Shown here piece by piece: positions 1 to 64,000 of a stretch of DNA of 64,000 bases. Made by a program: the position numbers and the translations under genes. The first letter of the stretch is position 1; each line of letters begins with the position of its first letter. The notes beneath the pieces are model-generated. The model was given only the letters and a program-made list of their open reading frames with translations. It had not been told where the DNA came from and searched no databases. This DNA comes from Mesohalobacter halotolerans (lineage in GTDB: Bacteria; Bacteroidota; Bacteroidia; Flavobacteriales; Flavobacteriaceae), in the NCBI RefSeq assembly GCF_006120725.1, contig NZ_SWMU01000001.1, positions 682,001 through 746,000 of the forward strand, written 5' to 3'.

Positions 1-340
1 TGCAGGAGCCTAAGCTTGCTTAAAGGCGAATGGAAAATAAAAAATCCCAAAAGCCTGCAGCAGCTGGCTAGGATTCTATTTGCAGGAGTGGGCTTCATTT
101 CTGGATCAACTTGAGTTAATCCAGTTTTCATAAGCCCAAGCTTGCCTGAAGGCTTGTGTTAAATAAAAAAGCCAAAAACTGTGCTAGCAGTTTTGGATTT
201 CTATTTGCATGAGTGGGCTTCAACTCTGGATCAACTTGAGTTAATCCAGTTCTTTTTGAGCTTGACAGGACAAATAAAAAATGTGCAAAATCTTTGTGGT
301 TCTATTTGTAGGCGTAGGCTTCAATTCTCAATCTAGATGA
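1..340. repeat. Tandem ~125-bp hairpin-rich repeat, about three units
   Basis: The block from TCTATTTGCAGGAGTGGGCTT at 75 recurs at 200 and, degenerate, at 301, giving a period of about 125 bp. The remains of another unit run in from the left edge. Two copies carry the same near-palindrome (101-124 and 226-249) starting CTGGATC and ending ATCCAG. The parts between conserved blocks form their own inverted repeats, for example CCAAAAACTG with CAGTTTTGG at 171-195. On the minus strand the conserved block reads TGLTQVDPE(M/L)KPT(P/H)ANR in one frame in two copies and ELKPTPTNR in the third, but no complete gene is present. It looks like a dispersed flavobacterial repeat; function unknown. Confidence 0.7.
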
Positions 341-380
341 TTTTGTAAATACCTTTGTAGAGGAGTTAAAAATAAAACAT

Positions 381-426
381 AAATCCCCATGACACTACCA
401 CAGGGATTTTAAACGCTTTTTTTAAA
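381..426. terminator. Bidirectional hairpin terminator
   Basis: AAATCCC (381-387) pairs with GGGATTT (403-409). On the plus strand it is followed by a T-rich tract at 417-423; on the minus strand it is followed by TTTATGTTTTATTTTT. It sits just beyond the stop of the minus-strand small gene at 433-621 and would end it. Confidence 0.55.
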
Positions 427-432
427 GATGTT

Positions 433-621
433 TTATATTTCAAAATTAGGCTTCAGTCTTAAAGCAAAGGCCTTATTTAAAATATCTATCAACTTCGTTT
501 TAGTCGCATTCTTTTGCTTTACTGTCTTATCTATTTTATGGTTTTTTAGGCGTTCTATTTCTCGTTTATCATTTATAAGATCTAAATTATTGGGGTTGGC
601 CCACATCATCGGTGTATTCAT
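433..621 (-). CDS. Small basic protein of unknown function (62 aa)
   Basis: The product is not recognised. It is hydrophilic and rich in Lys, Asn and Ile, with an amphipathic run in the middle (DKREIERLKNHKIDK) and no signal peptide or membrane segment. Support for a real gene comes from context: a good flavobacterial promoter (-7 box TATGTTTG, -33 TTG, spacer 20) lies about 70 bp upstream in the right orientation, and a hairpin terminator follows the stop. The opposite strand carries a hydrophobic 73-codon frame over the same bases (428-649) without such signals. It could still be a truncated remnant of a longer gene, since it lies between repeats and a broken GIY-YIG gene. Confidence 0.4.
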   Translation of the reverse strand: MNTPMMWANPNNLDLINDKREIERLKNHKIDKTVKQKNATKTKLIDILNKAFALRLKPNFEI

Positions 622-693
622 CTGTTCTCATTTTAAATTAGAAAATTAGTTTTAATCTTAGCTTTTCAACCAAATTAATTATGTCTCATTGTG

Positions 694-724
694 CAAACAT
701 ATATTCTTTTTTCCTAAGGGACAA
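694..724 (-). promoter_or_regulatory. Bacteroidota-type promoter for the 433-621 gene
   Basis: On the minus strand TATGTTTG (701 to 694) matches the TAnnTTTG -7 element. TTG (724 to 722) lies 20 bases upstream, as expected for the -33 element. The predicted transcript starts near 688, giving a leader of about 66 nt before the ATG at 621. Confidence 0.5.
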
Positions 725-1068
725 TGAATTAAGCAATAAATTAACCTTAAATATTTATTTATCTATCTGAAATACAGGGTTTTATATTCTGTCATAAAAT
801 GTTGTAGCAAATTGTAAAGCACTGACATACAGTTAATTAAAAAAAATACCTAAAAGCGTTAATTTGATAACAAAAATTTTACATATATCTATTTAATATT
901 TTAACAATTATGTTAAAATACTGAAATATTTATGCTCAAAATGTATTTGATTCTAGGATTTGCTGAGTTGTGTAGAGATGTCATATCTTTAATAATATCG
1001 AAACCGCTGACCTTTGTTTTCGTTTATAAAATAAATTATTTTTTGCCTTGATTTTAGTCTTTTGATTT
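725..1068. other. AT-rich intergenic stretch, nothing recognised
   Basis: This very AT-rich stretch has stops in all frames at short intervals. I see no RNA gene, repeat or convincing coding remnant here. Confidence 0.5.
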
Positions 1069-1290
1069 TTATTCAAAACTAAACGCTTCACTTCTAGTCT
1101 TAAAAGCTTTTGGCCATATTATTTTCCAAGGTCTGAATTTCTTAGTATAGTTTGAATATCCTTTGTTATGATAGGCTAATCTGTTTTGCAAATCTTGTGT
1201 TTGACCGATATAAAATCGCCCATCGTAAAGGGATTCTAATAAGTAAGTGTAGTAAGTAATGCCAGATAATTTTACAATTTGTAAAGGATT
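1069..1290 (-). pseudogene. GIY-YIG nuclease, 5'-truncated remnant
   Basis: The open frame reads YYTYLLESLYDGRFYIGQTQ, then a conserved R in the QNRLAYHN segment, and ends at a TAA at 1069-1071. The YYTYLL and FYIGQT motifs define the GIY-YIG domain of the small UvrC/YhbQ-type family, which has about 80-100 residues. No ATG, GTG or TTG lies in a usable position. The frame is bounded upstream by TAG at 1291-1293, so the start is missing unless ATT at 1258-1260 (giving 63 codons) is used. The 3' end follows directly from the tRNA-Ala gene on the same strand. I read it as a remnant that lost its 5' end. Family members are nucleases of uncertain role, and no function is claimed here. Confidence 0.65.
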
Positions 1291-1308
1291 CTATCAGCAG
1301 AAAAACAG

Positions 1309-1382
1309 TGGAGAATATCGGATTCGAACCGATGACCCCTACGCTGCCAGCGTAGTGCTCTAGCCAACTGAGCTAATCCCCC
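1309..1382 (-). tRNA. tRNA-Ala (anticodon GGC)
   Basis: The minus strand folds into a complete 74-nt cloverleaf. The acceptor is GGGGGAT/ATTCTCC, the D-arm GCTC/GAGC, the anticodon arm CTACG/CGTAG with loop CTGGCAG (U33, anticodon GGC, A37), the variable loop GGGTC and the T-arm ATCGG/CCGAT with TTCGAAT. The G3-U70 wobble pair, the main identity element for alanyl-tRNA synthetase, is present. The discriminator is A, CCA is not encoded, and a T-run follows, which may terminate the transcript. It decodes GCC and GCU. Confidence 0.95.
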
Positions 1383-1462
1383 ATTTGTGCAGACAAATTT
1401 ACTATTATTTTTATTTTTAAATCCAAATTAATTGATATTTTGCATGATTAAATATTATTCTT

Positions 1463-2050
1463 ATGCTCGCAGACTTTTGGTTCAATTTAAAACTTGGTTT
1501 GTTTCACGTTTTAGACTGGAATGCTTACGATCATATTTTATTCTTGATTGCTTTAGTCGCCGCTTACACCTTTAGCGAAGGCAAACGCGTGTTTTGGCTG
1601 GTGACAGTTTTTACGTTAGGTCATACAGTTTCTCTAACTTTATCGGCATATGAGGTGATTCAAATGGATAGCGGGTTAATAGAATTTTTAATTCCAGTGA
1701 GTATTTTATTTACAGCGATTTACAATATTATTTTTGCCAATAAGAATATTGCAAAGCAAAAAGTTAATGGCCTTTATGCGTTAACTTTAATTTTTGGTCT
1801 GATTCACGGTTTTGGGTTTTCTTCTTATTTTAATTTGGTCTCACAAGGCACAGAAAACAAATTGGTCATGTTAGTAGAATTTGCTCTTGGGGTAGAATTG
1901 GCCCAGCTGTTTGTTGTGGTCCCGGTGTTAATTTTAGGATTTCTAGTTCAAAACCTGTTTCGTTTTTCTAAAAAAGACTGGATACTGATCAGTTGTTCTA
2001 TCGTTATCGGTCTTTGTATTCCTATTTTAAGAGAAATTTGGATCTGGTGA
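1463..2050 (+). CDS. HupE/UreJ-like integral membrane protein
   Basis: This 195-residue protein is almost entirely hydrophobic, with six or seven predicted membrane helices. It carries the pattern of the HupE/UreJ_2 family: an N-terminal H-x2-D-x4-DH (residues 15-24), a TLGHT motif near residue 53 and an FGLIHGFGFS motif near 112-119. HupE relatives are linked to nickel or other metal uptake, but the flavobacterial branch has no assigned substrate, and no hydrogenase or urease genes are nearby. The conserved His and Asp in membrane segments fit metal handling. The gene is followed 88 bp later by dCMP deaminase on the same strand. Confidence 0.75.
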   Translation: MLADFWFNLKLGLFHVLDWNAYDHILFLIALVAAYTFSEGKRVFWLVTVFTLGHTVSLTLSAYEVIQMDSGLIEFLIPVSILFTAIYNIIFANKNIAKQKVNGLYALTLIFGLIHGFGFSSYFNLVSQGTENKLVMLVEFALGVELAQLFVVVPVLILGFLVQNLFRFSKKDWILISCSIVIGLCIPILREIWIW

Positions 2051-2138
2051 GAAACCTTTAAGAAAAGATAAAGACCTTAACACATTTAAATGTTTTAAAT
2101 TTGAATTTAACGTATATTGTGTTGTTATAAAAGCCTAA

Positions 2139-2570
2139 ATGAATCCCAAAAAACAAGAAAAATTTGACCGTGCCTATTTACGCATGGCTAGAGAATGGGG
2201 CAAGTTGTCGCATTGCAAACGCAAGCAAGTCGGGGCTATTATTGTAAAAGACAGAATGATTATATCTGATGGTTACAACGGTACACCAAGCGGTTTTGAT
2301 AACAACTGTGAAGATGAAGACGGCATTACAAAATGGTATGTTCTTCATGCCGAGGCTAATGCCATATTAAAAGTTGCATCATCTACCCAATCCAGTCGAG
2401 GTTCAACTTTATATATTACACTATCCCCCTGTAGAGAGTGCAGTAAATTGATTCACCAAGCGGGAATCATAAGAGTGGTTTATCAAAAGGCTTATAAAGA
2501 TAATTCAGGTCTTGTTTTTTTAAAGAAAGCTGGTGTTGAATTAGTGCATTTACCTGATGTGAAAGAATGA
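2139..2570 (+). CDS. dCMP deaminase
   Basis: A 143-residue cytidine/deoxycytidylate deaminase-family protein that converts dCMP to dUMP, feeding thymidylate synthesis. The zinc site is intact: HAEAN at 70-74 supplies the His ligand and the catalytic Glu72, and PCREC at 97-101 supplies two Cys ligands. The N-terminal part (GAIIVKDRMIISDGYNGTP) matches the ComEB/dCMP deaminase substrate loop. Its stop overlaps the start region of the S41 protease (2572), so the two genes are probably co-transcribed. A thymidine kinase lies 3 kb downstream. Confidence 0.9.
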   Translation: MNPKKQEKFDRAYLRMAREWGKLSHCKRKQVGAIIVKDRMIISDGYNGTPSGFDNNCEDEDGITKWYVLHAEANAILKVASSTQSSRGSTLYITLSPCRECSKLIHQAGIIRVVYQKAYKDNSGLVFLKKAGVELVHLPDVKE

Positions 2571-2571
2571 T

Positions 2572-4182
2572 ATGAAACGCGTAAAAATAATATATATTCC
2601 TGTGTTGCTCAGCATTGCCTGTGTGATAGGGATTTATATTGGTGCGCTTTTCAATGTATCTTCTCCGATAAGCTCAATTAAACTCTACAAACAAAAGCAA
2701 AAGCTCAACACTTTAATACAACTCATTGAAAATAAATATGTCGATCAGGTTGACACCGATAGTATTGTAGATTTGACGATAAGTCAAATTATACAAGATT
2801 TAGACCCACATACTGCTTATTTGCCCAAAGCTGAATTGGATGCTGAAAACCAAAGTATGAACGGGAGTTTTGTCGGAATTGGTATCAGTTTTTACAAAAA
2901 CAACGATACGCTTACAGTAATCCGGACAATCCCAAATGGACCAAGCGATAAAGCCGGTTTACAATCTGGTGACAAAATTTTATACGCAGATGGATTGAAT
3001 TTATCACAACCCGAAATTACATCAGATTCTATTGTAAAACTTTTAAAGGGTGAACGACTCACGGAAGTTAATTTAAAAGTAAAACGCGACAAACAAGAGA
3101 ATTTTTTGAGCTTTAAAGTAAAGCGAAATTCTGTCTCGCTCAAAAGTGTTGATGCGGGATTTATGATTGATTCTAGCACGGCTTACATTAAGATTAATCG
3201 GTTTGCCAAAACTACTTATGATGAGTTTAAGGCTTACGCCAAAACTTTAGAGTCCAAAAACCCACAACGCATTATTGTCGACATTAGAGACAATGGTGGA
3301 GGTTATCTGAAAGAGGCCGTTGATATTGCTGACGAATTTTTAGCTGATGACACACCTGTACTTTACACCAAAGATCGAGGTGGCAACATGAGTGAAACTC
3401 TAGCTACTGCACAAGGTTTATTTGAAAACAAAAAAGTAATCATCTTAATCAATGAGAAATCTGCATCGGCCAGTGAAATTTTGGCAGGTGCTATTCAAGA
3501 TAATGATCGCGGTCTTATAGTAGGTCGGCGGTCATTTGGTAAAGGTCTTGTCCAACGCATCATGCCGCTTGGTGATGGTAGCGCAGTGAGACTTACAGTT
3601 GCTCGATATTATACACCTACAGGTCGCTCTATTCAACGGTCTTACAATAATGGTAGAGAAGATTATTTTAATGACTACATGAGTCGTTATACCAACGGCG
3701 AGCTGCAATCTGCAGATAGTATTGTTGTAGTTGATTCTTTAACCTTTAAAACCCCTAAAGGAAAGACCGTTTATGGCGGTGGAGGCATTATTCCCGATGT
3801 TTTTGTTCCAAAGGAAATGGGTGATGTCAATACCGATTTACACGATATGTTTGAAGCTGGTATTTTGGATCGATTTATATTCTCTGAACTTGAGAAAAAC
3901 AGATCCTATTACAACAGTCTAAATGTTGAAGATTTTCTCTCTTATTATCAAGTCAGCCAAAGTATGTTAGTTGCATTTGATGATTTTTTACAAAGCTTTG
4001 ATATCAAATATGAAGAAGATGAATATACGCAATCTACTATAACAACCTATCTCAAAGCCACAATAGCTCAACAACTTTTCAATACAAATCTAGCCTATCA
4101 AATTATTGTAAAAAAGGATGTTATGGTTATGAAAGCTTTAAACATTAAATCACAATTATCTAACCCAAACCTTTTACAATAA
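2572..4182 (+). CDS. S41 C-terminal processing peptidase (CtpA/Prc-like)
   Basis: A 536-residue periplasmic protease anchored by one N-terminal membrane segment (about 8-27). A PDZ domain at about 95-175 is followed by the S41 catalytic core. The Ser-Lys dyad is visible: Ser299 in KSASASEIL and Lys324 in SFGKGLVQ, with the 25-residue spacing seen in E. coli Prc. Such enzymes trim C-termini of envelope proteins. The gene follows dCMP deaminase by one base. Its last 23 bases overlap the convergent rsmI gene. A second S41 paralogue with the same dyad lies at 20996-22615. Confidence 0.92.
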   Translation: MKRVKIIYIPVLLSIACVIGIYIGALFNVSSPISSIKLYKQKQKLNTLIQLIENKYVDQVDTDSIVDLTISQIIQDLDPHTAYLPKAELDAENQSMNGSFVGIGISFYKNNDTLTVIRTIPNGPSDKAGLQSGDKILYADGLNLSQPEITSDSIVKLLKGERLTEVNLKVKRDKQENFLSFKVKRNSVSLKSVDAGFMIDSSTAYIKINRFAKTTYDEFKAYAKTLESKNPQRIIVDIRDNGGGYLKEAVDIADEFLADDTPVLYTKDRGGNMSETLATAQGLFENKKVIILINEKSASASEILAGAIQDNDRGLIVGRRSFGKGLVQRIMPLGDGSAVRLTVARYYTPTGRSIQRSYNNGREDYFNDYMSRYTNGELQSADSIVVVDSLTFKTPKGKTVYGGGGIIPDVFVPKEMGDVNTDLHDMFEAGILDRFIFSELEKNRSYYNSLNVEDFLSYYQVSQSMLVAFDDFLQSFDIKYEEDEYTQSTITTYLKATIAQQLFNTNLAYQIIVKKDVMVMKALNIKSQLSNPNLLQ

Positions 4183-4825
4183 TGACAAACTCACCCTTGG
4201 GGTTTTGAGTCGTGAACAAATCTAATAGCTCGTCAATGCTACCGTGTTTGGTCTCTTCGTATAGCTTACTGATTTCCCTGGAAATGCTGATTAAGCGTTC
4301 ACCTCCAAAAGTAGATTTGAAATCTTTCAGGGTTTTCAGAACTTTGTAGGGCGATTCGTAAAATATCATTGTTCGCACTTCATTTTTTAAAAGTTTAAGT
4401 CGTTTTTGACGGCCTTTTTTTGGGGGGAGAAATCCCTCAAAAGCAAATTTGTCATTGGGTAAACCACTTGTAACTAATGCGGGTACAAAAGCTGTAGCAC
4501 CAGGCAAACATGTCATTTTGAGCCCATGCTCTGCACAAGTCCTCGACAATAAAAATCCGGGATCTGATATTCCCGGTGTGCCAGCATCCGTGATCAGGGC
4601 AATGTCTTCACTATTATTTAGCCGCTCAATAATTTTATCCGTAAGGCTATGTTCATTGTGTTGATGATAGGCAATCATCGGCGTTTGAATGCCGTAATTT
4701 TTTAGCAATTTACCACTGACTCTTGTATCTTCAGCTAAGATAAGATTTACTGCTTTAAGTACCTCAACACCGCGATAGGTCATATCTTTGAGGTTGCCTA
4801 TCGGCGTTGGAACAAAGTAAAGCAT
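4160..4825 (-). CDS. rsmI: 16S rRNA (cytidine1402-2'-O)-methyltransferase RsmI
   Basis: A 221-residue SAM-dependent tetrapyrrole-methylase-fold enzyme that 2'-O-methylates C1402 in the ribosomal P site. Typical RsmI motifs are present: LYFVPTPIGNLKDMTYR at the N-terminus, LILAEDTRVSGKLL, YHQHNE, LITDAGTPGISDPG and the LPGATAFVPALVTSGLP block. It lacks the C-terminal extension of E. coli RsmI (286 aa). It is co-oriented with the gene at 4828-5688 (2-bp gap) and overlaps the convergent S41 gene at its 3' end. Confidence 0.92.
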   Translation of the reverse strand: MLYFVPTPIGNLKDMTYRGVEVLKAVNLILAEDTRVSGKLLKNYGIQTPMIAYHQHNEHSLTDKIIERLNNSEDIALITDAGTPGISDPGFLLSRTCAEHGLKMTCLPGATAFVPALVTSGLPNDKFAFEGFLPPKKGRQKRLKLLKNEVRTMIFYESPYKVLKTLKDFKSTFGGERLISISREISKLYEETKHGSIDELLDLFTTQNPKGEFVIIVKGLG

Positions 4826-4827
4826 GA

Positions 4828-5688
4828 TTATTCAAATTTTTTTTCAATCAAATGAAGCAGTCTATTAGCAATGTCTTCTTTGTCTTTCCAATAGCTGTAC
4901 TTGTCTTGAATTTGCTCATTGAGATACGACTTCACTTCTTCAAAACTTTTCAAAGCGTTGATGCGACCAATAAAACTTTCGTAGGCTTTAGTATCGCCTT
5001 TAAAGAGCTGATTGACAAAAGTCAACCTATCATTAAGCCCAATTTTCAACTCTTTATTTAAACTGTCGTTGAGCGATTTTTTAGGTTGGGAAAACAAATC
5101 CATTTTGCGTTTTGGATGCTTCTCTTCATCTTTTCTCTTTTCTGATGAATTTTGGGTTCCAGCATCTTCTTTAACTTCAGTATTTTCTTCATTTGGGTTG
5201 TCAGACTCTTCTTGAGAGGAATCTTTTGCAGGCTCAAAATTGGGCAAATCGTCAAAATGCACGCCAAAGTCTTGAACGTCTTCAGTTGACGAAGGCTTTG
5301 TCTCTGGTTTTGTGTTGCTATCTGAATCTTGACTTTGTTTTTCAAACATCTTATCAACTTGTTCAGTCTCATAAGGCATTTGCGACACAATATCTTTTAT
5401 TTTTTCTGTATTGTGTTCGTAAATTTGATCTTCATTATATTCAGTGCCATCGGGGTAATTAAGGTCTGCTTTTTCATCTTCATACTCTTGCTCTATGGCT
5501 TTTTCGACATCGTGTTTTTTTATTGTAGGTTTGGCACCTTCAAAATGTTTTTCAGCAAAAGACAGTACAGATAATTTTTCGTATAAAACAGCAGCTTCTT
5601 CTTTAAGTTCGTGTATTTCAGCTTTATCCCTTAATTTGAGGATTCTGTGGGCTAAGCTCATCAATTCGTCTTCTAGGACTTTCTTCAT
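4828..5688 (-). CDS. Conserved acidic hypothetical protein
   Basis: I do not recognise a characterised family for this 286-residue protein. The N-terminal 60 residues form a likely helical hairpin (LAHRILKLRDKAEIHELKEEAAVLYEKL). A long, low-complexity acidic linker (about 80-190, rich in E, D, S, N and Q) follows. A basic-to-acidic C-terminal helical domain (about 195-286) carries LNDRLTFVNQLFKGDTKAYESFIGRI. There is no signal peptide or membrane segment, so it is probably cytoplasmic. It lies directly upstream of rsmI and is divergent from tdk. The two-domain build with a disordered linker resembles a flavobacterial housekeeping protein of unknown role. Confidence 0.75.
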   Translation of the reverse strand: MKKVLEDELMSLAHRILKLRDKAEIHELKEEAAVLYEKLSVLSFAEKHFEGAKPTIKKHDVEKAIEQEYEDEKADLNYPDGTEYNEDQIYEHNTEKIKDIVSQMPYETEQVDKMFEKQSQDSDSNTKPETKPSSTEDVQDFGVHFDDLPNFEPAKDSSQEESDNPNEENTEVKEDAGTQNSSEKRKDEEKHPKRKMDLFSQPKKSLNDSLNKELKIGLNDRLTFVNQLFKGDTKAYESFIGRINALKSFEEVKSYLNEQIQDKYSYWKDKEDIANRLLHLIEKKFE

Positions 5689-5786
5689 TTTTGTTTCTTT
5701 GTCTGTATATTAACGCTTTATTTTTACTAATTTTAACGATTTAAAATTAAAGAAATTGTTTCGGTAATCCTCATAAAAATAAAAAA

Positions 5787-6419
5787 ATGTTTCTTGAAAA
5801 TACTGTAAATCACAAAGAAAAATTTGGTTGGATAGAAGTGATCTGTGGTAGCATGTTTTCAGGAAAGACCGAAGAACTTATCCGTCGACTAAAACGAGCG
5901 CAATTTGCTAAACAAAAGGTAGAGATTTTTAAGCCTCAAATCGATAATCGCTACGATGAGGCGCATGTTACATCTCATGATGAAAATAAAATACACTCAA
6001 CACCTGTGCCAGCTGCAGGCAATATTCCACTAATGGCAGATGATTGTGACGTAATAGGCATAGATGAAGCTCAATTTTTTGATGATGAAATTGTCAATGT
6101 TTGTAACAATCTGGCCAATCAAGGCAAAAGAGTGATTGTGGCCGGCTTGGATATGGACTTTAAAGGCAATCCTTTTGGACCTATGCCCAATTTAATGGCT
6201 ACGGCAGAATACGTAACCAAAGTGCATGCGGTGTGTACCAGAACTGGTAATTTGGCGCAATATAGTTTTAGAAAATCATCAAGTGATAAGTTGGTTTTTC
6301 TTGGTGAAACCGATGAATACGAGCCTTTAAGTAGAGCAGCATATTTCAAAGCGATGCGGCAAGAAAAATTAAAGCAAATCGAACTTAACGATATAGAAGA
6401 AATTAAACCCAAAGATTAA
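5787..6419 (+). CDS. tdk: Thymidine kinase (type II)
   Basis: A 210-residue enzyme that phosphorylates thymidine to dTMP in the salvage pathway. The P-loop GSMFSGKTEE is at 21-30, the DEAQFF motif with the catalytic base Glu94 is at 93-98, and the lasso-type C-terminal region is present. Unusually, the structural zinc site is not conserved. Bacterial type II kinases normally have two Cys-x2-Cys pairs; here the first pair is reduced to Cys150 in CTRTG and the second is LSRAAY. The stop overlaps the alr start (TAATG), so translation may be coupled. Confidence 0.93.
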   Translation: MFLENTVNHKEKFGWIEVICGSMFSGKTEELIRRLKRAQFAKQKVEIFKPQIDNRYDEAHVTSHDENKIHSTPVPAAGNIPLMADDCDVIGIDEAQFFDDEIVNVCNNLANQGKRVIVAGLDMDFKGNPFGPMPNLMATAEYVTKVHAVCTRTGNLAQYSFRKSSSDKLVFLGETDEYEPLSRAAYFKAMRQEKLKQIELNDIEEIKPKD

Positions 6420-7528
6420 TGCATAAACCATTGGAAACCCGACTTGAGATTAACCTAAGTGCTTTAAAACACAATTTTGAAGTCATAAAAAGTCATCTTA
6501 AATCAGAGACCAAAATTATGGGTGTTGTTAAAGCTTATGCTTATGGTTCTGACTCTTTGATTATTGGGAAAGCACTTCAGGATTTAGGGGTTTCTTATTT
6601 GGCTGTTGCCTACATAGAAGAAGGTGTTCGCCTCAGAAAAGGAGGCATTCAATGCCCAATTTTAATATTTTACCCACAGCTAGAAGAGTTGTCGCAACTT
6701 TTGGAATTTGATTTAACACCCAGCGTATATAGCTTCTATTTTTTAAAATCTCTTCATCAAAATTTAAAACATCAGAGCGTTAAAGGCTTTCCTATCCATC
6801 TTAAAATTAATACGGGAATGAATCGCTTAGGCTTTGATAAACACCAGTTTGAAGATGTCAAAACGTGCTTATCCGATAGACAAACTTTAAAACTAAAGGG
6901 CATATTTTCTCATTTGGCTGCAGCTGGTATGCCAAATGAAAAAAGATTCTCCCTTGAGCAAATCCAAAGTTTTCAATCTGCAGTTAAAGTTTTTGAGGCC
7001 TATGCGTCTCACGATTTGACAACTCATCTTTGTAATTCCAGTGGAATATTAAATTATGCTGAAGCTGAAATGGATATGGTGCGCGCTGGTATTGCACTTT
7101 ATGGTTATGGCAATCATCCGAAAGAGCATAAAATGTTAAAGCCTGTAGCCTCTTTAAAAACTCCAATAGCCCAATTAAGGTGGATTGTAAAAGGCGATAG
7201 CGTGGGTTATGATAGAAAATATAAAGCTCAAAGCAAAAGACAAATTGCGACTTTACCTTTAGGTTATGCAGATGGTATTTCTAGAATTTACGGAAACGGA
7301 AATGGTATTGTAAAACTTCATGGCAAAATTGCACCAATTGTCGGCAATGTTTGTATGGATACTTTGATGGTTGATGTCACTGATATCAATTGTGAAGAGG
7401 GCGATGAAGTTTTAATTTTTGGCGAAGGGCATTCGGCATTAGATTTTGATATCAACCAATTGAGTATTCCTTATGAGTTGATTACTAGAATTTCTCAACG
7501 CGTAAGTCGAATCGTTATAGACAAATGA
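6419..7528 (+). CDS. alr: Alanine racemase
   Basis: A 369-residue PLP enzyme that interconverts L- and D-alanine for peptidoglycan. The PLP lysine is Lys38 in the GVVKAYAYG motif, and the opposing catalytic Tyr is at about 264 in SVGYDRKY. HLKINTGMNRLGF and GNVCMDTLMVDVT are also family signatures. The length is normal. It overlaps tdk by one base and the following ABM gene by four (ATGA), forming a three-gene unit. Confidence 0.95.
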   Translation: MHKPLETRLEINLSALKHNFEVIKSHLKSETKIMGVVKAYAYGSDSLIIGKALQDLGVSYLAVAYIEEGVRLRKGGIQCPILIFYPQLEELSQLLEFDLTPSVYSFYFLKSLHQNLKHQSVKGFPIHLKINTGMNRLGFDKHQFEDVKTCLSDRQTLKLKGIFSHLAAAGMPNEKRFSLEQIQSFQSAVKVFEAYASHDLTTHLCNSSGILNYAEAEMDMVRAGIALYGYGNHPKEHKMLKPVASLKTPIAQLRWIVKGDSVGYDRKYKAQSKRQIATLPLGYADGISRIYGNGNGIVKLHGKIAPIVGNVCMDTLMVDVTDINCEEGDEVLIFGEGHSALDFDINQLSIPYELITRISQRVSRIVIDK

Positions 7529-7857
7529 CTTTAAATATGATAGCTCAAACTCCCAAACCACCGTATTATGCCGTTATTTTTTCGTCTATACGAACTTCAG
7601 AAGACGATAATACTTATGCTGAAATGGCTGAATTGATGATAAACTTAGCCCAAAAGCAAGAAGGTTTTCTGGGTGCAGAAATTGCTAGAGATTCAATAGG
7701 AATAACAGTGTCTTATTGGAAAGATTTACAATCTATAAAACAATGGAAAAATCATTATCAACATCAAATAGCTCAACGCAAAGGACAAAACCAATGGTAT
7801 AAAAGCTACAAAACCAGAATTGCTAAAGTCGAACAAGACTATAGCTTTCGGAAGTAA
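7525..7857 (+). CDS. Antibiotic biosynthesis monooxygenase (ABM)-domain protein
   Basis: A 110-residue protein with one dimeric alpha/beta-barrel ABM domain, recognised from YYAVIFSSIRTSEDDNTYAEMAELMINLAQKQEGFLGAE (quoted in parts: YYAVIFSS, then AQKQEGFLGAE) and the following SYWKDLQSIKQWKNH. Members of this fold include small monooxygenases and heme-degrading proteins. The catalytic features of heme oxygenases are not evident, so the substrate is unknown. The ATG at 7525 overlaps the alr stop; a second ATG at 7537 is also possible. Confidence 0.75.
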   Translation: MTLNMIAQTPKPPYYAVIFSSIRTSEDDNTYAEMAELMINLAQKQEGFLGAEIARDSIGITVSYWKDLQSIKQWKNHYQHQIAQRKGQNQWYKSYKTRIAKVEQDYSFRK

Positions 7858-7865
7858 GTAGTCTA

Positions 7866-8594
7866 TTAATTTCTGCCATTTTCGTCGGGATACAATTTAT
7901 GAACAGGCGTACTTTGCCAATATTTTTTAGAATCGACATCTAATATCGTGAGAGGTCCTTTATAGGCTGCAGCAGTGTCGAGGTTGATTACATTTTGGGC
8001 TTGCATAGGAATATCTTTTCCATAACGATTCACAGGTGTATGACCAATGTAAATTTCCTTGAAGAGCTTTAAACGTTTGGGATATGTGACATCATTTTGA
8101 CTTAATTTTTTATCCGTAGCTAATGCCATTTCCCAAAGCGTTCTATCCCAATAAACTGTATTTTCATAATACTCATAATCTGGCCCGTGCATATTGGCAA
8201 AACCTGCATGGACAAACAGTCGATTTTGATCATCGACATGATAGGTTGGCAAATTTTCGATAAACTTTTGGTGGATGGTCTTATGTGTTTTATTGATGTT
8301 TTTATAAGCTTGTAGGGTGCTTCTACCACCGTGCATCAGCCATTTTTCATTTTGTTCTTGATGAATAAGCCAATGAAGTAATAATGCATCGTGATTGCCT
8401 TTTAAAATCATACAATGATGAGATTTTTGAAGTGTGATTAAATAGTCTAAAGTTTTTGCACTATCAGACCAACCATCAACATAGTCGCCTAAAAAAATAA
8501 GCTTATCATCTTTTGTAACTTGAGCTTTTTTTAAAACTTCTTTGAGGGCTTTCAACGCACCATGGATATCTCCTATTACAAGTGTTCTTGACAT
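7866..8594 (-). CDS. PPP-type serine/threonine phosphatase / metallophosphoesterase
   Basis: A 242-residue calcineurin-like phosphoesterase. The metal-binding motifs are complete: GDIHG near the N-terminus, GDYVDGWSDS, GNHDALL, then VHAGF and the late GHTPV. This order matches bacterial PrpA/ApaH-like PPP phosphatases acting on phosphoproteins or dinucleoside polyphosphates. The substrate cannot be told from sequence. I chose ATG at 8594 (MSRTLVIGDIHG); a TTG six bases upstream would overlap the preceding gene. It lies immediately downstream of the AlbA_2 gene and is probably co-transcribed with it. Confidence 0.85.
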   Translation of the reverse strand: MSRTLVIGDIHGALKALKEVLKKAQVTKDDKLIFLGDYVDGWSDSAKTLDYLITLQKSHHCMILKGNHDALLLHWLIHQEQNEKWLMHGGRSTLQAYKNINKTHKTIHQKFIENLPTYHVDDQNRLFVHAGFANMHGPDYEYYENTVYWDRTLWEMALATDKKLSQNDVTYPKRLKLFKEIYIGHTPVNRYGKDIPMQAQNVINLDTAAAYKGPLTILDVDSKKYWQSTPVHKLYPDENGRN

Positions 8595-8596
8595 AA

Positions 8597-9736
8597 TCAA
8601 TTGTATTTTATTTTTCTTAAAGCCCGCATAGCGTCTTTGTATTTTTTATAAGCGATTTGGCTTTTGGCTTTTATAAATGATTTTGCAGATTCTAACTTTT
8701 CTATACTATCATCAAAACCATTTAGATATCCTAAAAGGTAAACTGATGGTAAATATCGAAGTTCAATGGTTTCTTGCTTATTTAAGCTCAGGTTTTTTTC
8801 GATTTTCTTCAATAAATGGTCGTTGGTATTCATGTAATGCCGCAAGGTCTTTTGATTAAACTTTGGTGGTTTAAACACCAATTTACTTTCGATATCGTAA
8901 CTCATATTATTATTAAAACGAATAGAGGTTTTTTCTAAAGGATAATAGTAGTATTCTCCTTGCAAACCTAAATGAATGTATTCTAAAATTTTAAATTCGT
9001 CATCACTGATATCAATTTCAACTTCATCTTGGTCAGAATAAAACAATTTGACTTGTTCATTAATTAACTCAATATTTACCCTTGAATAGTAGGTTTTGTT
9101 GTTAACTTTTTGGGTTTTTCCTGCCCAGCATAGCACAAAATACTCTTTAAAGACCTTATAAGTTGGGTTGAAGTCTTTACTGTTGTTCATAAACTCAAAT
9201 ACACTGTCTAAGGTCATTTTGATGTTATTCTGCGAGTGGTTTTCAATGGCTTTGACCATTTCAGAATTTATGTCTTTGATTTCGATATCAAATACTTTGG
9301 GTTTACTGATGCTACCTTCACGCATAAAAACCGAGCCACCGTAATATTTCCAAATGTTGCGCCTCAAGGCGCAGATGCTATCATCATTTCGCGGTCTAAT
9401 GCTCACTAAACCCACAACCTTATCGGCAGGTAAATGTGGAAACGGGATGTTTTCGTAGTTGACTAATGGTGGATTTTCTAAATAGGCATTGATGAGGTTT
9501 TGTATTTTAGAATCGTCAAAAAAATCTACACCTACAATACTGTTGTCGTCATCTTTTACTCCAATGACAAGATAAGAATTGTTTTTGGGATTGGAATTGC
9601 TCATGGCGCAAACGTGCTTTAAAAACTTAGCTTTGCCTTCACGACTGCCAAAATCGAGTTTGAGCTTTTTGTCATAAAAACTGTTTTCGTCGTTATGCGC
9701 CAGCAGGTTTTTAATCAAAAGCCGTTTGTTAATCAT
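8597..9736 (-). CDS. AlbA_2 (Schlafen-type) putative DNA-binding protein
   Basis: A 379-residue protein whose first ~150 residues form an AlbA_2 domain. The hallmarks are the acidic LDFGSREGKAKFLKHVCAM start, then NNSYLVIGVKDDDNSIVGVD, then NLINAYLENPPLVNYENIPF. The C-terminal ~200 residues show no known domain; they are rich in charged and aromatic residues and end in a basic helix. AlbA_2 proteins are often transcription factors or nuclease-like proteins of the Schlafen superfamily, but the function is not established. The stop is 3 bp before the phosphoesterase start. A TAAATTTG promoter box lies 20-27 bp upstream. Confidence 0.75.
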   Translation of the reverse strand: MINKRLLIKNLLAHNDENSFYDKKLKLDFGSREGKAKFLKHVCAMSNSNPKNNSYLVIGVKDDDNSIVGVDFFDDSKIQNLINAYLENPPLVNYENIPFPHLPADKVVGLVSIRPRNDDSICALRRNIWKYYGGSVFMREGSISKPKVFDIEIKDINSEMVKAIENHSQNNIKMTLDSVFEFMNNSKDFNPTYKVFKEYFVLCWAGKTQKVNNKTYYSRVNIELINEQVKLFYSDQDEVEIDISDDEFKILEYIHLGLQGEYYYYPLEKTSIRFNNNMSYDIESKLVFKPPKFNQKTLRHYMNTNDHLLKKIEKNLSLNKQETIELRYLPSVYLLGYLNGFDDSIEKLESAKSFIKAKSQIAYKKYKDAMRALRKIKYN

Positions 9737-9755
9737 AGTCTTATCCCAATGATTT

Positions 9756-9763
9756 CAAATTTA
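9756..9763 (-). promoter_or_regulatory. -7 promoter element for the AlbA_2 operon
   Basis: The minus strand reads TAAATTTG, matching TAnnTTTG. Transcription would start near 9749, giving a leader of only about 13 nt before ATG 9736. No clear -33 TTG is seen. Confidence 0.35.
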
Positions 9764-9827
9764 AGGGTTTTCAAGTATAATAGCTGTGTTTTGTTTTTAT
9801 ATCATTGTAAAAGTTTATAAAAGCTAT

Positions 9828-10538
9828 ATGTCAAATCCTTTTTGTTTTAAGCAATTTCAAGTCTACCATAATAAAACCGCCCATAAAATTGGAACCGATG
9901 CGGTTTTATTAGGGGCATGGATTGATATTAGCTTTAAGCCTAACCAAATATTGGATGTAGGCACTGGCAGTGGAATCATTGCATTAATGATGGCGCAACG
10001 GTCATTTGCAGAACAAATCGATGCTATAGAAATTCAAGCTGAAGCCTTTCAGGAATGTGTTGGAAATTTTGAAAACTCACCCTGGAACGATCGGTTGTTT
10101 TGCTATCACGGAGATGTTCAAGACTTAGTTCAGGAGCCGGATTTAAAATACGATTTGATCTTGAGTAATCCACCGTTTTTTGAAGAGCAGCAACCCAAAT
10201 TTGATTTTCGTCAACAGGCGCGAGAACAACACACATTGAATTATATAAAATTAATTAATTCTGTGGTGAAATTAATACATTCTAAAGGACATTTTGCCGT
10301 AATTTTACCTTATGAAAAGCATCAAGATTTTATAAGCTTAGCAAAAGATAAAGGCCTTTATTTAAATAAAATCACACAGGTTAAAGGTCGAGCCAAAGCC
10401 AACTTTAAGCGCAGTTTAATGCAGTTTTCATATGCTCAAAGTTCCATAGATAAAGACGAACTGATCCTAGAAATAACGAGACATCAATATACAGAAGCCT
10501 ATAAAAGTTTAATTCAAGATTTTTACCTCAACTTATAA
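9828..10538 (+). CDS. trmN6: tRNA1(Val) (adenine37-N6)-methyltransferase TrmN6
   Basis: A 236-residue SAM-dependent methyltransferase modifying A37 of tRNA1-Val. The SAM-binding motif ILDVGTGSGIIALMMA is at 41-56, and the N6-adenine catalytic motif NPPFF is at 114-118. The N-terminal signature FKQFQVYHNKTAHKIGTDAVLLGAW is typical of the YfiC family (given here by its parts FKQFQVYH and GTDAVLLGAW). I place the start at ATG 9828 because the 14 residues upstream, from 9786, are hydrophobic and unlike the family. The 3' end overlaps marC by six bases, convergently. Confidence 0.9.
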   Translation: MSNPFCFKQFQVYHNKTAHKIGTDAVLLGAWIDISFKPNQILDVGTGSGIIALMMAQRSFAEQIDAIEIQAEAFQECVGNFENSPWNDRLFCYHGDVQDLVQEPDLKYDLILSNPPFFEEQQPKFDFRQQAREQHTLNYIKLINSVVKLIHSKGHFAVILPYEKHQDFISLAKDKGLYLNKITQVKGRAKANFKRSLMQFSYAQSSIDKDELILEITRHQYTEAYKSLIQDFYLNL

Positions 10539-11105
10539 GATGTTGGTCACATTAGTCGCAAAAAGCTTAACGGCTATAGCCAATAAAATGACACCAAAAA
10601 TCTTTCTGATCACGGTTATGCCTTGATTGCCAAAAATGCGCTCTAATTTTTTAGAGGATTTTAAAACGGCGTAAACTACAATGACATTTGCGACGATAGC
10701 CACTATGATATTGATGGTTTCAAACTCAGATTTTAAAGATAAAATGGTCGTCATGGTACCGGCACCGGCAATAAGCGGGAACGCCAAAGGGACAATAGCC
10801 GCTGTTTCCGGTGCATCATCTTTATACAATTGAATGCCTAAAATCATTTCAATCGCCAAAAAGAAAATGATAAAGGCTCCGGCAACCGCAAAAGAGTTGA
10901 CATCAATGCCGATGAGTTTTAATATTTCTTCACCCACAAACAAAAAGACCACCATCAATATAGCTGCAACAATAGAGGCTTTTTCGCTTTGAATATGACC
11001 TACTTTTTTCCTTAAATCAATGATAATAGGAATACTACCCAAAATATCGATGACAGCAAATAAGATCATGCCAGCCGTAAAAATTTGTTTAAAATCTAAA
11101 CCCAT
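10533..11105 (-). CDS. MarC family integral membrane protein
   Basis: A 190-residue protein with six predicted transmembrane helices and the MarC/YchE signatures FAVIDILGSIPIIIDL near the N-terminus and FPLIAGAGTMTTIL in the middle. The family was once linked to multiple antibiotic resistance, but that role was not upheld and the transported substrate is unknown. It appears monocistronic, convergent with trmN6 and divergent from the DUF3109 gene. Confidence 0.88.
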   Translation of the reverse strand: MGLDFKQIFTAGMILFAVIDILGSIPIIIDLRKKVGHIQSEKASIVAAILMVVFLFVGEEILKLIGIDVNSFAVAGAFIIFFLAIEMILGIQLYKDDAPETAAIVPLAFPLIAGAGTMTTILSLKSEFETINIIVAIVANVIVVYAVLKSSKKLERIFGNQGITVIRKIFGVILLAIAVKLFATNVTNIL

Positions 11106-11201
11106 ATTTCAAAAAAATTAGCCGGCAAAAGTAATTTGAAATTTTAGTTTGACAATGTTCTTTATCAAAATAATTGATTAAATAATCGTTAAGTCTTTTT
11201 G

Positions 11202-11209
11202 TATCTTTG
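11202..11209 (+). promoter_or_regulatory. -7 promoter element, near-leaderless transcript
   Basis: TATCTTTG at 11202-11209 is a perfect TAnnTTTG element, and the ATG chosen for the DUF3109 gene begins only four bases after it. This excludes the upstream in-frame start at 11199 and implies an mRNA with almost no 5' leader. Confidence 0.55.
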
Positions 11210-11213
11210 CAGC

Positions 11214-11792
11214 ATGTTTCAAATTCAAGATACGCTCGTTTCAGAAGAAATTTTAGATAAAGATTTTACTTGCAACCTTTCAGCCTGTAAAGGTGAGTGC
11301 TGTGTAGCTGGTGAAGCTGGCGCTCCTGTAGAAGAGCATGAAAAATCTACTTTAGAAAAAATATATCCTAAAATAAAATCTGGTTTAAGGCCAGAAGGGC
11401 GAAAAGCCATAGAAGAACAAGGCACTTATGTGGTATCTGAATTTGAGGGCTTAGAAACCCCCTTGGTCAATGGAAAGGAATGCGCTTACGTTACATTTAA
11501 TGAAAAGGGCATAGCACTATGTGGAATCGAAAAAGCCTATCGTGAAGGTAAAATCGATTTTAAGAAACCCATTTCTTGTGAATTGTATCCGGTTAGAGTA
11601 CAAAAACTCTCTAAATTTAAAGCGGTGAATTATCACCGCTGGGATATTTGTTCTCCAGCTTGCACCTTAGGTCAAGAACTTCAAGTACCAGTATATCAAT
11701 TCACAAAAAATGCACTAATCAAAAAATTTGGTCAAGATTGGTACGATGAACTTGAAAAAGTCGCCGAAGTCTATAAGTCTGAAAGGTCCTAG
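11214..11792 (+). CDS. DUF3109 family protein (YkgJ-like Cys cluster)
   Basis: A 192-residue conserved flavobacterial protein with an N-terminal cysteine cluster, FTCNLSACKGECCVAGE (C-x4-C-x3-CC), like the zinc/iron-chelating YkgJ family. More cysteines occur at CAYV, CGIE, CELYPVR and CSPAC, suggesting a bound metal or Fe-S cluster. The SCELYPVRVQKL block is characteristic of DUF3109. Molecular function is unknown. The start was chosen at 11214 because a -7 promoter element ends at 11209. Confidence 0.8.
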   Translation: MFQIQDTLVSEEILDKDFTCNLSACKGECCVAGEAGAPVEEHEKSTLEKIYPKIKSGLRPEGRKAIEEQGTYVVSEFEGLETPLVNGKECAYVTFNEKGIALCGIEKAYREGKIDFKKPISCELYPVRVQKLSKFKAVNYHRWDICSPACTLGQELQVPVYQFTKNALIKKFGQDWYDELEKVAEVYKSERS

Positions 11793-12201
11793 CCTAATAT
11801 TTTTGATATATGCTTTAGAACTCTTCAATAATAGGTTTTATAAAATTCAAATAATTCTTTTTTATTTACGAGTTTATGACTTTTTTGGCTGCAATACTTA
11901 TAAAACTTTCTGAATAAATGAACCTGATATTGATCACAATAGTTTTTTCTTTTAAAAAAATCGAAATCTAGCATTATTATCATGTTCAATTGGTGCAAAG
12001 ATTTAATGAAAATCAAACAATCCTATATCACAAATTTTCGTCATAACTAAAACTTCAACAAAAGTCTTTTATTTAGCATTATTAAATTTGATTCACAGAA
12101 AGTTATCAACACGAAAACGTTTTAGTTGCTCGCTAAAATTTTGAATATTTTTTTAAAAAAAATATTTCTTTAAATTAAATTTCTATTTAATAATTTAACT
12201 T
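11793..12201. other. Intergenic region with a possible small minus-strand ORF
   Basis: An AT-rich gap of 409 bp. On the minus strand a 52-codon frame (11983 to 11825, starting MIIMLDFDFFKRKNYC) lies 12 bases after AATCTTTG, a near-match to the flavobacterial -7 box. Its product is not recognised and it may be spurious. A single DnaA-box-like TTATCAACA at 12113 is isolated. The right end should hold the promoter of the T9SS cargo gene, but no exact TAnnTTTG is seen; TAAATTTC at about 12175-12182 is closest. Confidence 0.4.
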
Positions 12202-14610
12202 ATGGAAACAATTTTACTCAATTTGAGAATTAAACCGAAAACCTTGTCGGTGCATTTTAAAACTTTACTGTTTTTGACTTTTATCGGCCTACAGAGCATT
12301 AATCTCATTAAAGCACAAACAACTTATAATGGAAATGGGAATAGTGGCTTTGGAGATGTTATTGGATCTAGCACTTTAGAGTTTGACGATGATGGACCTA
12401 GTATTACAGGAACGTTTACAAAAGGAGTAGGTGACTTTAATGACGCCATGGTGATTTATATTTCAACTGGTACTGCTGGTCGTTCCGTGATAGATAGTAA
12501 TGTTAATGATCAGGGTGATCCCTTAAGAAGAGCCATTTCATCTGCTGGCACTGATGCTTCAGACATCACATTCCCAGCTGGATTTGAAGCAACCTATGCT
12601 ATTGCTATTGATACAGGTTTTGGTGGTTTATGGTCTATTCCTAATTCTGGAACTATTGGCGATAATGGTTTAAATTTTGTCAGTGCTGTTGGAAATCCAT
12701 CAAGTAACACTCAGACAAGTTTTTCTTTTGCTTTTGATTGGAGTGATATCGGTTTAGTGACAAACGATAAATTTGAATTTGTAATAACTTATTTAAATTC
12801 TGGTAATGGATTTTTATCGGATGAAGGCTATGGTGACGGACTGCCTACAGGTAATCCAGGGTCTGGAAACGTTACATTTACAAGTTTTAGAAACTATCCA
12901 AATTATTACGTTTATGACGGTTCAAGTTGGTCACCATCAAATCCTGACGGCCTAACAGAAACGGCTAGAGACGCTTCTGTAGAGTCAGGAAACGTGAGCT
13001 TTTCGAGTAGTACATCTCTCAGAAATTTAACAATTGAGTCTAGTGCTGAATTAAGCATTGGGTCTTCTGCTGTTTTAAGTTTAGCTGGTAATCTCGAAAA
13101 CAATGGCTCTTTAGTTTTTGAAAGTGATGCCTCTGGCTCAGGTCAGCTTGATGAATTTAATGGCACTGTTTCTGGAGCAGGTAGTTTTACAACGCAGCGT
13201 TTTATCCCAGCCGGCGATAACAATCGTAGAGTTTTTAGGTTTCTCGCTTCTCCAATTATGACTGGTAATTCTATCAGAATGAACTGACAAGAAGGTTCCA
13301 CAAGCAATACCGACAACCCAAATCCTGGTTTTGGTACGCACATCACTGGTTCAACAACTGATGGTATGAATGGCTTTGATGCGACTATTAGTGGTAATCC
13401 ATCTTTAAAACTTTTTGATAATTCAACACAAACTTGGGGCGATATCCCAAATACCAATAGTACTAATCTTGAAGTTGGCAAAGCTTACAACTTATTTGTG
13501 CGAGGTGATAGAAGTATAGATTTAACAAGCACCAATCAAATACCAACCAACACAATATTAAGAGCTACCGGAAACTTGGTGACAGGCAATGTTGACTTGA
13601 CTGCAGATTTAGCCACTGGCAATGGTGAGTGGAGTTTACTTGGTAATCCTTATCAAGCCATTGTTGATTTTAACAGTTTAACTTTTAGTGGCGATATTAA
13701 TAGCAATAATCTCTATATCTGGAATGCCAATGCTTCTACAGAAGGAGCATATGAAATTATAGACAATACCACGCCAGCTCAACAGATGATTCAGCCTGGG
13801 CAAAGTTTCTTCGTGCAAAATTCGGCTACGGTCACTACAACACCTGGTTTAGAGTTTACAGAAACGGCTAAAAATACTTCAGGTATGCTAACAAGTGTTT
13901 TTGATGTCAGTCAAATTGCAATTGCCGATTTAGAACTTTACAATACCAACAATATCAAACTAGATGTAGTAAAATTTAGATTTGAAGCGGGTGCGAACAA
14001 CGCTATTGATGATTTTGACGGTGGAAAACTTGCCAATCCTACAGAAAATCTGGCAGCCGTAAATTCAAATACTCTTTTAGGTTTAGAACGACGAGATTTT
14101 CCTCAGGACAACGAAATCCTACCATTATTTATCAGTCAATATCAGTTTAACCAATATGAATTTAGGCTTAATACGTCTAACTGGGATGAGAATATTGACG
14201 TTTACATAGTAGACAATTATTTGAATACTGAAACACTTATCGGCGACAATCAAGCCTACAGTTTTAGCGTAGATAGCAATATCCCTGAAAGTATAGCTTC
14301 AGATCGCTTTAGTTTAAAGTTTGATAACACCACTTTAAGTGTTGACTACAATGCATTAGCAGAAGGTTTTAACTTGTATCCTAATCCTACTAGCAACGGC
14401 TTGTTTAGCATTAAAACAAAAGGCTTGAATGCTCAAAGTGCAAGCGTAAAAATATATAGTCTTGCAGGCCAAGAAGTATTTAATACAAGTATTGTGAAAC
14501 AAGGCAATGATGAATTTAATGTCGATGCAAGTCAACTTTCAACTGGTGTTTACTTGCTTGAATTTCTAAATGCTGAGCAAAGCATATCGCGTAAATTAAT
14601 TATTCAATAA
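12202..14610 (+). pseudogene. Type IX-secreted surface protein, interrupted by in-frame TGA
   Basis: The frame is continuous for 803 codons except for one TGA at 13285-13287 (codon 362). The upstream 361 residues have a signal peptide (cleavage near KAQTTY), Gly/Asn/Ser-rich beta domains and the segment FTTQRFIPAGDNNRRVFRFLASP common in flavobacterial T9SS cargo. The downstream part continues at once with QEGSTSNTDNPNPGFGTHITG. It ends in a type A sorting domain (LYPNPTSNGLFS ... LSTGVYLLEFLNAEQSISRKLIIQ, about the last 75 residues). Homologous proteins usually have Trp before QEG (WQEG), so TGG to TGA is the likely lesion. Without readthrough the product lacks the secretion signal for T9SS. 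Specific function is unknown; an adhesin-like surface role is an inference. Confidence 0.8.
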
Positions 14611-14623
14611 AATTAATCAAAAG

Positions 14624-14818
14624 ATGAAAAATATTGTTTTAAAACTAAGTTTAATTATTGCATTATTGATATACGCAACTTCAGAAATTTATGCTCAGCT
14701 TCCACCAGGGTTCGGTGATACTAATGTAGACGACACTACACCAGCACCTATTTCAGGATTGGTTGCTTTAGGAGTGATAGTTGGTGGGGCATTGGGATAT
14801 AAAAAGTTGAAAAAGTAA
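14624..14818 (+). CDS. Tiny secreted protein with PID-CTERM-like sorting tail
   Basis: A 64-residue protein: N-terminal signal peptide (cleavage after YAQ, residue 25), a short Pro/Asp linker (LPPGFGDTNVDDTTPAPISG), then a hydrophobic helix (LVALGVIVGGALGY) and a basic end (KKLKK). This tripartite tail, D-x-(P)-I-x-G, helix, basic cluster, resembles the PID-CTERM/exosortase-type sorting signals of Bacteroidota. Almost no mature domain remains between the two signals. It follows the T9SS cargo gene by 13 bp and is probably in the same transcript. No exosortase is in the window. Confidence 0.6.
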   Translation: MKNIVLKLSLIIALLIYATSEIYAQLPPGFGDTNVDDTTPAPISGLVALGVIVGGALGYKKLKK

Positions 14819-14856
14819 GAGACTGAAAAATCAGCAATATGTAAATAAGTTTTTAG

Positions 14857-14893
14857 GAGATATTTAAATTGTATTAAAAATGTTTAATATCTC
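14857..14893. terminator. Hairpin between convergent units
   Basis: GAGATATT (14857-14864) pairs with AATATCTC (14886-14893), and the loop contains a nested ATTAAA/TTTAAT. It lies between the plus-strand small gene (ends 14818) and the minus-strand glycosyltransferase (ends 14929), so it could stop transcription from both sides. No strong T-run is present. Confidence 0.4.
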
Positions 14894-14928
14894 AATTCAG
14901 TTATTACTTAAGTTACTATAATGACAAT

Positions 14929-15621
14929 TCAATCAATATGCTTTTTATAAAAGCTAAATAACTCTTCAGGTGTGGCACCGAGCCATTTTTTAAAATATAT
15001 CGCCCAGAACAATAGCTGAAGTTTTAAAATACCTTTATCCCGAAATCTTCTTGCTGATGACACCAAAGGCTCTTGAATTACACAAAATTTTGTTGTGTTA
15101 TAGATTTTACCTAAAATTTCATGGTCTTCAAATATAAGATAGCGTTTATCAAAACCACCAATTTTCTCAAATAGACTTTTGGTCACAAATAAACTTTGGT
15201 CGCCACCTCTACAAGCTCTGTACTTAAATTTGGTCAACCAACTGATAAATTTTATCCAAGGATGCTCATCATCAAATTTCATTCTGAAACAACCCGCCAG
15301 ATGGTTTTGGTCGATGCCATTTGAGATGTAAATGTCAAAATTCTGTGGTGGTAGGCAATCAGCATGCAAAAAATATAAAATATCTCCACGAGCTTGACTT
15401 GCACCTGTATTCATTTGTATGGGACGGCTTTTTGGTGAGGAGATGCACTTGATGCCATCAAATTTTGAAACAATATCTTGAGTCCCATCATCACTTTTTC
15501 CATCAACAACTATAATTTCATGTATTAAGGATTGCTCACTTTGTCTATGTTGAAGCTCATTAAGCGTTTTCGATATTCCTTGTGCTTCATTATATGTTGG
15601 TATGATTACACTGATTTTCAA
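14929..15621 (-). CDS. TIGR04283 family glycosyltransferase (arsenosugar-associated)
   Basis: A 230-residue GT-A glycosyltransferase of family 2. It shows the nucleotide-binding start ISVIIPTYNEAQGI, VVDGKSDDGTQDI, the substrate loop SRPIQMNTGA and the acidic FLHADCLPP motif. Members of TIGR04283 are associated with arsenosugar biosynthesis clusters (with ArsS-type radical SAM proteins) and occur next to DUF547 genes in flavobacteria. It overlaps the DUF547 gene by 4 bp here. No arsS or arsM is visible in the window, so the arsenosugar role rests on family membership. Confidence 0.8.
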   Translation of the reverse strand: MKISVIIPTYNEAQGISKTLNELQHRQSEQSLIHEIIVVDGKSDDGTQDIVSKFDGIKCISSPKSRPIQMNTGASQARGDILYFLHADCLPPQNFDIYISNGIDQNHLAGCFRMKFDDEHPWIKFISWLTKFKYRACRGGDQSLFVTKSLFEKIGGFDKRYLIFEDHEILGKIYNTTKFCVIQEPLVSSARRFRDKGILKLQLLFWAIYFKKWLGATPEELFSFYKKHID

Positions 15622-16436
15622 CTTTTATTGGCATTTTCTATAGCGTTAAGTTCCCAATTATAATCTAAATACTCAATGCTAATGTCATCTTGAAGTGTAG
15701 TCTCCGAATACAAATTAATGAAATCAATTAAAGTTTGATTTTCTTGTTCAAAATCTGATTTATACCATTTAAATATTTTAGAAAGTTTAGCTTTATTTGG
15801 TGATAGCATGTTACGTTTAGAATTGATAAAGTCTCGAGCAGCTTGGTTGAGCTGTTGGTCAAGGTTTTCAGGATAATAAGGTGCATTGTTTAATTTTGGG
15901 CAAGAAAAAGAAGCACAATTTACAGCAAAGTGAATTCTTGGGTCACCCATAGGAAATAGCATACCTTTCTCAATATCATCTAATGCTATCATCTCTCCAT
16001 TAAAATTAATAAAGTCTTTTTTAAATACGTTGCTAAAAACACCACCGATATCTTTTATACTTTTTACAGGATAATGTTCTATAACTAATTGAATGGTATA
16101 TGCATTATAAGCATTGATGAGATAAGCTTTTTTTTGATTATCGCTCCAGTGTTTTTGGGGGATGTTGTTTTCTAGATGGTGAGTAAATTTCAATAACTTG
16201 TCCTTATCATTTACGAAAGATTTGTAGTCTACAAAACCTTTCTCATCAACGTGTTTCTGTAAGAGTGTGCTCCAATTTGAGTAATTAACTTGGTAGTTTT
16301 TTTTCAAGTTATTATTATCAAAAGAAAAAGTTTGCGGAGTGTTTTGAGCAATAATATTATATAATATGCCCATACTAAATATTGTAGCTAAACTGTACAA
16401 GGATATTTTCATAAAGCGTGGTTTCTTGGGTTTCAC
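15618..16436 (-). CDS. DUF547 domain-containing protein
   Basis: A 272-residue protein with an N-terminal membrane or signal segment (about 8-30) and a DUF547 domain. The domain is recognised from KKAYLINAYNAYTIQLVIEHYPVKSIKDI, DDIEKGMLF, DPRIHFAVNCASFSCPKL and ARDFINSKRN (each a short block). The His and Cys in HFAVNCASFSCP are conserved in the family, whose papain-like fold has been proposed but whose activity is unknown. It is the first gene of a two-gene unit with the TIGR04283 glycosyltransferase. A perfect -7 box lies upstream. Confidence 0.85.
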   Translation of the reverse strand: MKPKKPRFMKISLYSLATIFSMGILYNIIAQNTPQTFSFDNNNLKKNYQVNYSNWSTLLQKHVDEKGFVDYKSFVNDKDKLLKFTHHLENNIPQKHWSDNQKKAYLINAYNAYTIQLVIEHYPVKSIKDIGGVFSNVFKKDFINFNGEMIALDDIEKGMLFPMGDPRIHFAVNCASFSCPKLNNAPYYPENLDQQLNQAARDFINSKRNMLSPNKAKLSKIFKWYKSDFEQENQTLIDFINLYSETTLQDDISIEYLDYNWELNAIENANKS

Positions 16437-16469
16437 AACTTGGTATTTTTTATTTATTAGCTATGTCCA

Positions 16470-16477
16470 CAAAGATA
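16470..16477 (-). promoter_or_regulatory. -7 promoter element for the DUF547 operon
   Basis: The minus strand reads TATCTTTG, matching TAnnTTTG. The transcript would start near 16463, about 27 nt before ATG 16436. The -33 position lacks a clear TTG. Confidence 0.45.
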
Positions 16478-16551
16478 GGATACCCTTACAAAGTTTATAA
16501 ACACTTAACATCAAACCATAGCTTTTAACTTATATTTTAAGCGTAAAATAT

Positions 16552-17934
16552 TTAATAAAAAAACGCTTCTATAAACACAAACAAGCCACATCCTGCAATA
16601 AATCCGAGGAAAGCCAACCACGACACTTTTTTGAGATACCAGATGAAATCAATTTTTTCCATGCCCATAGCAGCAACCCCAGCAGCAGAACCAATCACAA
16701 GTAAACTTCCACCAGTACCAGCAGAGTAAGCAATAAAGTGCCAAATCGGGCTATCTGAAGGAAAATCGTACATGCCCATAGATGCGGCAACAAGTGGCAC
16801 ATTATCAAGCACAGAAGACATCATGCCAAGCAGGATTATAACAATATCCATAGATGGAATGGCATTGGATACAGATTCGGCGGCATATCTTAAACTCCCG
16901 ACCGCTTGACCATCTATTTCACCAATCACAAGACTTTCTAAAGCTCCTACAGCTAGGAGAATACCCAAAAAGAATAATATGCTTGAGAACTCAATTTTGG
17001 ATAAAGCTTTGTGTGTTGAATACCTAAATTTATCTTTTCGACTGATGTTTTTTTCTGGTTTTACATATTCTGACACCAACCAGACCATAGCTAAACTAAA
17101 CATCATCCCCAAATAGGGCGGCAAGCCTGTAATCACTTTAAAAACAGGTACAAAAGCAATACCTAAAAGGCCTACAATGAGCATGGTTCGACTACTTAAC
17201 AGGCGTTCTGCATCTTCGTCAATTATCATTTCCTTACGCATGGCATAACCTCTAAAGGGTTTGAGTTTGGTCGCGATAAAAAACGGTACTATAAAACAAA
17301 CTATGGAAGGCAAAACTACATATTCTGTTAAGCCGATGGCTGAAACTTTATCACCAATCCAGAGCATTGTGGTGGTGACATCGCCAATTGGAGACCATGC
17401 ACCACCAGCGTTTGCTGCAATGATCATCATACTGGCATACCAGATCCGGTATTTTCTTCGAACTAAAATTTTACGTAATAAGGCCACAAGAATTATAATT
17501 GCAGTAAGGTTATCAATAATAGCAGATAGTATAAAGGCTAAAATACCTAAAGTCCACAATAGGTGTTTTTTATTTTTGGCCTTTATAAACTTTTTGATGA
17601 TGCCAAACCCTCGATGTAAATCAATTATTTCGACTATGGTCATGGCACCAATCAGGAAGAATAAAATCTCACCAGTTTTACTAAAATGGTGCATCAAAAT
17701 TTTCTTAAACCCATATTGTTCTGTTTCAATATCAGAATTGGATTTGAGGACATCAAAGACTTCTCCATATTGATTGATCACAGAAACCCAACCTTCATTA
17801 AAACCAAAGGCTAAAATAGCCCACATCAATGTGGCCATAAGGAGTGCTGGTACAGCTTTATCTAAATGTAAGCTATGCTCTAAAGTAATAGAAACATAGC
17901 CCAATACAAAAACGACTAAAAGGAAAGTTATCAT
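16552..17934 (-). CDS. nhaD: Na+/H+ antiporter NhaD
   Basis: A 460-residue ion-transporter-superfamily protein with about 12 membrane helices. Diagnostic segments include IDNLTAIIILVALLRKIL, NAGGAWSPIGDVTTTMLWIG and SSVLDNVPLVAASMGMY, which carry the charged and polar residues in broken helices of NhaD. It exports Na+ in exchange for protons and is common in marine bacteria. It starts 3 bp after the glutamate-type dehydrogenase stop, so both are probably on one mRNA. Confidence 0.92.
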   Translation of the reverse strand: MITFLLVVFVLGYVSITLEHSLHLDKAVPALLMATLMWAILAFGFNEGWVSVINQYGEVFDVLKSNSDIETEQYGFKKILMHHFSKTGEILFFLIGAMTIVEIIDLHRGFGIIKKFIKAKNKKHLLWTLGILAFILSAIIDNLTAIIILVALLRKILVRRKYRIWYASMMIIAANAGGAWSPIGDVTTTMLWIGDKVSAIGLTEYVVLPSIVCFIVPFFIATKLKPFRGYAMRKEMIIDEDAERLLSSRTMLIVGLLGIAFVPVFKVITGLPPYLGMMFSLAMVWLVSEYVKPEKNISRKDKFRYSTHKALSKIEFSSILFFLGILLAVGALESLVIGEIDGQAVGSLRYAAESVSNAIPSMDIVIILLGMMSSVLDNVPLVAASMGMYDFPSDSPIWHFIAYSAGTGGSLLVIGSAAGVAAMGMEKIDFIWYLKKVSWLAFLGFIAGCGLFVFIEAFFY

Positions 17935-17937
17935 CTG

Positions 17938-19164
17938 TTATAGAAGTTCGTTTAAAGCGATTTCAAAAGCTGTTCGACTAATGTTGAATTTCGAGTCATT
18001 GTGATTATAAGTATTTTGTATCGCATTTCTTATCGTGATAGAAGTATCGTTAAAAATAGATTCATCAGTCATTTGGACACGTCTTTCCATAAAATAAGCA
18101 AACACACGAGCCATTCCACAATTGGCAATAAAATCAGGGATTAAACTTACCCGAGCATCGGTATATTCCATGATAGGACCAAAGAATATTTCTTTATCTG
18201 CAAAAGGGACATTAGCACCAGAAGAAATAACTTCAACGCCATTATCTATTAAAGTATCGATTTGAGATTTTGAAACCAATCTTGAGGCGGCACAAGGGGC
18301 AAATATTTCAGCTGGTATTTTCCAGATGTTTTCATTGATTTCTTCAAAGGGTATTAGATTTTCAGCATATAATGTGTTACCATCTTTATTTAAAAACAAA
18401 GTTTTAATATCTTCATAGTCAAATCCGTTTTCGTTGATTACTCCACCAACGCGATCTATTATACCCACAATTTTTGCCCCCATTTTTGAGAGATAAAAAG
18501 CTGCTGCAGAGCCTACATTTCCAAAACCCTGAATGATAGCACGCTTGCCCTTGACCTTACCACCATATATATCATAATAATATTTGATAGATTCAGCCAC
18601 ACCATAGCCTGTAATCATATCGGCAACAGTGTATTTTTGACTTAAGTCTGGCGAGTAATCTGCATTTTCTAAAACTTTTATGACGCCATGTCTCAATTGA
18701 CCAATACGGTTAATTTTATCGGCTTCTGTAGGTTGAAAGTGTCCAGAAAAAACGCCTTCTTGAGGATGCCATACGCCGCATTGTTCTGTGATGGGAATGA
18801 CTTCGTGAATTTCGTCAACGTTTAAATCGCCACCCGTGCCGTAATATTGTTTTAATAAAGGTGAAACTGCTTTATACCAGCGTTCCAAAACACCGCGCTT
18901 TCTCGGGTCGTTTGGGTCAAAATTGATACCGGACTTGGCACCGCCTATTTTAGGGCCGGACACCGTAAATTTGACTTCCATAGTTTTGGCGAGAGAAACC
19001 ACTTCATTTCTATCTAGACCTTGTCGCATTCTCGTCCCACCACCGGCAGCACCACCACGTAAAGAATTGATGACTGTCCAGCCTTCGGCTTCCGTTTCGG
19101 GATCATTCCAATGAAATACAATTTCGGGTTCTTTATTTTCGTAGGTTTTGAGAAGGTCTTTCAT
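17938..19164 (-). CDS. Glu/Leu/Phe/Val dehydrogenase
   Basis: A 408-residue NAD(P)-dependent amino acid dehydrogenase that oxidatively deaminates an amino acid or makes it by reductive amination. The N-terminal dimerisation and catalytic domain has the glycine-rich GGAAGGGTRM and the catalytic-lysine segment GPKIGGAKSGI (Lys77). The Rossmann domain has GFGNVGSAAAFYL near 221. NCGMARVFAYFMERR near the C-terminus matches flavobacterial annotations as Glu/Leu dehydrogenase. Substrate choice cannot be set from the sequence. A TATATTTG promoter box lies 33-40 bp upstream. Confidence 0.88.
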   Translation of the reverse strand: MKDLLKTYENKEPEIVFHWNDPETEAEGWTVINSLRGGAAGGGTRMRQGLDRNEVVSLAKTMEVKFTVSGPKIGGAKSGINFDPNDPRKRGVLERWYKAVSPLLKQYYGTGGDLNVDEIHEVIPITEQCGVWHPQEGVFSGHFQPTEADKINRIGQLRHGVIKVLENADYSPDLSQKYTVADMITGYGVAESIKYYYDIYGGKVKGKRAIIQGFGNVGSAAAFYLSKMGAKIVGIIDRVGGVINENGFDYEDIKTLFLNKDGNTLYAENLIPFEEINENIWKIPAEIFAPCAASRLVSKSQIDTLIDNGVEVISSGANVPFADKEIFFGPIMEYTDARVSLIPDFIANCGMARVFAYFMERRVQMTDESIFNDTSITIRNAIQNTYNHNDSKFNISRTAFEIALNELL

Positions 19165-19196
19165 ATTTTGTAAAATCTATTTCTAAAAAATATGCA

Positions 19197-19204
19197 CAAA
19201 TATA
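19197..19204 (-). promoter_or_regulatory. -7 promoter element for the dehydrogenase-nhaD unit
   Basis: The minus strand reads TATATTTG, matching TAnnTTTG. The start of transcription would be near 19190, about 26 nt before ATG 19164. Confidence 0.45.
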
Positions 19205-19258
19205 AGCTAAGCACTTAAGTTAGTTTTTGATTTGGAGTATAAAATTTATTTATGCGCG

Positions 19259-20326
19259 TTATAGTTTAAAAACCTTACCCGAACTATGATCTTTTTTGGC
19301 TCCTGTAACCGATTTTAAAACATTATTTTCTCCTCTATATCTTAAAACCCCAAGCAACCCAAAAATTAAAGCTTCTTTGTAGTCAATAATTTTGGGATTT
19401 GGAATATGAATTTCTATATCTGAAGCATATTTTTTTAAACATTCAATTAAATAATCGTGATAAGCTCCACCACCGGTAATCAAAACTTGAGCATTTCTTA
19501 CTTTTAAAGCTTTAGAAATTTGATAGGCGATATGATGTGTTAAGGTATTTAAAATATCTTCATTAGAGATTTTAAAGGATTCAATCTCTGGCAGGAGTTC
19601 TTTTTCTAGCCATTCTACACCTAAAGATTTTGGTGGTGTTGTTTTTTTATAAAAGTCTAAAGCGTTTAATTGTGCAAAAAGGTCTTGTTGGCATAGACCT
19701 TGGAAGGCAATTTTGCCTTTATCATCATATTCAACACCAAATTTTTCTGCATATAAATTAAGGATTTTATTGGCTGGACAAATATCATAGGCTAATCTGT
19801 CGTTTCCCTGCTGATATGAAATATTGACAAAACCACCAATATTGAGACAGTAGTCATAATCACCAAATAGCAACTCATCCCCAATAGGTACCAAAGGCGC
19901 TCCTTGACCACCGAGAGCCACATCAGCTGTTCTAAAATCGCAAACTACAGTTTTTTGGATGAGTTGACTTAATATTTCAAGGTTGCCAATTTGATAAGTC
20001 CATCCTTTTTCGGGTTGATGCCTGATGGTGTGGCCGTGTGAACAAACCATATCTATTTCATCAGGTTTATCCATAAATTTTAAAATAAACTGACTTAATA
20101 GCTTACAGTATTTTTCATCTAAAATCTTAATATTCTTTTTTGGTAATTTATGAGCGTGTTCTAGATTTTTTTTCCATTCAGATTCATAAGAAATGGTTTG
20201 AGTTTTCAAAATCTTATACGACCAGTTATTTTGATGATAAAAAAAATCAACCTCACATAAATCTACACCATCAAGTGACGTTCCACTCATTACACCAATG
20301 GCCCGATATCTGTTTTGCTCTAGCAT
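19259..20326 (-). CDS. anmK: Anhydro-N-acetylmuramic acid kinase
   Basis: A 355-residue sugar kinase that phosphorylates and opens 1,6-anhydro-MurNAc to MurNAc-6-P in peptidoglycan recycling. The ATP-binding GVMSGTSLDGVDL is at 12-24. CSHGHTIRHQPEKGWTYQIG, DFRTADVALGGQGAPLVP, LNIGGFVNIS and ITGGGAYHDYLIE are all diagnostic. It is divergent from rnpA and appears monocistronic. Confidence 0.94.
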   Translation of the reverse strand: MLEQNRYRAIGVMSGTSLDGVDLCEVDFFYHQNNWSYKILKTQTISYESEWKKNLEHAHKLPKKNIKILDEKYCKLLSQFILKFMDKPDEIDMVCSHGHTIRHQPEKGWTYQIGNLEILSQLIQKTVVCDFRTADVALGGQGAPLVPIGDELLFGDYDYCLNIGGFVNISYQQGNDRLAYDICPANKILNLYAEKFGVEYDDKGKIAFQGLCQQDLFAQLNALDFYKKTTPPKSLGVEWLEKELLPEIESFKISNEDILNTLTHHIAYQISKALKVRNAQVLITGGGAYHDYLIECLKKYASDIEIHIPNPKIIDYKEALIFGLLGVLRYRGENNVLKSVTGAKKDHSSGKVFKL

Positions 20327-20418
20327 TGTTTTGACATCTAATATTACAGTAAAAATAAAACTTTAAAAAGCAATAGGCTTTTGTAAAACATAAATTTTAA
20401 AATGTATAATTTTACGGC

Positions 20419-20772
20419 ATGAATTACAAGTTTCCAAAATCTGAAAAACTACGATTGAAACGTCATATAGAGAGGCTTTTTAAAAGCGGTAAAACCACAA
20501 AAAACTCACCGCTAAGCCTAAAATATTTAAAATTTGAGGAGTCAGGAACTAACCTTTGTGGCGTAAGTGTGCCCAAACGAAAATTTAAAAAGGCGGTTGA
20601 CAGGAACCGTATTAAACGACAGATGCGCGAAGCTTACAGACTGCATAAGCATTTAATTGTTAAAGATAAAACTCATTTTCATATGATGTTTGTATATTCA
20701 ACTTCTGAAAAATTAACCTATCAAGAGGTTGAAAAAGCCTTGATAACATTGTTGAAAGAGATGACTAGATGA
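20419..20772 (+). CDS. rnpA: Ribonuclease P protein component
   Basis: A 117-residue basic protein that binds the RNase P RNA and helps process tRNA 5' ends. The RNR signature KKAVDRNRIKRQMREAYR is at about 55-72, preceded by SLKYLKFEESGTNLCGVSVPKRKF (parts SLKYLKF and GVSVPKR). The start follows a TATAATTTTAC stretch within 10 bases, a near-match to the flavobacterial -7 box, so the leader is probably very short. rpmH is not adjacent, unlike in many bacteria. Confidence 0.93.
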   Translation: MNYKFPKSEKLRLKRHIERLFKSGKTTKNSPLSLKYLKFEESGTNLCGVSVPKRKFKKAVDRNRIKRQMREAYRLHKHLIVKDKTHFHMMFVYSTSEKLTYQEVEKALITLLKEMTR

Positions 20773-20773
20773 G

Positions 20774-20812
20774 ATTCTGAACAAATGCTCCTTTCGTCGC
20801 ATTTTTCAGAAT
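20774..20812 (+). terminator. Long hairpin after rnpA
   Basis: ATTCTGA (20774-20780) pairs with TCAGAAT (20806-20812), with an inner AAATG/CATTT pairing. It lies two bases after the rnpA stop. The T-rich tract is inside the hairpin rather than after it, so it could be a terminator or a dispersed REP-like element. Confidence 0.4.
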
Positions 20813-20939
20813 GACATAGTAAACCATAGGGTTAATGTAATTATGGAACAATATATTAATGTAATAATTTGTAATGTGATAATTTGAAAATTTAGTAACA
20901 GCAACCACATTGACAATTGAATCCACAGATATAAATGCC

Positions 20940-20965
20940 GTTCATTAAGTGCAGTCGAAATGAAC
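20940..20965. repeat. Small perfect inverted repeat
   Basis: GTTCATT (20940-20946) and AATGAAC (20959-20965) flank AAGTGCAGTCGA. It lies 31 bp before the second S41 protease start. It resembles fragments of dispersed flavobacterial repeats; an operator role is also possible. Confidence 0.35.
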
Positions 20966-20995
20966 AACAACATCAGTAGAAATTAATAAAGAACT

Positions 20996-22615
20996 ATGAA
21001 AAAACTAAAATACATACTACTTATAGCAATATCAGTTGTAATACTAAGCAGTTACACAATGTATCGTTCTGATTTTTTTGAAATTGCTAAGCAAATAGAA
21101 ATTTTTACAGCTTTATACAAGGAAATCAATATGAATTATGTCGATGAGGTCAACCCAGCTGAACTTATGAATACGGCGATTACCAAAATGTTAACCGATT
21201 TAGACCCTTACACCAACTTTTATAACGAACAAGACGTAGAAGACGCTAGAATTCAAAAATCAGCCAATTATGCTAATCTAGGCTTAGAGCTTAAAAGCCA
21301 TCATGATAAAGTCATTATAACCAATTTGTTAAAAGACTTTGCTGCTGACCAAGCAGGGTTAAAATTAGGCGATGAAATCCTTAAAATTGACAACTCTCCC
21401 GTAAGTGATTATAAAAATAATTTAGGCGAAGTCCTAAACGGCGCACCAAACACTAGTGTAAAGCTAGAAATAAAACGAGAAAATCAAACTCAAGTCATCA
21501 CCCTAAAACGCGTTTTGAGCAAGCCATCTGCTGTGCCATTTTACGGTATGGCCAATGACAAAACAGGATTTATTGTTTTGAGTCAATTTACGAGAACAGC
21601 CTCAAAAGATGTTGGCTTAGCCGTGCTTGAATTAAAAGAACAAGGCGCAGAACAATTGATTTTAGATTTGCGCAACAACCCTGGTGGTTTACTTTCAGAA
21701 GCCGTAAATGTGAGTAATATTTTTGTCCCCAAAGACCAGCTCATCGTTTATACCAAATCTCAAATAGAAAACTACAATGCGAACTACGCTACAAGACGCG
21801 AACCAATAGATACTGAAATTCCATTGGTGGTTTTAATTAATGACAAAAGCGCTTCTGCAAGCGAAATAGTTTCAGGTAGCTTACAAGATTTAGACCGCGC
21901 TGTGATTGTCGGTGCTAGAAGTTTTGGTAAAGGTTTGGTGCAAAGACCAAAACCCTTAAAATACGGCACACAAGTCAAAATCACAATCTCAAGATATTTT
22001 CTACCTAGTGGACGTGGCATTCAGGCTTTAGATTATGAAAACGGAAAATCGATTAGGAAATCTATTGAAAATTCAACTGCATTTCAAACCCAAAATGGAC
22101 GAACAGTTTATGATGGTGGCGGAATTAAGCCCGACATCAAGGTAGAAGCGGAAGAAATTAGCGATTTTACACAAACTTTGATTGATGACTTAATCCTATT
22201 TGATTTTTCTACTCATTTTGCCAATAAAAACCCAAACTTGGACTGGAAAACTTTTGAAGTTGATACTAAAGTTTTTGACCAGTTTTTAGATTATGTAAAA
22301 ACTAGAGATTACGAGCCCAAAATCAAAACAGATGAGTCTGTTGAAGCCTTAGTCAAGTCTGCCAAATCTGATAATTTTGATCCAAAATTTATCAAAACAC
22401 TCAATGACTTGAAGTCTGAGATAAAAGATGAAAAAAACCAATTATTTCAGACTTATAAATCTCAAATTTCGGCTTTAATTTCAGACCAAATCATTAAACA
22501 TTATGCTTATAATCAAGGTGTATATCAACATAATTTAGAAAAAGCTGAAGTGGTAAAAAAAGCTGTTAAAATTTTATCCGATAAAAGCCAATACAATTCA
22601 ATATTGAAACCTTAA
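20996..22615 (+). CDS. S41 C-terminal processing peptidase (second paralogue)
   Basis: A 539-residue envelope protease with an N-terminal membrane anchor (about 5-22), a PDZ domain at about 85-165 and the S41 core. The dyad is Ser287 (KSASASEIV) and Lys312 (SFGKGLVQ), again 25 residues apart. The substrate-binding LDLRNNPGGLL is at 223-233. The C-terminal ~120 residues form a Lys-rich helical region. The first residue of the DksA-like gene overlaps its stop (TAATG), suggesting translational coupling. Confidence 0.92.
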   Translation: MKKLKYILLIAISVVILSSYTMYRSDFFEIAKQIEIFTALYKEINMNYVDEVNPAELMNTAITKMLTDLDPYTNFYNEQDVEDARIQKSANYANLGLELKSHHDKVIITNLLKDFAADQAGLKLGDEILKIDNSPVSDYKNNLGEVLNGAPNTSVKLEIKRENQTQVITLKRVLSKPSAVPFYGMANDKTGFIVLSQFTRTASKDVGLAVLELKEQGAEQLILDLRNNPGGLLSEAVNVSNIFVPKDQLIVYTKSQIENYNANYATRREPIDTEIPLVVLINDKSASASEIVSGSLQDLDRAVIVGARSFGKGLVQRPKPLKYGTQVKITISRYFLPSGRGIQALDYENGKSIRKSIENSTAFQTQNGRTVYDGGGIKPDIKVEAEEISDFTQTLIDDLILFDFSTHFANKNPNLDWKTFEVDTKVFDQFLDYVKTRDYEPKIKTDESVEALVKSAKSDNFDPKFIKTLNDLKSEIKDEKNQLFQTYKSQISALISDQIIKHYAYNQGVYQHNLEKAEVVKKAVKILSDKSQYNSILKP

Positions 22616-22947
22616 TGGACAAGCAAGCAATAAAAAAACAACTGGATAAAGAAATAGAACGACTCCAAAAACAAATTGAAAATTACAAGGCGTTAACCAA
22701 ACCCATAGCGCCAGAAAATGCTATCGGACGGGTTTCTAGAATGGATGCCATTAACAACAAAAGCGTTTTAGAAAATGCTTTGAGAAAAGCAGAGCAACGC
22801 TATAACGCTATGCTAAAAGTTTATGATAGAATAAATGACAAAGACTTTGGGATTTGTGCTAAATGTCACGATAAAATACCACTGCAACGCTTAATGATTA
22901 TGCCCGAAAGTCGGTTTTGTGTTAAATGTGCAGAAAATGGATTTTAA
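22615..22947 (+). CDS. TraR/DksA-type C4 zinc-finger protein
   Basis: A 110-residue protein with an N-terminal coiled coil (about 5-70) and a C4 zinc finger. The finger has CAKC and, after LMIMPESRF, CVKC near the C-terminus. This architecture is that of DksA/TraR proteins, which enter the RNA polymerase secondary channel. It lacks the usual DksA tip residues I would expect (DxxDxA), so RNA polymerase binding is uncertain. It is coupled to the S41 protease stop. Confidence 0.82.
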   Translation: MDKQAIKKQLDKEIERLQKQIENYKALTKPIAPENAIGRVSRMDAINNKSVLENALRKAEQRYNAMLKVYDRINDKDFGICAKCHDKIPLQRLMIMPESRFCVKCAENGF

Positions 22948-22986
22948 CCAACCATTTTTTAAATTTTATAAAACAAAAAAATTAAC

Positions 22987-22994
22987 TAAATTTG
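22987..22994 (+). promoter_or_regulatory. -7 promoter element, leaderless antitoxin transcript
   Basis: TAAATTTG at 22987-22994 is an exact TAnnTTTG. The antitoxin ATG begins at 23000, just where transcription should start, so the mRNA is probably leaderless. Confidence 0.5.
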
Positions 22995-22999
22995 TTGAT

Positions 23000-23239
23000 A
23001 TGGAAACCATTGTCATACAAACCGATATCAAAAAAGCCAAAGCTATAAAACATTTTTTAGAGGCTTTTGATGTTTCTTTTTCATCAGAGGCTTCAGACAA
23101 ATCTACAAACTCTGAAAAAAGCCCTTACAATCCTGAATTTGTTAAAAAAATACGCGAGCGTCAAAAAAGCGCTAGAGAGGGTAATGTGGTAGAATATACT
23201 GAGGAGCTAAGAAAAGAGCTTTTTGGAGATAAAGATTAA
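23000..23239 (+). CDS. Putative antitoxin of a type II TA pair
   Basis: A 79-residue protein that starts METIVIQTDIKKAKAIKHFLEAFDV, here quoted as METIVIQTD and AKAIKHFLEAFDV. This is the pattern of small flavobacterial RelB/DUF2683-like antitoxins. The C-terminal half, NPEFVKKIRERQKSA to EYTEELRKELFG, resembles toxin-neutralising tails. A longer frame back to GTG 22919 overlaps the zinc-finger gene and starts before the promoter, so I reject it. A YoeB-like toxin follows 10 bp downstream, but that toxin is frameshifted. Confidence 0.7.
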   Translation: METIVIQTDIKKAKAIKHFLEAFDVSFSSEASDKSTNSEKSPYNPEFVKKIRERQKSAREGNVVEYTEELRKELFGDKD

Positions 23240-23249
23240 ATTTTAAACA

Positions 23250-23536
23250 ATGTCTTCATCTTTTAAATATCAAGTTATATTTGAAAAAAAAGCGTTGAAA
23301 GACATTAAAAAAAAAGTTTCTCAGGGAGAAAAAGTGACAAAAACAAACTTGAAAATTTCCTAGAAGAATTAAAAATTCATCCATATTCAGGATCTGGAAA
23401 CCCCGAACAACTCAAACATAACCTTTCAGGATTTTGGAGCAGACGATTAAATAAAAAAGACCGTTTGATTTACGAAATTATTGAAAAGCCGGATAAAAAA
23501 GTTGTCGTGATTTCAGCACTTGGCCATTATGAGTAA
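23250..23536 (+). pseudogene. YoeB/RelE-family toxin, frameshifted
   Basis: The ATG frame reads MSSSFKYQVIFEKKALKDIK and then KKVSQGEKVTKTNLKIS followed by TAG. A shift at the A5 run at 23339-23343 restores NKLENFLEELKIHPYSG and then a full YoeB-type end: SGFWSRRLNKKDRLIYEI and VVVISALGHYE. Adding one A (A6) gives an intact 95-residue protein. WSRR, the RLIYE strand and the GHYE end include the residues of the mRNA-interferase active site. The gene therefore looks inactivated by a one-base loss in a homopolymer, unless this is a sequencing error. Confidence 0.8.
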
Positions 23537-23671
23537 TAATATTTTTAGTTGTTAATGTCTTAATCATCTTAATTCACATCACTATACCAAAATTCATCAA
23601 TATATAAAATATTCATGAATGCCCTCTGAGCTGTTTTTTATTTTATGATATTTGCATAAAATATTTTGACT

Positions 23672-25192
23672 ATGAATACATCGGTTAGAGTCAGGTTTGC
23701 ACCAAGTCCAACCGGACCACTACATATTGGAGGTTTACGCACAGCCCTTTACAATTATTTATTTGCCAAAAAACACAGTGGTCAATTCATTTTGAGAATT
23801 GAAGACACCGACCAGTCACGTTATGTAGAAGGTGCTGAACAATACATCAAAGAGGCCTTAGACTGGAGTGGCTTAACTTTAGACGAAAGTCCTGATAATC
23901 CCGGTGAATTTGGTCCCTATAGGCAAAGCGAAAGACAACATATTTATGGGCAATACGCACAAAAACTCATTGACTCAGGTCACGCTTATTATGCATTTGA
24001 TACCGCTGAAGAACTCGATAAACTCAGAAAAGAACGTGAAAGCAAAGGCGAAACTTTTACCTACAACTCTCAAAACCGAACGCATCTCAACAATAGCTTA
24101 AACCTTTCTGAAGAGGAGTGTCAAAAATTGATAGATGGAGGTCAACCTTATGTGATTCGCTTTAAAATGCCTATGGCTAAGCAATTGCTAATCAGTGATA
24201 TCATTAGAGGAAATATTCAAGTCAGAACGGATGCACTAGATGATAAGATATTATTTAAAAGCGATGGCATGCCAACCTATCACTTGGCTAATATTGTAGA
24301 TGATCACTTAATGAAAATCACCCATGTGATTCGTGGTGAAGAATGGCTACCGTCATTGGCTTTACATATTTTACTTTACGACGCCTTGGGTTGGGAGCCA
24401 CCGGAGTTTGCACACTTGCCTTTGATTTTAAAACCTAATGGTAAAGGTAAACTCAGCAAAAGAGATGGTGAAAAACATGGTTTTCCTGTATTTCCATTAG
24501 AGTGGAAAGACCCCAAATCAGGTCAAGTATCTGCAGGTTATCGCGAAGATTATTATTTGCCTGAAGCAGTCGTCAATATTTTAGCGCTTTTGGGATGGAA
24601 TGACACTTCAGATCAAGAAATTTTTAGTTTAAATGAACTTGTCGAAAAATTTGATTTAGCACGCGTTCATAAAGCTGGTGCTAAATTTGATCCTGAAAAA
24701 ACCGAATGGTTTCAGCATCAATACGTGCAAAGAGTCGATGAAGAGACCTTAGCTCATCAATTCCAACAATGGCTAAAAGGCCAAAAACAAATTGACAGTA
24801 AATTAGACTATATTAGGCACATCGTTCATATTTTAAAAGAACGCATCAATTTTGTTCCAGATTTTTGGAATGAAGGCTATTTCTTTTTTGAAGCGCCGAA
24901 AGATTTCAATTCAAAAGCCTCAAAGAAAGCATGGAAAAATGGAACATCAGAAATCATTTCAAACCTCAAAACATTAATTAGTGAGCAAAATGATTTTTCA
25001 AAAGACCATATTCAACCTGTGATTAAAAACTGGATTCAATCTCAAAACATTGGCTTCGGAAAAGTGATGCAGCCGCTTAGGCTTTCACTTGTAGGCGATA
25101 TGAAAGGTCCTGATGTCTTTGATATTATAACTTTACTTGGTAAGGATGAAGTCATAAAAAGATTAGAATTTGCTCAAAACACATTAAAATAA
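23672..25192 (+). CDS. gltX: Glutamyl-tRNA synthetase
   Basis: A 506-residue class I synthetase that charges tRNA-Glu. The HIGH-type motif is in FAPSPTGPLHIGGLRTALYN near residue 10, and the KMSKS-type motif is KLSKRDGEK near 260. The EDTDQSRYVEGAEQ block and the C-terminal anticodon-binding helices are present. I chose ATG 23672 (MNTSVRVRF) over a TTG six bases upstream. maeB follows after 5 bp on the same strand. Confidence 0.95.
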   Translation: MNTSVRVRFAPSPTGPLHIGGLRTALYNYLFAKKHSGQFILRIEDTDQSRYVEGAEQYIKEALDWSGLTLDESPDNPGEFGPYRQSERQHIYGQYAQKLIDSGHAYYAFDTAEELDKLRKERESKGETFTYNSQNRTHLNNSLNLSEEECQKLIDGGQPYVIRFKMPMAKQLLISDIIRGNIQVRTDALDDKILFKSDGMPTYHLANIVDDHLMKITHVIRGEEWLPSLALHILLYDALGWEPPEFAHLPLILKPNGKGKLSKRDGEKHGFPVFPLEWKDPKSGQVSAGYREDYYLPEAVVNILALLGWNDTSDQEIFSLNELVEKFDLARVHKAGAKFDPEKTEWFQHQYVQRVDEETLAHQFQQWLKGQKQIDSKLDYIRHIVHILKERINFVPDFWNEGYFFFEAPKDFNSKASKKAWKNGTSEIISNLKTLISEQNDFSKDHIQPVIKNWIQSQNIGFGKVMQPLRLSLVGDMKGPDVFDIITLLGKDEVIKRLEFAQNTLK

Positions 25193-25197
25193 AACCT

Positions 25198-27489
25198 ATG
25201 GCAGCTAGTAAGAAGCAACACAAAGAGGCACTAGATTATCACGAGTTTCCTAGGCCGGGCAAGACCAAAATTGTGCCAACCAAGAAATATGCTTCTCAGC
25301 ACGATTTAGGTTTAGCATATTCACCAGGTGTTGCTATTCCCTGTCAAGAAATTGACCAAGACAAACAAAAGGTTTACAACTACACTAACAAAGGCAATCT
25401 TGTCGGTGTGATTTCTAATGGAACTGCCGTTTTAGGATTGGGTAACATTGGTCCGGAAGCTTCAAAACCAGTGATGGAAGGCAAAGCCCTTTTGTTTAAA
25501 ATTTTTGCTGATATAGATGTATTTGATATAGAGATAGACGAAGAAGATCCACAAAAATTTATTGAAACCGTTAAAAATATAGCGCCAACTTTTGGTGGAA
25601 TAAATTTAGAAGATATTAAAGCGCCAGAAGCTTTTGAAATTGAAGATCGCCTTAAAGCAGAATTGGATATCCCTATTATGCACGATGATCAACATGGCAC
25701 AGCTATCATTTCTGCAGCGGCTTTGTTAAATGCATTAGAGTTGGCAGAAAAAAAGATAGATGAGGTCAAAATTGTAGTCTCAGGAGCAGGTTCTGCTGCT
25801 ATTGCCTGTGCGAAACTCTATGTTTTGTTGGGCGCAAAGAAAGAAAACATTGTGATGTTTAACAGTAAAGGCGCTCTCAAAAAAGGACAAGAAGGCTTAT
25901 CTGAGGGCCAAAAAGAATTTGCGACTGAAAAATCTTACGACTCACTTGCCGATGCGATAAAAGGCAGTGATGTTTTCCTTGGGTTGTCTATTGGTGGTTT
26001 AGTTTCCGCCAAAATGTTGAAGCGTATGAATGAAAATCCTATTGTTTTCGCTATGGCCAATCCCGACCCAGAGATTGATTATGAGTTGGCAACCAAAACC
26101 CGTGACGATGTCATTATGGCTACAGGGCGCTCAGATTTTCCTAATCAAGTCAATAACGTCTTGGGGTTTCCTTTTATTTTTAGAGGTGCGCTTGATGTAG
26201 AAGCGACAAAAATCAACGAGGAAATGAAAATGGCAGCTGTTAAAGCACTGGCAGAGTTGGCTAAAAAACCTGTTCCTGAACAAGTCAATATTGCATACAG
26301 TGAGACTAAATTGCAATTTGGGAGAGATTACATTATTCCGAAACCTTTTGATCCAAGATTAATCGGTGAAATTCCGCCTGCCGTAGCTAAAGCTGCTATA
26401 GAGAGTGGAGCTGCTAGAAATAAAATAACTGATTGGGAAACCTATAAATCTGAACTGCTCGAACGCATGGGCAATGAAGATAAAATCACAAGGCTTCTTA
26501 TGAATAGAGCAAAGTACAATCTAAAACGTATCGTTTACGCTGAAGCCGACCACATCGATGTCTTAAAAGCGGCTCAACAAGTTTACGAAGACAAAATCGC
26601 CATTCCTATTTTGCTTGGGAGACGTGAAATTATTTTAGAATTGATGGAAGAATTAGATTTTGATAGCAAACACATCACCATAATAGATCCAAAATCTGAC
26701 GAACAACTTCCTGATTTAAAAAAATATGCCAAAACTTTATGGGAAAAACGCCAACGCAAAGGCATCACTTTGTATGAAGCTGAAAAACTCATGCGCGAAC
26801 GCAATTATTTTGCCGCCATGATGGTGGTAGAAGGCGATGCTGATGCCTTGCTTTCTGGCTATTCACGCTCTTATCCTAAGGTGTTAAAACCCATTTTAGA
26901 AATTATAGGTAAAGAAAAAGGCGTAAACAAAATCGCAGCAACCAACTTGATGAATACGGCTAAAGGTCCTATTTTTATAAGTGATACCTCAATAAATATC
27001 GACCCAGATGCCATTGAACTGGCGAGAATCGCCCAAATGACAGCTTACACAGTAAATATGTTTGGCATAGAGCCTAATGTTGCAATGGTATCATATAGTA
27101 ACTTTGGTTCTTCAAATCACCCTTCAGCAAAAAAAATTAATGATGCTGTAAATTACTTGCATAAAAGCTATCCTGAGATTAATGTTGACGGTGAATTGCA
27201 AGTAGATTTTGCTTTAAACAGGAAAATGCGTCACAATAAATTCCCATTTAGTAAATTAAAAGACCGAAAGGTGAATACTCTAATTTACCCAAACCTTGAC
27301 GCAGCCAATGGGACTTATAAGTTATTAAAAGAACTCAATACGGCTGACTCTATCGGTCCTATATTGATGGGTTTAGATAAACCAGCACATGTCTTTCAAC
27401 TCGGGGCTAGTGTAGAAGAAATGATTAATATGTCTGCTGTAGCTGCAGTTGATGCGCAGCAAAAAGCTAAACGAAAAACAAAAAAATAA
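25198..27489 (+). CDS. maeB: NADP-dependent malic enzyme (malic-PTA fusion)
   Basis: A 763-residue MaeB-type enzyme that decarboxylates malate to pyruvate with NADPH. The N-terminal ~430 residues hold the malic domain (YSPGVAIPCQEI, NGTAVLGLGNIG, MHDDQHGTAI, VVSGAGSAAIACAKLY). The C-terminal ~330 residues are a phosphotransacetylase-like domain (RILVYAEADH-type start, NLMNTAKGPIFISDTSINIDP in parts), thought to be regulatory, for example for acetyl-CoA. It is probably co-transcribed with gltX. Confidence 0.95.
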   Translation: MAASKKQHKEALDYHEFPRPGKTKIVPTKKYASQHDLGLAYSPGVAIPCQEIDQDKQKVYNYTNKGNLVGVISNGTAVLGLGNIGPEASKPVMEGKALLFKIFADIDVFDIEIDEEDPQKFIETVKNIAPTFGGINLEDIKAPEAFEIEDRLKAELDIPIMHDDQHGTAIISAAALLNALELAEKKIDEVKIVVSGAGSAAIACAKLYVLLGAKKENIVMFNSKGALKKGQEGLSEGQKEFATEKSYDSLADAIKGSDVFLGLSIGGLVSAKMLKRMNENPIVFAMANPDPEIDYELATKTRDDVIMATGRSDFPNQVNNVLGFPFIFRGALDVEATKINEEMKMAAVKALAELAKKPVPEQVNIAYSETKLQFGRDYIIPKPFDPRLIGEIPPAVAKAAIESGAARNKITDWETYKSELLERMGNEDKITRLLMNRAKYNLKRIVYAEADHIDVLKAAQQVYEDKIAIPILLGRREIILELMEELDFDSKHITIIDPKSDEQLPDLKKYAKTLWEKRQRKGITLYEAEKLMRERNYFAAMMVVEGDADALLSGYSRSYPKVLKPILEIIGKEKGVNKIAATNLMNTAKGPIFISDTSINIDPDAIELARIAQMTAYTVNMFGIEPNVAMVSYSNFGSSNHPSAKKINDAVNYLHKSYPEINVDGELQVDFALNRKMRHNKFPFSKLKDRKVNTLIYPNLDAANGTYKLLKELNTADSIGPILMGLDKPAHVFQLGASVEEMINMSAVAAVDAQQKAKRKTKK

Positions 27490-27591
27490 ATCACGGATTT
27501 TAATTATTAAAAACAAATTGAAGTAATCAACTTAATAGCGTTCAAGACACTTTTAATGTTTTACATAGCCACGTACTTTCAATTATTTTAT

Positions 27592-27599
27592 TACTTTTG
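27592..27599 (+). promoter_or_regulatory. -7 promoter element for the ruvA-sprA unit
   Basis: TACTTTTG matches TAnnTTTG. The transcript would start near 27605, about 14 nt before ATG 27619. It probably serves ruvA, sprA and possibly the genes after. Confidence 0.45.
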
Positions 27600-27618
27600 A
27601 GGCTTTTAAGATTTTTTT

Positions 27619-28200
27619 ATGATTAGCTTTATAAAAGGAAAATTGGCTGAAAAATCACCCACACAAATTGTAGTTGATTGTAATGGTGTAGGATACGAAG
27701 TAAATATTTCCCTATATTCTTACGGCATGTTGCCAGAAAATGAATCCATAAGAATTTATACTTATCTCCAAGTACGCGAAGATGCTCAAGTTTTATTCGG
27801 TTTTATGGATAAATCTGAAAGAGATGTTTTTACAAAACTAATTAGTGTTTCTGGTATAGGAGCATCAACGGCTCGCATGATGTTTTCTTCATTATCTCCT
27901 GAAGAAGTTGTCAACGCTATTGCCAATGAAGATGTTGAAACCATAAAAAGCGTAAAAGGCATTGGGCTTAAAACGGCTCAAAGAGTCATTGTTGACTTAA
28001 AAGATAAAATTAATAAAATTGATATTGGCAGCGAAGTTTTACCAATACAAAACAATACACATAAAGATGAAGCGTTATCTGCTTTGGTAACCTTAGGTTA
28101 TTCTAAAAAACAAGCTGAAAAATCTGTACATAAAATTGTTAAAGAAAATCCAGAGGCTACTGTAGAATACATCATTAAGACAGCGCTAAAAAACTTATAA
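27619..28200 (+). CDS. ruvA: Holliday junction DNA helicase subunit RuvA
   Basis: A 193-residue protein that binds four-way junctions and loads RuvB. It has an N-terminal OB fold (MISFIKGKLAEKSPTQIVVDC), two helix-hairpin-helix motifs (FTKLISVSGIGASTARMMF and IKSVKGIGLKTAQRVIVDL) and a C-terminal UBA-like domain (EALSALVTLGYSKKQAEKSV). The length is normal. sprA starts 5 bp after the stop, an arrangement common in flavobacteria. Confidence 0.95.
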   Translation: MISFIKGKLAEKSPTQIVVDCNGVGYEVNISLYSYGMLPENESIRIYTYLQVREDAQVLFGFMDKSERDVFTKLISVSGIGASTARMMFSSLSPEEVVNAIANEDVETIKSVKGIGLKTAQRVIVDLKDKINKIDIGSEVLPIQNNTHKDEALSALVTLGYSKKQAEKSVHKIVKENPEATVEYIIKTALKNL

Positions 28201-28205
28201 ATCAG

Positions 28206-31200
28206 TTGAAACTACTAAAGAGTTTTAAATCATTTTATTCTTCAAAATCAGGATTATTAATAATTGTAATCTTGATTTATGGGTTGGGATACTCGCAAGA
28301 AGAGACACCTACAGATACAACAAAAACCGGATACGATCTTGGCAGCATCAAAATGCCAAACCCTACAAGTATTAAATCTAAATATACTTATGACCCTCTT
28401 ATAGATAGGTACATATATACTGAAAAAATTGATGACGTCAATACAATCTATCCGCTAGTATTGACTAGAGAAGAATATCAAAAACTTGTCCTGAGAGAAC
28501 AGATGATGGATTACTTTAAGAAAAAAAGTGATGTTGTGAAAGGCCGAAATGCAGATGATCAGGATGACTTGATACCTATGTTTTACGTCAATAATAACTT
28601 TTTTGAAACTATTTTTGGTGGCAATCAAATAGAAGTCAACCCTCAAGGTTCTGTCGGCATAGATTTGGGTATTTTGTATTCCAAACAAGACAACCCAACA
28701 CTATCTCCACGAAATCAAAGTAATTTGTCATTTGATTTTAATCAAGCGATTCGTTTGAGTCTTCAGGCTAAAGTAGGAACACGACTAACTGTTGATGCTC
28801 AATTTGACACAGAATCGACTTTTGATTTTCAAAATCAAATTAAATTGCAATATACACCTGATGAAGACGATATTTTACAGGATATTCAAGTTGGTAACGT
28901 CAATATGCCACTTAATTCGTCATTGATTCAGGGTTCCCAAAGTTTATTTGGTGTCAAAACAAAACTCAAATTTGGTAAAACAACTATCACAAGTGTATTT
29001 TCAGAACTCAATTCTGAGCGGCAGAACGTAAGTGTTGAAGGTGGCGGCACTGTTAGAGAATACGATAAATTTATTTTAGATTACGATGAAAACCGGCACT
29101 TCTTTTTAGCTCAATTTTTTAGAGATGAGTACGATAAGGCTTTAAAGAATTATCCCTTTATAAATTCAAGAGTACAAATTCAACGCGTACAAATATGGGT
29201 CACCAACCGAACAAATAATCCCCAAACCATTGCAAACGCCAGGAATATTGTTGCTATACAAGACTTAGGAGAATCAGAGCCCGACAAGATTGGTTTGTTT
29301 TTGGATAATGATGGTAACCCTATAGCTCCACCTTTACCCAATTTTTTAAATAATCCTGGAGCTTTCCCTGATAATCCAAATAATGATTTTAACCCTTTTG
29401 GTATAAATTCCGGGTCAAATACGGTATTAACATCCCAAATCAGGGAGATTGCAACTATAGAGCAAGGATTTGGGGCTGCGTCGAGTTTTGTGGAGGAAGG
29501 CCGAGATTATGGGATCTTAGAAAATGCTCGTGAATTGCAGCCCAATGAGTATACATTAAACAGAGAGCTTGGTTACATAACCTTAAACCAACGTTTGTCC
29601 AACGATGAAATTTTGGCTGTTGCTTTTCAATATACGAGTAATGGTAAAGTCTTTCAAGTCGGAGAATTTGCAAACGATGGTGTCGATGCTTCTCAGAATA
29701 CATTAAATCCAGACCAACCTGATCAAGAAATTGCACAAAATCAATCTCTAGTGGTCAAAATGTTAAAAAGTCCAGTGACAAACGTCAACGAACCCATATG
29801 GGATTTGATGATGAAAAACTTTTATAACTTAGATGGTTCCGGACTTGAGCAAGAAGGCTTTAGAATGAATATTTTATTTACAGACCCACAGCCTTTAAAC
29901 TTTATAAACCCAGCTCCAGAAAGTAGTGTAGATTTACCAGGAGGTGTGGCCGACGAAAACCTACTAACGGTTTTTGAGCTAGATCAGCTCAACGCCAACC
30001 AAGACCCCATTAGTACGGGTGATGGTTTTTTTGACTTTGTTCCCGGGATTACCATAGATACCGAGAATGGTGTTATAAAGTTCACTAAAGTTGAACCTTT
30101 TGGTGAATTTTTATTTGAGAAACTTGATAATACTCCAAACACCGGACCAGAAGATTATGACGATCCATCAACATATAATGACAACCAAGATTTTTACGTA
30201 TTTAGGTCACTTTATACAACTACAAAAACACAAGCTTTACAAAACGAAGCTCAAAAAAATAAATTTCAGCTCAAAGGTCGTTACAAATCCTCAGGTCAAG
30301 ATGGAATACCATTAGGAGCATTTAATGTTCCTAGAGGCTCCGTAACTGTTACTGCGGGAGGACGAACACTTCAAGAAGGTGTAGATTACGTTGTAGATTA
30401 CGAGCTAGGAAGAGTACAAATTTTAGACGACGCGCTACTGGCCTCAAATACACCTATTCAAGTCTCAACAGAAAACAATGCTTTATTTGGTAGGCAGACC
30501 AAACGTTTTACTGGAATAGATGTCCAACACGAATTTAGCGATGAGCTATTAATTGGAGCTACTTTTCTAAATCTAAACGAAAGACCGTTAACGCAAAAAG
30601 CTGATTTTAATCAAGAGCCTATAAATAATACTATTTACGGGCTTAATTTTAACTATGCTACTGAAGTTCCTTTTTTTACGAGATTGGTCAATAAGCTACC
30701 AAACATAGATACAGATGTCACCTCAAACTTATCCCTAAGAGGTGAATTTGCTTTTTTAAGCCCAAGCTCGCCAAATGCCGATGATTTTAATGGTCAAACT
30801 ACGTCTTATGTTGATGATTTTGAAGGTTCACAAACATCGATTTCATTACTTAATCCAGAGCCTTGGGAGCTATCAAGTGTACCTGTAGGCTTAAGAGGAC
30901 CAAATGATATTAATGGCTCTTTCAATAGTAATAATGACCTAAGCATCAATGATTTTAGAGCTAAATTAAATTGGTATTCTATAGATCCTATTTTTTACAG
31001 TAGCCAGCGACCGGCTTCTATTTCAGATCAGGATATATCTGATTACAAGACAAGACGTGTTTTAATTAATGAGTTGTTTCCTAATACAGATATTGTAACG
31101 GGACAGATTCAAACCATTTTTACACTTGATTTAGCTTACGATCCAACTCAACGTGGAATGTTTAATTATAATCCAGCTGCAGCAAGTAATAATACTTTAC

Positions 31201-34200
31201 CAAATCCAGACCAAAACTTTGGTGGTATTATGCGAGGACTTCAAACTACAGATTTTGAACGGGCTAATGTTCAATTTGTCGAATTTTGGGTTATGGATCC
31301 ATTTATATATCCAGAAAATGCAGGAAATAGTGGTGGACAAGTCGTATTAAACCTTGGTAGTGTTTCGGAAGATATATTAAAAGATGGACGAAAACAGTAT
31401 GAAAATGGTTTACCAGAAGATGGAGGTGAGGCAAGCACTATTACGACAGAATTTTCTAAGGTACCTACAGAACAATCACTAGTCTATGCATTTGATACAG
31501 AAGGTGAAGCCAGAACCAATCAAGATGCAGGGTTTGATGGTTTAGACAATGTTCAGGAATCTCAAAAGTTTTCTGATTTTGCAAACTTTGACGACCCATC
31601 TAATGACGACTATATTTATTTTTTAAACAGAGAAGGTTCAATCGTTGAGCGCTACGAAAATTTTAATGGAAGTCAGGGTAACAACATAACAGAAGTTACA
31701 GAAACTAATAGAGGAAACTCAGCTTTCCCGGATGTTGAGGATATCAATCGAGATAACACAATGAATACGATAGATAGTTACTTCGAATATAAAGTGCCTG
31801 TTTTTCCCAATATGAGCGTCGATAATAATACCAGTACCCAGGCAGGTATTAATCAAGATTATATCACCGATGTCAGAGAGACAACGACAACATTGCCTAA
31901 CGGTGAACAACTCCCGGTAAGATGGGTTCAATTTAGAGTGCCTTTAAATACAAGTGAAGATTTTGCTGTTGGTGGCATAGCAGACTTGCGCTCTGTAAGA
32001 TTTATGAGAATGTACCTCACAGATTTTCAACAAAAAATACATTTGAGATTAGGGTCACTTGACCTTGTACGTGGTGATTATTTGACCTACAAGCAACCCA
32101 TACTACCTAATGGTTCAGACCCGGAAACTAATGGTTCTACGAGTTTTAGTGTTCAATCTGTTAGCCAGGAAGTTACGACTGAGTATGTTTCGCCGCCTGG
32201 AGTGGTAAGAGAACAACTGGTAAATAATAACCAAAGCATTAGAGAAGATGAACAATCTCTAGCCCTATTAATTAACAATCTAGAATCTCAAGACTCAAGG
32301 GGAGTTTTTAAAAATTTTAGAGTCGATATGAGGCAGTATGAAAACTTAGAAATGTTTTTACACGCTCAAGCTTCTCCGCCACCAGCAATACAATTGCAAG
32401 ATAATCAGATGGTGGCCTTTATTAGAATGGGTCTGGACTTTACTAACAATTTTTATCAAATAGAAGTGCCATTGAAGGTCAGTGAAGCTGGAGATTTAAC
32501 ACCTCGCGGTGTCTGGCCACTAGAAAATGACCTTAACTTACCTCTTGATATTTTACAACAAATTAAATCTCTTGTTGTCGGTAATGATAGTTTTAGTCCA
32601 ATTGATTTAAATTTTTTTAATAAAAATTTAGACCCTGTTTCAGGAACCGATCAAACAGAGGAATTAAGAATAGGAATAAAAGGAAACCCTAGTTTTGGTG
32701 ACATCAGAGTATTGATGTTGGGGGTAAAAAACCAAACTGAGCAAAATATTTCTGGGCAAGTTTGGTTTAACGAATTAAGACTCTCTGGACTTCAAAATGA
32801 AGGTGGTTGGGCTGGGCTTATTAATCTTGACACTAACTTTGCAGATTTTGCGACCATTACGGCAACAGGGAGGAGAAGTACAGTTGGATGGGGAGCAATT
32901 GAAGAAGGCCCAAACCAAAGAAGTCGTGAAGATGTTAAAGAATATGATGTCACAACGGCATTAAATGTTGGTCAGCTACTGCCTCAAGACTGGGGTGTAA
33001 AAATCCCGTTTTCTTACAGTCGTGGTGAAACCTTGATTACACCTCAGTTTGATCCGGTATTGAGAGATATAGAGCTAGAAACACTTTTAGACAACGCACA
33101 AGACCAACAAACTGAAGATGAACTAAGGGAAAGAGCAGAAGATTACACCAGGCGACAGAGTGTAAGTATTATTGGCCTAAGGAAAGAAAGGACAAACACT
33201 AGCAAAACACCTATGCCTTACGATATTGAAAACTTTACATTTTCGGGAACTTACAATCAAGTCGATCATCGGGATTTTGAGATAGAAGAGTCTATCGATC
33301 AAAATGTTGATGTTAATGCAACTTATAATTATGCCTTTCCGCAAGTCAAAGTAGAACCTTTAAATGATAATGAGTTTTTAAAGAAAAGTCCATATTTTGA
33401 TCTTATCAAAGACTTTAATTTTAATGCCTTGCCTACTAGTGTTTCAGCCAGTTCAACCATCACTAGGCAATACAGCGAATTGAGATTTAGAGAATTTAAT
33501 CTACCAGAAGGTAGTTTGGGTTTGCCTAAACTCTTTCAACGTAATTATTTTTATGATTGGCAATTTGCCGTTGACTATCAACTCACAGAATCGCTCAACT
33601 TTAACTTTAATGCTGCCCAAAACCGCGTCGTACGTAATTTTATTGATGAAAATAACGAACAGGATAATAGCGTAGGCGTATGGTCTGACTTTTTTAATGT
33701 CGGAATTCCTAACAGACATTCACAAACCCTTCAAGTTAATTATAGTTTACCTTTTGATAAATTACCATTTTTAAAATTTATTAATGCGCAATATTCTTAC
33801 ACGGGAACTTTTTTATGGCAAAAAGGATCTGAAATTTTAAGAAATTTAGAAGATATTCCTAATTTGGGGAATACGGTGCAAAATTCATCTCAGCATCAAA
33901 TTAATGGCAACCTCAATATGGCAACTTTATATGACTATGTTGGATTGAAGAAAAAGGGTCAAACTAATAATACACAAACGGTAAATAACCAACAAGGTAG
34001 GCGACAAAGAGGGCAAAATCAAAACCAACAAAATCAACTACAACAACAACCACAACCCCAAGACAGTGAAGAGTTAAGTTTTGGTTCAAAGCTATTAAAT
34101 ACTGGTGTTACATTTTTAAGGGTTTTAGATAATGTTCAGTTTAATTATTCTGAGAGTAGAGGTATATTTTTGCCCGGTTATACCAATGCTATTGGCTTTA

Positions 34201-35456
34201 CAGGAACATTGAAACCAAGCCCAGGCTTTGTATTTGGCGGTCAACGCGATGTAAGAGAAATTGCAGCTCGAAAAGGCTGGTTAACACTTTTCCAAGATTT
34301 TAATGAACAATATACCCGTAATTTAACTGAACAATTTGATTTGCAAGCTGGTTTGAAACTTATACCAGGTTTAACGATAGATTTACTTGCTAATAGAATG
34401 TATATGGACACCTACACAGAAAACTATAGGGTAGATCCTGAGACATTACAATATCAATCGCTTACGCCAAATTTATTTGGTAACTTTAGTATTACGACTA
34501 ATATGTTAAGCACCGCGTTTCAAACCTCAACTTCAGAAAGTTCACCAGCCTTCGAGGAATTTAGAAACAATAGGTTGACCATTGCAAAAAGACTTGCATC
34601 CCAGGCAGGAATCAACCCAGAAAACCCAGATAATCTAGATGAAGATGGGTTTCCTATAGGTTTTGGAAAAACCAACCAAGCCGTTCTATTGCCGGCTTTC
34701 CTATCGGCTTATACAGGGGAAGACCCTTCAACAGTTAAATTAGGGGCTTTTAGAGACACGCCAATACCAAATTGGAATATGAAATATACTGGTTTAATGC
34801 GTTTAAACTGGTTTAAAGAACGCTTTAACCGCTTTTCTATTGAACATGGGTATACGTCAAATTATACCATTAATCAATTTCAAAATAATTTAGAATTTGA
34901 CAGGAAAGATCCCTTTGGTCAGTTCAACAGAGATCAAAATGGCAATTTTATCAATAGACTGATTATTGGTAATATTAATCTATCAGAACAATTTACACCT
35001 TTAGTCAAAGTTGATTTTGAGATGAAAAATTCTGTGAGTATATTAGCAGAAATAATTCGAGATAGAGTTTTATCTCTAAGTTTTAATAATAATTTATTGA
35101 CCGAAATGCTGGGCGATGAATACAGATTAGGTTTAGGTTACAGGATAAGAGACTTACGTATAGTTACAAAGTTTGAAGGAAACAGGCGTGTCTTATCCAG
35201 CGATTTAAACTTAAAAGCTGATATTTCATTTAGACGAAATGAAACGATCATACGAAGTCTAGATGTGCTTAATAATAGAACGACCGCAGGTCAAGACATT
35301 TGGACAATAAATTTTACCGCAGATTACGGATTGACAAGAAACTTAACTGCAGCCTTTTTTTATGACCATACTTTTTCACAAAATGCTATTTCAACAATTT
35401 TTCCACAAACTACTATTCGAACTGGGATTAGGCTGACTTACAACTTTGGAAATTAA
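28206..35456 (+). CDS. sprA: SprA/Sov, type IX secretion translocon and gliding protein
   Basis: A 2416-residue outer-membrane giant that forms the T9SS translocation pore and is needed for gliding and secretion of sorting-domain cargo. It begins at TTG with a signal peptide ending near YSQEE. It has the repeated beta-rich segments typical of the family (for example FDFNQAIRLSLQAKVG, GSQSLFGVKTKLKFG, SYVDDFEGSQTSISL and RLTYNFGN at the end). A Gln/Asn-rich low-complexity stretch lies at about 33960-34075. The frame is intact, in contrast with remB downstream. It is followed by gcvH after 21 bp. Confidence 0.96.
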   Translation: MKLLKSFKSFYSSKSGLLIIVILIYGLGYSQEETPTDTTKTGYDLGSIKMPNPTSIKSKYTYDPLIDRYIYTEKIDDVNTIYPLVLTREEYQKLVLREQMMDYFKKKSDVVKGRNADDQDDLIPMFYVNNNFFETIFGGNQIEVNPQGSVGIDLGILYSKQDNPTLSPRNQSNLSFDFNQAIRLSLQAKVGTRLTVDAQFDTESTFDFQNQIKLQYTPDEDDILQDIQVGNVNMPLNSSLIQGSQSLFGVKTKLKFGKTTITSVFSELNSERQNVSVEGGGTVREYDKFILDYDENRHFFLAQFFRDEYDKALKNYPFINSRVQIQRVQIWVTNRTNNPQTIANARNIVAIQDLGESEPDKIGLFLDNDGNPIAPPLPNFLNNPGAFPDNPNNDFNPFGINSGSNTVLTSQIREIATIEQGFGAASSFVEEGRDYGILENARELQPNEYTLNRELGYITLNQRLSNDEILAVAFQYTSNGKVFQVGEFANDGVDASQNTLNPDQPDQEIAQNQSLVVKMLKSPVTNVNEPIWDLMMKNFYNLDGSGLEQEGFRMNILFTDPQPLNFINPAPESSVDLPGGVADENLLTVFELDQLNANQDPISTGDGFFDFVPGITIDTENGVIKFTKVEPFGEFLFEKLDNTPNTGPEDYDDPSTYNDNQDFYVFRSLYTTTKTQALQNEAQKNKFQLKGRYKSSGQDGIPLGAFNVPRGSVTVTAGGRTLQEGVDYVVDYELGRVQILDDALLASNTPIQVSTENNALFGRQTKRFTGIDVQHEFSDELLIGATFLNLNERPLTQKADFNQEPINNTIYGLNFNYATEVPFFTRLVNKLPNIDTDVTSNLSLRGEFAFLSPSSPNADDFNGQTTSYVDDFEGSQTSISLLNPEPWELSSVPVGLRGPNDINGSFNSNNDLSINDFRAKLNWYSIDPIFYSSQRPASISDQDISDYKTRRVLINELFPNTDIVTGQIQTIFTLDLAYDPTQRGMFNYNPAAASNNTLPNPDQNFGGIMRGLQTTDFERANVQFVEFWVMDPFIYPENAGNSGGQVVLNLGSVSEDILKDGRKQYENGLPEDGGEASTITTEFSKVPTEQSLVYAFDTEGEARTNQDAGFDGLDNVQESQKFSDFANFDDPSNDDYIYFLNREGSIVERYENFNGSQGNNITEVTETNRGNSAFPDVEDINRDNTMNTIDSYFEYKVPVFPNMSVDNNTSTQAGINQDYITDVRETTTTLPNGEQLPVRWVQFRVPLNTSEDFAVGGIADLRSVRFMRMYLTDFQQKIHLRLGSLDLVRGDYLTYKQPILPNGSDPETNGSTSFSVQSVSQEVTTEYVSPPGVVREQLVNNNQSIREDEQSLALLINNLESQDSRGVFKNFRVDMRQYENLEMFLHAQASPPPAIQLQDNQMVAFIRMGLDFTNNFYQIEVPLKVSEAGDLTPRGVWPLENDLNLPLDILQQIKSLVVGNDSFSPIDLNFFNKNLDPVSGTDQTEELRIGIKGNPSFGDIRVLMLGVKNQTEQNISGQVWFNELRLSGLQNEGGWAGLINLDTNFADFATITATGRRSTVGWGAIEEGPNQRSREDVKEYDVTTALNVGQLLPQDWGVKIPFSYSRGETLITPQFDPVLRDIELETLLDNAQDQQTEDELRERAEDYTRRQSVSIIGLRKERTNTSKTPMPYDIENFTFSGTYNQVDHRDFEIEESIDQNVDVNATYNYAFPQVKVEPLNDNEFLKKSPYFDLIKDFNFNALPTSVSASSTITRQYSELRFREFNLPEGSLGLPKLFQRNYFYDWQFAVDYQLTESLNFNFNAAQNRVVRNFIDENNEQDNSVGVWSDFFNVGIPNRHSQTLQVNYSLPFDKLPFLKFINAQYSYTGTFLWQKGSEILRNLEDIPNLGNTVQNSSQHQINGNLNMATLYDYVGLKKKGQTNNTQTVNNQQGRRQRGQNQNQQNQLQQQPQPQDSEELSFGSKLLNTGVTFLRVLDNVQFNYSESRGIFLPGYTNAIGFTGTLKPSPGFVFGGQRDVREIAARKGWLTLFQDFNEQYTRNLTEQFDLQAGLKLIPGLTIDLLANRMYMDTYTENYRVDPETLQYQSLTPNLFGNFSITTNMLSTAFQTSTSESSPAFEEFRNNRLTIAKRLASQAGINPENPDNLDEDGFPIGFGKTNQAVLLPAFLSAYTGEDPSTVKLGAFRDTPIPNWNMKYTGLMRLNWFKERFNRFSIEHGYTSNYTINQFQNNLEFDRKDPFGQFNRDQNGNFINRLIIGNINLSEQFTPLVKVDFEMKNSVSILAEIIRDRVLSLSFNNNLLTEMLGDEYRLGLGYRIRDLRIVTKFEGNRRVLSSDLNLKADISFRRNETIIRSLDVLNNRTTAGQDIWTINFTADYGLTRNLTAAFFYDHTFSQNAISTIFPQTTIRTGIRLTYNFGN

Positions 35457-35477
35457 AAATAAATTAATATAAATGAT

Positions 35478-35858
35478 ATGAAATTACCTGAAAATTTAAA
35501 ATACACAAAAGACCATGAATGGGTTAAAATTGATGGAAATATTGCCACAATTGGTATCACTGACTTTGCGCAAAGTGAATTAGGCGATATTGTATACGTT
35601 GAAGTTGAGTCTATAGATGAAGAACTTGATAGGGAAGAAGTTTTTGGTACAGTTGAAGCGGTAAAAACAGTATCAGACCTGTTCATGCCTGTCTCCGGTA
35701 AGGTCGAAGAGTTTAATGAAACTCTTGAAGATGAGCCAGAGCTGGTCAATGACAATCCATACGAAGAAGGTTGGATTATCAAGATAAAAATGAGTAGCCC
35801 TGATGAAGCCGAAGAACTTCTCTCAGCAAATGACTACAAGACACACATTGAAGGTTAA
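35478..35858 (+). CDS. gcvH: Glycine cleavage system H protein
   Basis: A 126-residue lipoyl carrier for the glycine cleavage complex. The lipoylation site is Lys63 in GTVEAVKTVSDLFMPVSG, and the N-terminal YTKDHEWV is diagnostic. The 3' end overlaps the VanZ-family gene. The sprA-gcvH-vanZ order is a common flavobacterial arrangement. Confidence 0.96.
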   Translation: MKLPENLKYTKDHEWVKIDGNIATIGITDFAQSELGDIVYVEVESIDEELDREEVFGTVEAVKTVSDLFMPVSGKVEEFNETLEDEPELVNDNPYEEGWIIKIKMSSPDEAEELLSANDYKTHIEG

Positions 35859-36219
35859 ATATTTTACGCTATTTACAGCAATAGCTTATAGTATAGCTAT
35901 TGTTTTCTTTTCACTTATTAATTTAGACCGAGTGTTAAAAGTGGAAATTAATGCCAGTGATAAAACGCTTCATACAATAAGTTACGGTTTCTTGTTTTTA
36001 ATCTGGTCTCTTTATTTTTATATCAAACAAAAGCACATTAGTCTTAGACTCAATTTTATTTTAGCATGGGTTTTAGTAGCATTTGGCATTATTATTGAAG
36101 CTATTCAAGGGTTGTACACAAGTTATAGAACTTTTGATTGGTGGGATGCTTTTGCCAATACACTTGGAGTTTCAATAGCTTTTATAATTTGTGTTGTACT
36201 CAAAAAACTATTTAATTAA
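35848..36219 (+). CDS. VanZ family membrane protein
   Basis: A short membrane protein with four predicted helices and VanZ-like features: SDKTLHTISYGFLFLIWS (the DK..H motif after helix 1) and EAIQGLYTSYRTFDWWDAFANTLG near the end (in parts EAIQGLY and DWWDAFANTLG). I prefer the TTG at 35848 (MKVKYFTLF), which overlaps gcvH by 11 bp. ATG codons at 35830 or 35803 would add up to 15 hydrophilic residues. VanZ relatives affect teicoplanin resistance in Gram-positives; the role in flavobacteria is unknown. Confidence 0.82.
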   Translation: MKVKYFTLFTAIAYSIAIVFFSLINLDRVLKVEINASDKTLHTISYGFLFLIWSLYFYIKQKHISLRLNFILAWVLVAFGIIIEAIQGLYTSYRTFDWWDAFANTLGVSIAFIICVVLKKLFN

Positions 36220-36279
36220 GTAAAATATTTGATAATTAGAAAAATAAATATAATTTAGTAATCTCAAAAATATTGACCA

Positions 36280-36987
36280 ATGGAAACCAAAAAGAATCCT
36301 GATAAAGACTTAAGAAATAAGAGTCTTCTATTTTTTCAAATAGGGTTAGTTCTCATGCTGTTAATCTCATGGCGAGCCATAGAGTGGAAGACTTATGAAA
36401 AAGATGATATCGATGTAGGTGTGGTAGACTTAGATATGCTAGAGGAGGAAGATGTTCCAATAACTGAAATGCAAAATCAACCACCACCACCACCGCCACC
36501 GCCACCAGCTCCAGAAGTGATTGAAGTCGTTGAGGATGATTCTGAAGTTGAAGAAGAAGTTATAGAATCTACTGAGACTGAAGAAATGGAAATCGTTGAA
36601 GTCGAAGAAGTCGAAGAAGTTGAGGAAGAAATTGGCGATGTGCCATTTGCCCTAATTCAGCAAGTCCCTGTATATCCGGGTTGTGAGAACGCCAAAGACA
36701 AAAAGAAGTGTATGAGTGAAAAAATCACTAAACACGTCAACAAAAAATTTGATAAAAGTTTAGGTTCAGAATTAGGGTTGTCCGGAAGAAACCGTGTGAG
36801 CGTTCAATTTAAGATAGATAAAAATGGCGATATTACTAATGTTCGAGCGCGTGGACCTCATCCTAGATTAGAACAAGAAGCCATTGAAGTTATAAAAGCT
36901 CTACCTAAGATGACACCAGGAGAACAACGTGGTCAAAAAGTAGGTGTGCTTTACGGATTGCCTATTAACTTTGTTGTTCAGGATTAA
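36280..36987 (+). CDS. Energy transducer TonB
   Basis: A 235-residue TonB-type protein with one N-terminal membrane helix (about 16-30) and a Pro run of nine residues near 68-76. A very acidic Glu/Val-rich spacer (EVEEVEEE repeats, about 80-115) replaces the usual Lys/Pro linker. The C-terminal TonB domain has VQFKIDKNGDITNVRARGPH and the final YGLPINFVVQD. It would energise TonB-dependent outer-membrane receptors with ExbB/D, which are not in the window. A terminator hairpin follows. Confidence 0.92.
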   Translation: METKKNPDKDLRNKSLLFFQIGLVLMLLISWRAIEWKTYEKDDIDVGVVDLDMLEEEDVPITEMQNQPPPPPPPPPAPEVIEVVEDDSEVEEEVIESTETEEMEIVEVEEVEEVEEEIGDVPFALIQQVPVYPGCENAKDKKKCMSEKITKHVNKKFDKSLGSELGLSGRNRVSVQFKIDKNGDITNVRARGPHPRLEQEAIEVIKALPKMTPGEQRGQKVGVLYGLPINFVVQD

Positions 36988-37011
36988 ATTTTATGAAATA
37001 AGAATTTTAAT

Positions 37012-37043
37012 AAACCTAAGTCAAAAATGGCTTAGGTTTTTTT
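37012..37043 (+). terminator. Rho-independent terminator after tonB
   Basis: AAACCTAAG (37012-37020) pairs with CTTAGGTTT (37031-37039), followed by a T-run. It separates tonB from the RemB-like gene. Confidence 0.75.
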
Positions 37044-37094
37044 ATAGAGTTTTGCAATAAATATAATTACATTGGCTAACTGAATATTCAGAAG

Positions 37095-39188
37095 ATGAAA
37101 TACTTAATTATTTTTGGTTTAATATTTTCATCCATCACACTTTGTGCTCAAGAAAATACGTATCCTTTATATGAATCTTGTAAAGAAAATATAAAGAAGA
37201 TAGAACAAAAACAATGCTTCGAGACTACATTTAAAATTCACCTTTTTGATATTCTAGAAGACTCAAAGCAATGGCAAAACACTGAAACTAGCGATGTCGG
37301 GTTAATATTTGACGTCTATAAACAAGGACAATTCAATCTTATTTTTGTCAATGTTGAAAGTGATTCTATCAAAACAATATTTGAGGAAGCATTTGACCAA
37401 CTCCCTCAAATTAATCCTGCCAAAGTCTACGGTAACCCAACGTTTATGCAATTTAATATGGATTTGGTTTATCCACCAAATCAAGCAGTTTCAGTTCACG
37501 ACTCATCGAATAAAATAAAAAATAAGGAGGGTTCAAATTTATCTGAATCACTTATAAAAGCTAAGCAAGAGTTTGAAGCCGTTGAAGCAGAAACAAAGAA
37601 ATATGATGGTGAACTGTATTCAAGCTATGCCTACATTCCATTATCTCATGAGATTTACAATCGTTTTGACCGGGAAATCAATTTAATTGGGACAAACTCT
37701 CACACAGCTCAAAAACCATTTACTTATAAAGATGTCAAGCCATATTACGATTTTAAAGCAGTCAATGACAGTCTATCGTTTAATAAATCTTCTTGGTTTG
37801 GAAGAAAACTTTTTGATGAGCATTTGGCTACAGTGAGTGGTAAAAATTACTGTTTGACTGTAGACTTCGGTTTTGATCTTCAATTGGGAAGAGACACAGG
37901 TACAGACTTAAATACCTACAACAATACAAGAGTTGCTTTTGTTCAAGGTGGTGTGGGAGAAAAATTAACCTACTACGGTGCAATCTTTGAAAGACAAGGA
38001 CGATTTGCCGACTATTATAACCGTTTAGCACGTTCAATAGCTCCAATAGATGGTAATCCAGCTATCATACCTGGTCGTGGTATTGCTAAACGATTTAACG
38101 CTGACGCTTTTGATTATCCTGTCACAGTGGGTTATATCAACTACCGCTTTAACGATAACTTTAATGCACAGATTGGTAATTATAAAAACATCTTAGGTGA
38201 TGGTTACAGGTCTTTGTTTTTAAGCGATAATGCTAGTCCTTATCCATATGTCAAAGTTGATGCAGAATTTTGGAAAATAAAATATACCAATATTTGGATG
38301 CAAGCTAGAAATACAAATTTACTCACAGAGCGCGAAGCTTTCCAGACCAAATTCATGGCGATTCATCACCTGAGTTATAATTTAAATAAAAAATTAAATA
38401 TTGGTTTATTTGAAGCTGCCATATGGGATAATGAGCCGGGTCGTGGTTTTGATATCAGTTATCTCAACCCATTATTATTTTACCAAATGGTAGAGTTTTC
38501 TACTGGAACTGAAGGTGGAAAAGTCATGGTTGGCGCAAACTATAAATACAAATGGACTGATAACTTCCATTCTTACGGGTAATTACTCATCGATGAATTA
38601 TCTCTGGATGATGTTTTTGGAGGAGATAAAAGTTTTAAAAATAAATTTGGTTTACAATTAGGCTTTAAATATTTTGATGCATTTAAGATTAAAGATTTTG
38701 ATCTTCAATTGGAATATAATCAAGTCCGACCTTTTACCTATTCCCACAATAAAATCAGTACGAATTACACCCATAATGGACAATCTTTAGCTCACCTTTG
38801 GGGTGCAAATTTTAGAGAATTTATAACCATTGCACGTTACCGTAAAAATCGTTGGTTTGGTCATACCAAATTAATTTTTGGTGAGCGTGGTTTTGAACCT
38901 GAAGCAGACCTTGACCCTCTTTATGGCTCAGATCTTTTTGGAACAGAAAACAATAGAGTGAGTGATACTGGACAACGTATAGGACAAGGCAATCGTGTAA
39001 ACTCTTATTACGCAGAATTGGAAGCAGGCTATCTAATTAATCCGGCTACAAATTTTAAAATTTATTTTAATATCATTGGTCGAGATTTTAACGCCACGTC
39101 TCAAAATGACAGAACTTTTGACAACAATAAAGTCTGGGTGAATTTTGGGCTAAGAACCGATTTGTTCAATTGGTACTTTGACTATTAA
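37095..39188 (+). pseudogene. remB: RemB-like gliding/outer-membrane protein, interrupted by TAA
   Basis: The frame runs 698 codons with a single TAA at 38580-38582 (codon 496). The first part has a signal peptide (cleavage near CAQEN). It also has beta-barrel segments such as DFGFDLQLGRDTG, FNAQIGNYKNILGDGYRSLF and SYLNPLLFYQMVEF, as in RemB of F. johnsoniae, an outer-membrane protein that contributes to gliding. The downstream part continues LLIDELSLDDVFGG and ends in LRTDLFNWYFDY. The family context HSYGQ/F-LLIDEL suggests CAA (Gln) to TAA. The truncated product would lose about 200 residues of barrel. The sprA-tonB-remB neighbourhood supports the assignment. Confidence 0.75.
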
Positions 39189-39619
39189 TTGATCAAGGCT
39201 TCAGCTTCTTGTATAGCTTCTTGAATGTGATCTCTCATATCTTTTGCTTCTTGAAAAGATTTGTCAAGAGTTTTTAAATGTTGTTTTAAGCTATCTACAT
39301 TTTTAACCTGAATGCCTTGATTTATCTCAGATTTGCTAAATTCATCTCCAAAAGACTTCATCCATGACATCATTTTGTCATGGCCAGATTTTAAGTTATC
39401 AATAGCAGGCTGATAGTTTTCAATATTCGTACTATCCATTTTGGTTTCAAGCTGACTGATAAGTTGATTAATTTTGCTCATCTCTGGCATGACTTCATCG
39501 TGTATCGCTATAGTTTTTGTCATTTTTTGATCAAAGGCTTTTGCCTCTTTAGGCTGGGTATCTGAGCAGCTTGCAAATACTGTTATAAGTCCAATTAAAA
39601 GTAAATGAGTGGTTTTCAT
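39185..39619 (-). CDS. Small helical lipoprotein
   Basis: A 144-residue lipoprotein: hydrophobic N-terminus and a lipobox FASCSD (Cys18), then an all-helical, coiled-coil-prone body (MPEMSKINQLISQLETKMDS and LKQHLKTLDKSFQEAKDMRD). Similar flavobacterial proteins carry the uninformative label viral A-type inclusion protein. Function is unknown. It converges with remB (4-bp overlap) and is divergent from the AddA-like gene. A TAAATTTG box lies 16-23 bp upstream. Confidence 0.8.
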   Translation of the reverse strand: MKTTHLLLIGLITVFASCSDTQPKEAKAFDQKMTKTIAIHDEVMPEMSKINQLISQLETKMDSTNIENYQPAIDNLKSGHDKMMSWMKSFGDEFSKSEINQGIQVKNVDSLKQHLKTLDKSFQEAKDMRDHIQEAIQEAEALIN

Positions 39620-39634
39620 GATATGAATTTTTTA

Positions 39635-39642
39635 CAAATTTA
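39635..39642 (-). promoter_or_regulatory. -7 promoter element for the lipoprotein gene
   Basis: The minus strand reads TAAATTTG. Transcription from near 39628 would leave a leader of about 9 nt. Confidence 0.4.
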
Positions 39643-39749
39643 CTTATATTCTCTTATTCGATACACTAATTTTTGCATTTTACTTTAATTTTTTAATCTG
39701 ATTTAGCTTTATAAATTTATAATCTTTATTTTAGGTTCAAAATCATTTT

Positions 39750-42700
39750 TTGAATAAACCACATTTTTACATCTATGATGCTTCAGCAGGTTCAGGTAAA
39801 ACCTATACCATAACCAGAGAATACCTCTGTATTTTGTTACGACAAGAAAAAGTATTTGCGTTTCAAAATATTTTGGCCATCACCTTTACCAATAAAGCAG
39901 CTGCTGAAATGAAGCAACGTATAATCAATGCTTTAGTTTTTTTTGCAGGACTTAAAACTGATGTTGAATGCGATAATCTTTTAAATGATGTAGCTATACA
40001 AACTGGTTTTTCAAAACCTAAAATTCAAAAAAAAAGCCTTCAAATTCTTAAATACCTTATTCCTAACTATGCTGGCTTTGAGGTTTCTACGATAGATAGT
40101 TTTAACCACAGAATCATTAAGACATTTGCAAAGGACCTAAAGTTATCTCAAAATTTTGAAGTTGAAATGGAAGTTGAGCCTTTTCTTAAAAAGGCTGTTG
40201 AAAACCTTATCAATGAAGTAGGTATTGACGACAACCTCACGACTTGGCTTGCCGATTTTGTAAATTATAAGATCGACCGAAACAAGAGCGGAGACATCAT
40301 TATAGACCTTTTAGACTACGCTCAGTTGGTTTTAAATGAAAATAACTATCAAGCCTTAAGGCAAATCGAGACGCTTGATCATAAAAATTTAAAACGTATT
40401 AAAAATCAATTAACAAACCAGATTAAATCTGTTAAAAAAGAGCTTAAAATTATTGGTGAAGATTTTTTTAAATTTTTAGATGACAATCAAATTGAACCTC
40501 AAAGTTTTTATAAATATATTATCGATTATTTTAACAATATCCAAAATGATAAAATAGTAGATGAGTTTAAATCTAAATGGCATGACATTAAAAATCATTC
40601 GCTACATAAAAAATCAACTCATGAGATTCAAAAACAAAGTATAGACGAGGTAAGAATACAAATAGAAGACTTGTTTTTAAAGTCTAAAGCTTTGAGTCTA
40701 AAATATCATATCAACGAAAGAATATTAAAATCTTTTGTGCCCTTGGCCATGATAAGTGAAATACAACGCCACATAAAAAATATAAAAGAAGAAGAAGGCA
40801 TACTTTTTATTAATGATTTTAACCGGTTGATCAGTCAACACATCAAACATCAGCCAGCACCTTTTATTTATGAAAGATTAGGTGAAAAGTTTAGACACTA
40901 TTTTATTGATGAATTCCAAGACACTTCAAGGTTGCAGTGGCATAATTTAATTCCACTTATAGATAACACTATAAGCGGTGAACATGAGGATGGAATTTCA
41001 GGTCATCTATACATAGTAGGAGATGTTAAACAATCTATTTATGAATGGCGAGGTGGTGATCCACAACAATTTTTAGATTTATCTCAAGGTTATTCAAATC
41101 CATTTAGTATTGAGATGGATAGAGAAATATTAGAATCAAATTGGAGAAGTGCTAAAACTATTGTTGATTTTAATAATGGTTTTTTTGAATATGCTGCTCA
41201 GTTTTTGACAAATCCTGACCAAAAGCAACTTTATCTCAACGCAAAACAACACCCTCAAAATACAAATGAAGGTTATGTTGATATCAGGTTTTTACCAGAA
41301 CAAGCAGATAATACAATACAACACCAACAGCATATCAAAGAACTTGAACAGATTATAAATAAGCTTGCAGATCAGGGTTACCGTTTAAGCGATATTTGTA
41401 TATTAGTCAGACAAAACAAGTATGGTTCTGCTATTGTAGAATCATTTAACGAGCTTGACAAACCTATACCTGTCATATCTCAAGAGTCCTTGCTTATAGC
41501 TTCTGATGATAGAGTCAAGCTATTAAGTCAATTTTTAAAACTTAATCAAGACTTCAATACAGACTTGTGCGTAGACTTTTTTTTACTTTGGTTTAATCAT
41601 CTAGACTACAATACTCAATCCTACCATAAGGCTTTATCTGAGCTTAAGGGAAAGACTTACCAAGAGATTATAGAATTATTACATACTTATAATATAGACT
41701 TTAATCTTATGGTTTACGAAAACCTATCCCTATACGATAAAGCTGAATATGCGCTAAGATCCTTAGGTCTACATCATCAAGCTAATGCTTACATTCAGTT
41801 TTTTCTAGATGAAATTTACGAGTTTTCTAATTCAAAATCCTCAAGTCTTGCTCAGTTTTTAGATTACTGGGAAGACCAAAAAGATAAAAAAAGCATTTCA
41901 ACATCAGGCTCTCAAAATGCTGTAAATATCATGACAATACACAAAAGTAAAGGGCTTGAGTTCCCGGTAGTGATTTATGCTAATGCTAATTTTGAATGGT
42001 GTAATTTAAGTAGAAGCTATGATTGGGTAAATATTGAGGATCAAAATTTAGATATTCAATATACTTATGATAATATTTCAAAAAAGTCAAAAAACTTAAG
42101 CACATCATTTGAACAATCGTATCAACGCCATATATCAAAAGTTGAACTTGCCAATCTCAATGCTGCATATGTTTGTATGACAAGGGCTTCAGAACAATTG
42201 TATATTTTATCAGAACCTTTGCGAGCTAGTGCATTAAAATTTGAAGACATTTTAGTGGGATATTTAAAATACATAGAGAACTACAAGGAAAATCAAAACA
42301 GATATAGCTTTGGTCAACCCTTAGATAAAAAGAATAATGGAAGTGAATCCCAGCATATTGAACCATCAACATTTTACTCAACTGATGTAGAAGGTATTTA
42401 CAACACTCTAAGTGCAGATACAAGCTATCTGAATTTGAAAGACGATAACCGGGTTTATGGGGAAGAAATTCACAATCAGCTTCAAAAAATAAAATACCAT
42501 CAAGATATAGGTCAAGAAAAATTATCAAATATCACCCAATTAAAAAATATTATCCATCATCCAGACCTCTCTGAGTATTTTGAAAATGAATGGGAAGTAT
42601 ATAATGAAAAAGAAATCTGCTTTGACGGGAAAATACTGCGCCCAGATCGAATATGTATTAAAGATGACAAAGCTGTAATTATTGAATATAAAACAGGGAA

Positions 42701-42824
42701 AGAAGAGTCATCACATTTAAAACAGTTAACAGAATATAAAGAAGCATTAGAGGCACTAAGTTTTTCAATAAAAACCTCAATTTTGGTTTATATTCGCAAA
42801 AACATAAATATTATAAAAATTTAA
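39750..42824 (+). CDS. AddA-like UvrD/RecB helicase-nuclease
   Basis: A 1024-residue SF1 helicase with a C-terminal nuclease, the likely AddA partner in double-strand break end processing. It has Walker [12 protein letters not shown] (11-21), [16 protein letters not shown], Walker [28 protein letters not shown] and [17 protein letters not shown]-(D/E)XK nuclease at the end is marked by [20 protein letters not shown] (parts RPDRI and IEYKTG). It starts with TTG. The AddB-like partner is at 45571, separated by kbl and an OmpA gene. Confidence 0.9.
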
Positions 42825-42835
42825 AATTCAAGTAT

Positions 42836-44032
42836 ATGTTTTCACCAAAACTTAAAACGCAACTTCAAAACGAAATCGCAAACATAAAAGAAGACGGACT
42901 ATTTAAGACAGAACGAATCATTACCTCGCCACAGGGAGCCGAGATTAGCTTAAGCTCCGGTGAGAAAGTTTTAAATTTTTGCGCTAATAATTATTTAGGT
43001 TTATCCTCACATCCAGAAGTTATAAAAGCCGCAAAAGATACTTTAGATACTCACGGGTTCGGTATGTCTAGTGTGAGATTTATATGTGGCACACAAGACA
43101 TTCACAAAAACCTAGAACATACGATTGCAGACTTTTATGGAACAGAAGACACTATTTTGTATGCAGCTTGTTTTGATGCCAATGGTGGTGTTTTTGAACC
43201 TTTGCTTACCAAAGACGATGCTATTATATCAGATTCGCTTAATCATGCATCTATAATTGATGGGGTGAGATTATGTAAAGCGGCTCGTTACCGCTATGCT
43301 AATGGTGATATGAAAGATTTAGAAAAACAGTTACAAGAAGCTGATAAAAATGGTGCCAGACATAAGCTTATTGTCACAGATGGTGTTTTTTCAATGGATG
43401 GTATTGTTGCACCACTTGATGAAATATGTGATTTAGCTGATCAGTACCAAGCCCTAGTGATGATTGACGAATGCCACGCTACTGGATTTATTGGACAAAA
43501 TGGTATTGGTACACCAGAGGTAAAAGATGTCCTAGGCCGAGTTGATATTATTACAGGAACGCTAGGGAAAGCCCTTGGTGGAGCAATGGGTGGTTATACC
43601 ACTGGTCAAAAAGACCTTATTGAATTATTAAGACAACGCTCAAGACCTTATTTATTTTCAAATTCTCTTGCGCCTTCAATTGTTGGTGCATCTTTAAAAG
43701 TATTTGAGCTTTTAGAGCGTGATAATAGCCTTAGAGATAAGCTAGAAGATAACACTAACTATTTTAAAGAAAAAATGAAAAATGCAGGCTTTGACCTTAT
43801 TGATGGTGATTCAGCAATTGTACCTGTCATGTTATACGATGCAAAATTAGCTCAAAAAATGGCATCAGATTTACTTGAAGAAGGCATTTATGTTATTGGC
43901 TTTTTTTACCCAGTAGTCCCCAAGGGTAAAGCAAGGATAAGGGTCCAACTTTCAGCCGCTCACAGTAAAAATCAGATTGACTCTGCGGTAAATGCTTTTG
44001 TTAAAGTGGGTCAAAATCTAAATGTGATTTAA
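42836..44032 (+). CDS. kbl: Glycine C-acetyltransferase (2-amino-3-ketobutyrate CoA ligase)
   Basis: A 398-residue alpha-oxoamine synthase that splits 2-amino-3-oxobutyrate with CoA into glycine and acetyl-CoA, the second step of threonine breakdown. The PLP lysine is Lys245 in [28 protein letters not shown] and [13 protein letters not shown] are diagnostic. No threonine dehydrogenase (tdh) is adjacent. It follows the AddA-like gene by 11 bp. Confidence 0.93.
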
Positions 44033-44060
44033 TTTTTTAATGAAAAAAAATATTATTATG

Positions 44061-44091
44061 TTTGTTAATAAGTATTAATAAATTAAATTTG
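44061..44091 (+). promoter_or_regulatory. Strong flavobacterial promoter of the OmpA gene
   Basis: TTTG at 44061-44064, a 19-base spacer and TAAATTTG at 44084-44091 form a textbook Bacteroidota promoter. The start of transcription would be near 44098, about 25 nt before ATG 44123. This fits an abundant outer-membrane protein. Confidence 0.7.
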
Positions 44092-44122
44092 CCCCTTTGA
44101 ATAGTAACTAAACTCAAATAAA

Positions 44123-45502
44123 ATGAAACATTTAAGCAAATTAACATTCCTGCTAATTCTAGTATTTGGAATGACTTCAGTTCAAGCACAAGATGAAAAT
44201 AACCCATGGGCTATTTTTATTGGTGCTAATGCAGTAGACTTCTTCCCAACAGGCTCTGATATTTTAACTCCAGATGGATATATATCCTATAAAGGGATAG
44301 GGGATAATTTTTTTGATATAGATAATTGGAATTATGTTACTGCTGTATCTAGTGTTGGTGTAACACGATATATCGGAGAAGGCTTTAGTTTTGAAGCTTC
44401 TGGTTCATATAACAGAATTGATAGACTAGGAGAAGTTGACACAGATGAAGTAAGTTGGATAAATGTTGATGGTACAATCCAATATAATTTCAAAAATCTT
44501 ATTAATGGCCACGATTGGTTTGATCCTTTCTTGGGAGTTGGTGGTGGTTATTACTGGCTTGATGAAGAAGGTGCTGGTACCTTCAATGCTAACCTAGGTT
44601 TTAACTTTTGGTTAAATGAGCAATTTGCAATTACTATAGATACTAATTATAAAACTGCTTTTGAAGATGCAGACTTTGATGTATTCCAACACAGACTTGG
44701 AGTTAAATTTGCGTTTGGCGGTAAAGACACTGATGGTGACGGTGTTTATGACAAAAATGATGAATGCCCGGATACACCAGGTTTAGAAGAATTTAATGGA
44801 TGTCCTGATACAGATGGCGATGGTATTGCTGATAAAGACGATGCTTGTCCAGACACTGCAGGTTTAGCTGAATTTAATGGCTGTGCAGACTCTGATGGCG
44901 ACGGTATAGATGATACAAAAGATGAATGTCCAAACGAAGCTGGTTCTGAAGCTATGAATGGTTGTCCAGATTCTGACAATGATGGTATTGCAGACAAAGA
45001 TGATGACTGTCCAAACGAAGCTGGACCATCTGATAATGGTGGTTGCCCATGGCCAGATACTGACGGTGACGGCGTATTAGATAAGGATGATCAGTGTCCT
45101 GACGTAGCTGGAACTGCAGCAAACAATGGTTGTCCAGAAGTTACCGAAGAAGTTCAAAATGAACTTAATGATTATGCTAAAACTATCAATTTTAATACTG
45201 GTAAATTTTCAATCTCAAAAGATTCTGAAGAAGCTCTAGCAGCTATATTAGCTATCCTTGATGAATATCCTAATTCTAAATTTACAGTTGAAGGACATAC
45301 AGATAGCGTAGGTTCTGCTAAAAATAACAAGAGATTATCTGAAGCACGTGCACTTTCAGTTAAAGATTACTTAGTTAGTAATGGTGTAGAGGAATTCAGA
45401 TTATCTTCAAAAGGTTATGGTGAAGAACAACCTGTTGCTGATAACAGTACTAGATCAGGTAGAGCTAAAAACCGTAGAGTTGAAATTAACCTAGTTAAAT
45501 AA
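44123..45502 (+). CDS. OmpA family protein with thrombospondin type 3 repeats
   Basis: A 459-residue outer-membrane protein. It has a signal peptide (cleavage near VQAQDE), an N-terminal eight-stranded barrel (about 25-200) and five calcium-binding TSP3 repeats of the DTDGDGV-type ending in CPD or CPN (about 203-340). The OmpA_C peptidoglycan-binding domain carries [20 protein letters not shown] and [10 protein letters not shown]. It links outer membrane to cell wall. It has its own promoter and terminator. Confidence 0.94.
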
Positions 45503-45530
45503 ATTTAACTCACATATCAAATTAAGTTAA

Positions 45531-45561
45531 AAACACTCCTCAGTTGAGGAGTGTTTTTTTA
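45531..45561 (+). terminator. Rho-independent terminator of the OmpA gene
   Basis: AAACACTCCTCA (45531-45542) pairs with TGAGGAGTGTTT (45545-45556), followed by T's. A TTG inside this hairpin would extend the AddB frame upstream, which I therefore reject. Confidence 0.85.
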
Positions 45562-45570
45562 TTTTTAACT

Positions 45571-48258
45571 ATGCAAACTTTTTTAGATGACTTCGTTAAA
45601 TACTATTCAGCCAATTTTGATTTAAGTTTAAAAAATCAAACTATTATATTACCTAGTAAACGCTCTGTAGCAGCTCTTAAAAAAACTTTTACTAACCACT
45701 TTGACACCCTTTGGTTGCCTGAGATAACTGACATACTATCTTTTATTAAAAAAGTTTCTCAGATTGAAATTTTAGATCATCAAGAGTCTATTTTAGAGTT
45801 TTATAAAGTTTACTCTTCACTGCATAAGGAAAATCAATACGATAGCTATGAAAACTATTACTCATGGGCATCAGTGTTAATTAATGACTTTAATGAGATA
45901 GATCGTTTCCTCATTAACCCTGAACACTTCTTTAAGGACAACAAGTCTATCAAAACTTTAAATTATTTCGGAGAGGAAAAAACAGAAATGATTAAATCTT
46001 ACATTAAATTTTGGGAAAAACTACCCTTGTACTATAGTACCTTTAAAAATCATTGCCTAAAAATCAATAAAGCTAGTCAAGGCCTGGCTTACAGAATGGC
46101 TTCAGAAAAAATATATGGGTATATTGAAGAATACAACAATCCGATAATATTTCTTGGGTTTAATGCCCTTAACAAAGCAGAGGAGCAGATAGTTGAATGT
46201 TGCTTAAAGCAAAAAATTGGATATTTAGTTTGGGACATTGATCAAAATTATCTGTCAGAACCAACACATCCAGCAAATACTTTCATTGTCAATTACCAAA
46301 AGAAGTGGTCATCTTACAGAAATTATTTAGTAAATTTAAAATCTGCATTGTTTTCAAAACCAAAGCAAATCACTATACATTCATCTTCAAGGTATGTAGG
46401 GCAAGCCAAAGCGGTTGCAAATATTCTTCAGTCTTCAAACTTTAACGACAGTAAAAAAACTGCGGTAATACTTAACGATGAAAATCTATTATTTCCAATT
46501 TTAAATAGTCTACCGGATAACGTTCATGAAGTCAATATTACAATGGGCTTAACCTTAAATAAGTCTCCAATTACAGATTTCATAAACTTATTAATAGCTC
46601 ATCAGGTAAAGCACAAAGATGAACTGAGTAATGATATGATGTCTCAACTCATTCATCATCAATTACTTTTCCATATTGATAATATCAATCTAAACCCATT
46701 AATTTACTTTATAGATAACAACGAAGCGCATAAATATTTTTATAACGATTTTGATACTATCTTTAAAAAAGACAGTATTGAACATCTGTTTTTAAGTTGT
46801 CTAAAGCTCTATTCAACCCCTGTAGAATTTATCGAAGCTATCATCAAATTTATAGGAAGTATACAAATTTCAAAACCGTTAAAATTTGAAGTATACTTAA
46901 AATCTTATCAAAATATATTCCTAAGGCTCTATGAAATTATTAAAAGTAATCCTAACTTGAGTCATAAGGCTGTAGAGATTATATTTAAAGATTTAGAAGA
47001 GTCAGAAAAGCTGAGCTTTCAAGGGAGTAAAGATTCTGGCTTGCAAATTATGGGGATGCTTGAATCTAGGTTGTTAGATTTTGAAACGATTATTTTTACA
47101 TCTGTAAATGAAGGAATTCTACCTGCTGGTAAAACTGACAATAGTTATATCACGTACGATTTAAAAAAGCAATACAGTATGCCAACACATACAGAGAAGG
47201 ATGCTATTTATGCCTACCACTTCTTTAGACTATTTCAAAGAGCTGAACATTGCCACATTATATATGACAATGACCAAACTGGTTTTAACAAAGGTGAGAA
47301 AAGTAGATTTTTAAGTTATTTAGAAATATTTAAATCTAAGTATCATAAAATCAACTCTAAAGACTTTCATCTTTCTACAAAATTGAAAAAGAATCAACAT
47401 TTAGAAGTTCAAAAAACACCTGAGATATTAAACAAACTGAAAGATTTAATTCAAAATGGGCTTTCTTCAACAGCACTCACAACATATATTTTAAACCCAA
47501 TTTTATTTTATAAACGTTATATCCTCAAGGTTAAGGAACCAGAAACAAAAGATGATACCATAAATCATAGAGATTTTGGGACTTTGATTCATTCTACAGT
47601 TGAAGAACTTTACAAGAATATAAGTAACCTTGATTATAATTATATAGAAGAATGTCAAAAGGTTTATCCATCCATTTTAAAGACAAAATTTGATTTATTA
47701 TATGTCCAAGACTCCTTCAAAAAAGGACCAAACCGCATAAAGTTTGAGATAGCAAAAGCTTCGCTCGATCGGTTTTTTAATCAAGAAAAAAAGTTTCAAA
47801 AAAACTCAGATCTTGAAATAGTTGATATTGAAAAACCAGTAGAGTGTCTGTTGAAAATAGATGAAAATACTATAAAATTGAAAGGTTATATAGATAGAAT
47901 TGATAAATATGACAATGAGTTAAGAATTATAGATTTAAAAACAGGAAAAGTAGAACCTAAAAACTTAAAGTTTAAAGATTTTAATCACCTCATCACAGAT
48001 TACGATTATGCTAAAGCATTTCAAGTGCTATTTTACGCGCTGATTTACAGTAAGAATTTTAATGTTGATCAAATGAAAGCTGGAATTATCAGTTTTAAAA
48101 ACCTCAACTCTTGGTTTATGCCTTTAAATTTTAACGGGAAAACTACAATTGATGATTCAATATTAATAGAATTTGAACACTACCTTCATCAACTTATCAA
48201 TGAAATATTAGACCCCAATATTCCATTTAAAGAAAAAGATGTTAATTTTGAGTCATGA
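45571..48258 (+). CDS. AddB-like PD-(D/E)XK nuclease
   Basis: An 895-residue protein with a degenerate helicase N-terminal half and a C-terminal RecB-type nuclease (GYIDRIDKYDNELRIIDLKTG, in parts GYIDRID and IIDLKTG; Asp and Lys of the active site). SFQGSKDSGLQIMGMLESRLLDFETII (parts LQIMGMLESR) matches AddB/RexB. It is expected to work with the AddA-like protein at 39750 in end resection. I chose ATG 45571 (MQTFLDDFVKYY), because the earlier TTG lies within the terminator stem. It overlaps recJ by 4 bp. Confidence 0.85.
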   Translation: MQTFLDDFVKYYSANFDLSLKNQTIILPSKRSVAALKKTFTNHFDTLWLPEITDILSFIKKVSQIEILDHQESILEFYKVYSSLHKENQYDSYENYYSWASVLINDFNEIDRFLINPEHFFKDNKSIKTLNYFGEEKTEMIKSYIKFWEKLPLYYSTFKNHCLKINKASQGLAYRMASEKIYGYIEEYNNPIIFLGFNALNKAEEQIVECCLKQKIGYLVWDIDQNYLSEPTHPANTFIVNYQKKWSSYRNYLVNLKSALFSKPKQITIHSSSRYVGQAKAVANILQSSNFNDSKKTAVILNDENLLFPILNSLPDNVHEVNITMGLTLNKSPITDFINLLIAHQVKHKDELSNDMMSQLIHHQLLFHIDNINLNPLIYFIDNNEAHKYFYNDFDTIFKKDSIEHLFLSCLKLYSTPVEFIEAIIKFIGSIQISKPLKFEVYLKSYQNIFLRLYEIIKSNPNLSHKAVEIIFKDLEESEKLSFQGSKDSGLQIMGMLESRLLDFETIIFTSVNEGILPAGKTDNSYITYDLKKQYSMPTHTEKDAIYAYHFFRLFQRAEHCHIIYDNDQTGFNKGEKSRFLSYLEIFKSKYHKINSKDFHLSTKLKKNQHLEVQKTPEILNKLKDLIQNGLSSTALTTYILNPILFYKRYILKVKEPETKDDTINHRDFGTLIHSTVEELYKNISNLDYNYIEECQKVYPSILKTKFDLLYVQDSFKKGPNRIKFEIAKASLDRFFNQEKKFQKNSDLEIVDIEKPVECLLKIDENTIKLKGYIDRIDKYDNELRIIDLKTGKVEPKNLKFKDFNHLITDYDYAKAFQVLFYALIYSKNFNVDQMKAGIISFKNLNSWFMPLNFNGKTTIDDSILIEFEHYLHQLINEILDPNIPFKEKDVNFES

Positions 48259-49958
48259 TTTGGACTCAAAAAGCCATACCTGAACCTTCTGACGTCGATT
48301 CGCTTGTAGATTGTTTAAAGGTGCCTAAACCAATTGCAAGATTGCTGGTTCAAAGAGGTATCAAAACCTTTGATGACGCCAAAGCTTTTTTTAGACCAGA
48401 TTTATCTCAACTGCACGACCCTTTCTTAATGAAAGATATGCATAAAGCTGTAAACCGCGTAAATCAAGCTTTTCAAAATAAAGAAAATATTCTTGTATAC
48501 GGTGATTATGATGTTGATGGTACCACAAGCGTGGCTTTGGTTTATAGTTATTTGAAAGAGATTCACAATCAAGTGATTGCTTATATACCTGATCGTTACA
48601 AAGAAGGCTACGGCCTTTCTAAAGCGGGTATTGACTACGCTAAATCAAAAAATGTAAGCTTAATAATTTGCCTAGATTGTGGTATAAAAGCCATAGATAA
48701 AGTAGAATACGCTAACAAATTAGGGATCGACATTATTATTTGTGATCATCACAGGCCTGGGAAAAACATTCCGGATGCCATAGCTGTTTTGGACCCAAAA
48801 CAAGATGACTGTCATTATCCTTACGACGAATTGTGCGGTTGTGGTATCGGATTTAAACTACTACAAGCGCTTCAGCAAAAAGCCAAAAAAGATTTTAAGG
48901 AATTAGTTCCATATTTGGATTTAGTGGCAACAGCAATTGGCTCAGATATTGTTCCCATCACTGGTGAAAACAGAATACTGGCCTACCATGGACTTCGTGT
49001 TTTAAATCAAAACCCAAGATCTGGATTTAAAGCGATTATGAATATTGCTAAAAAAAATATTTTTACAATTACTGATGTTGTTTTTGTCATCGGACCTCGA
49101 ATTAATGCTGCTGGCCGAATGGAGCATGGTCTGCATGCCGTAAATTTATTAACAGAAACCAACCTGAGTGAAGCTCAAGAAAAAGCTAAACGCATAAACG
49201 ATTTTAATTTAGAAAGAAGAGATACCGACAAAACCATTACAGAAGAAGCCTTAGCTCAAATAAAAAATCTAAAAGAAGAAAACCGAAAAACCTCAGTAGT
49301 TTATGACGAGTCTTGGCATAAAGGCGTGATTGGGATTGTAGCTTCACGACTCACAGAGACCTATTATAGGCCAACATTAGTGTTTACAAAAAGCGGAGAC
49401 TATTTAGCTGCTTCTGCAAGATCGGTTTATGGATTTGATATTTACAACGCCTTAGAAGCCAGTTCAGAATATATCGAACAATTTGGCGGTCACAAGTATG
49501 CAGCTGGTTTAACCATCAAAGAAGATAATTATCAAGCTTTTAAACAAAAGTTTGAAGAAGTTGTATTTGAATTAATTGAGGATCATCAGCTTATCAGAAA
49601 ACAAATTTATGATATTGAACTTCATCTAGAAGACATTACACCTAAGTTTAATAGAATACTTAAACAATTTGCGCCTTTTGGTCCAGGCAATATGAGACCA
49701 GTTTTTAGATTTAACGGTCTTCAAGATACTGGTTTTGCTAAAGCTGTAGGAAAAGAAAAAGAACATTTGAAATGTAAATTATACAAAGACAAAAACCCCT
49801 TTAAAATTGATGGAATTGGTTTTAATCTAGGCCAAAAACTAAAATATTTAAATCAAAAATCAAAAGTAGATGTTTTGGCGACATTAGATGAAAATGAGTG
49901 GAATAATCAAATCAGTTTACAGCTTAAGATTAAAGATTTAAAACCCCATAAGTATTGA
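48255..49958 (+). CDS. recJ: Single-stranded-DNA-specific exonuclease RecJ
   Basis: A 567-residue 5'-3' ssDNA exonuclease. The DHH-family motifs are intact: YGDYDVDGTTS at 82-92, the catalytic CDHHRP at 163-168, and GPRINAAGRMEHG. DHHA1 (SARSVYGFDIYNAL and FGGHKYAAG) and the C-terminal OB-like domain are present. It is coupled to the AddB-like gene, giving a DNA-repair pair. Confidence 0.95.
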   Translation: MIWTQKAIPEPSDVDSLVDCLKVPKPIARLLVQRGIKTFDDAKAFFRPDLSQLHDPFLMKDMHKAVNRVNQAFQNKENILVYGDYDVDGTTSVALVYSYLKEIHNQVIAYIPDRYKEGYGLSKAGIDYAKSKNVSLIICLDCGIKAIDKVEYANKLGIDIIICDHHRPGKNIPDAIAVLDPKQDDCHYPYDELCGCGIGFKLLQALQQKAKKDFKELVPYLDLVATAIGSDIVPITGENRILAYHGLRVLNQNPRSGFKAIMNIAKKNIFTITDVVFVIGPRINAAGRMEHGLHAVNLLTETNLSEAQEKAKRINDFNLERRDTDKTITEEALAQIKNLKEENRKTSVVYDESWHKGVIGIVASRLTETYYRPTLVFTKSGDYLAASARSVYGFDIYNALEASSEYIEQFGGHKYAAGLTIKEDNYQAFKQKFEEVVFELIEDHQLIRKQIYDIELHLEDITPKFNRILKQFAPFGPGNMRPVFRFNGLQDTGFAKAVGKEKEHLKCKLYKDKNPFKIDGIGFNLGQKLKYLNQKSKVDVLATLDENEWNNQISLQLKIKDLKPHKY

Positions 49959-49982
49959 GATAAAACTATTTATGTAATTTTG
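49955..49982 (+). promoter_or_regulatory. Promoter of the LysE-type gene
   Basis: TTG (49955-49957), a 17-base spacer and TAATTTTG (49975-49982). Transcription would begin near 49989, about 13 nt before ATG 50002. The -33 overlaps the end of recJ. Confidence 0.5.
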
Positions 49983-50001
49983 TTAGTGGTAATTATGAAT
50001 T

Positions 50002-50697
50002 ATGCTTGAGGATATTTTTTCTGCAATTCCTTTAGGAATATTTCTAGCATTTATGTTAGGGCCAGTATTTTTTGTATTGCTTGAAACTGCAGCGATAAAG
50101 GGTTTTAGAGCTGCTCTATCTTTTGATATTGGTGTCTTAATTGCCGATGCTGTTTTTTTAATTATCGCTTACTTTGGAACCAATCCTTTACTAAATCGGC
50201 TTAAAGACGACCCAGCACTCTACATTTTTGGCGGAACAGTTTTACTAACTTATGGTATAATTACTTTTATCAAAGTCAAACGCACCACAATTACACCTGC
50301 GACTTTTGAATTTCAAAAACTTAAAAATAGCGACTATATTCAAATTGCAGTCAAAGGATTTTTACTCAATTTTATCAATATTGGTGTACTGGGGTTTTGG
50401 TTGGGCTTAATCATAATATTTGGTCCAGGTTTAGAGATGCAACCCTTTAGATTGATTACCTTTTTTTCAACAATATTGGTGACCTATCTCGTCGTTGATG
50501 TATGTAAAATCTTATTGGCTAAAACTTTAAAACATAAGCTTACACCAACGCGTATAGCCGTGTCCAAGAAAATTATCAGCATTCTTATCATAATATTTGG
50601 TGTGGTATTAATTTTAAGAGGAATTGTTCCAAAACAAGTTTCAAAAATTGAGCAAAAAGTAGAAGACCAAATTCACATAGAAACGGATTCGCTTTAA
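50002..50697 (+). CDS. LysE family translocator
   Basis: A 231-residue exporter with six membrane helices and the LysE/RhtB start IPLGIFLAFMLGPVFFVLLET, with KGFRAALSFDIGVLIAD following. Such proteins export amino acids such as lysine or homoserine; the substrate here is unknown. It converges with the SLC13 gene (4-bp gap). Confidence 0.85.
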   Translation: MLEDIFSAIPLGIFLAFMLGPVFFVLLETAAIKGFRAALSFDIGVLIADAVFLIIAYFGTNPLLNRLKDDPALYIFGGTVLLTYGIITFIKVKRTTITPATFEFQKLKNSDYIQIAVKGFLLNFINIGVLGFWLGLIIIFGPGLEMQPFRLITFFSTILVTYLVVDVCKILLAKTLKHKLTPTRIAVSKKIISILIIIFGVVLILRGIVPKQVSKIEQKVEDQIHIETDSL

Positions 50698-50701
50698 AAA
50701 C

Positions 50702-52171
50702 CTATTCTAATGATTTTGGGAAATTTAAGTTCTCTAGACCAAATATCTCTGGCATAATAAAGTAAACAGCAAGGGTAATAATAATGATTGAGATGAAATT
50801 CATCAAAAAACCTTTTTTGACCATATCAGAGACTTTAAGGTATCCCGAGCCAAAAATAATGGCGTTAGGCGGCGTAGCTACCGGAAGCATAAAAGCACAT
50901 GAGGCTGATAAAGTAACAGCAATCATAATCAAAAATGGATGCATGTCAAAACTTAAGGCAACAGGTGATAAAATTGGGAGCAACATAGCGGTTGTGGCCA
51001 GATTAGAAGTCACTTCAGTTAAAAAATTGACCATAGCAGCAACAATTAAGATAAACACAATCACCACTACACCTTCAAAAACCGTGATTTGACTGGCAAT
51101 CCAATTGGCTAAACCGGTTTCTGTAAAACCTTTAGCCAGTGCCATACCACCGCCAAATAAAATGATGATACCCCAAGGTATTTTAACGGCTTCTTCCCAA
51201 GTTAAAAGTTTCTGCCCTTTTACATTTTTAGAAGGAATTAAAAACAATAATACCGCAGCCGTAATAGCGATAATCGTATCATCTACATCAGGAATAACTT
51301 TTTGAATTAAACTTCTAAAAATCCAGCCTAAAGCTGCTATTAAAAACACCACACCGACCATTTTTTCCTCGTAGGATAAACGCCCTAATTTGTGAATCAT
51401 CTCTTGTATATGATGCTTTCCGTCTGTAAATTTTAAGTTTTTGAGCTTAAAAGCAACCGATGTTAAATATTTCCAGCAAATAAATAACAACAGCATAGAC
51501 ACAGGAAATGCAAAAGTCATCCACTCAAAAAAACCAATTTTAATCTCGTATAAACTTTCTAAAACCCCTGCTAAAACTAAATTGGGAGGTGTTCCTATTA
51601 AAGTGCTGATACCACCTATTGATGCACTGTAGGCAATAGATAGCATCAAAGCTTTAGAAAAATAAGTATTGGTTTCGTGATTATCTTGATTTTGCTCAAA
51701 AATTTGATTAGTGATCGCAATGGCAATTGGTAACATCATGACCGTGGTTGCCGTGTTAGATATCCACATCGATAAAAATGCCGTAGCCAACATAAAGCCT
51801 AAGATCAAAAATGAGGCTTTTGAGCCAATAGCTTTGATGATATACAAGGCAATTCTTTTATGAAGATTCCAGCGTTCTATGGCAACCGCCAAAATAAATC
51901 CACCAACGTATAAAAATACAAATTTGTGTCCATATTGTGCTGTGGTCTCAGATAGCTTCAAAACGTCAAATAAGGGAAATAAAATAATAGGTATCAAAGC
52001 CGTCACAGCAATAGGCACCACTTCAAAAATCCACCATATGGCCATCCAAAGGGTGATGCCGAGTAGCATAAAACCTTCCTGGCTTAGCCCCTGTGGTGGT
52101 TCAATCCATTGAAAGAAAATAAAAGCCAAAGGCCCCAGTAATTTTATAAAGAGAAGTTTTAACTTTTGCAA
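50702..52171 (-). CDS. SLC13/DASS-family Na+/dicarboxylate carrier
   Basis: A 489-residue inner-membrane carrier with about 11-12 helices. The DASS signatures are clear: FLYVGGFILAVAIERWNLHKRIAL, the SNT motif in MWISNTATTVMMLPIAIAI, IGGISTLIGTPPNLVLAG and, in the second repeat, ATTAMLLPILSPVA and PVATPPNAIIFGSG. These usually import succinate, malate, aspartate or sulfate with Na+. It starts with TTG, 11 bp after the full-length end of the alpha/beta hydrolase remnant, so it appears to be the last gene of the eight-gene array beginning at 60776. Confidence 0.88.
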   Translation of the reverse strand: MQKLKLLFIKLLGPLAFIFFQWIEPPQGLSQEGFMLLGITLWMAIWWIFEVVPIAVTALIPIILFPLFDVLKLSETTAQYGHKFVFLYVGGFILAVAIERWNLHKRIALYIIKAIGSKASFLILGFMLATAFLSMWISNTATTVMMLPIAIAITNQIFEQNQDNHETNTYFSKALMLSIAYSASIGGISTLIGTPPNLVLAGVLESLYEIKIGFFEWMTFAFPVSMLLLFICWKYLTSVAFKLKNLKFTDGKHHIQEMIHKLGRLSYEEKMVGVVFLIAALGWIFRSLIQKVIPDVDDTIIAITAAVLLFLIPSKNVKGQKLLTWEEAVKIPWGIIILFGGGMALAKGFTETGLANWIASQITVFEGVVVIVFILIVAAMVNFLTEVTSNLATTAMLLPILSPVALSFDMHPFLIMIAVTLSASCAFMLPVATPPNAIIFGSGYLKVSDMVKKGFLMNFISIIIITLAVYFIMPEIFGLENLNFPKSLE

Positions 52172-52182
52172 CGTGTTTTGAT

Positions 52183-52989
52183 TTAGTTTTTAATAAACCT
52201 AATATATTCTTTTCTCGCTTTCTAAATATAAATTCCGTTTCTAAGACTGGAAATATCTAGCCCTTCTCAAACACCTACACTTAGACCTAATGCCACCAAC
52301 TGTTCAGTAATATCGTAAATGTTTATAATACAAATATCCTGAGGTAAATCCTTAAACAAAATTGCGTTTGAAATCGGATTAGGATAAATATTTAAGCTTT
52401 TTTTAGACCTAAACGCGTTTGATGATAATGTAGTCATCATAACATAAGACCAAATGTCATTAGCCATAAGTTGAGCATCATGCCCGATATTAATGTGTTC
52501 GTAATTTTCCCAGTTGAAAGTTACACTTTGGTTTTGGTCATCAATCTGACTGGTATTTAAAAAATACTGTCCGCACTCCAATCGTTGTAAATCTTGCTGA
52601 TTGTCTACTACCGCACTATGTTTTAACCCTATCGAATTTGGATTATCACCGTCGTCAAAAATATTGCGCATCATATAATTATCGCTTAAGCCGGGATAGT
52701 TCTGACTGTTAAATTCTGGGGCAAATACCATAAAATTATTGGCTTTAGCCATGTTTATCCAGTAGCCCCAGTAATTGTCGACGTTTCTGCTGCCACCATG
52801 AAAAGAAAACAGAATGGGCATGCTCGCGATGCCCCCATTGGGAATATAGTAAAACACTTCAACCGGCTGATTGCTTAAAGGACCGGTAGGCGTTAACACA
52901 AAAGACCCTGTAGAATTTTGATTCAGGTTTTGAGCATAACTTCCTAATAAGGATGTTATTAACAAACAAAAAAATGCAACGTATTTCAT
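52183..52989 (-). pseudogene. Secreted T9SS alpha/beta hydrolase, decayed
   Basis: The gene opens with a signal peptide (cleavage near SYAQ) and an esterase-like start (PVEVFYYIPNGGI, ILFSFHGGSRNVDNYWGYW). After MMRNIFDDGDNPNS it jumps to IGLKHSAVVDNQQDLQRLE. The intervening segment with the nucleophile G-x-S-x-G expected in this family is missing. The frame ends at TGA 52267, in the middle of a sorting domain (LNIYPNPISNAILF). Reading on in frame gives EGLDISSLRNGIYI, a TAG, then KARKEYIRFIKN and TAA at 52183, a normal type A sorting end. So it has an internal deletion plus two stops. Confidence 0.75.
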
Positions 52990-54266
52990 TACAACGAGAT
53001 ATGCAAAATGAGTTCGAACTGGTCCAAAGCTTCACCAACCGCAGGATCAAATCTTGAATAAGAGGCCTGGAGTTTTAAAGCATTTTCGTAAAAGTATTTG
53101 GAAAATCCAAAACTGGTTTGGTTCATATCAGATAACACGGAACCGTCAAAACTATCAAATTCAGGCGTGGTGTTGGCATATCTAAAATCAAAACTAAATC
53201 CACTCTTCGTTACATAGCCCAATTGTAAATTATAACTGTCGCCTAGAGCTAAAAATTGACTGATTTGCTCAGGGGCTAGAATCTGAGTGGCAGACTCATC
53301 CAGGAAAGCCAAATCAATGCCCGTGGCTGAGGTGTTGGCGTATTCAGCTAATAAGCTAAAGCCTTTGTATTTCATCAAAATATCGGTGTAGACTTGTCTG
53401 TAGTCCGGTAAACTATCTTCACCATTTTGATCAAAAAGAAAGAAGTCACCGTGGCTTTCACCTGAAGCACCACTGGCACCATTGTTATGGCTTCCGGCGA
53501 CACCAATTACAAATTTAAGTTCATCTTCTCGCGCTAAATCTACACTTGTGAGCTCGTTACCCGGCTTGAAGTAGCCTAAAGGGTACAAGTCTAAACGTCC
53601 GCCAATTTTTACGCCGCCAATATCAGAATCTCTGGAATCCTGACCAAACGAATTACGGCCGTCTCCGGATGTTAAAGCTGCCATTGGCATGATACCGAAA
53701 TTACCAACTTCAAATTTTGACTCTACAAACACCCCAAACTCACGACCGGTTCGAGATAAACTTTCGCTGAGTAAACTGCGGTTGACAAATTGGAGCCTGT
53801 CTTCTCTATAGATCATTTCGCGGTTATTGGCAAAATTCTGTTTCTGTCCGAAACTTATTTTAACTTGTTCTACAGGTTGATAGGCCATATATACATCCAT
53901 CAAAGGATTAGATCTACTAAAGTCCAGCTGGACAAAAAACGACACTTTTTCTTCAACAGCATTACCTTCAAACTGAAGAAAAGTTCTTTTGGACCTGAAT
54001 GTGTTTACGTCATCCATGCCGTCCATGGTTTCTCTGAGATAACCTGGTTGAATGAAACCATTTAGTCCAAAATAGTAGTTTCCTTCATTAAAGGAAAAAT
54101 TCAGGCCGTTCCCTAAACTATAATAGGCTTTATTTCTTTCTGTTTCTGTTTCGCTTCCAGGATCTTCTTCTTGGTATTCGTCCTGAGCGTTTCCTAAAGT
54201 TATTGATCCTAAAAAACAAAGCATGATCAAAAATTGGATGTTGGTTATGTCTATAAATCGTTTCAT
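52989..54266 (-). CDS. OprO/OprP-type porin (second copy)
   Basis: A 425-residue outer-membrane porin. It has a signal peptide (cleavage near GNAQDE), an acidic N-terminal stretch, then a 16-strand-type barrel with family segments SKRTFLQFEGNAVEEKVSFFVQLDFSRSN (parts FLQFEGN and FFVQLDFSR), MAYQPVEQVKISFGQKQNFANNRE (part ISFGQKQNF) and LSRTGREFGVFVESKF. OprP-like porins pass anions such as phosphate, and flavobacterial members are less well defined. It overlaps the hydrolase start by 1 bp and follows the M14 gene by 20 bp. It resembles the porin at 55818 in the same array. Confidence 0.85.
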   Translation of the reverse strand: MKRFIDITNIQFLIMLCFLGSITLGNAQDEYQEEDPGSETETERNKAYYSLGNGLNFSFNEGNYYFGLNGFIQPGYLRETMDGMDDVNTFRSKRTFLQFEGNAVEEKVSFFVQLDFSRSNPLMDVYMAYQPVEQVKISFGQKQNFANNREMIYREDRLQFVNRSLLSESLSRTGREFGVFVESKFEVGNFGIMPMAALTSGDGRNSFGQDSRDSDIGGVKIGGRLDLYPLGYFKPGNELTSVDLAREDELKFVIGVAGSHNNGASGASGESHGDFFLFDQNGEDSLPDYRQVYTDILMKYKGFSLLAEYANTSATGIDLAFLDESATQILAPEQISQFLALGDSYNLQLGYVTKSGFSFDFRYANTTPEFDSFDGSVLSDMNQTSFGFSKYFYENALKLQASYSRFDPAVGEALDQFELILHISL

Positions 54267-54286
54267 ATCGATTGTGTTTTATGCAC

Positions 54287-55816
54287 TTAGTTAAGTAATC
54301 TATATATGGGTAATGTATTTCCTTTTTCGGTTTCTATTAGGCCAAAGCTCACAAAACTGTTAGGCGCTTCAGGCTCTAAAAGTTCAGGCAACAGATTGGC
54401 ACGCCTCTGGTTCATTTTGACCATAAATGTCCCGGCTTTAAAGGTTTTTTCCTCTTTTTTTAAGGATGTTTCAACTGTTTGTAATTTCATTTTTTCATAG
54501 CGAATCGGTTTTCTGTAATAGGTATCTACGTAATAACTTTCTACTTCAAGCACTTTTTCTTGGCTAAGTTCTTCGACTTCTATCCCTAAAGTCCTTATTT
54601 TTTTTGCTAAAGAAGTTTGATTGGCATCAAGGATATAGGCCGTCGGTCTTGTTCTGGAAAGTGTAGCTTCTGCCTTCCAAGCATCGCGCACCATCATTTC
54701 AAACTCAACGTATTCAACAGCGCTGACATCTATAAATTTTACCTTGTCTTTATAAACTGCTCTTTCACTTTCAACTACCACAGGGTTGCTTTGTTGTATG
54801 GCTTTTTCAATTTCACTTTTGACGAGTTCGATGTTTTCTGCTGCCGCCCTAAGGTAAGCAACGGCTATTAAGAAGCTGGAATGGATTCTCCGTTTAAAGG
54901 ATGTTCGGCCTAAGGCCACACCTCTAATTTCAATCAGGGATGAAATGGTATTGGTTAAGGCATTGTTAGAGGCACTGGAGCGCGCACTGATAGACCCCTG
55001 ATTGATGTGAATATCGCCACTAATTTTTCGGGTCGAAATGTAGGGGTGATGGGTATAATTAAATTCATCTAAAGATTTTCTGGCCTTGTCTACAAACACA
55101 TCGTTAGTTAAGTTTCTGAGATTTTCAGGCACATTTAGATTTCCGCTGTAAAGAAACATGGCATCGTACATGTTGGTTACCCCAAAATCGCCCATTCTGG
55201 CATAATCACGTCGGTAAGCTCTGTATTCATGAAAATCTACGGCCACTTCAGGGCTAAAGTTGACATAAGCTTTTTTCAAGATCACAGTTTCAGGCGCCAT
55301 CAGTTTGGTTTGGTCTCGGTTAAGGTCAAGACCATTGGCGGCGTATCTGTTGTTTTTAAGATAACCGTCTATATTGGCCATAGGCACGACGGCAAGTTCA
55401 ACATTATCAAGAATATCCGTATAATTGTCGTCATTGAGCAGTTTGTCTAAAAGGTATAGCATACTTTCTGTACTGGCAGGTTCGTTGCCGTGCAGACCAC
55501 CCTGCATCCAGACTTTTATTTTCTCATTTTCATTGGGATTAGTGAGTTTTACCATGGGGATATTTCTGCCTTTTTGGCTTTCCCCGATAAAACTCAGCTT
55601 AATTTTATGAGGGTGATTGTCGACTAAATTATTCAGAAAACCTAACAATTCTTCATAATTGGTGTATCCTCTTTTCTTTTGTAGTGCAGGTGTGGTATTC
55701 AATACCTCATCACTATCCGGAAAAAACTTTTCTGTTATTTTTTTGGATTGAGGTGTAAATTGTGCATAAGCTGTTATGCATAAAATACTCATCAATATGG
55801 TAACTATATTCTTCAT
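54287..55816 (-). CDS. Secreted M14 zinc carboxypeptidase
   Basis: A 509-residue exported metallopeptidase (signal peptide ending near AYAQF). The zinc ligands are His109 and Glu112 in GGLHGNEPAST and His196 in VDFHEYRAYR. Asn166-Arg167 in GLDLNRDQTK would bind the substrate carboxylate, and Glu296 in SLIEIRGVALG is the likely catalytic Glu. The C-terminal ~200 residues are a beta-rich domain without T9SS sorting features. It should trim C-terminal residues from peptides in the periplasm. It sits between two porin genes, 1 bp from one and 20 bp from the other. Confidence 0.9.
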   Translation of the reverse strand: MKNIVTILMSILCITAYAQFTPQSKKITEKFFPDSDEVLNTTPALQKKRGYTNYEELLGFLNNLVDNHPHKIKLSFIGESQKGRNIPMVKLTNPNENEKIKVWMQGGLHGNEPASTESMLYLLDKLLNDDNYTDILDNVELAVVPMANIDGYLKNNRYAANGLDLNRDQTKLMAPETVILKKAYVNFSPEVAVDFHEYRAYRRDYARMGDFGVTNMYDAMFLYSGNLNVPENLRNLTNDVFVDKARKSLDEFNYTHHPYISTRKISGDIHINQGSISARSSASNNALTNTISSLIEIRGVALGRTSFKRRIHSSFLIAVAYLRAAAENIELVKSEIEKAIQQSNPVVVESERAVYKDKVKFIDVSAVEYVEFEMMVRDAWKAEATLSRTRPTAYILDANQTSLAKKIRTLGIEVEELSQEKVLEVESYYVDTYYRKPIRYEKMKLQTVETSLKKEEKTFKAGTFMVKMNQRRANLLPELLEPEAPNSFVSFGLIETEKGNTLPIYRLLN

Positions 55817-55817
55817 C

Positions 55818-57200
55818 TTAAAAGGATAAGGTTAAAATTACTCTGATTAAGCTTTCATCTCCGGGTATAGGTTCAGAATTATTATTAAAAACCCCAAACT
55901 CACCGGCTTCAACATAAGTATAAGACGCCTGAATTTTTGCACCATAGCCTCTCGTCAGATACTTGCTGATACCAAAAGTGTAAAAATTCGGTCGGTTGTA
56001 AAATGTGGCGTTATTCAAGAATGAGTTGGTTTCGGCATTGATATGGGTATAACGGGCATCAACTGAAAAACCGTTTTTAAAAATATAACCGGCCTGAATG
56101 TTATAGGCTTCGCCAAGCATCATTTGCCGCCTGACGTATTCCTGAGGCGTATAATCTCTAAAGTCTGAGGATGTCGGGTTTACTCTTCCTCTGAATCTGT
56201 CGGTGAGTACACTAACATCGGGGCCATAAATGTCGCTTCTCAAATTAATATCTTCAGCAATATTTGTCAAGAAACTTTTATGATATTCTCCTAAGACTGA
56301 AAAGCCTTTGTATTTGAACATGAAATCGACACCAAATTTAGCGTAATCAGGCAGGCGTTCTTCGCCGTCATCCAGGGCGCCGTTGCCGTTAACATCATTT
56401 AGGTACACAATCCTGCCGCTGTTTCGCCCCCTTCTACTGGTAATGCCGTCATTGTAGTTAAAGGTAGCTCCAACTACCAATTTAGGGGTGAGTTCTCTTA
56501 CGACATCGGCTTGACGAAATTGACCATAATTGGTAAATAAACCAAATGGTAAAAAATCTATCCGAGTCCCATATTTTAAACCTCCTCTGTCATTGGCAAA
56601 GACATTTGCGCCATCGCCATTGGTGATGGTGAGATAGGGTTTTAGATAGGTTCCTCGTCCGGTTCTAAACGTTCCTTTGGCAAATAGTCCAAATTCGCGA
56701 ATACTGGCAAAGGCAGAAGTTAAACGGCTACGTTCCGGTAATTGAAGTGTATTGGAGTTCATGAACAACTCGCGGTTATCGGTATAGGTAGCCCGCTGTC
56801 CAAAAATTAACTCTACCCTTCTTGCAACTTTGTAAGCGACATATGCATCTAAAAGGTAATTTCTGGCATCTGTGATGTCGCCGTCTATCTGCGCTTCATC
56901 CTGTCCAGCCAAATCCACCTGAAGTCTATAACTAAAACGCTCGTTTGCCGACTGTCCGGAAAGTCTTAAACGCAAACGTCTCATCCTGTAACGGACTGAA
57001 TTAGGTTCATCTGAGTTTTGGTAAGTTTCTACATCCATCCAGGGCTGCATATAACCTTGCAACTTTACTGTACTGCTATTGGCGTTTGTAAAGTTATAGC
57101 CTTCACCAAAGGTGTAGGAACTCAGTTTTGTGTTTTGTGCAAACTGCTCCGAAAAACTCAGCAAGGTTATTACACAAACAATAATTTTAAAACCGTTCAT
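55818..57200 (-). CDS. OprO/OprP-type porin (first copy)
   Basis: A 460-residue outer-membrane porin with signal peptide (cleavage near EQFAQN). The barrel segments KLQGYMQPWMDVET, RMRRLRLRLSGQSANERFSYRLQVDLAG (part FSYRLQVDLAG), ARRVELIFGQRATYTDNRE and REFGLFAKGTF match the phosphate-selective porin O/P family. LNDVNGNGALDDGEE in a loop is a calcium-binding-like sequence. I chose ATG 57200; the upstream ATG 57227 would overlap IadA. It is the partner of the copy at 52989. Confidence 0.85.
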   Translation of the reverse strand: MNGFKIIVCVITLLSFSEQFAQNTKLSSYTFGEGYNFTNANSSTVKLQGYMQPWMDVETYQNSDEPNSVRYRMRRLRLRLSGQSANERFSYRLQVDLAGQDEAQIDGDITDARNYLLDAYVAYKVARRVELIFGQRATYTDNRELFMNSNTLQLPERSRLTSAFASIREFGLFAKGTFRTGRGTYLKPYLTITNGDGANVFANDRGGLKYGTRIDFLPFGLFTNYGQFRQADVVRELTPKLVVGATFNYNDGITSRRGRNSGRIVYLNDVNGNGALDDGEERLPDYAKFGVDFMFKYKGFSVLGEYHKSFLTNIAEDINLRSDIYGPDVSVLTDRFRGRVNPTSSDFRDYTPQEYVRRQMMLGEAYNIQAGYIFKNGFSVDARYTHINAETNSFLNNATFYNRPNFYTFGISKYLTRGYGAKIQASYTYVEAGEFGVFNNNSEPIPGDESLIRVILTLSF

Positions 57201-57216
57201 AGTTAGTTGTTTAATA

Positions 57217-58365
57217 CTATAGTTCAAAATTTCCTTTCACTATAATGTTTTTATCTTTCATCATGTGTTGTCCTTTGGCAAAAACGTCTAGGAGATTTAA
57301 GTCTTCATCAAAACAACAAAAATCAGCATCACAGCCTACTGCTATTCTTCCCTTATGCCTTATACCTAAATTTTCTGCGGGATTGGTAGTGTTGAGCTTA
57401 ATGGCTTGTTCTATTGGCAGCCCACCTTGTTTGATTAAGGCCTGGATTTGTTCCAAATTGGCATCAATAGGGGCACATCTTACGCCGATGGCATTGCCAT
57501 TATCATCAAACTTAGTTAACCCGGCATGACCGTCTGTACTAAAAGTCATTTTATCGATAGAAACCCCTTCATCTAAGGCATAAAGCACCGACTTATAAGG
57601 CGCTGTATATTTTGAAGCGCCGGTAGTGATGTCTATCATACCGCCCAGTTTGGCAAATTCGATCGCCTGGTCAAAAAGTGGTTTTGTTCTCCCCACGTGT
57701 GTTGGCGAAATGTGTTTGATGGGAAAATGGTAATCATTGACAAGCTCAAACAACACATCCATTTTGCTGGATAAATTTCCCAGGTGCAAATGCAGGATGC
57801 CTTTTTTACCGCCAATCATTCCACCAACCATGATGTCTCTGAGTTTCCTGACCAAATCATCTGCAGACGGATATGAAGAACGAATGTCACTGATGGCAAT
57901 TTTTACCCCAAGGACTTTATCGATAAACAGCATATCACCCTGAATACTATCGGTGATGGTTACCGTGTCCATACCATAATATCCACTAAACATGTAGGCT
58001 GAAAGGCCTTCTTGGTTCAATCCTTTGACTTTAGCGTAAAGTGTTCTGATGTTACGTGCAGTCCCATCTGTACCCAAAAGACTATTGACTGTTGTAGAGC
58101 CGCAAGCGATGAGTTCGCTTAGTTTTACTTCGGGCGTCATCGAAGCAAATCCCTCTTTGCCACCGGCGCCAATCACATGAATATGCTGGTCAATTAGACC
58201 GGGAGTTACGATTTTTCCATCCAGATCAATAACCTTAGTATGCTTATTGTCAAACTCTGAAAGGTCATCCTCAATAGCTATGATTTTATTATTGGCTATT
58301 AAAATGTCTTTCATCCCCATTTTTTCAGGGCTGTAGAGTTTTGTATGTTTTAGTAATGTAAGCAT
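57217..58365 (-). CDS. iadA: Isoaspartyl dipeptidase (IadA-like, M38)
   Basis: A 382-residue amidohydrolase that cleaves beta-aspartyl dipeptides. The binuclear zinc site is complete by comparison with E. coli IadA: His61 and His63 (IDQHIHVIGAGGKEGF), the carbamylated Lys155 (VLGVKIAISDIRS), His194 (LHLHLGN), His223 (SPTHVGR) and Asp278 (FSTDGHAG). The length matches. Substrates arise from isoaspartate-damaged proteins or from cyanophycin, but no cyanophycinase is present here. It lies 3 bp after the DcuC-type carrier gene. Confidence 0.9.
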   Translation of the reverse strand: MLTLLKHTKLYSPEKMGMKDILIANNKIIAIEDDLSEFDNKHTKVIDLDGKIVTPGLIDQHIHVIGAGGKEGFASMTPEVKLSELIACGSTTVNSLLGTDGTARNIRTLYAKVKGLNQEGLSAYMFSGYYGMDTVTITDSIQGDMLFIDKVLGVKIAISDIRSSYPSADDLVRKLRDIMVGGMIGGKKGILHLHLGNLSSKMDVLFELVNDYHFPIKHISPTHVGRTKPLFDQAIEFAKLGGMIDITTGASKYTAPYKSVLYALDEGVSIDKMTFSTDGHAGLTKFDDNGNAIGVRCAPIDANLEQIQALIKQGGLPIEQAIKLNTTNPAENLGIRHKGRIAVGCDADFCCFDEDLNLLDVFAKGQHMMKDKNIIVKGNFEL

Positions 58366-58368
58366 AAT

Positions 58369-59757
58369 TTAAATAAAGTGATAGGTTAACATGATGATTA
58401 AAGCCACTCCAAGAGGTATAAGATTTCGTTTAACGATGTCTATGGTTGAGACTTTGGCGATTTCGGCAGTGGCAATAATAACACCGGCTACCGGAGAAAC
58501 GGTTCTACCCATTGAAGCAGAAAACTGCATGGGTAAAAGTATTGAAGTGGTCTCAGCACTAAGACCTTTTGAAATTTTGGGAATCAGTGGCCCAAAGGCA
58601 AAAAATGAAGCATTCCCGCTACCCATGAGCATAGAGGCTAAAAAGATCATTACTGTCATGACAATACCAATACCAATCAGACCAAAGCCTGCATTTTCAG
58701 CAATTGCTAATAAACCTTCTATAAACCCAAGACTGATCAAGCCTTTGGCAAATATGTCTGCAGTGATGATGAGCGTCACCACTGTTTTAAAAATATTGCC
58801 CATCCCATTCCAAAAGATTTTCAGCGAATCAAAAAGCTCTTTTAGGTTTCGTTTTCTGATGCCTTCAAATATCAGTGCAATAAACAAGCTGATAAACATC
58901 GCTGTGGTTGTATCTAAAGTAATCGGGCTTGGAAACAAACTGAATAATTTTGAAAACACAATCAGCAACACAATTGGTAAAACAGGTATAACCGCATAGA
59001 TTAAGGGTACTCCCAGTTTTTCTGAGTTTTGTTTGTCTTTTTTAAGTTTTTCAGCATTTTTAGACGCTTCAGGGTCTTCGTTTCTTTTTTTGTCAAAGTA
59101 TTTATTGACAAAATAATACGTGATCATCATGGAAATGCTCAAGGGCCAGACCAGTGGAATTTGAAAATCTACCAAATACGCTATGGCAGGTAATTTAGCG
59201 ATTGAAGCCGCACTAACGCTCATGGCAGAAGCAGGTCCCATGCCAAAAGCCGTTGCTGCAGTAATCACAGAAACTGCTGATAATCTGCTTACCCCAAGAT
59301 TGACTAATATAGGAAACAATGACGCCATAAGCAATAATCCCAGGCCAGCAGCCGAAGGGATAGATACAAACAGCACCTGACCAATCGGAATCACCATTGA
59401 GGCCGCGATGTAGGGTTTTTTCTTAAATAGCTGAAGTGGTTTCATGGCCACATGCACGAGGGCTTTGGACGCTCCTATCTTATCGATATATGCGACAAAA
59501 CCACCAATAGCCATAATCATGAGGCCAACACCGGCGTTGGTTTTGCTAAAGGATTCTTTAATGTATCTAAAAAAATCAAAACCGATAAACCCAGTTTCAT
59601 CTTTTAGTTTTGGCAAGCCATAATTCAGCAGAAAAGACACGAGCAACATCAAGAGTCCGGATACCAGTAATATGGCATGCGGGTTGTGTTTTTTAAGCAG
59701 TAATCTGGCGACCACTACTATAAAAATCAGCGATATGATGAGACCTGTATAATCCAT
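58369..59757 (-). CDS. DcuC-family dicarboxylate/amino-acid carrier
   Basis: A 462-residue inner-membrane carrier with about 12 helices. DcuC-family features include MIMAIGGFVAYIDKIGASKALV, IPSAAGLGLLLMASLFPIL, AATAFGMGPASAMSVSAA and the late MQFSASMGRTVSPVAGVIIATA. DcuC members move C4-dicarboxylates; related proteins move amino acids or dipeptides. The placement next to IadA suggests uptake of beta-aspartyl peptides or their products, an inference. Confidence 0.82.
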   Translation of the reverse strand: MDYTGLIISLIFIVVVARLLLKKHNPHAILLVSGLLMLLVSFLLNYGLPKLKDETGFIGFDFFRYIKESFSKTNAGVGLMIMAIGGFVAYIDKIGASKALVHVAMKPLQLFKKKPYIAASMVIPIGQVLFVSIPSAAGLGLLLMASLFPILVNLGVSRLSAVSVITAATAFGMGPASAMSVSAASIAKLPAIAYLVDFQIPLVWPLSISMMITYYFVNKYFDKKRNEDPEASKNAEKLKKDKQNSEKLGVPLIYAVIPVLPIVLLIVFSKLFSLFPSPITLDTTTAMFISLFIALIFEGIRKRNLKELFDSLKIFWNGMGNIFKTVVTLIITADIFAKGLISLGFIEGLLAIAENAGFGLIGIGIVMTVMIFLASMLMGSGNASFFAFGPLIPKISKGLSAETTSILLPMQFSASMGRTVSPVAGVIIATAEIAKVSTIDIVKRNLIPLGVALIIMLTYHFI

Positions 59758-59768
59758 GTTAGATTAAC

Positions 59769-60776
59769 TTAGAATGAGCTGCCATCAACTTTTGTTCCCG
59801 GTGAGTACAAAGCGCCGTTCGCTTCCTCGATGTCCTGATCGTGTTGTACAAAATCACCGGTGAGGTCCGGGAATCGCGTGTAGGATTCATTCGGATTGTT
59901 GGATAAAGGCTCAACATCAAAGGTGAGGACAACATTACCATTAGCATCGGCTACCGTTACAAAGTCACCAGAATTGTTCATGTTTATGACACTTTCTGAA
60001 CCTGTTTGAACAATAGCTCCACCAAAATCTCCTGTTGGTGAACCTCCTCCAAAAAGGACAAGCACACCGTTTACAGGTACAATAGTTCCCTGTGGAAAGA
60101 TATGTCTGACTTCAGAAGCATCAGATACGGTCCAACCAGACATATCCAGTTCAGGACCTGAATTGAAGAATTCAATAAACTCATCCTCATTAGGGTCTCG
60201 GGTGCCATCATTATTGGCATCACCAGCACTTCCAGATGGTGGGTCATATAAAACTTCATTAATCAAAAAGCCTAAGAACGGGCAACCATTGTTTAATGGG
60301 TCACCGGGAGTATTTGGGCACTCATCTTCGTTGTCAAATACCCCATCTCCATCGGTATCGACATCATCGTCCTGAAGGATGATTTGAATTTCTGTGGTTG
60401 AGAATTCAGTCAGTACTTCAGAGGCATCAAGACTTACAATAATGCTTTCAGGCTCTTCAAGCATGGTATCCTGAATACTGTTTAAGGTAATATCACCGGA
60501 TAATTCACCCTTAGGGATTGTAATGCTATTGCTGCTTGTGCTGTAATCTTCAGACAGGTTGGCTGATCCGGAAAAATTAAGATTAAAATTTAAGTCTTCA
60601 GAAAACGTGCCATTAAGCGTTGCAGTAATTGTTACATTGCCATCGGCTTCAGAAAGACTTTCACTGCTCGATGAAAGTGCTACAACCGGTAAAATATCAT
60701 CTGTAGTACATGCAAACTGAAAGAGGCATAACAATATGATACTTATTACCCGGGTTATGTTTCTACTTTTGTTCAT
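59769..60776 (-). CDS. Lamin-tail-domain surface lipoprotein
   Basis: A 335-residue lipoprotein (lipobox FQFACTT, Cys23). A Calx-beta-like domain (about 33-140, SEADGNVTITATL ... EPESIIVSLDAS) is followed by a TSP3-like calcium repeat (DTDGDGVFDNEDECPN, near 143) and a C-terminal lamin-tail domain (about 168-330). The latter carries LINEVLYDPP, a dockerin-like GDANNDGTRDPNEDEF and FFNSGPELDMSGWTVSD. The domain is paralogous to that of the protein at 60906. It heads the eight-gene array; the DcuC gene follows after 11 bp. Confidence 0.85.
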   Translation of the reverse strand: MNKSRNITRVISIILLCLFQFACTTDDILPVVALSSSSESLSEADGNVTITATLNGTFSEDLNFNLNFSGSANLSEDYSTSSNSITIPKGELSGDITLNSIQDTMLEEPESIIVSLDASEVLTEFSTTEIQIILQDDDVDTDGDGVFDNEDECPNTPGDPLNNGCPFLGFLINEVLYDPPSGSAGDANNDGTRDPNEDEFIEFFNSGPELDMSGWTVSDASEVRHIFPQGTIVPVNGVLVLFGGGSPTGDFGGAIVQTGSESVINMNNSGDFVTVADANGNVVLTFDVEPLSNNPNESYTRFPDLTGDFVQHDQDIEEANGALYSPGTKVDGSSF

Positions 60777-60822
60777 AAGTCAAAAAATTATTTGGTTTCA
60801 ACTTTTAAAGTTGTAAATAATC

Positions 60823-60850
60823 ATACCAGTTTATGTAAAAATTCATACCA
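60823..60850. promoter_or_regulatory. ATACCA direct repeat, candidate MocR operator
   Basis: ATACCA at 60823-60828 and 60845-60850, 22 bp start to start. ATACCA direct repeats are the sites of the MocR-type GabR of Bacillus. The pair lies 47-74 bp upstream of the first gene of the minus-strand array (ATG 60776). Confidence 0.5.
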
Positions 60851-60865
60851 ATTACATCTGGAATA

Positions 60866-60894
60866 TCAAAAAGGCCGTTTAATTAAAAACGGCC
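60866..60894 (-). terminator. Rho-independent terminator of the lamin-tail/T9SS gene
   Basis: On the minus strand GGCCGTTT pairs with AAACGGCC around a short loop (60894-60873), followed by TTTTT. It ends the gene at 60906-62645 and separates it from the array downstream. Confidence 0.8.
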
Positions 60895-60905
60895 ATATAT
60901 TGATT

Positions 60906-62645
60906 TTAATTTATAATTAATTTTTGAGTATAACTGCTTTTAGAAACAGAGACTCTTATAAAATAAACACCACTCTCTAAGCGCGATATGTCTAACTTGT
61001 CACTTTCTAAAGTTGTGCTTAGGATATTTCTACCCATGAGGTCAAAAATTTCAAGGTTTTTAATTCCTTCAATATTAGATTCTATATTCACAAATCCATC
61101 TCTTACAGGATTGGGGTATATTTTGAATTTGTTATTGAAGTTTACATCTTCAACAGAAAGTGTAGATCCATCAACTTGCAATCCAGGAGAATAAACTAGT
61201 GCTGGATTAGCATTGGTATGAAAATCGTAACCTCCGGTAATATCTGGATTTCTAGTGATAGATTCGTTAGAGCCAAAATCAATACCCAAATCAGATTCAA
61301 GTTGCGGGCTATTTAGCTCTAAAACAAAATCGTCATTAGCAGTTGTAACAGTTACAACGTCACCACTATTTGACAAGTTTAACTGCCCATCAGAAGCCGT
61401 CTGGACTATAGCTGTTCCAAAACTGCCTGTTGGCGTTCCACCACCAAACACAACATATGCGCTGTTTGGAGACAAGACTGTATTTGCAGGCACGGTGTGT
61501 CTTGGGGTTCCTGAGCCAAGAGCATTTGAGTCATAGATTTTATAACCACTGATGTCCAAACTAGAATTTGAATTATTGAAAAATTCTAAAAATTCATCGT
61601 CCAAAGCATCTCTCGTTCCATCATTATTGGCGTCGCCTTCAACTTCTGGCGTTGCACTATCATCACTTGGTGGGTCAAAAAGCGCTTCATTAAGTACTAA
61701 TGGTACACAAACTGGACTTTCTACATCAACTGACAAATCACAAACTCCACCATCGCCAAGATCACTTAATGTTACGGTAACATCAGTGCCTTCTGGAATA
61801 TTCATGATTTGAATTATTCCTGAATCCATCATGTTTGGGTCATCACCACCAACAGTGCCAGCAGTTGTCGATACTGTAAATGTATTTCCATCATTGGCAT
61901 TAGAAAAATCAATACTAGCAGTATAAGTATCATCAGTAGCACCAACAGCTTCAGACATGCAATTTACAGAAGTTGTGTTTCCAAAAATTGTTGTACAAAC
62001 ATTACCTGTTGGGGTCCATCCTGAACCTGTGCCTAAAGGGAATGTGCCTCCGAGACTTGCAAAATAGGTTTCTAAATTAGGGCTAACAACACCACCTTCG
62101 CAAGCCGTGTGGTCATCTAATTCCTGTTCTGGTGTAATATCCCAATGGGTTGGATCCCAAGTTCCAAGATCTGGAATTCCATCTAGTCGCGTTGCCACGG
62201 CATCACTGTGTTGCCAATTAGAATCCGTATCGTTATCTGCATCGGTTTCAGTTTTACCAAATTGGCTAACTACTGTACCGTTTAATACAACTTGATAGCC
62301 GTCATCTCCATTGGTTGAAGTTCCAACAACAACCGTATTTGATGCATCAAAAGTCGTAGAAGGAAACTCAGCTTGCATGAGTGCAATATCTCTAACGATA
62401 TATACAAACGTATCTGTTTGAACACCCAATGCAGAAATATCAATTTGATTGTCTGCCCAAGGATCTCCATTTTGCATATAATTTAAGGTCACTTCAGACC
62501 CAAAATCTACCGTGCCATCTACATAAAGTTCAACAGTTTTTACAAAAGGACTCGAACATCCGGTTTCAATAATCTTAGTAATCGTCACATTTTGAGAAAA
62601 TGCGCCAACACTAAATAAAAGAATTAATAAGTACAATTTTTTCAT
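60906..62645 (-). CDS. Lamin-tail-domain protein with T9SS sorting domain
   Basis: A 579-residue secreted protein. It has a signal peptide (cleavage near AFSQN), an N-terminal domain (about 20-130: VTITKIIETGCSSPFVKTVELYVDG, in parts ITKIIETGC and VKTVELYVDG), a Cys-containing middle part and a lamin-tail domain (about 318-490). The C-terminal type A sorting domain carries FKIYPNPVRDGFVNI ... LESGVYFIRVSVSKSSYTQKLIIN (last 75 residues). The lamin-tail part (LNEALFDPP, GDANNDGTRDALDDEF, VVFGGGTPTGSFGTAIVQTA) mirrors the lipoprotein at 59769. The gene is divergent from the MocR-like gene. Confidence 0.88.
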   Translation of the reverse strand: MKKLYLLILLFSVGAFSQNVTITKIIETGCSSPFVKTVELYVDGTVDFGSEVTLNYMQNGDPWADNQIDISALGVQTDTFVYIVRDIALMQAEFPSTTFDASNTVVVGTSTNGDDGYQVVLNGTVVSQFGKTETDADNDTDSNWQHSDAVATRLDGIPDLGTWDPTHWDITPEQELDDHTACEGGVVSPNLETYFASLGGTFPLGTGSGWTPTGNVCTTIFGNTTSVNCMSEAVGATDDTYTASIDFSNANDGNTFTVSTTAGTVGGDDPNMMDSGIIQIMNIPEGTDVTVTLSDLGDGGVCDLSVDVESPVCVPLVLNEALFDPPSDDSATPEVEGDANNDGTRDALDDEFLEFFNNSNSSLDISGYKIYDSNALGSGTPRHTVPANTVLSPNSAYVVFGGGTPTGSFGTAIVQTASDGQLNLSNSGDVVTVTTANDDFVLELNSPQLESDLGIDFGSNESITRNPDITGGYDFHTNANPALVYSPGLQVDGSTLSVEDVNFNNKFKIYPNPVRDGFVNIESNIEGIKNLEIFDLMGRNILSTTLESDKLDISRLESGVYFIRVSVSKSSYTQKLIIN

Positions 62646-62710
62646 AAATCTAAATTTAATTAATAAAACGTTTTCGTGGTTATGTAATACAATATTAGAA
62701 TCTAATTAAG

Positions 62711-62749
62711 TATATTTATCATACCAATTTAATAAACTTATGCATACCG
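62711..62749 (+). promoter_or_regulatory. MocR-like gene promoter with overlapping ATACC(A/G) direct repeat
   Basis: TATATTTA (62711-62718) is a one-mismatch -7 box. ATACCA (62721-62726) and ATACCG (62744-62749) form a direct repeat spaced 23 bp, overlapping the start codon at 62740. It matches the pair upstream of 60776, suggesting autoregulation and a shared regulon. Confidence 0.45.
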
Positions 62750-64000
62750 ATAGCAATTTTATATTAAATACCATTTGCGATGAGTTTAATTTTAGTGATG
62801 GGAATAAAAAACTCAGTAAATATTTAAAACTTACCACTTATTTAAGAGAAAAAATTGAGCATCGTGAATTTCCACATGCGTATTATCTGCCATCAACACG
62901 ACAACTAGCAAAAAATTTAAACATTTCAAGAAGCACAGTTATTAAAGCTTATGAGCAGCTCCAATTTGAGGGTTTAATTAATTCCAAATCAGGTTCTGGA
63001 TATCAAATTACCAATATCTTTGAATCTCAAGATTTTGACAGTAAGATTAAAAATGACGTCAATTATCCAGAAATTTCAAAAAAAGGGAAATCGTTTTTAA
63101 AAAATGTATCCTTAATCCACAGCACTGACGAAAAATTTATAGGGTTTAGACCCGGACTTCCGCCTCTAGACGTCTTTCCGGTAAACCAATGGAAACGTTT
63201 ATCCAATTTGTATTGGCGCCATATCAAATATTCGTCTTTATCTTTTTCGGATTCATCAGGTATAGAAGTCTTGAAAAAGAATATAGCTAAATATCTAAAT
63301 TTGACACGTGGTTTAAAATGTGATTATCACCAAATTGTGATTGTTTCCGGCTCTTTACAATCCTTATATCTAATAGGTAATGCACTACTCAATCCCAGCG
63401 ATACTATGGTGATGGAAAACCCCACATTCCCCAATGTGAACTCCATATTTAGAAGCCTAGATGCTAATATCAAACCTGTATCGGTAGATGATGAAGGCAT
63501 CAAAATCAATGATTTAAAATTGTTAGAAAATGAAAGTCCAAAACTTATTCATTTAACACCTTCAAACCATTATCCAACTGGTGTGAAAATGAGTCTTCAA
63601 CGAAAACGAGAAATTTTAAAATGGGCCAATAAGCATGAAGCCATAATCATAGAAAATGACTACGACCACGAAATTAGTAATTGGAAAACTAAAAAGGAGT
63701 CTATTTTTAGTCTTGATCAACAGCAACGCACAATTTTTCTAGGAACTTTTAATAGACTGCTACACCAATCTGTCAGACTCGGTTATATGGTGGTTCCGTA
63801 TTACTTATTAGAAACAATTAAAGCTTTACAAAAACATTCTCATCGCTTTGTGTCGCCATCAAACCAAGTAGTAATGAGTCAATTTATAGAAAAAAACCAT
63901 CTTTACAATCACATTAAAAATGTTGTAGATGTGGCTAAAGAGAGAAAAACCACGTTTATTGAAAACTTTAAAAAGCATATGCATCCATCGATGACAATTA
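62740..64000 (+). CDS. MocR/GabR-type transcriptional regulator (partial)
   Basis: The gene runs off the window; 420 codons are visible. A GntR-type winged helix (about 31-93: LPSTRQLAKNLNISRSTVIKAYEQL) is joined to a fold-type I aminotransferase-like domain (IVIVSGSLQSLYLIGNALL, LTPSNHYPTGVKMS, IIIENDYDHEI). This is the MocR architecture, in which the PLP domain senses a ligand. The segment normally carrying the PLP lysine, GTFSK-like, reads LGTFNRLLHQSVRLGYMVVP here, with Arg at residue 339 in place of Lys, so covalent PLP binding is doubtful. It is divergent from the lamin-tail/T9SS gene. The 3' end is missing. Confidence 0.88.
   Translation, partial: MHTDSNFILNTICDEFNFSDGNKKLSKYLKLTTYLREKIEHREFPHAYYLPSTRQLAKNLNISRSTVIKAYEQLQFEGLINSKSGSGYQITNIFESQDFDSKIKNDVNYPEISKKGKSFLKNVSLIHSTDEKFIGFRPGLPPLDVFPVNQWKRLSNLYWRHIKYSSLSFSDSSGIEVLKKNIAKYLNLTRGLKCDYHQIVIVSGSLQSLYLIGNALLNPSDTMVMENPTFPNVNSIFRSLDANIKPVSVDDEGIKINDLKLLENESPKLIHLTPSNHYPTGVKMSLQRKREILKWANKHEAIIIENDYDHEISNWKTKKESIFSLDQQQRTIFLGTFNRLLHQSVRLGYMVVPYYLLETIKALQKHSHRFVSPSNQVVMSQFIEKNHLYNHIKNVVDVAKERKTTFIENFKKHMHPSMTI

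Follow-up and report, generated by a model that had tools for sequence, protein, structure and literature searches.

The eight genes (seven intact, one decayed) that lie head-to-tail on the minus strand at 50702-60776 of the window, the whole 64,000-nucleotide stretch of Mesohalobacter halotolerans DNA that was analysed, constitute a conserved, patchily distributed Bacteroidota locus, and the decayed alpha/beta hydrolase among them is related by sequence to poly(aspartic acid) hydrolase-1 (PahZ1), an enzyme that cleaves beta-amide bonds. The function that seems somewhat probable is the utilisation of a polyanionic, extracellular substrate, a polymer or oligomer of beta-linked C4 acids. Most likely this is beta-aspartyl material, which could be polyaspartate-like or an isomerised Asp-rich peptide.

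The first-pass annotation had described eight same-strand genes with gaps of 20 bp or less, and the re-derived coordinates agree with it (Table 1). With the earliest start codons, and in the order from the lipoprotein to the DASS carrier, the intergenic gaps are 11, 3, -11, 1, 20, -1, and 11 bases, the final one, between the hydrolase remnant and the DASS gene, being measured from the end of the old frame at 52183. Profile matches also bear out its family calls for the DASS and DcuC carriers, the IadA-like and M14 enzymes, and the lamin-tail lipoprotein, whose N-terminus ends in FQFAC, a lipobox read by eye. Beyond this array, and overlooked in the first-pass annotation, the locus includes a gene for a lamin-tail protein with a type IX secretion system (T9SS) sorting tail, a MocR-type regulator, and an intact PahZ1-type gene. 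The hairpin upstream of the lipoprotein gene would fit an operon beginning at that gene, although terminator-like hairpins occur in near chance number (12 found versus 10.1 expected).

Table 1. Features of the locus, in window numbering.
Feature	Positions	Strand	Evidence or remark
Calx-beta and lamin-tail lipoprotein, putatively surface-type, first array gene	59769-60776	-	PF00932, PF03160
DcuC C4-dicarboxylate carrier	58369-59757	-	NF037994, 386.7 bits (cut-off 100)
IadA-like dinuclear-metal amidohydrolase	57217-58365	-	TIGR01975, 395.7 bits (cut-off 331.25)
Porin A, probably OprP/OprO-type	55818-57227	-	PF07396 in aligned members; predicted fold
Exported M14 carboxypeptidase	54287-55816	-	PF00246, E 2.7e-24
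Porin B, probably OprP/OprO-type by family	52989-54266	-	PF07396 in aligned members; M14-adjacent in relatives
PahZ1-type hydrolase remnant, T9SS-tailed	52267-52989 (open frame); old frame to 52183	-	
DASS/SLC13 carrier (by family, C4-dicarboxylate type), last array gene	50702-52171	-	TIGR00785, 327.8 bits (cut-off 198.6)
Terminator-like hairpin upstream of array	60873-60894	-	8 pairs (5 G-C)
Lamin-tail protein with T9SS sorting tail, upstream of array	60906-62645	-	PF18962, PF00932
MocR-type regulator, divergent	62740-64236 (window ends at 64000)	+	PF00392, PF00155
Intact PahZ1-type gene, beyond the window	64315-65217		Follows MocR-type regulator

Relatives of the locus were found through the M14 gene, and the best 80 of 161 confirmed loci were compared, which are not independent, their M14 proteins forming 66 clusters at 90% identity. 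Forty-six of these 80 (41 M14 clusters at the same identity) extend at least 9.9 kb to either side of the M14 gene and were counted as complete. A further sample of relatives used for conservation overlaps with the 161-locus sample (at least six contigs of equal length in both). Locus-bearing strains include Winogradskyella aurantia and Polaribacter porphyrae. The earlier proposal had been made to depend on the genes being conserved together, and porin A, M14, and porin B are consecutive in 75 of the best 80 of 161 loci; chance clustering of the array genes is ruled out, since conservation among relatives exceeds chance. A C4-dicarboxylate carrier of the DASS, DcuC, or SDF family is present in 46/46 complete loci, and PahZ1 lies within the flank in 36/46. 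Among the 11 genomes without a flank copy, seven carry a PahZ1 of at least 364 bits elsewhere or just past the flank, whereas the genomes of complete loci L068, L077, and L095 contain no PahZ1 at E 1e-20, which counts against a beta-linked substrate. In a set of 299 Flavobacteriaceae genomes, PahZ1 of at least 300 bits, a threshold chosen by eye where scores are lacking from 262 to 346 bits, occurs in 10/12 M14-positive genomes versus 6/287 others (Fisher p 4e-13). A frame whose best match is the array lipoprotein is present in 69/80 loci (at least 400 bits in 36). For the lamin-tail/T9SS protein there is such a frame in 25/80 loci, but only six of these reach 400 bits, so that many of the matches are to the sorting tail alone. 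This gene belongs to the locus in only some of the relatives.

The array remnant matches two PDB chains, 9o7u (E 1.7e-13) and 6ve6 (E 8.9e-11). It aligns with the PahZ1 profile in two pieces (positions 1-130 and 238-306 of 307), so that positions 131-237, and with them the catalytic Ser and Asp, are absent, and in translation the former C-terminal tail is interrupted by two stops; the hydrolase was thus rightly called decayed. Intact orthologues occur in loci L016 and L019, the latter with a T9SS sorting domain. The intact copy beyond the window has a lipoprotein-like start and scores 469.4 bits against the locus PahZ1 profile, although it is one of the 11 proteins (ten intact plus the remnant) from which that profile was built. 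At E 0.001, this profile matches only three PDB entries. Two are poly(aspartic acid) hydrolases, at 264 and 261 bits, and the third is LpqC, at 185 bits; the match to the solved PahZ1 enzymes extends over the full length. The catalytic Ser is kept in 66/66, Asp in 65/66, and His in 62/66 locus copies, with gaps or unread letters in the others. PahZ1 of Pedobacter KP-2 is described as cleaving the bonds between beta-Asp units (PMC4456602), beyond which nothing on point was found in the literature searched on polyaspartate and its loci.

However, a beta-linked substrate is opposed by the distance of the locus PahZ1 proteins from the two solved enzymes, to which they are only about 35% identical. 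In a tree limited to PahZ1-type proteins of more than 250 aa, the locus copies form their own clade with L123-L126, apart from the solved enzymes; 9o7u is nearest to a copy that belongs to no such locus, and 6ve6 pairs with LpqC. No M14 gene was seen near L123-L126. Against the same reading, PahZ1-like genes also occur in unrelated settings, namely in 22/22 lower-scoring Flavobacteriaceae copies and in all four plasmid regions inspected out of 28 matched records; in two of these regions the neighbours are genes for pectate lyase or exopolysaccharide. The PahZ1-DASS set in L123 (same genus) adjoins a SusC/SusD-like pair, and the PahZ1 copy of L124 neighbours a gamma-glutamyltranspeptidase and an M20 peptidase. 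Poly-gamma-glutamate was considered as food because of this last neighbourhood; neither enzyme is among the typed proteins of the window locus.

The OprP-type porins of the first-pass annotation could be sustained by an indirect route. Window porins A and B matched no family profile of their own, and PDB profile searches with both gave no match, but PF07396 is matched by 15/29 aligned members of porin A and 9/29 of porin B, and the porin A model (pLDDT 73.8) has OprP (2o4v) and OprO (4rjw) as its best fold matches. Both porins would therefore be OprP/OprO-type through their relatives, with the fold as additional evidence for porin A only. The invariant Arg79, 81, 83, and 84 of porin A are placed on one modelled strand. 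In the M14 protein, His109, Glu112, His196, Arg157, Asn166, Arg167, and Glu296 are invariant in 29/29 sequences and presumably include, by analogy with carboxypeptidase A, candidates for the zinc ligands, the substrate Arg, and the catalytic Glu; its model (pLDDT 90) is closest to carboxypeptidases T, B, and A.

The best PDB relatives of the DASS carrier are SLC13A2, A5, A3, and A1, followed by bacterial VcINDY. The SDF carriers of other loci score best to DctA (512.6 and 503.3, cut-off 513) and lower to GltP, the glutamate/aspartate carrier, and this too speaks against beta-aspartyl material. The MocR-type regulator, with GntR and aminotransferase folds, passes the cut-off of NF052282 for PdxR (344.7 versus 320); PdxR is a vitamin B6 regulator, a further point against the beta-linked polymer.

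The IadA-like protein aligns to E. coli IadA (1onw) without gaps and shares its fold family, its metal ligands and catalytic Asp (together His61, His63, Lys155, His194, His223, and Asp278), and two Arg, but Lys70 replaces Glu77 and Gly282 replaces Ser289. The Glu77 position is Lys in 52/55 locus sequences (54 loci plus the window, proteins of more than 370 aa and more than 300 bits) versus Glu in 4/4 fetched non-locus relatives, one of them a partial match. Glu77 is described as a substrate-binding residue of IadA (PMC10206079); therefore, the enzyme ought not to be classed with the typical isoaspartyl dipeptidases, and the altered pocket suggests that its substrate is something else than plain beta-L-aspartyl dipeptides. 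The exchange of Glu77 also sits badly with the beta-linked polymer. The gene occurs in part of the locus family, together with DcuC and usually MocR. Its absence from 10/46 complete loci rejects IadA as the essential enzyme and, with the Lys, weakens the earlier assertion that it needs beta-Asp dipeptides. It is thus very unlikely that, as had been proposed, the locus takes up beta-aspartyl dipeptides derived from cyanophycin or from damaged protein and has IadA as its key enzyme, even though the protein is above the TIGR01975 cut-off with all metal ligands kept and loci for cyanophycin utilisation that contain IadA and a carrier are on record (PMC10206079). As had been stated, none of the ten proteins typed at 50002-62645 is a cyanophycinase, and none in the window genome exceeds the cut-off (best match 64 bits versus 126.6), so that cyanophycin was dropped as food. 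Cyanophycinase over the cut-off is found in 4/13 locus-bearing genomes, always on a contig other than that of the locus.

Poly(beta-malate) is the ester counterpart of beta-polyaspartate, and its use would imply that PahZ1-type enzymes cut beta-ester bonds, M14 and IadA-like proteins act as esterases on small esters, and malate enters via DASS, DcuC, or DctA. The carriers are indeed of C4-dicarboxylate type, the SDF ones nearest DctA, and Lys in place of a substrate-contacting IadA Glu could suit a hydroxyl over an amino group. A DUF4886 protein, presumably SGNH-hydrolase-like, would also suit an ester; it recurs in 7 to 8 of the 80 loci, the eighth (L080) perhaps through a PKD domain, since the model was built from one protein that also carries it. 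The same kind of protein is encoded close to two PahZ1 genes elsewhere, in one case with a score below the Pfam cut-off. Polymalate nevertheless seems unlikely, given that M14, M20, and IadA are peptidase families, that the tested PahZ1 enzymes act on amides, that MocR regulators usually bind amino compounds, and that L187, a distant relative far outside the family in which PahZ1-like, M14, and M20 peptidase genes lie together, carries an MFS/POT-type carrier. A poly(aspartic acid) hydrolase chain in the PDB, 7ljh, which we take to be PahZ2, is related to this M20 peptidase; the L187 gene set and this kinship speak for the beta-linked polymer. Scavenging of alpha-linked Asp/Glu-rich peptides, for example from biomineral or algal proteins, with the PahZ1-type protein as an unrelated esterase or amidase, is likewise improbable. 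It would agree with M14, OprP-type porins, and dicarboxylate carriers being the most constant core, and the invariant M14 Arg279, near the modelled S1' region by counting from Glu296, could favour acidic C-termini, but the strong PahZ1 link and the IadA-family enzyme would be left unexplained. The ester alternative has two further supports, namely that PahZ1 is reported to resemble polyester (PHB) depolymerases (PMC4456602) and that polymalate is reported as a natural product of microorganisms (PMC9210645).

A system for acquiring an acidic, probably beta-linked peptide or polymer fits well, the remnant being PahZ1-like and a C4-dicarboxylate carrier being present in all complete loci. From the acidic or beta-aspartyl peptide acquisition first proposed, uptake of an acidic, probably beta-linked peptide or polymer can be retained, whereas its anchoring in IadA and beta-Asp dipeptides and its cyanophycin source cannot. 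In the beta-linked polymer locus, PahZ1-type endo-hydrolases, cell-surface or type IX-secreted, would depolymerise the substrate; of the two copies in this genome, the secreted one is dead and the lipoprotein-like one intact. Porins A and B, rather than a SusC/SusD pair, could pass the anionic pieces to the periplasm, the exported M14 carboxypeptidase may trim them to monomers or dimers, and DASS and DcuC (SDF/DctA in other species) would import dicarboxylate monomers or small dimers, the latter to be split by the putatively cytosolic IadA-like hydrolase. The MocR-type regulator might control both divergent halves.

No description of such a locus was found in the literature searched. As in SusC/SusD polysaccharide utilisation loci, a surface depolymerase, outer-membrane passage, periplasmic trimming, and a carrier would be clustered, but with peptidase-type enzymes and OprP-type porins; no SusC/SusD pair is among the ten typed proteins (50002-62645), as had been noted before, and a SusC/SusD locus was rejected. 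The PahZ1/PahZ2 systems for poly(aspartic acid) degradation (Sphingomonas KT-1 and Pedobacter KP-2) likewise pair a PahZ1-family hydrolase with a second type of zinc peptidase, which in PahZ2 we take to be an M20-type exo-enzyme. Here the second peptidase is M14, the locus also has porins, carriers, and a regulator of its own, and the PahZ1 copies are divergent. The cyanophycin utilisation locus (Ben Hania 2017, as cited in PMC10206079) is also described as a Bacteroidota scavenging locus with an IadA-family enzyme and a carrier, but the present locus has no cyanophycinase among its typed genes, has the Lys-bearing IadA, and has PahZ1 and M14 instead.

Across aquatic Bacteroidota, PahZ1 relatives are associated with porins, M14, and C4-dicarboxylate carriers in a conserved locus, which points to a natural substrate. 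The polymer whose degradation made PahZ1 enzymes known, tPAA, is synthetic, and we know of no natural beta-polyaspartate, which stands against the beta-linked reading. It is possible, if rather doubtful, that the locus represents an undescribed class devoted to a natural beta-linked aspartyl or malyl polymer, with OprP-type porins in place of SusC/SusD and a re-tuned, dimer-specific IadA. Such a reading would place the locus in many marine and freshwater Bacteroidota and the polymer, as yet unrecognised, in aquatic organic matter, with D- or N-substituted beta-aspartyl or malyl dimers as example IadA substrates. If the proposed function is true, an acidic polyamide (or polyester) would join the polymers recycled by these Bacteroidota, and the locus would supply enzyme sets for breaking down polyaspartate-type materials.

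The eight minus-strand frames described in the first-pass annotation, separated by gaps of 20 bases or less, are borne out by their coordinates, with seven of them intact, in a 2.65 Mb genome (window at G000:C1:682001-746000). Curated families are matched by the DASS and DcuC carriers, the IadA-like enzyme, the M14 carboxypeptidase and the lamin-tail lipoprotein. Neither window porin matches a curated family directly, and profile searches of PDB sequences with porins A and B gave no match; Porin_O_P is matched by 15 of 29 aligned porin A members and 9 of 29 porin B members, and OprP and OprO rank first among solved structures for the predicted porin A model (mean pLDDT 73.8). Moreover, the invariant Arg79, Arg81, Arg83 and Arg84 and the near-invariant Arg86 of porin A all fall in one modelled strand, an arrangement reminiscent of the arginine ladder to which the title of 2o4v (OprP) refers. 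No expected catalytic residue is missing from M14, whose predicted model (pLDDT 90) resembles carboxypeptidases T, B and A. The LysE-type exporter beside the DASS gene has a counterpart near the locus of the closest relative, L027, the sole case among the best 80 of 161 loci. SprA, also in the window, is consistent with the T9SS tails of locus proteins.

Coordinates of the array and of other features discussed
Feature	Stretch	Coordinates	Strand	Remark
Eight-gene array	window	50702-60776	minus	
LysE-type exporter	window	50002-50697		convergent with DASS gene
SprA, T9SS outer-membrane translocon	window	28206-35456		TIGR04189, 2760 bits
Intact PahZ1-type gene	just beyond window end (window numbering)	64315-65217		after divergent MocR-type regulator
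Transposase-like frame (by eye)	L016, relative's locus	97-858		adjoins locus
Transposase-like frame (by eye)	L020, relative's locus	3611-5140		adjoins locus
Cyanophycinase	L184, non-locus IadA relative	9928-10785		TIGR02069; directly downstream of IadA

The array is real and conserved as a locus. Among 299 Flavobacteriaceae genomes, the IadA-like protein and M14 (E 1e-60) each occur in 12, and the order DcuC-IadA-porin A-M14-porin B is kept in 10 of the 11 other IadA-bearing genomes, the eleventh being represented by a 3 kb contig that carries just DcuC-IadA-porin A. Named genomes scanned with an M14 alignment yielded 161 confirmed relatives, of which the best 80 were retained; all are Bacteroidota by record titles and, judging from these titles and the usual habitats of the taxa, presumably aquatic. 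Of these 80 loci, 75 have porin A, M14 and porin B in a row and 77 have both porins; 69 carry a lipoprotein-like frame, 57 a gene of the PahZ1 (poly(aspartic acid) hydrolase-1) type, and 56 IadA plus DcuC. In the 46 loci with complete flanks (at least 9.9 kb on both sides of M14), which are not all independent, their M14 proteins forming 41 clusters at 90% identity, a C4-dicarboxylate carrier (DASS, DcuC or SDF) is always found, and PahZ1 and IadA occur in 36 each; the ten that lack IadA all carry PahZ1 and either DASS or SDF. M14 between its two porins, together with one C4 carrier, makes up the most constant portion, followed by PahZ1. A streamlined form without IadA, DcuC and MocR (L050, L052, L084, L086, L087, L089, L092, L099) has a conserved chromosomal setting in genomes titled uncultured Bacteroidetes or Flavobacteriaceae. 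M14 (E 1e-60) occurs in 5 of 395 genomes of a phylum-wide sample, the window's included, so the locus is patchy, and the transposase-like frames adjoining two relatives' loci are a possible hint of how it moves.

The hydrolase is decayed, as first proposed: in the window copy the segment with the catalytic Ser and Asp is gone, and two stop codons interrupt the former tail. It matches two solved PahZ1 chains among PDB sequences, and a profile built from 11 locus proteins, ten of them intact and the other the remnant, retrieved from the same sequences, at E 0.001, only these chains (264 and 261 bits) and LpqC (185 bits). The PahZ1 of Pedobacter KP-2 is reported to cleave the linkages between beta-Asp units (PMC4456602). 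The L019 orthologue of the remnant bears a T9SS sorting domain, and the intact gene past the window end, with a lipoprotein-like start as judged by eye, means that the genome still has a candidate depolymerase. PahZ1 of at least 300 bits, a threshold chosen by eye, is found in 10 of the 12 M14 genomes versus 6 of the 287 others (Fisher p 4e-13), and in two of these six (G170, G275) short or truncated contigs bear further locus genes. In the 11 genomes without PahZ1 in the locus flank (ten complete loci plus L062, whose flank is incomplete), seven carry one of at least 364 bits elsewhere or just past the flank, and four have none genome-wide at E 1e-20. A DUF4886 protein, checked against Pfam for L096, recurs near M14 in 7 to 8 of the best 80 of 161 (L062, L065, L068, L075, L077, L079, L096, perhaps L080), all without PahZ1 in the flank, and may take the place of the depolymerase.

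A 99-protein tree places the PahZ1 copies of the locus apart from the solved enzymes, with which they share about 35% identity, in a clade that also contains four copies without M14 nearby. None of 22 lower-scoring Flavobacteriaceae PahZ1-like genes has other locus genes beside it in the stretches fetched, and the four regions examined from 28 matching plasmid records are all other settings. Family membership alone is therefore no proof of a polyaspartate substrate; what narrows it is that M14, porins and C4 carriers are encoded alongside. Amide rather than ester bonds are favoured by the distant cluster L187, where a PahZ1-like protein with a T9SS tail (180 bits) sits with M14 (173 bits), an M20 peptidase, a Na+/H+ antiporter and an MFS/POT-type carrier. 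In L124, a PahZ1-type gene accompanies gamma-glutamyltranspeptidase, an M20 peptidase and weak DUF4886 and N-formylglutamate-amidohydrolase matches. L123, from a genome of the window's genus (G174), has a PahZ1 of the locus type (432 bits) together with DASS, a SusD/SusC-like pair and a DUF4886 protein; neither M14 nor porins occur in that stretch, and the set is apparently a second way to acquire the same product or a similar one.

The alignment of the IadA-like enzyme with E. coli IadA is gap-free, and the enzyme retains the residues taken as its five metal ligands and catalytic Asp, as well as Arg169, Arg233, Thr106 and Tyr137. Ser289 is replaced by Gly (54 of 55 locus sequences, window counted) and Glu77, which presumably contacts the free amino group of the substrate, by Lys (52 of 55, likewise). 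Glu is retained in four non-locus relatives, one a partial match under the cut-off, so that the locus enzymes form a distinct subfamily; in the three with gene contexts (L184, L185, L186) a similar-looking gene lies directly downstream, and the one tested is a cyanophycinase. PMC10206079 names Glu77 as a substrate-binding residue that Leucothrix IadA retains. Thus, the initial premise that IadA needs beta-Asp dipeptides is not transferable unchanged; a Lys at this position might accommodate a D-aspartyl, N-substituted or malyl group. Of the 36 complete loci with IadA, 31 have MocR, against none of the ten without; it exceeds the PdxR cut-off (344.7 versus 320), so that what links it to the locus is its position and its restriction to loci with IadA. 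DcuC and IadA, in most cases together with MocR, form an additional module.

Among the open-licence papers found on polyaspartate, PahZ1, IadA/cyanophycin clusters and polymalate, none describes such a locus in its title or the start of its abstract. The locus differs from the two nearest known systems, the cyanophycin utilisation locus and degradation by PahZ1/PahZ2. A polymer would be depolymerised outside the cell, its pieces would pass through the OprP-type porins and be trimmed in the periplasm, and C4 units would be imported. In the role in acidic or beta-aspartyl peptide acquisition suggested by the first-pass annotation, IadA as anchor is weakened by Lys at Glu77; a beta-aspartyl substrate is favoured, not proven, and the conserved locus probably serves a C4 polymer or peptide that is acidic and beta-linked.
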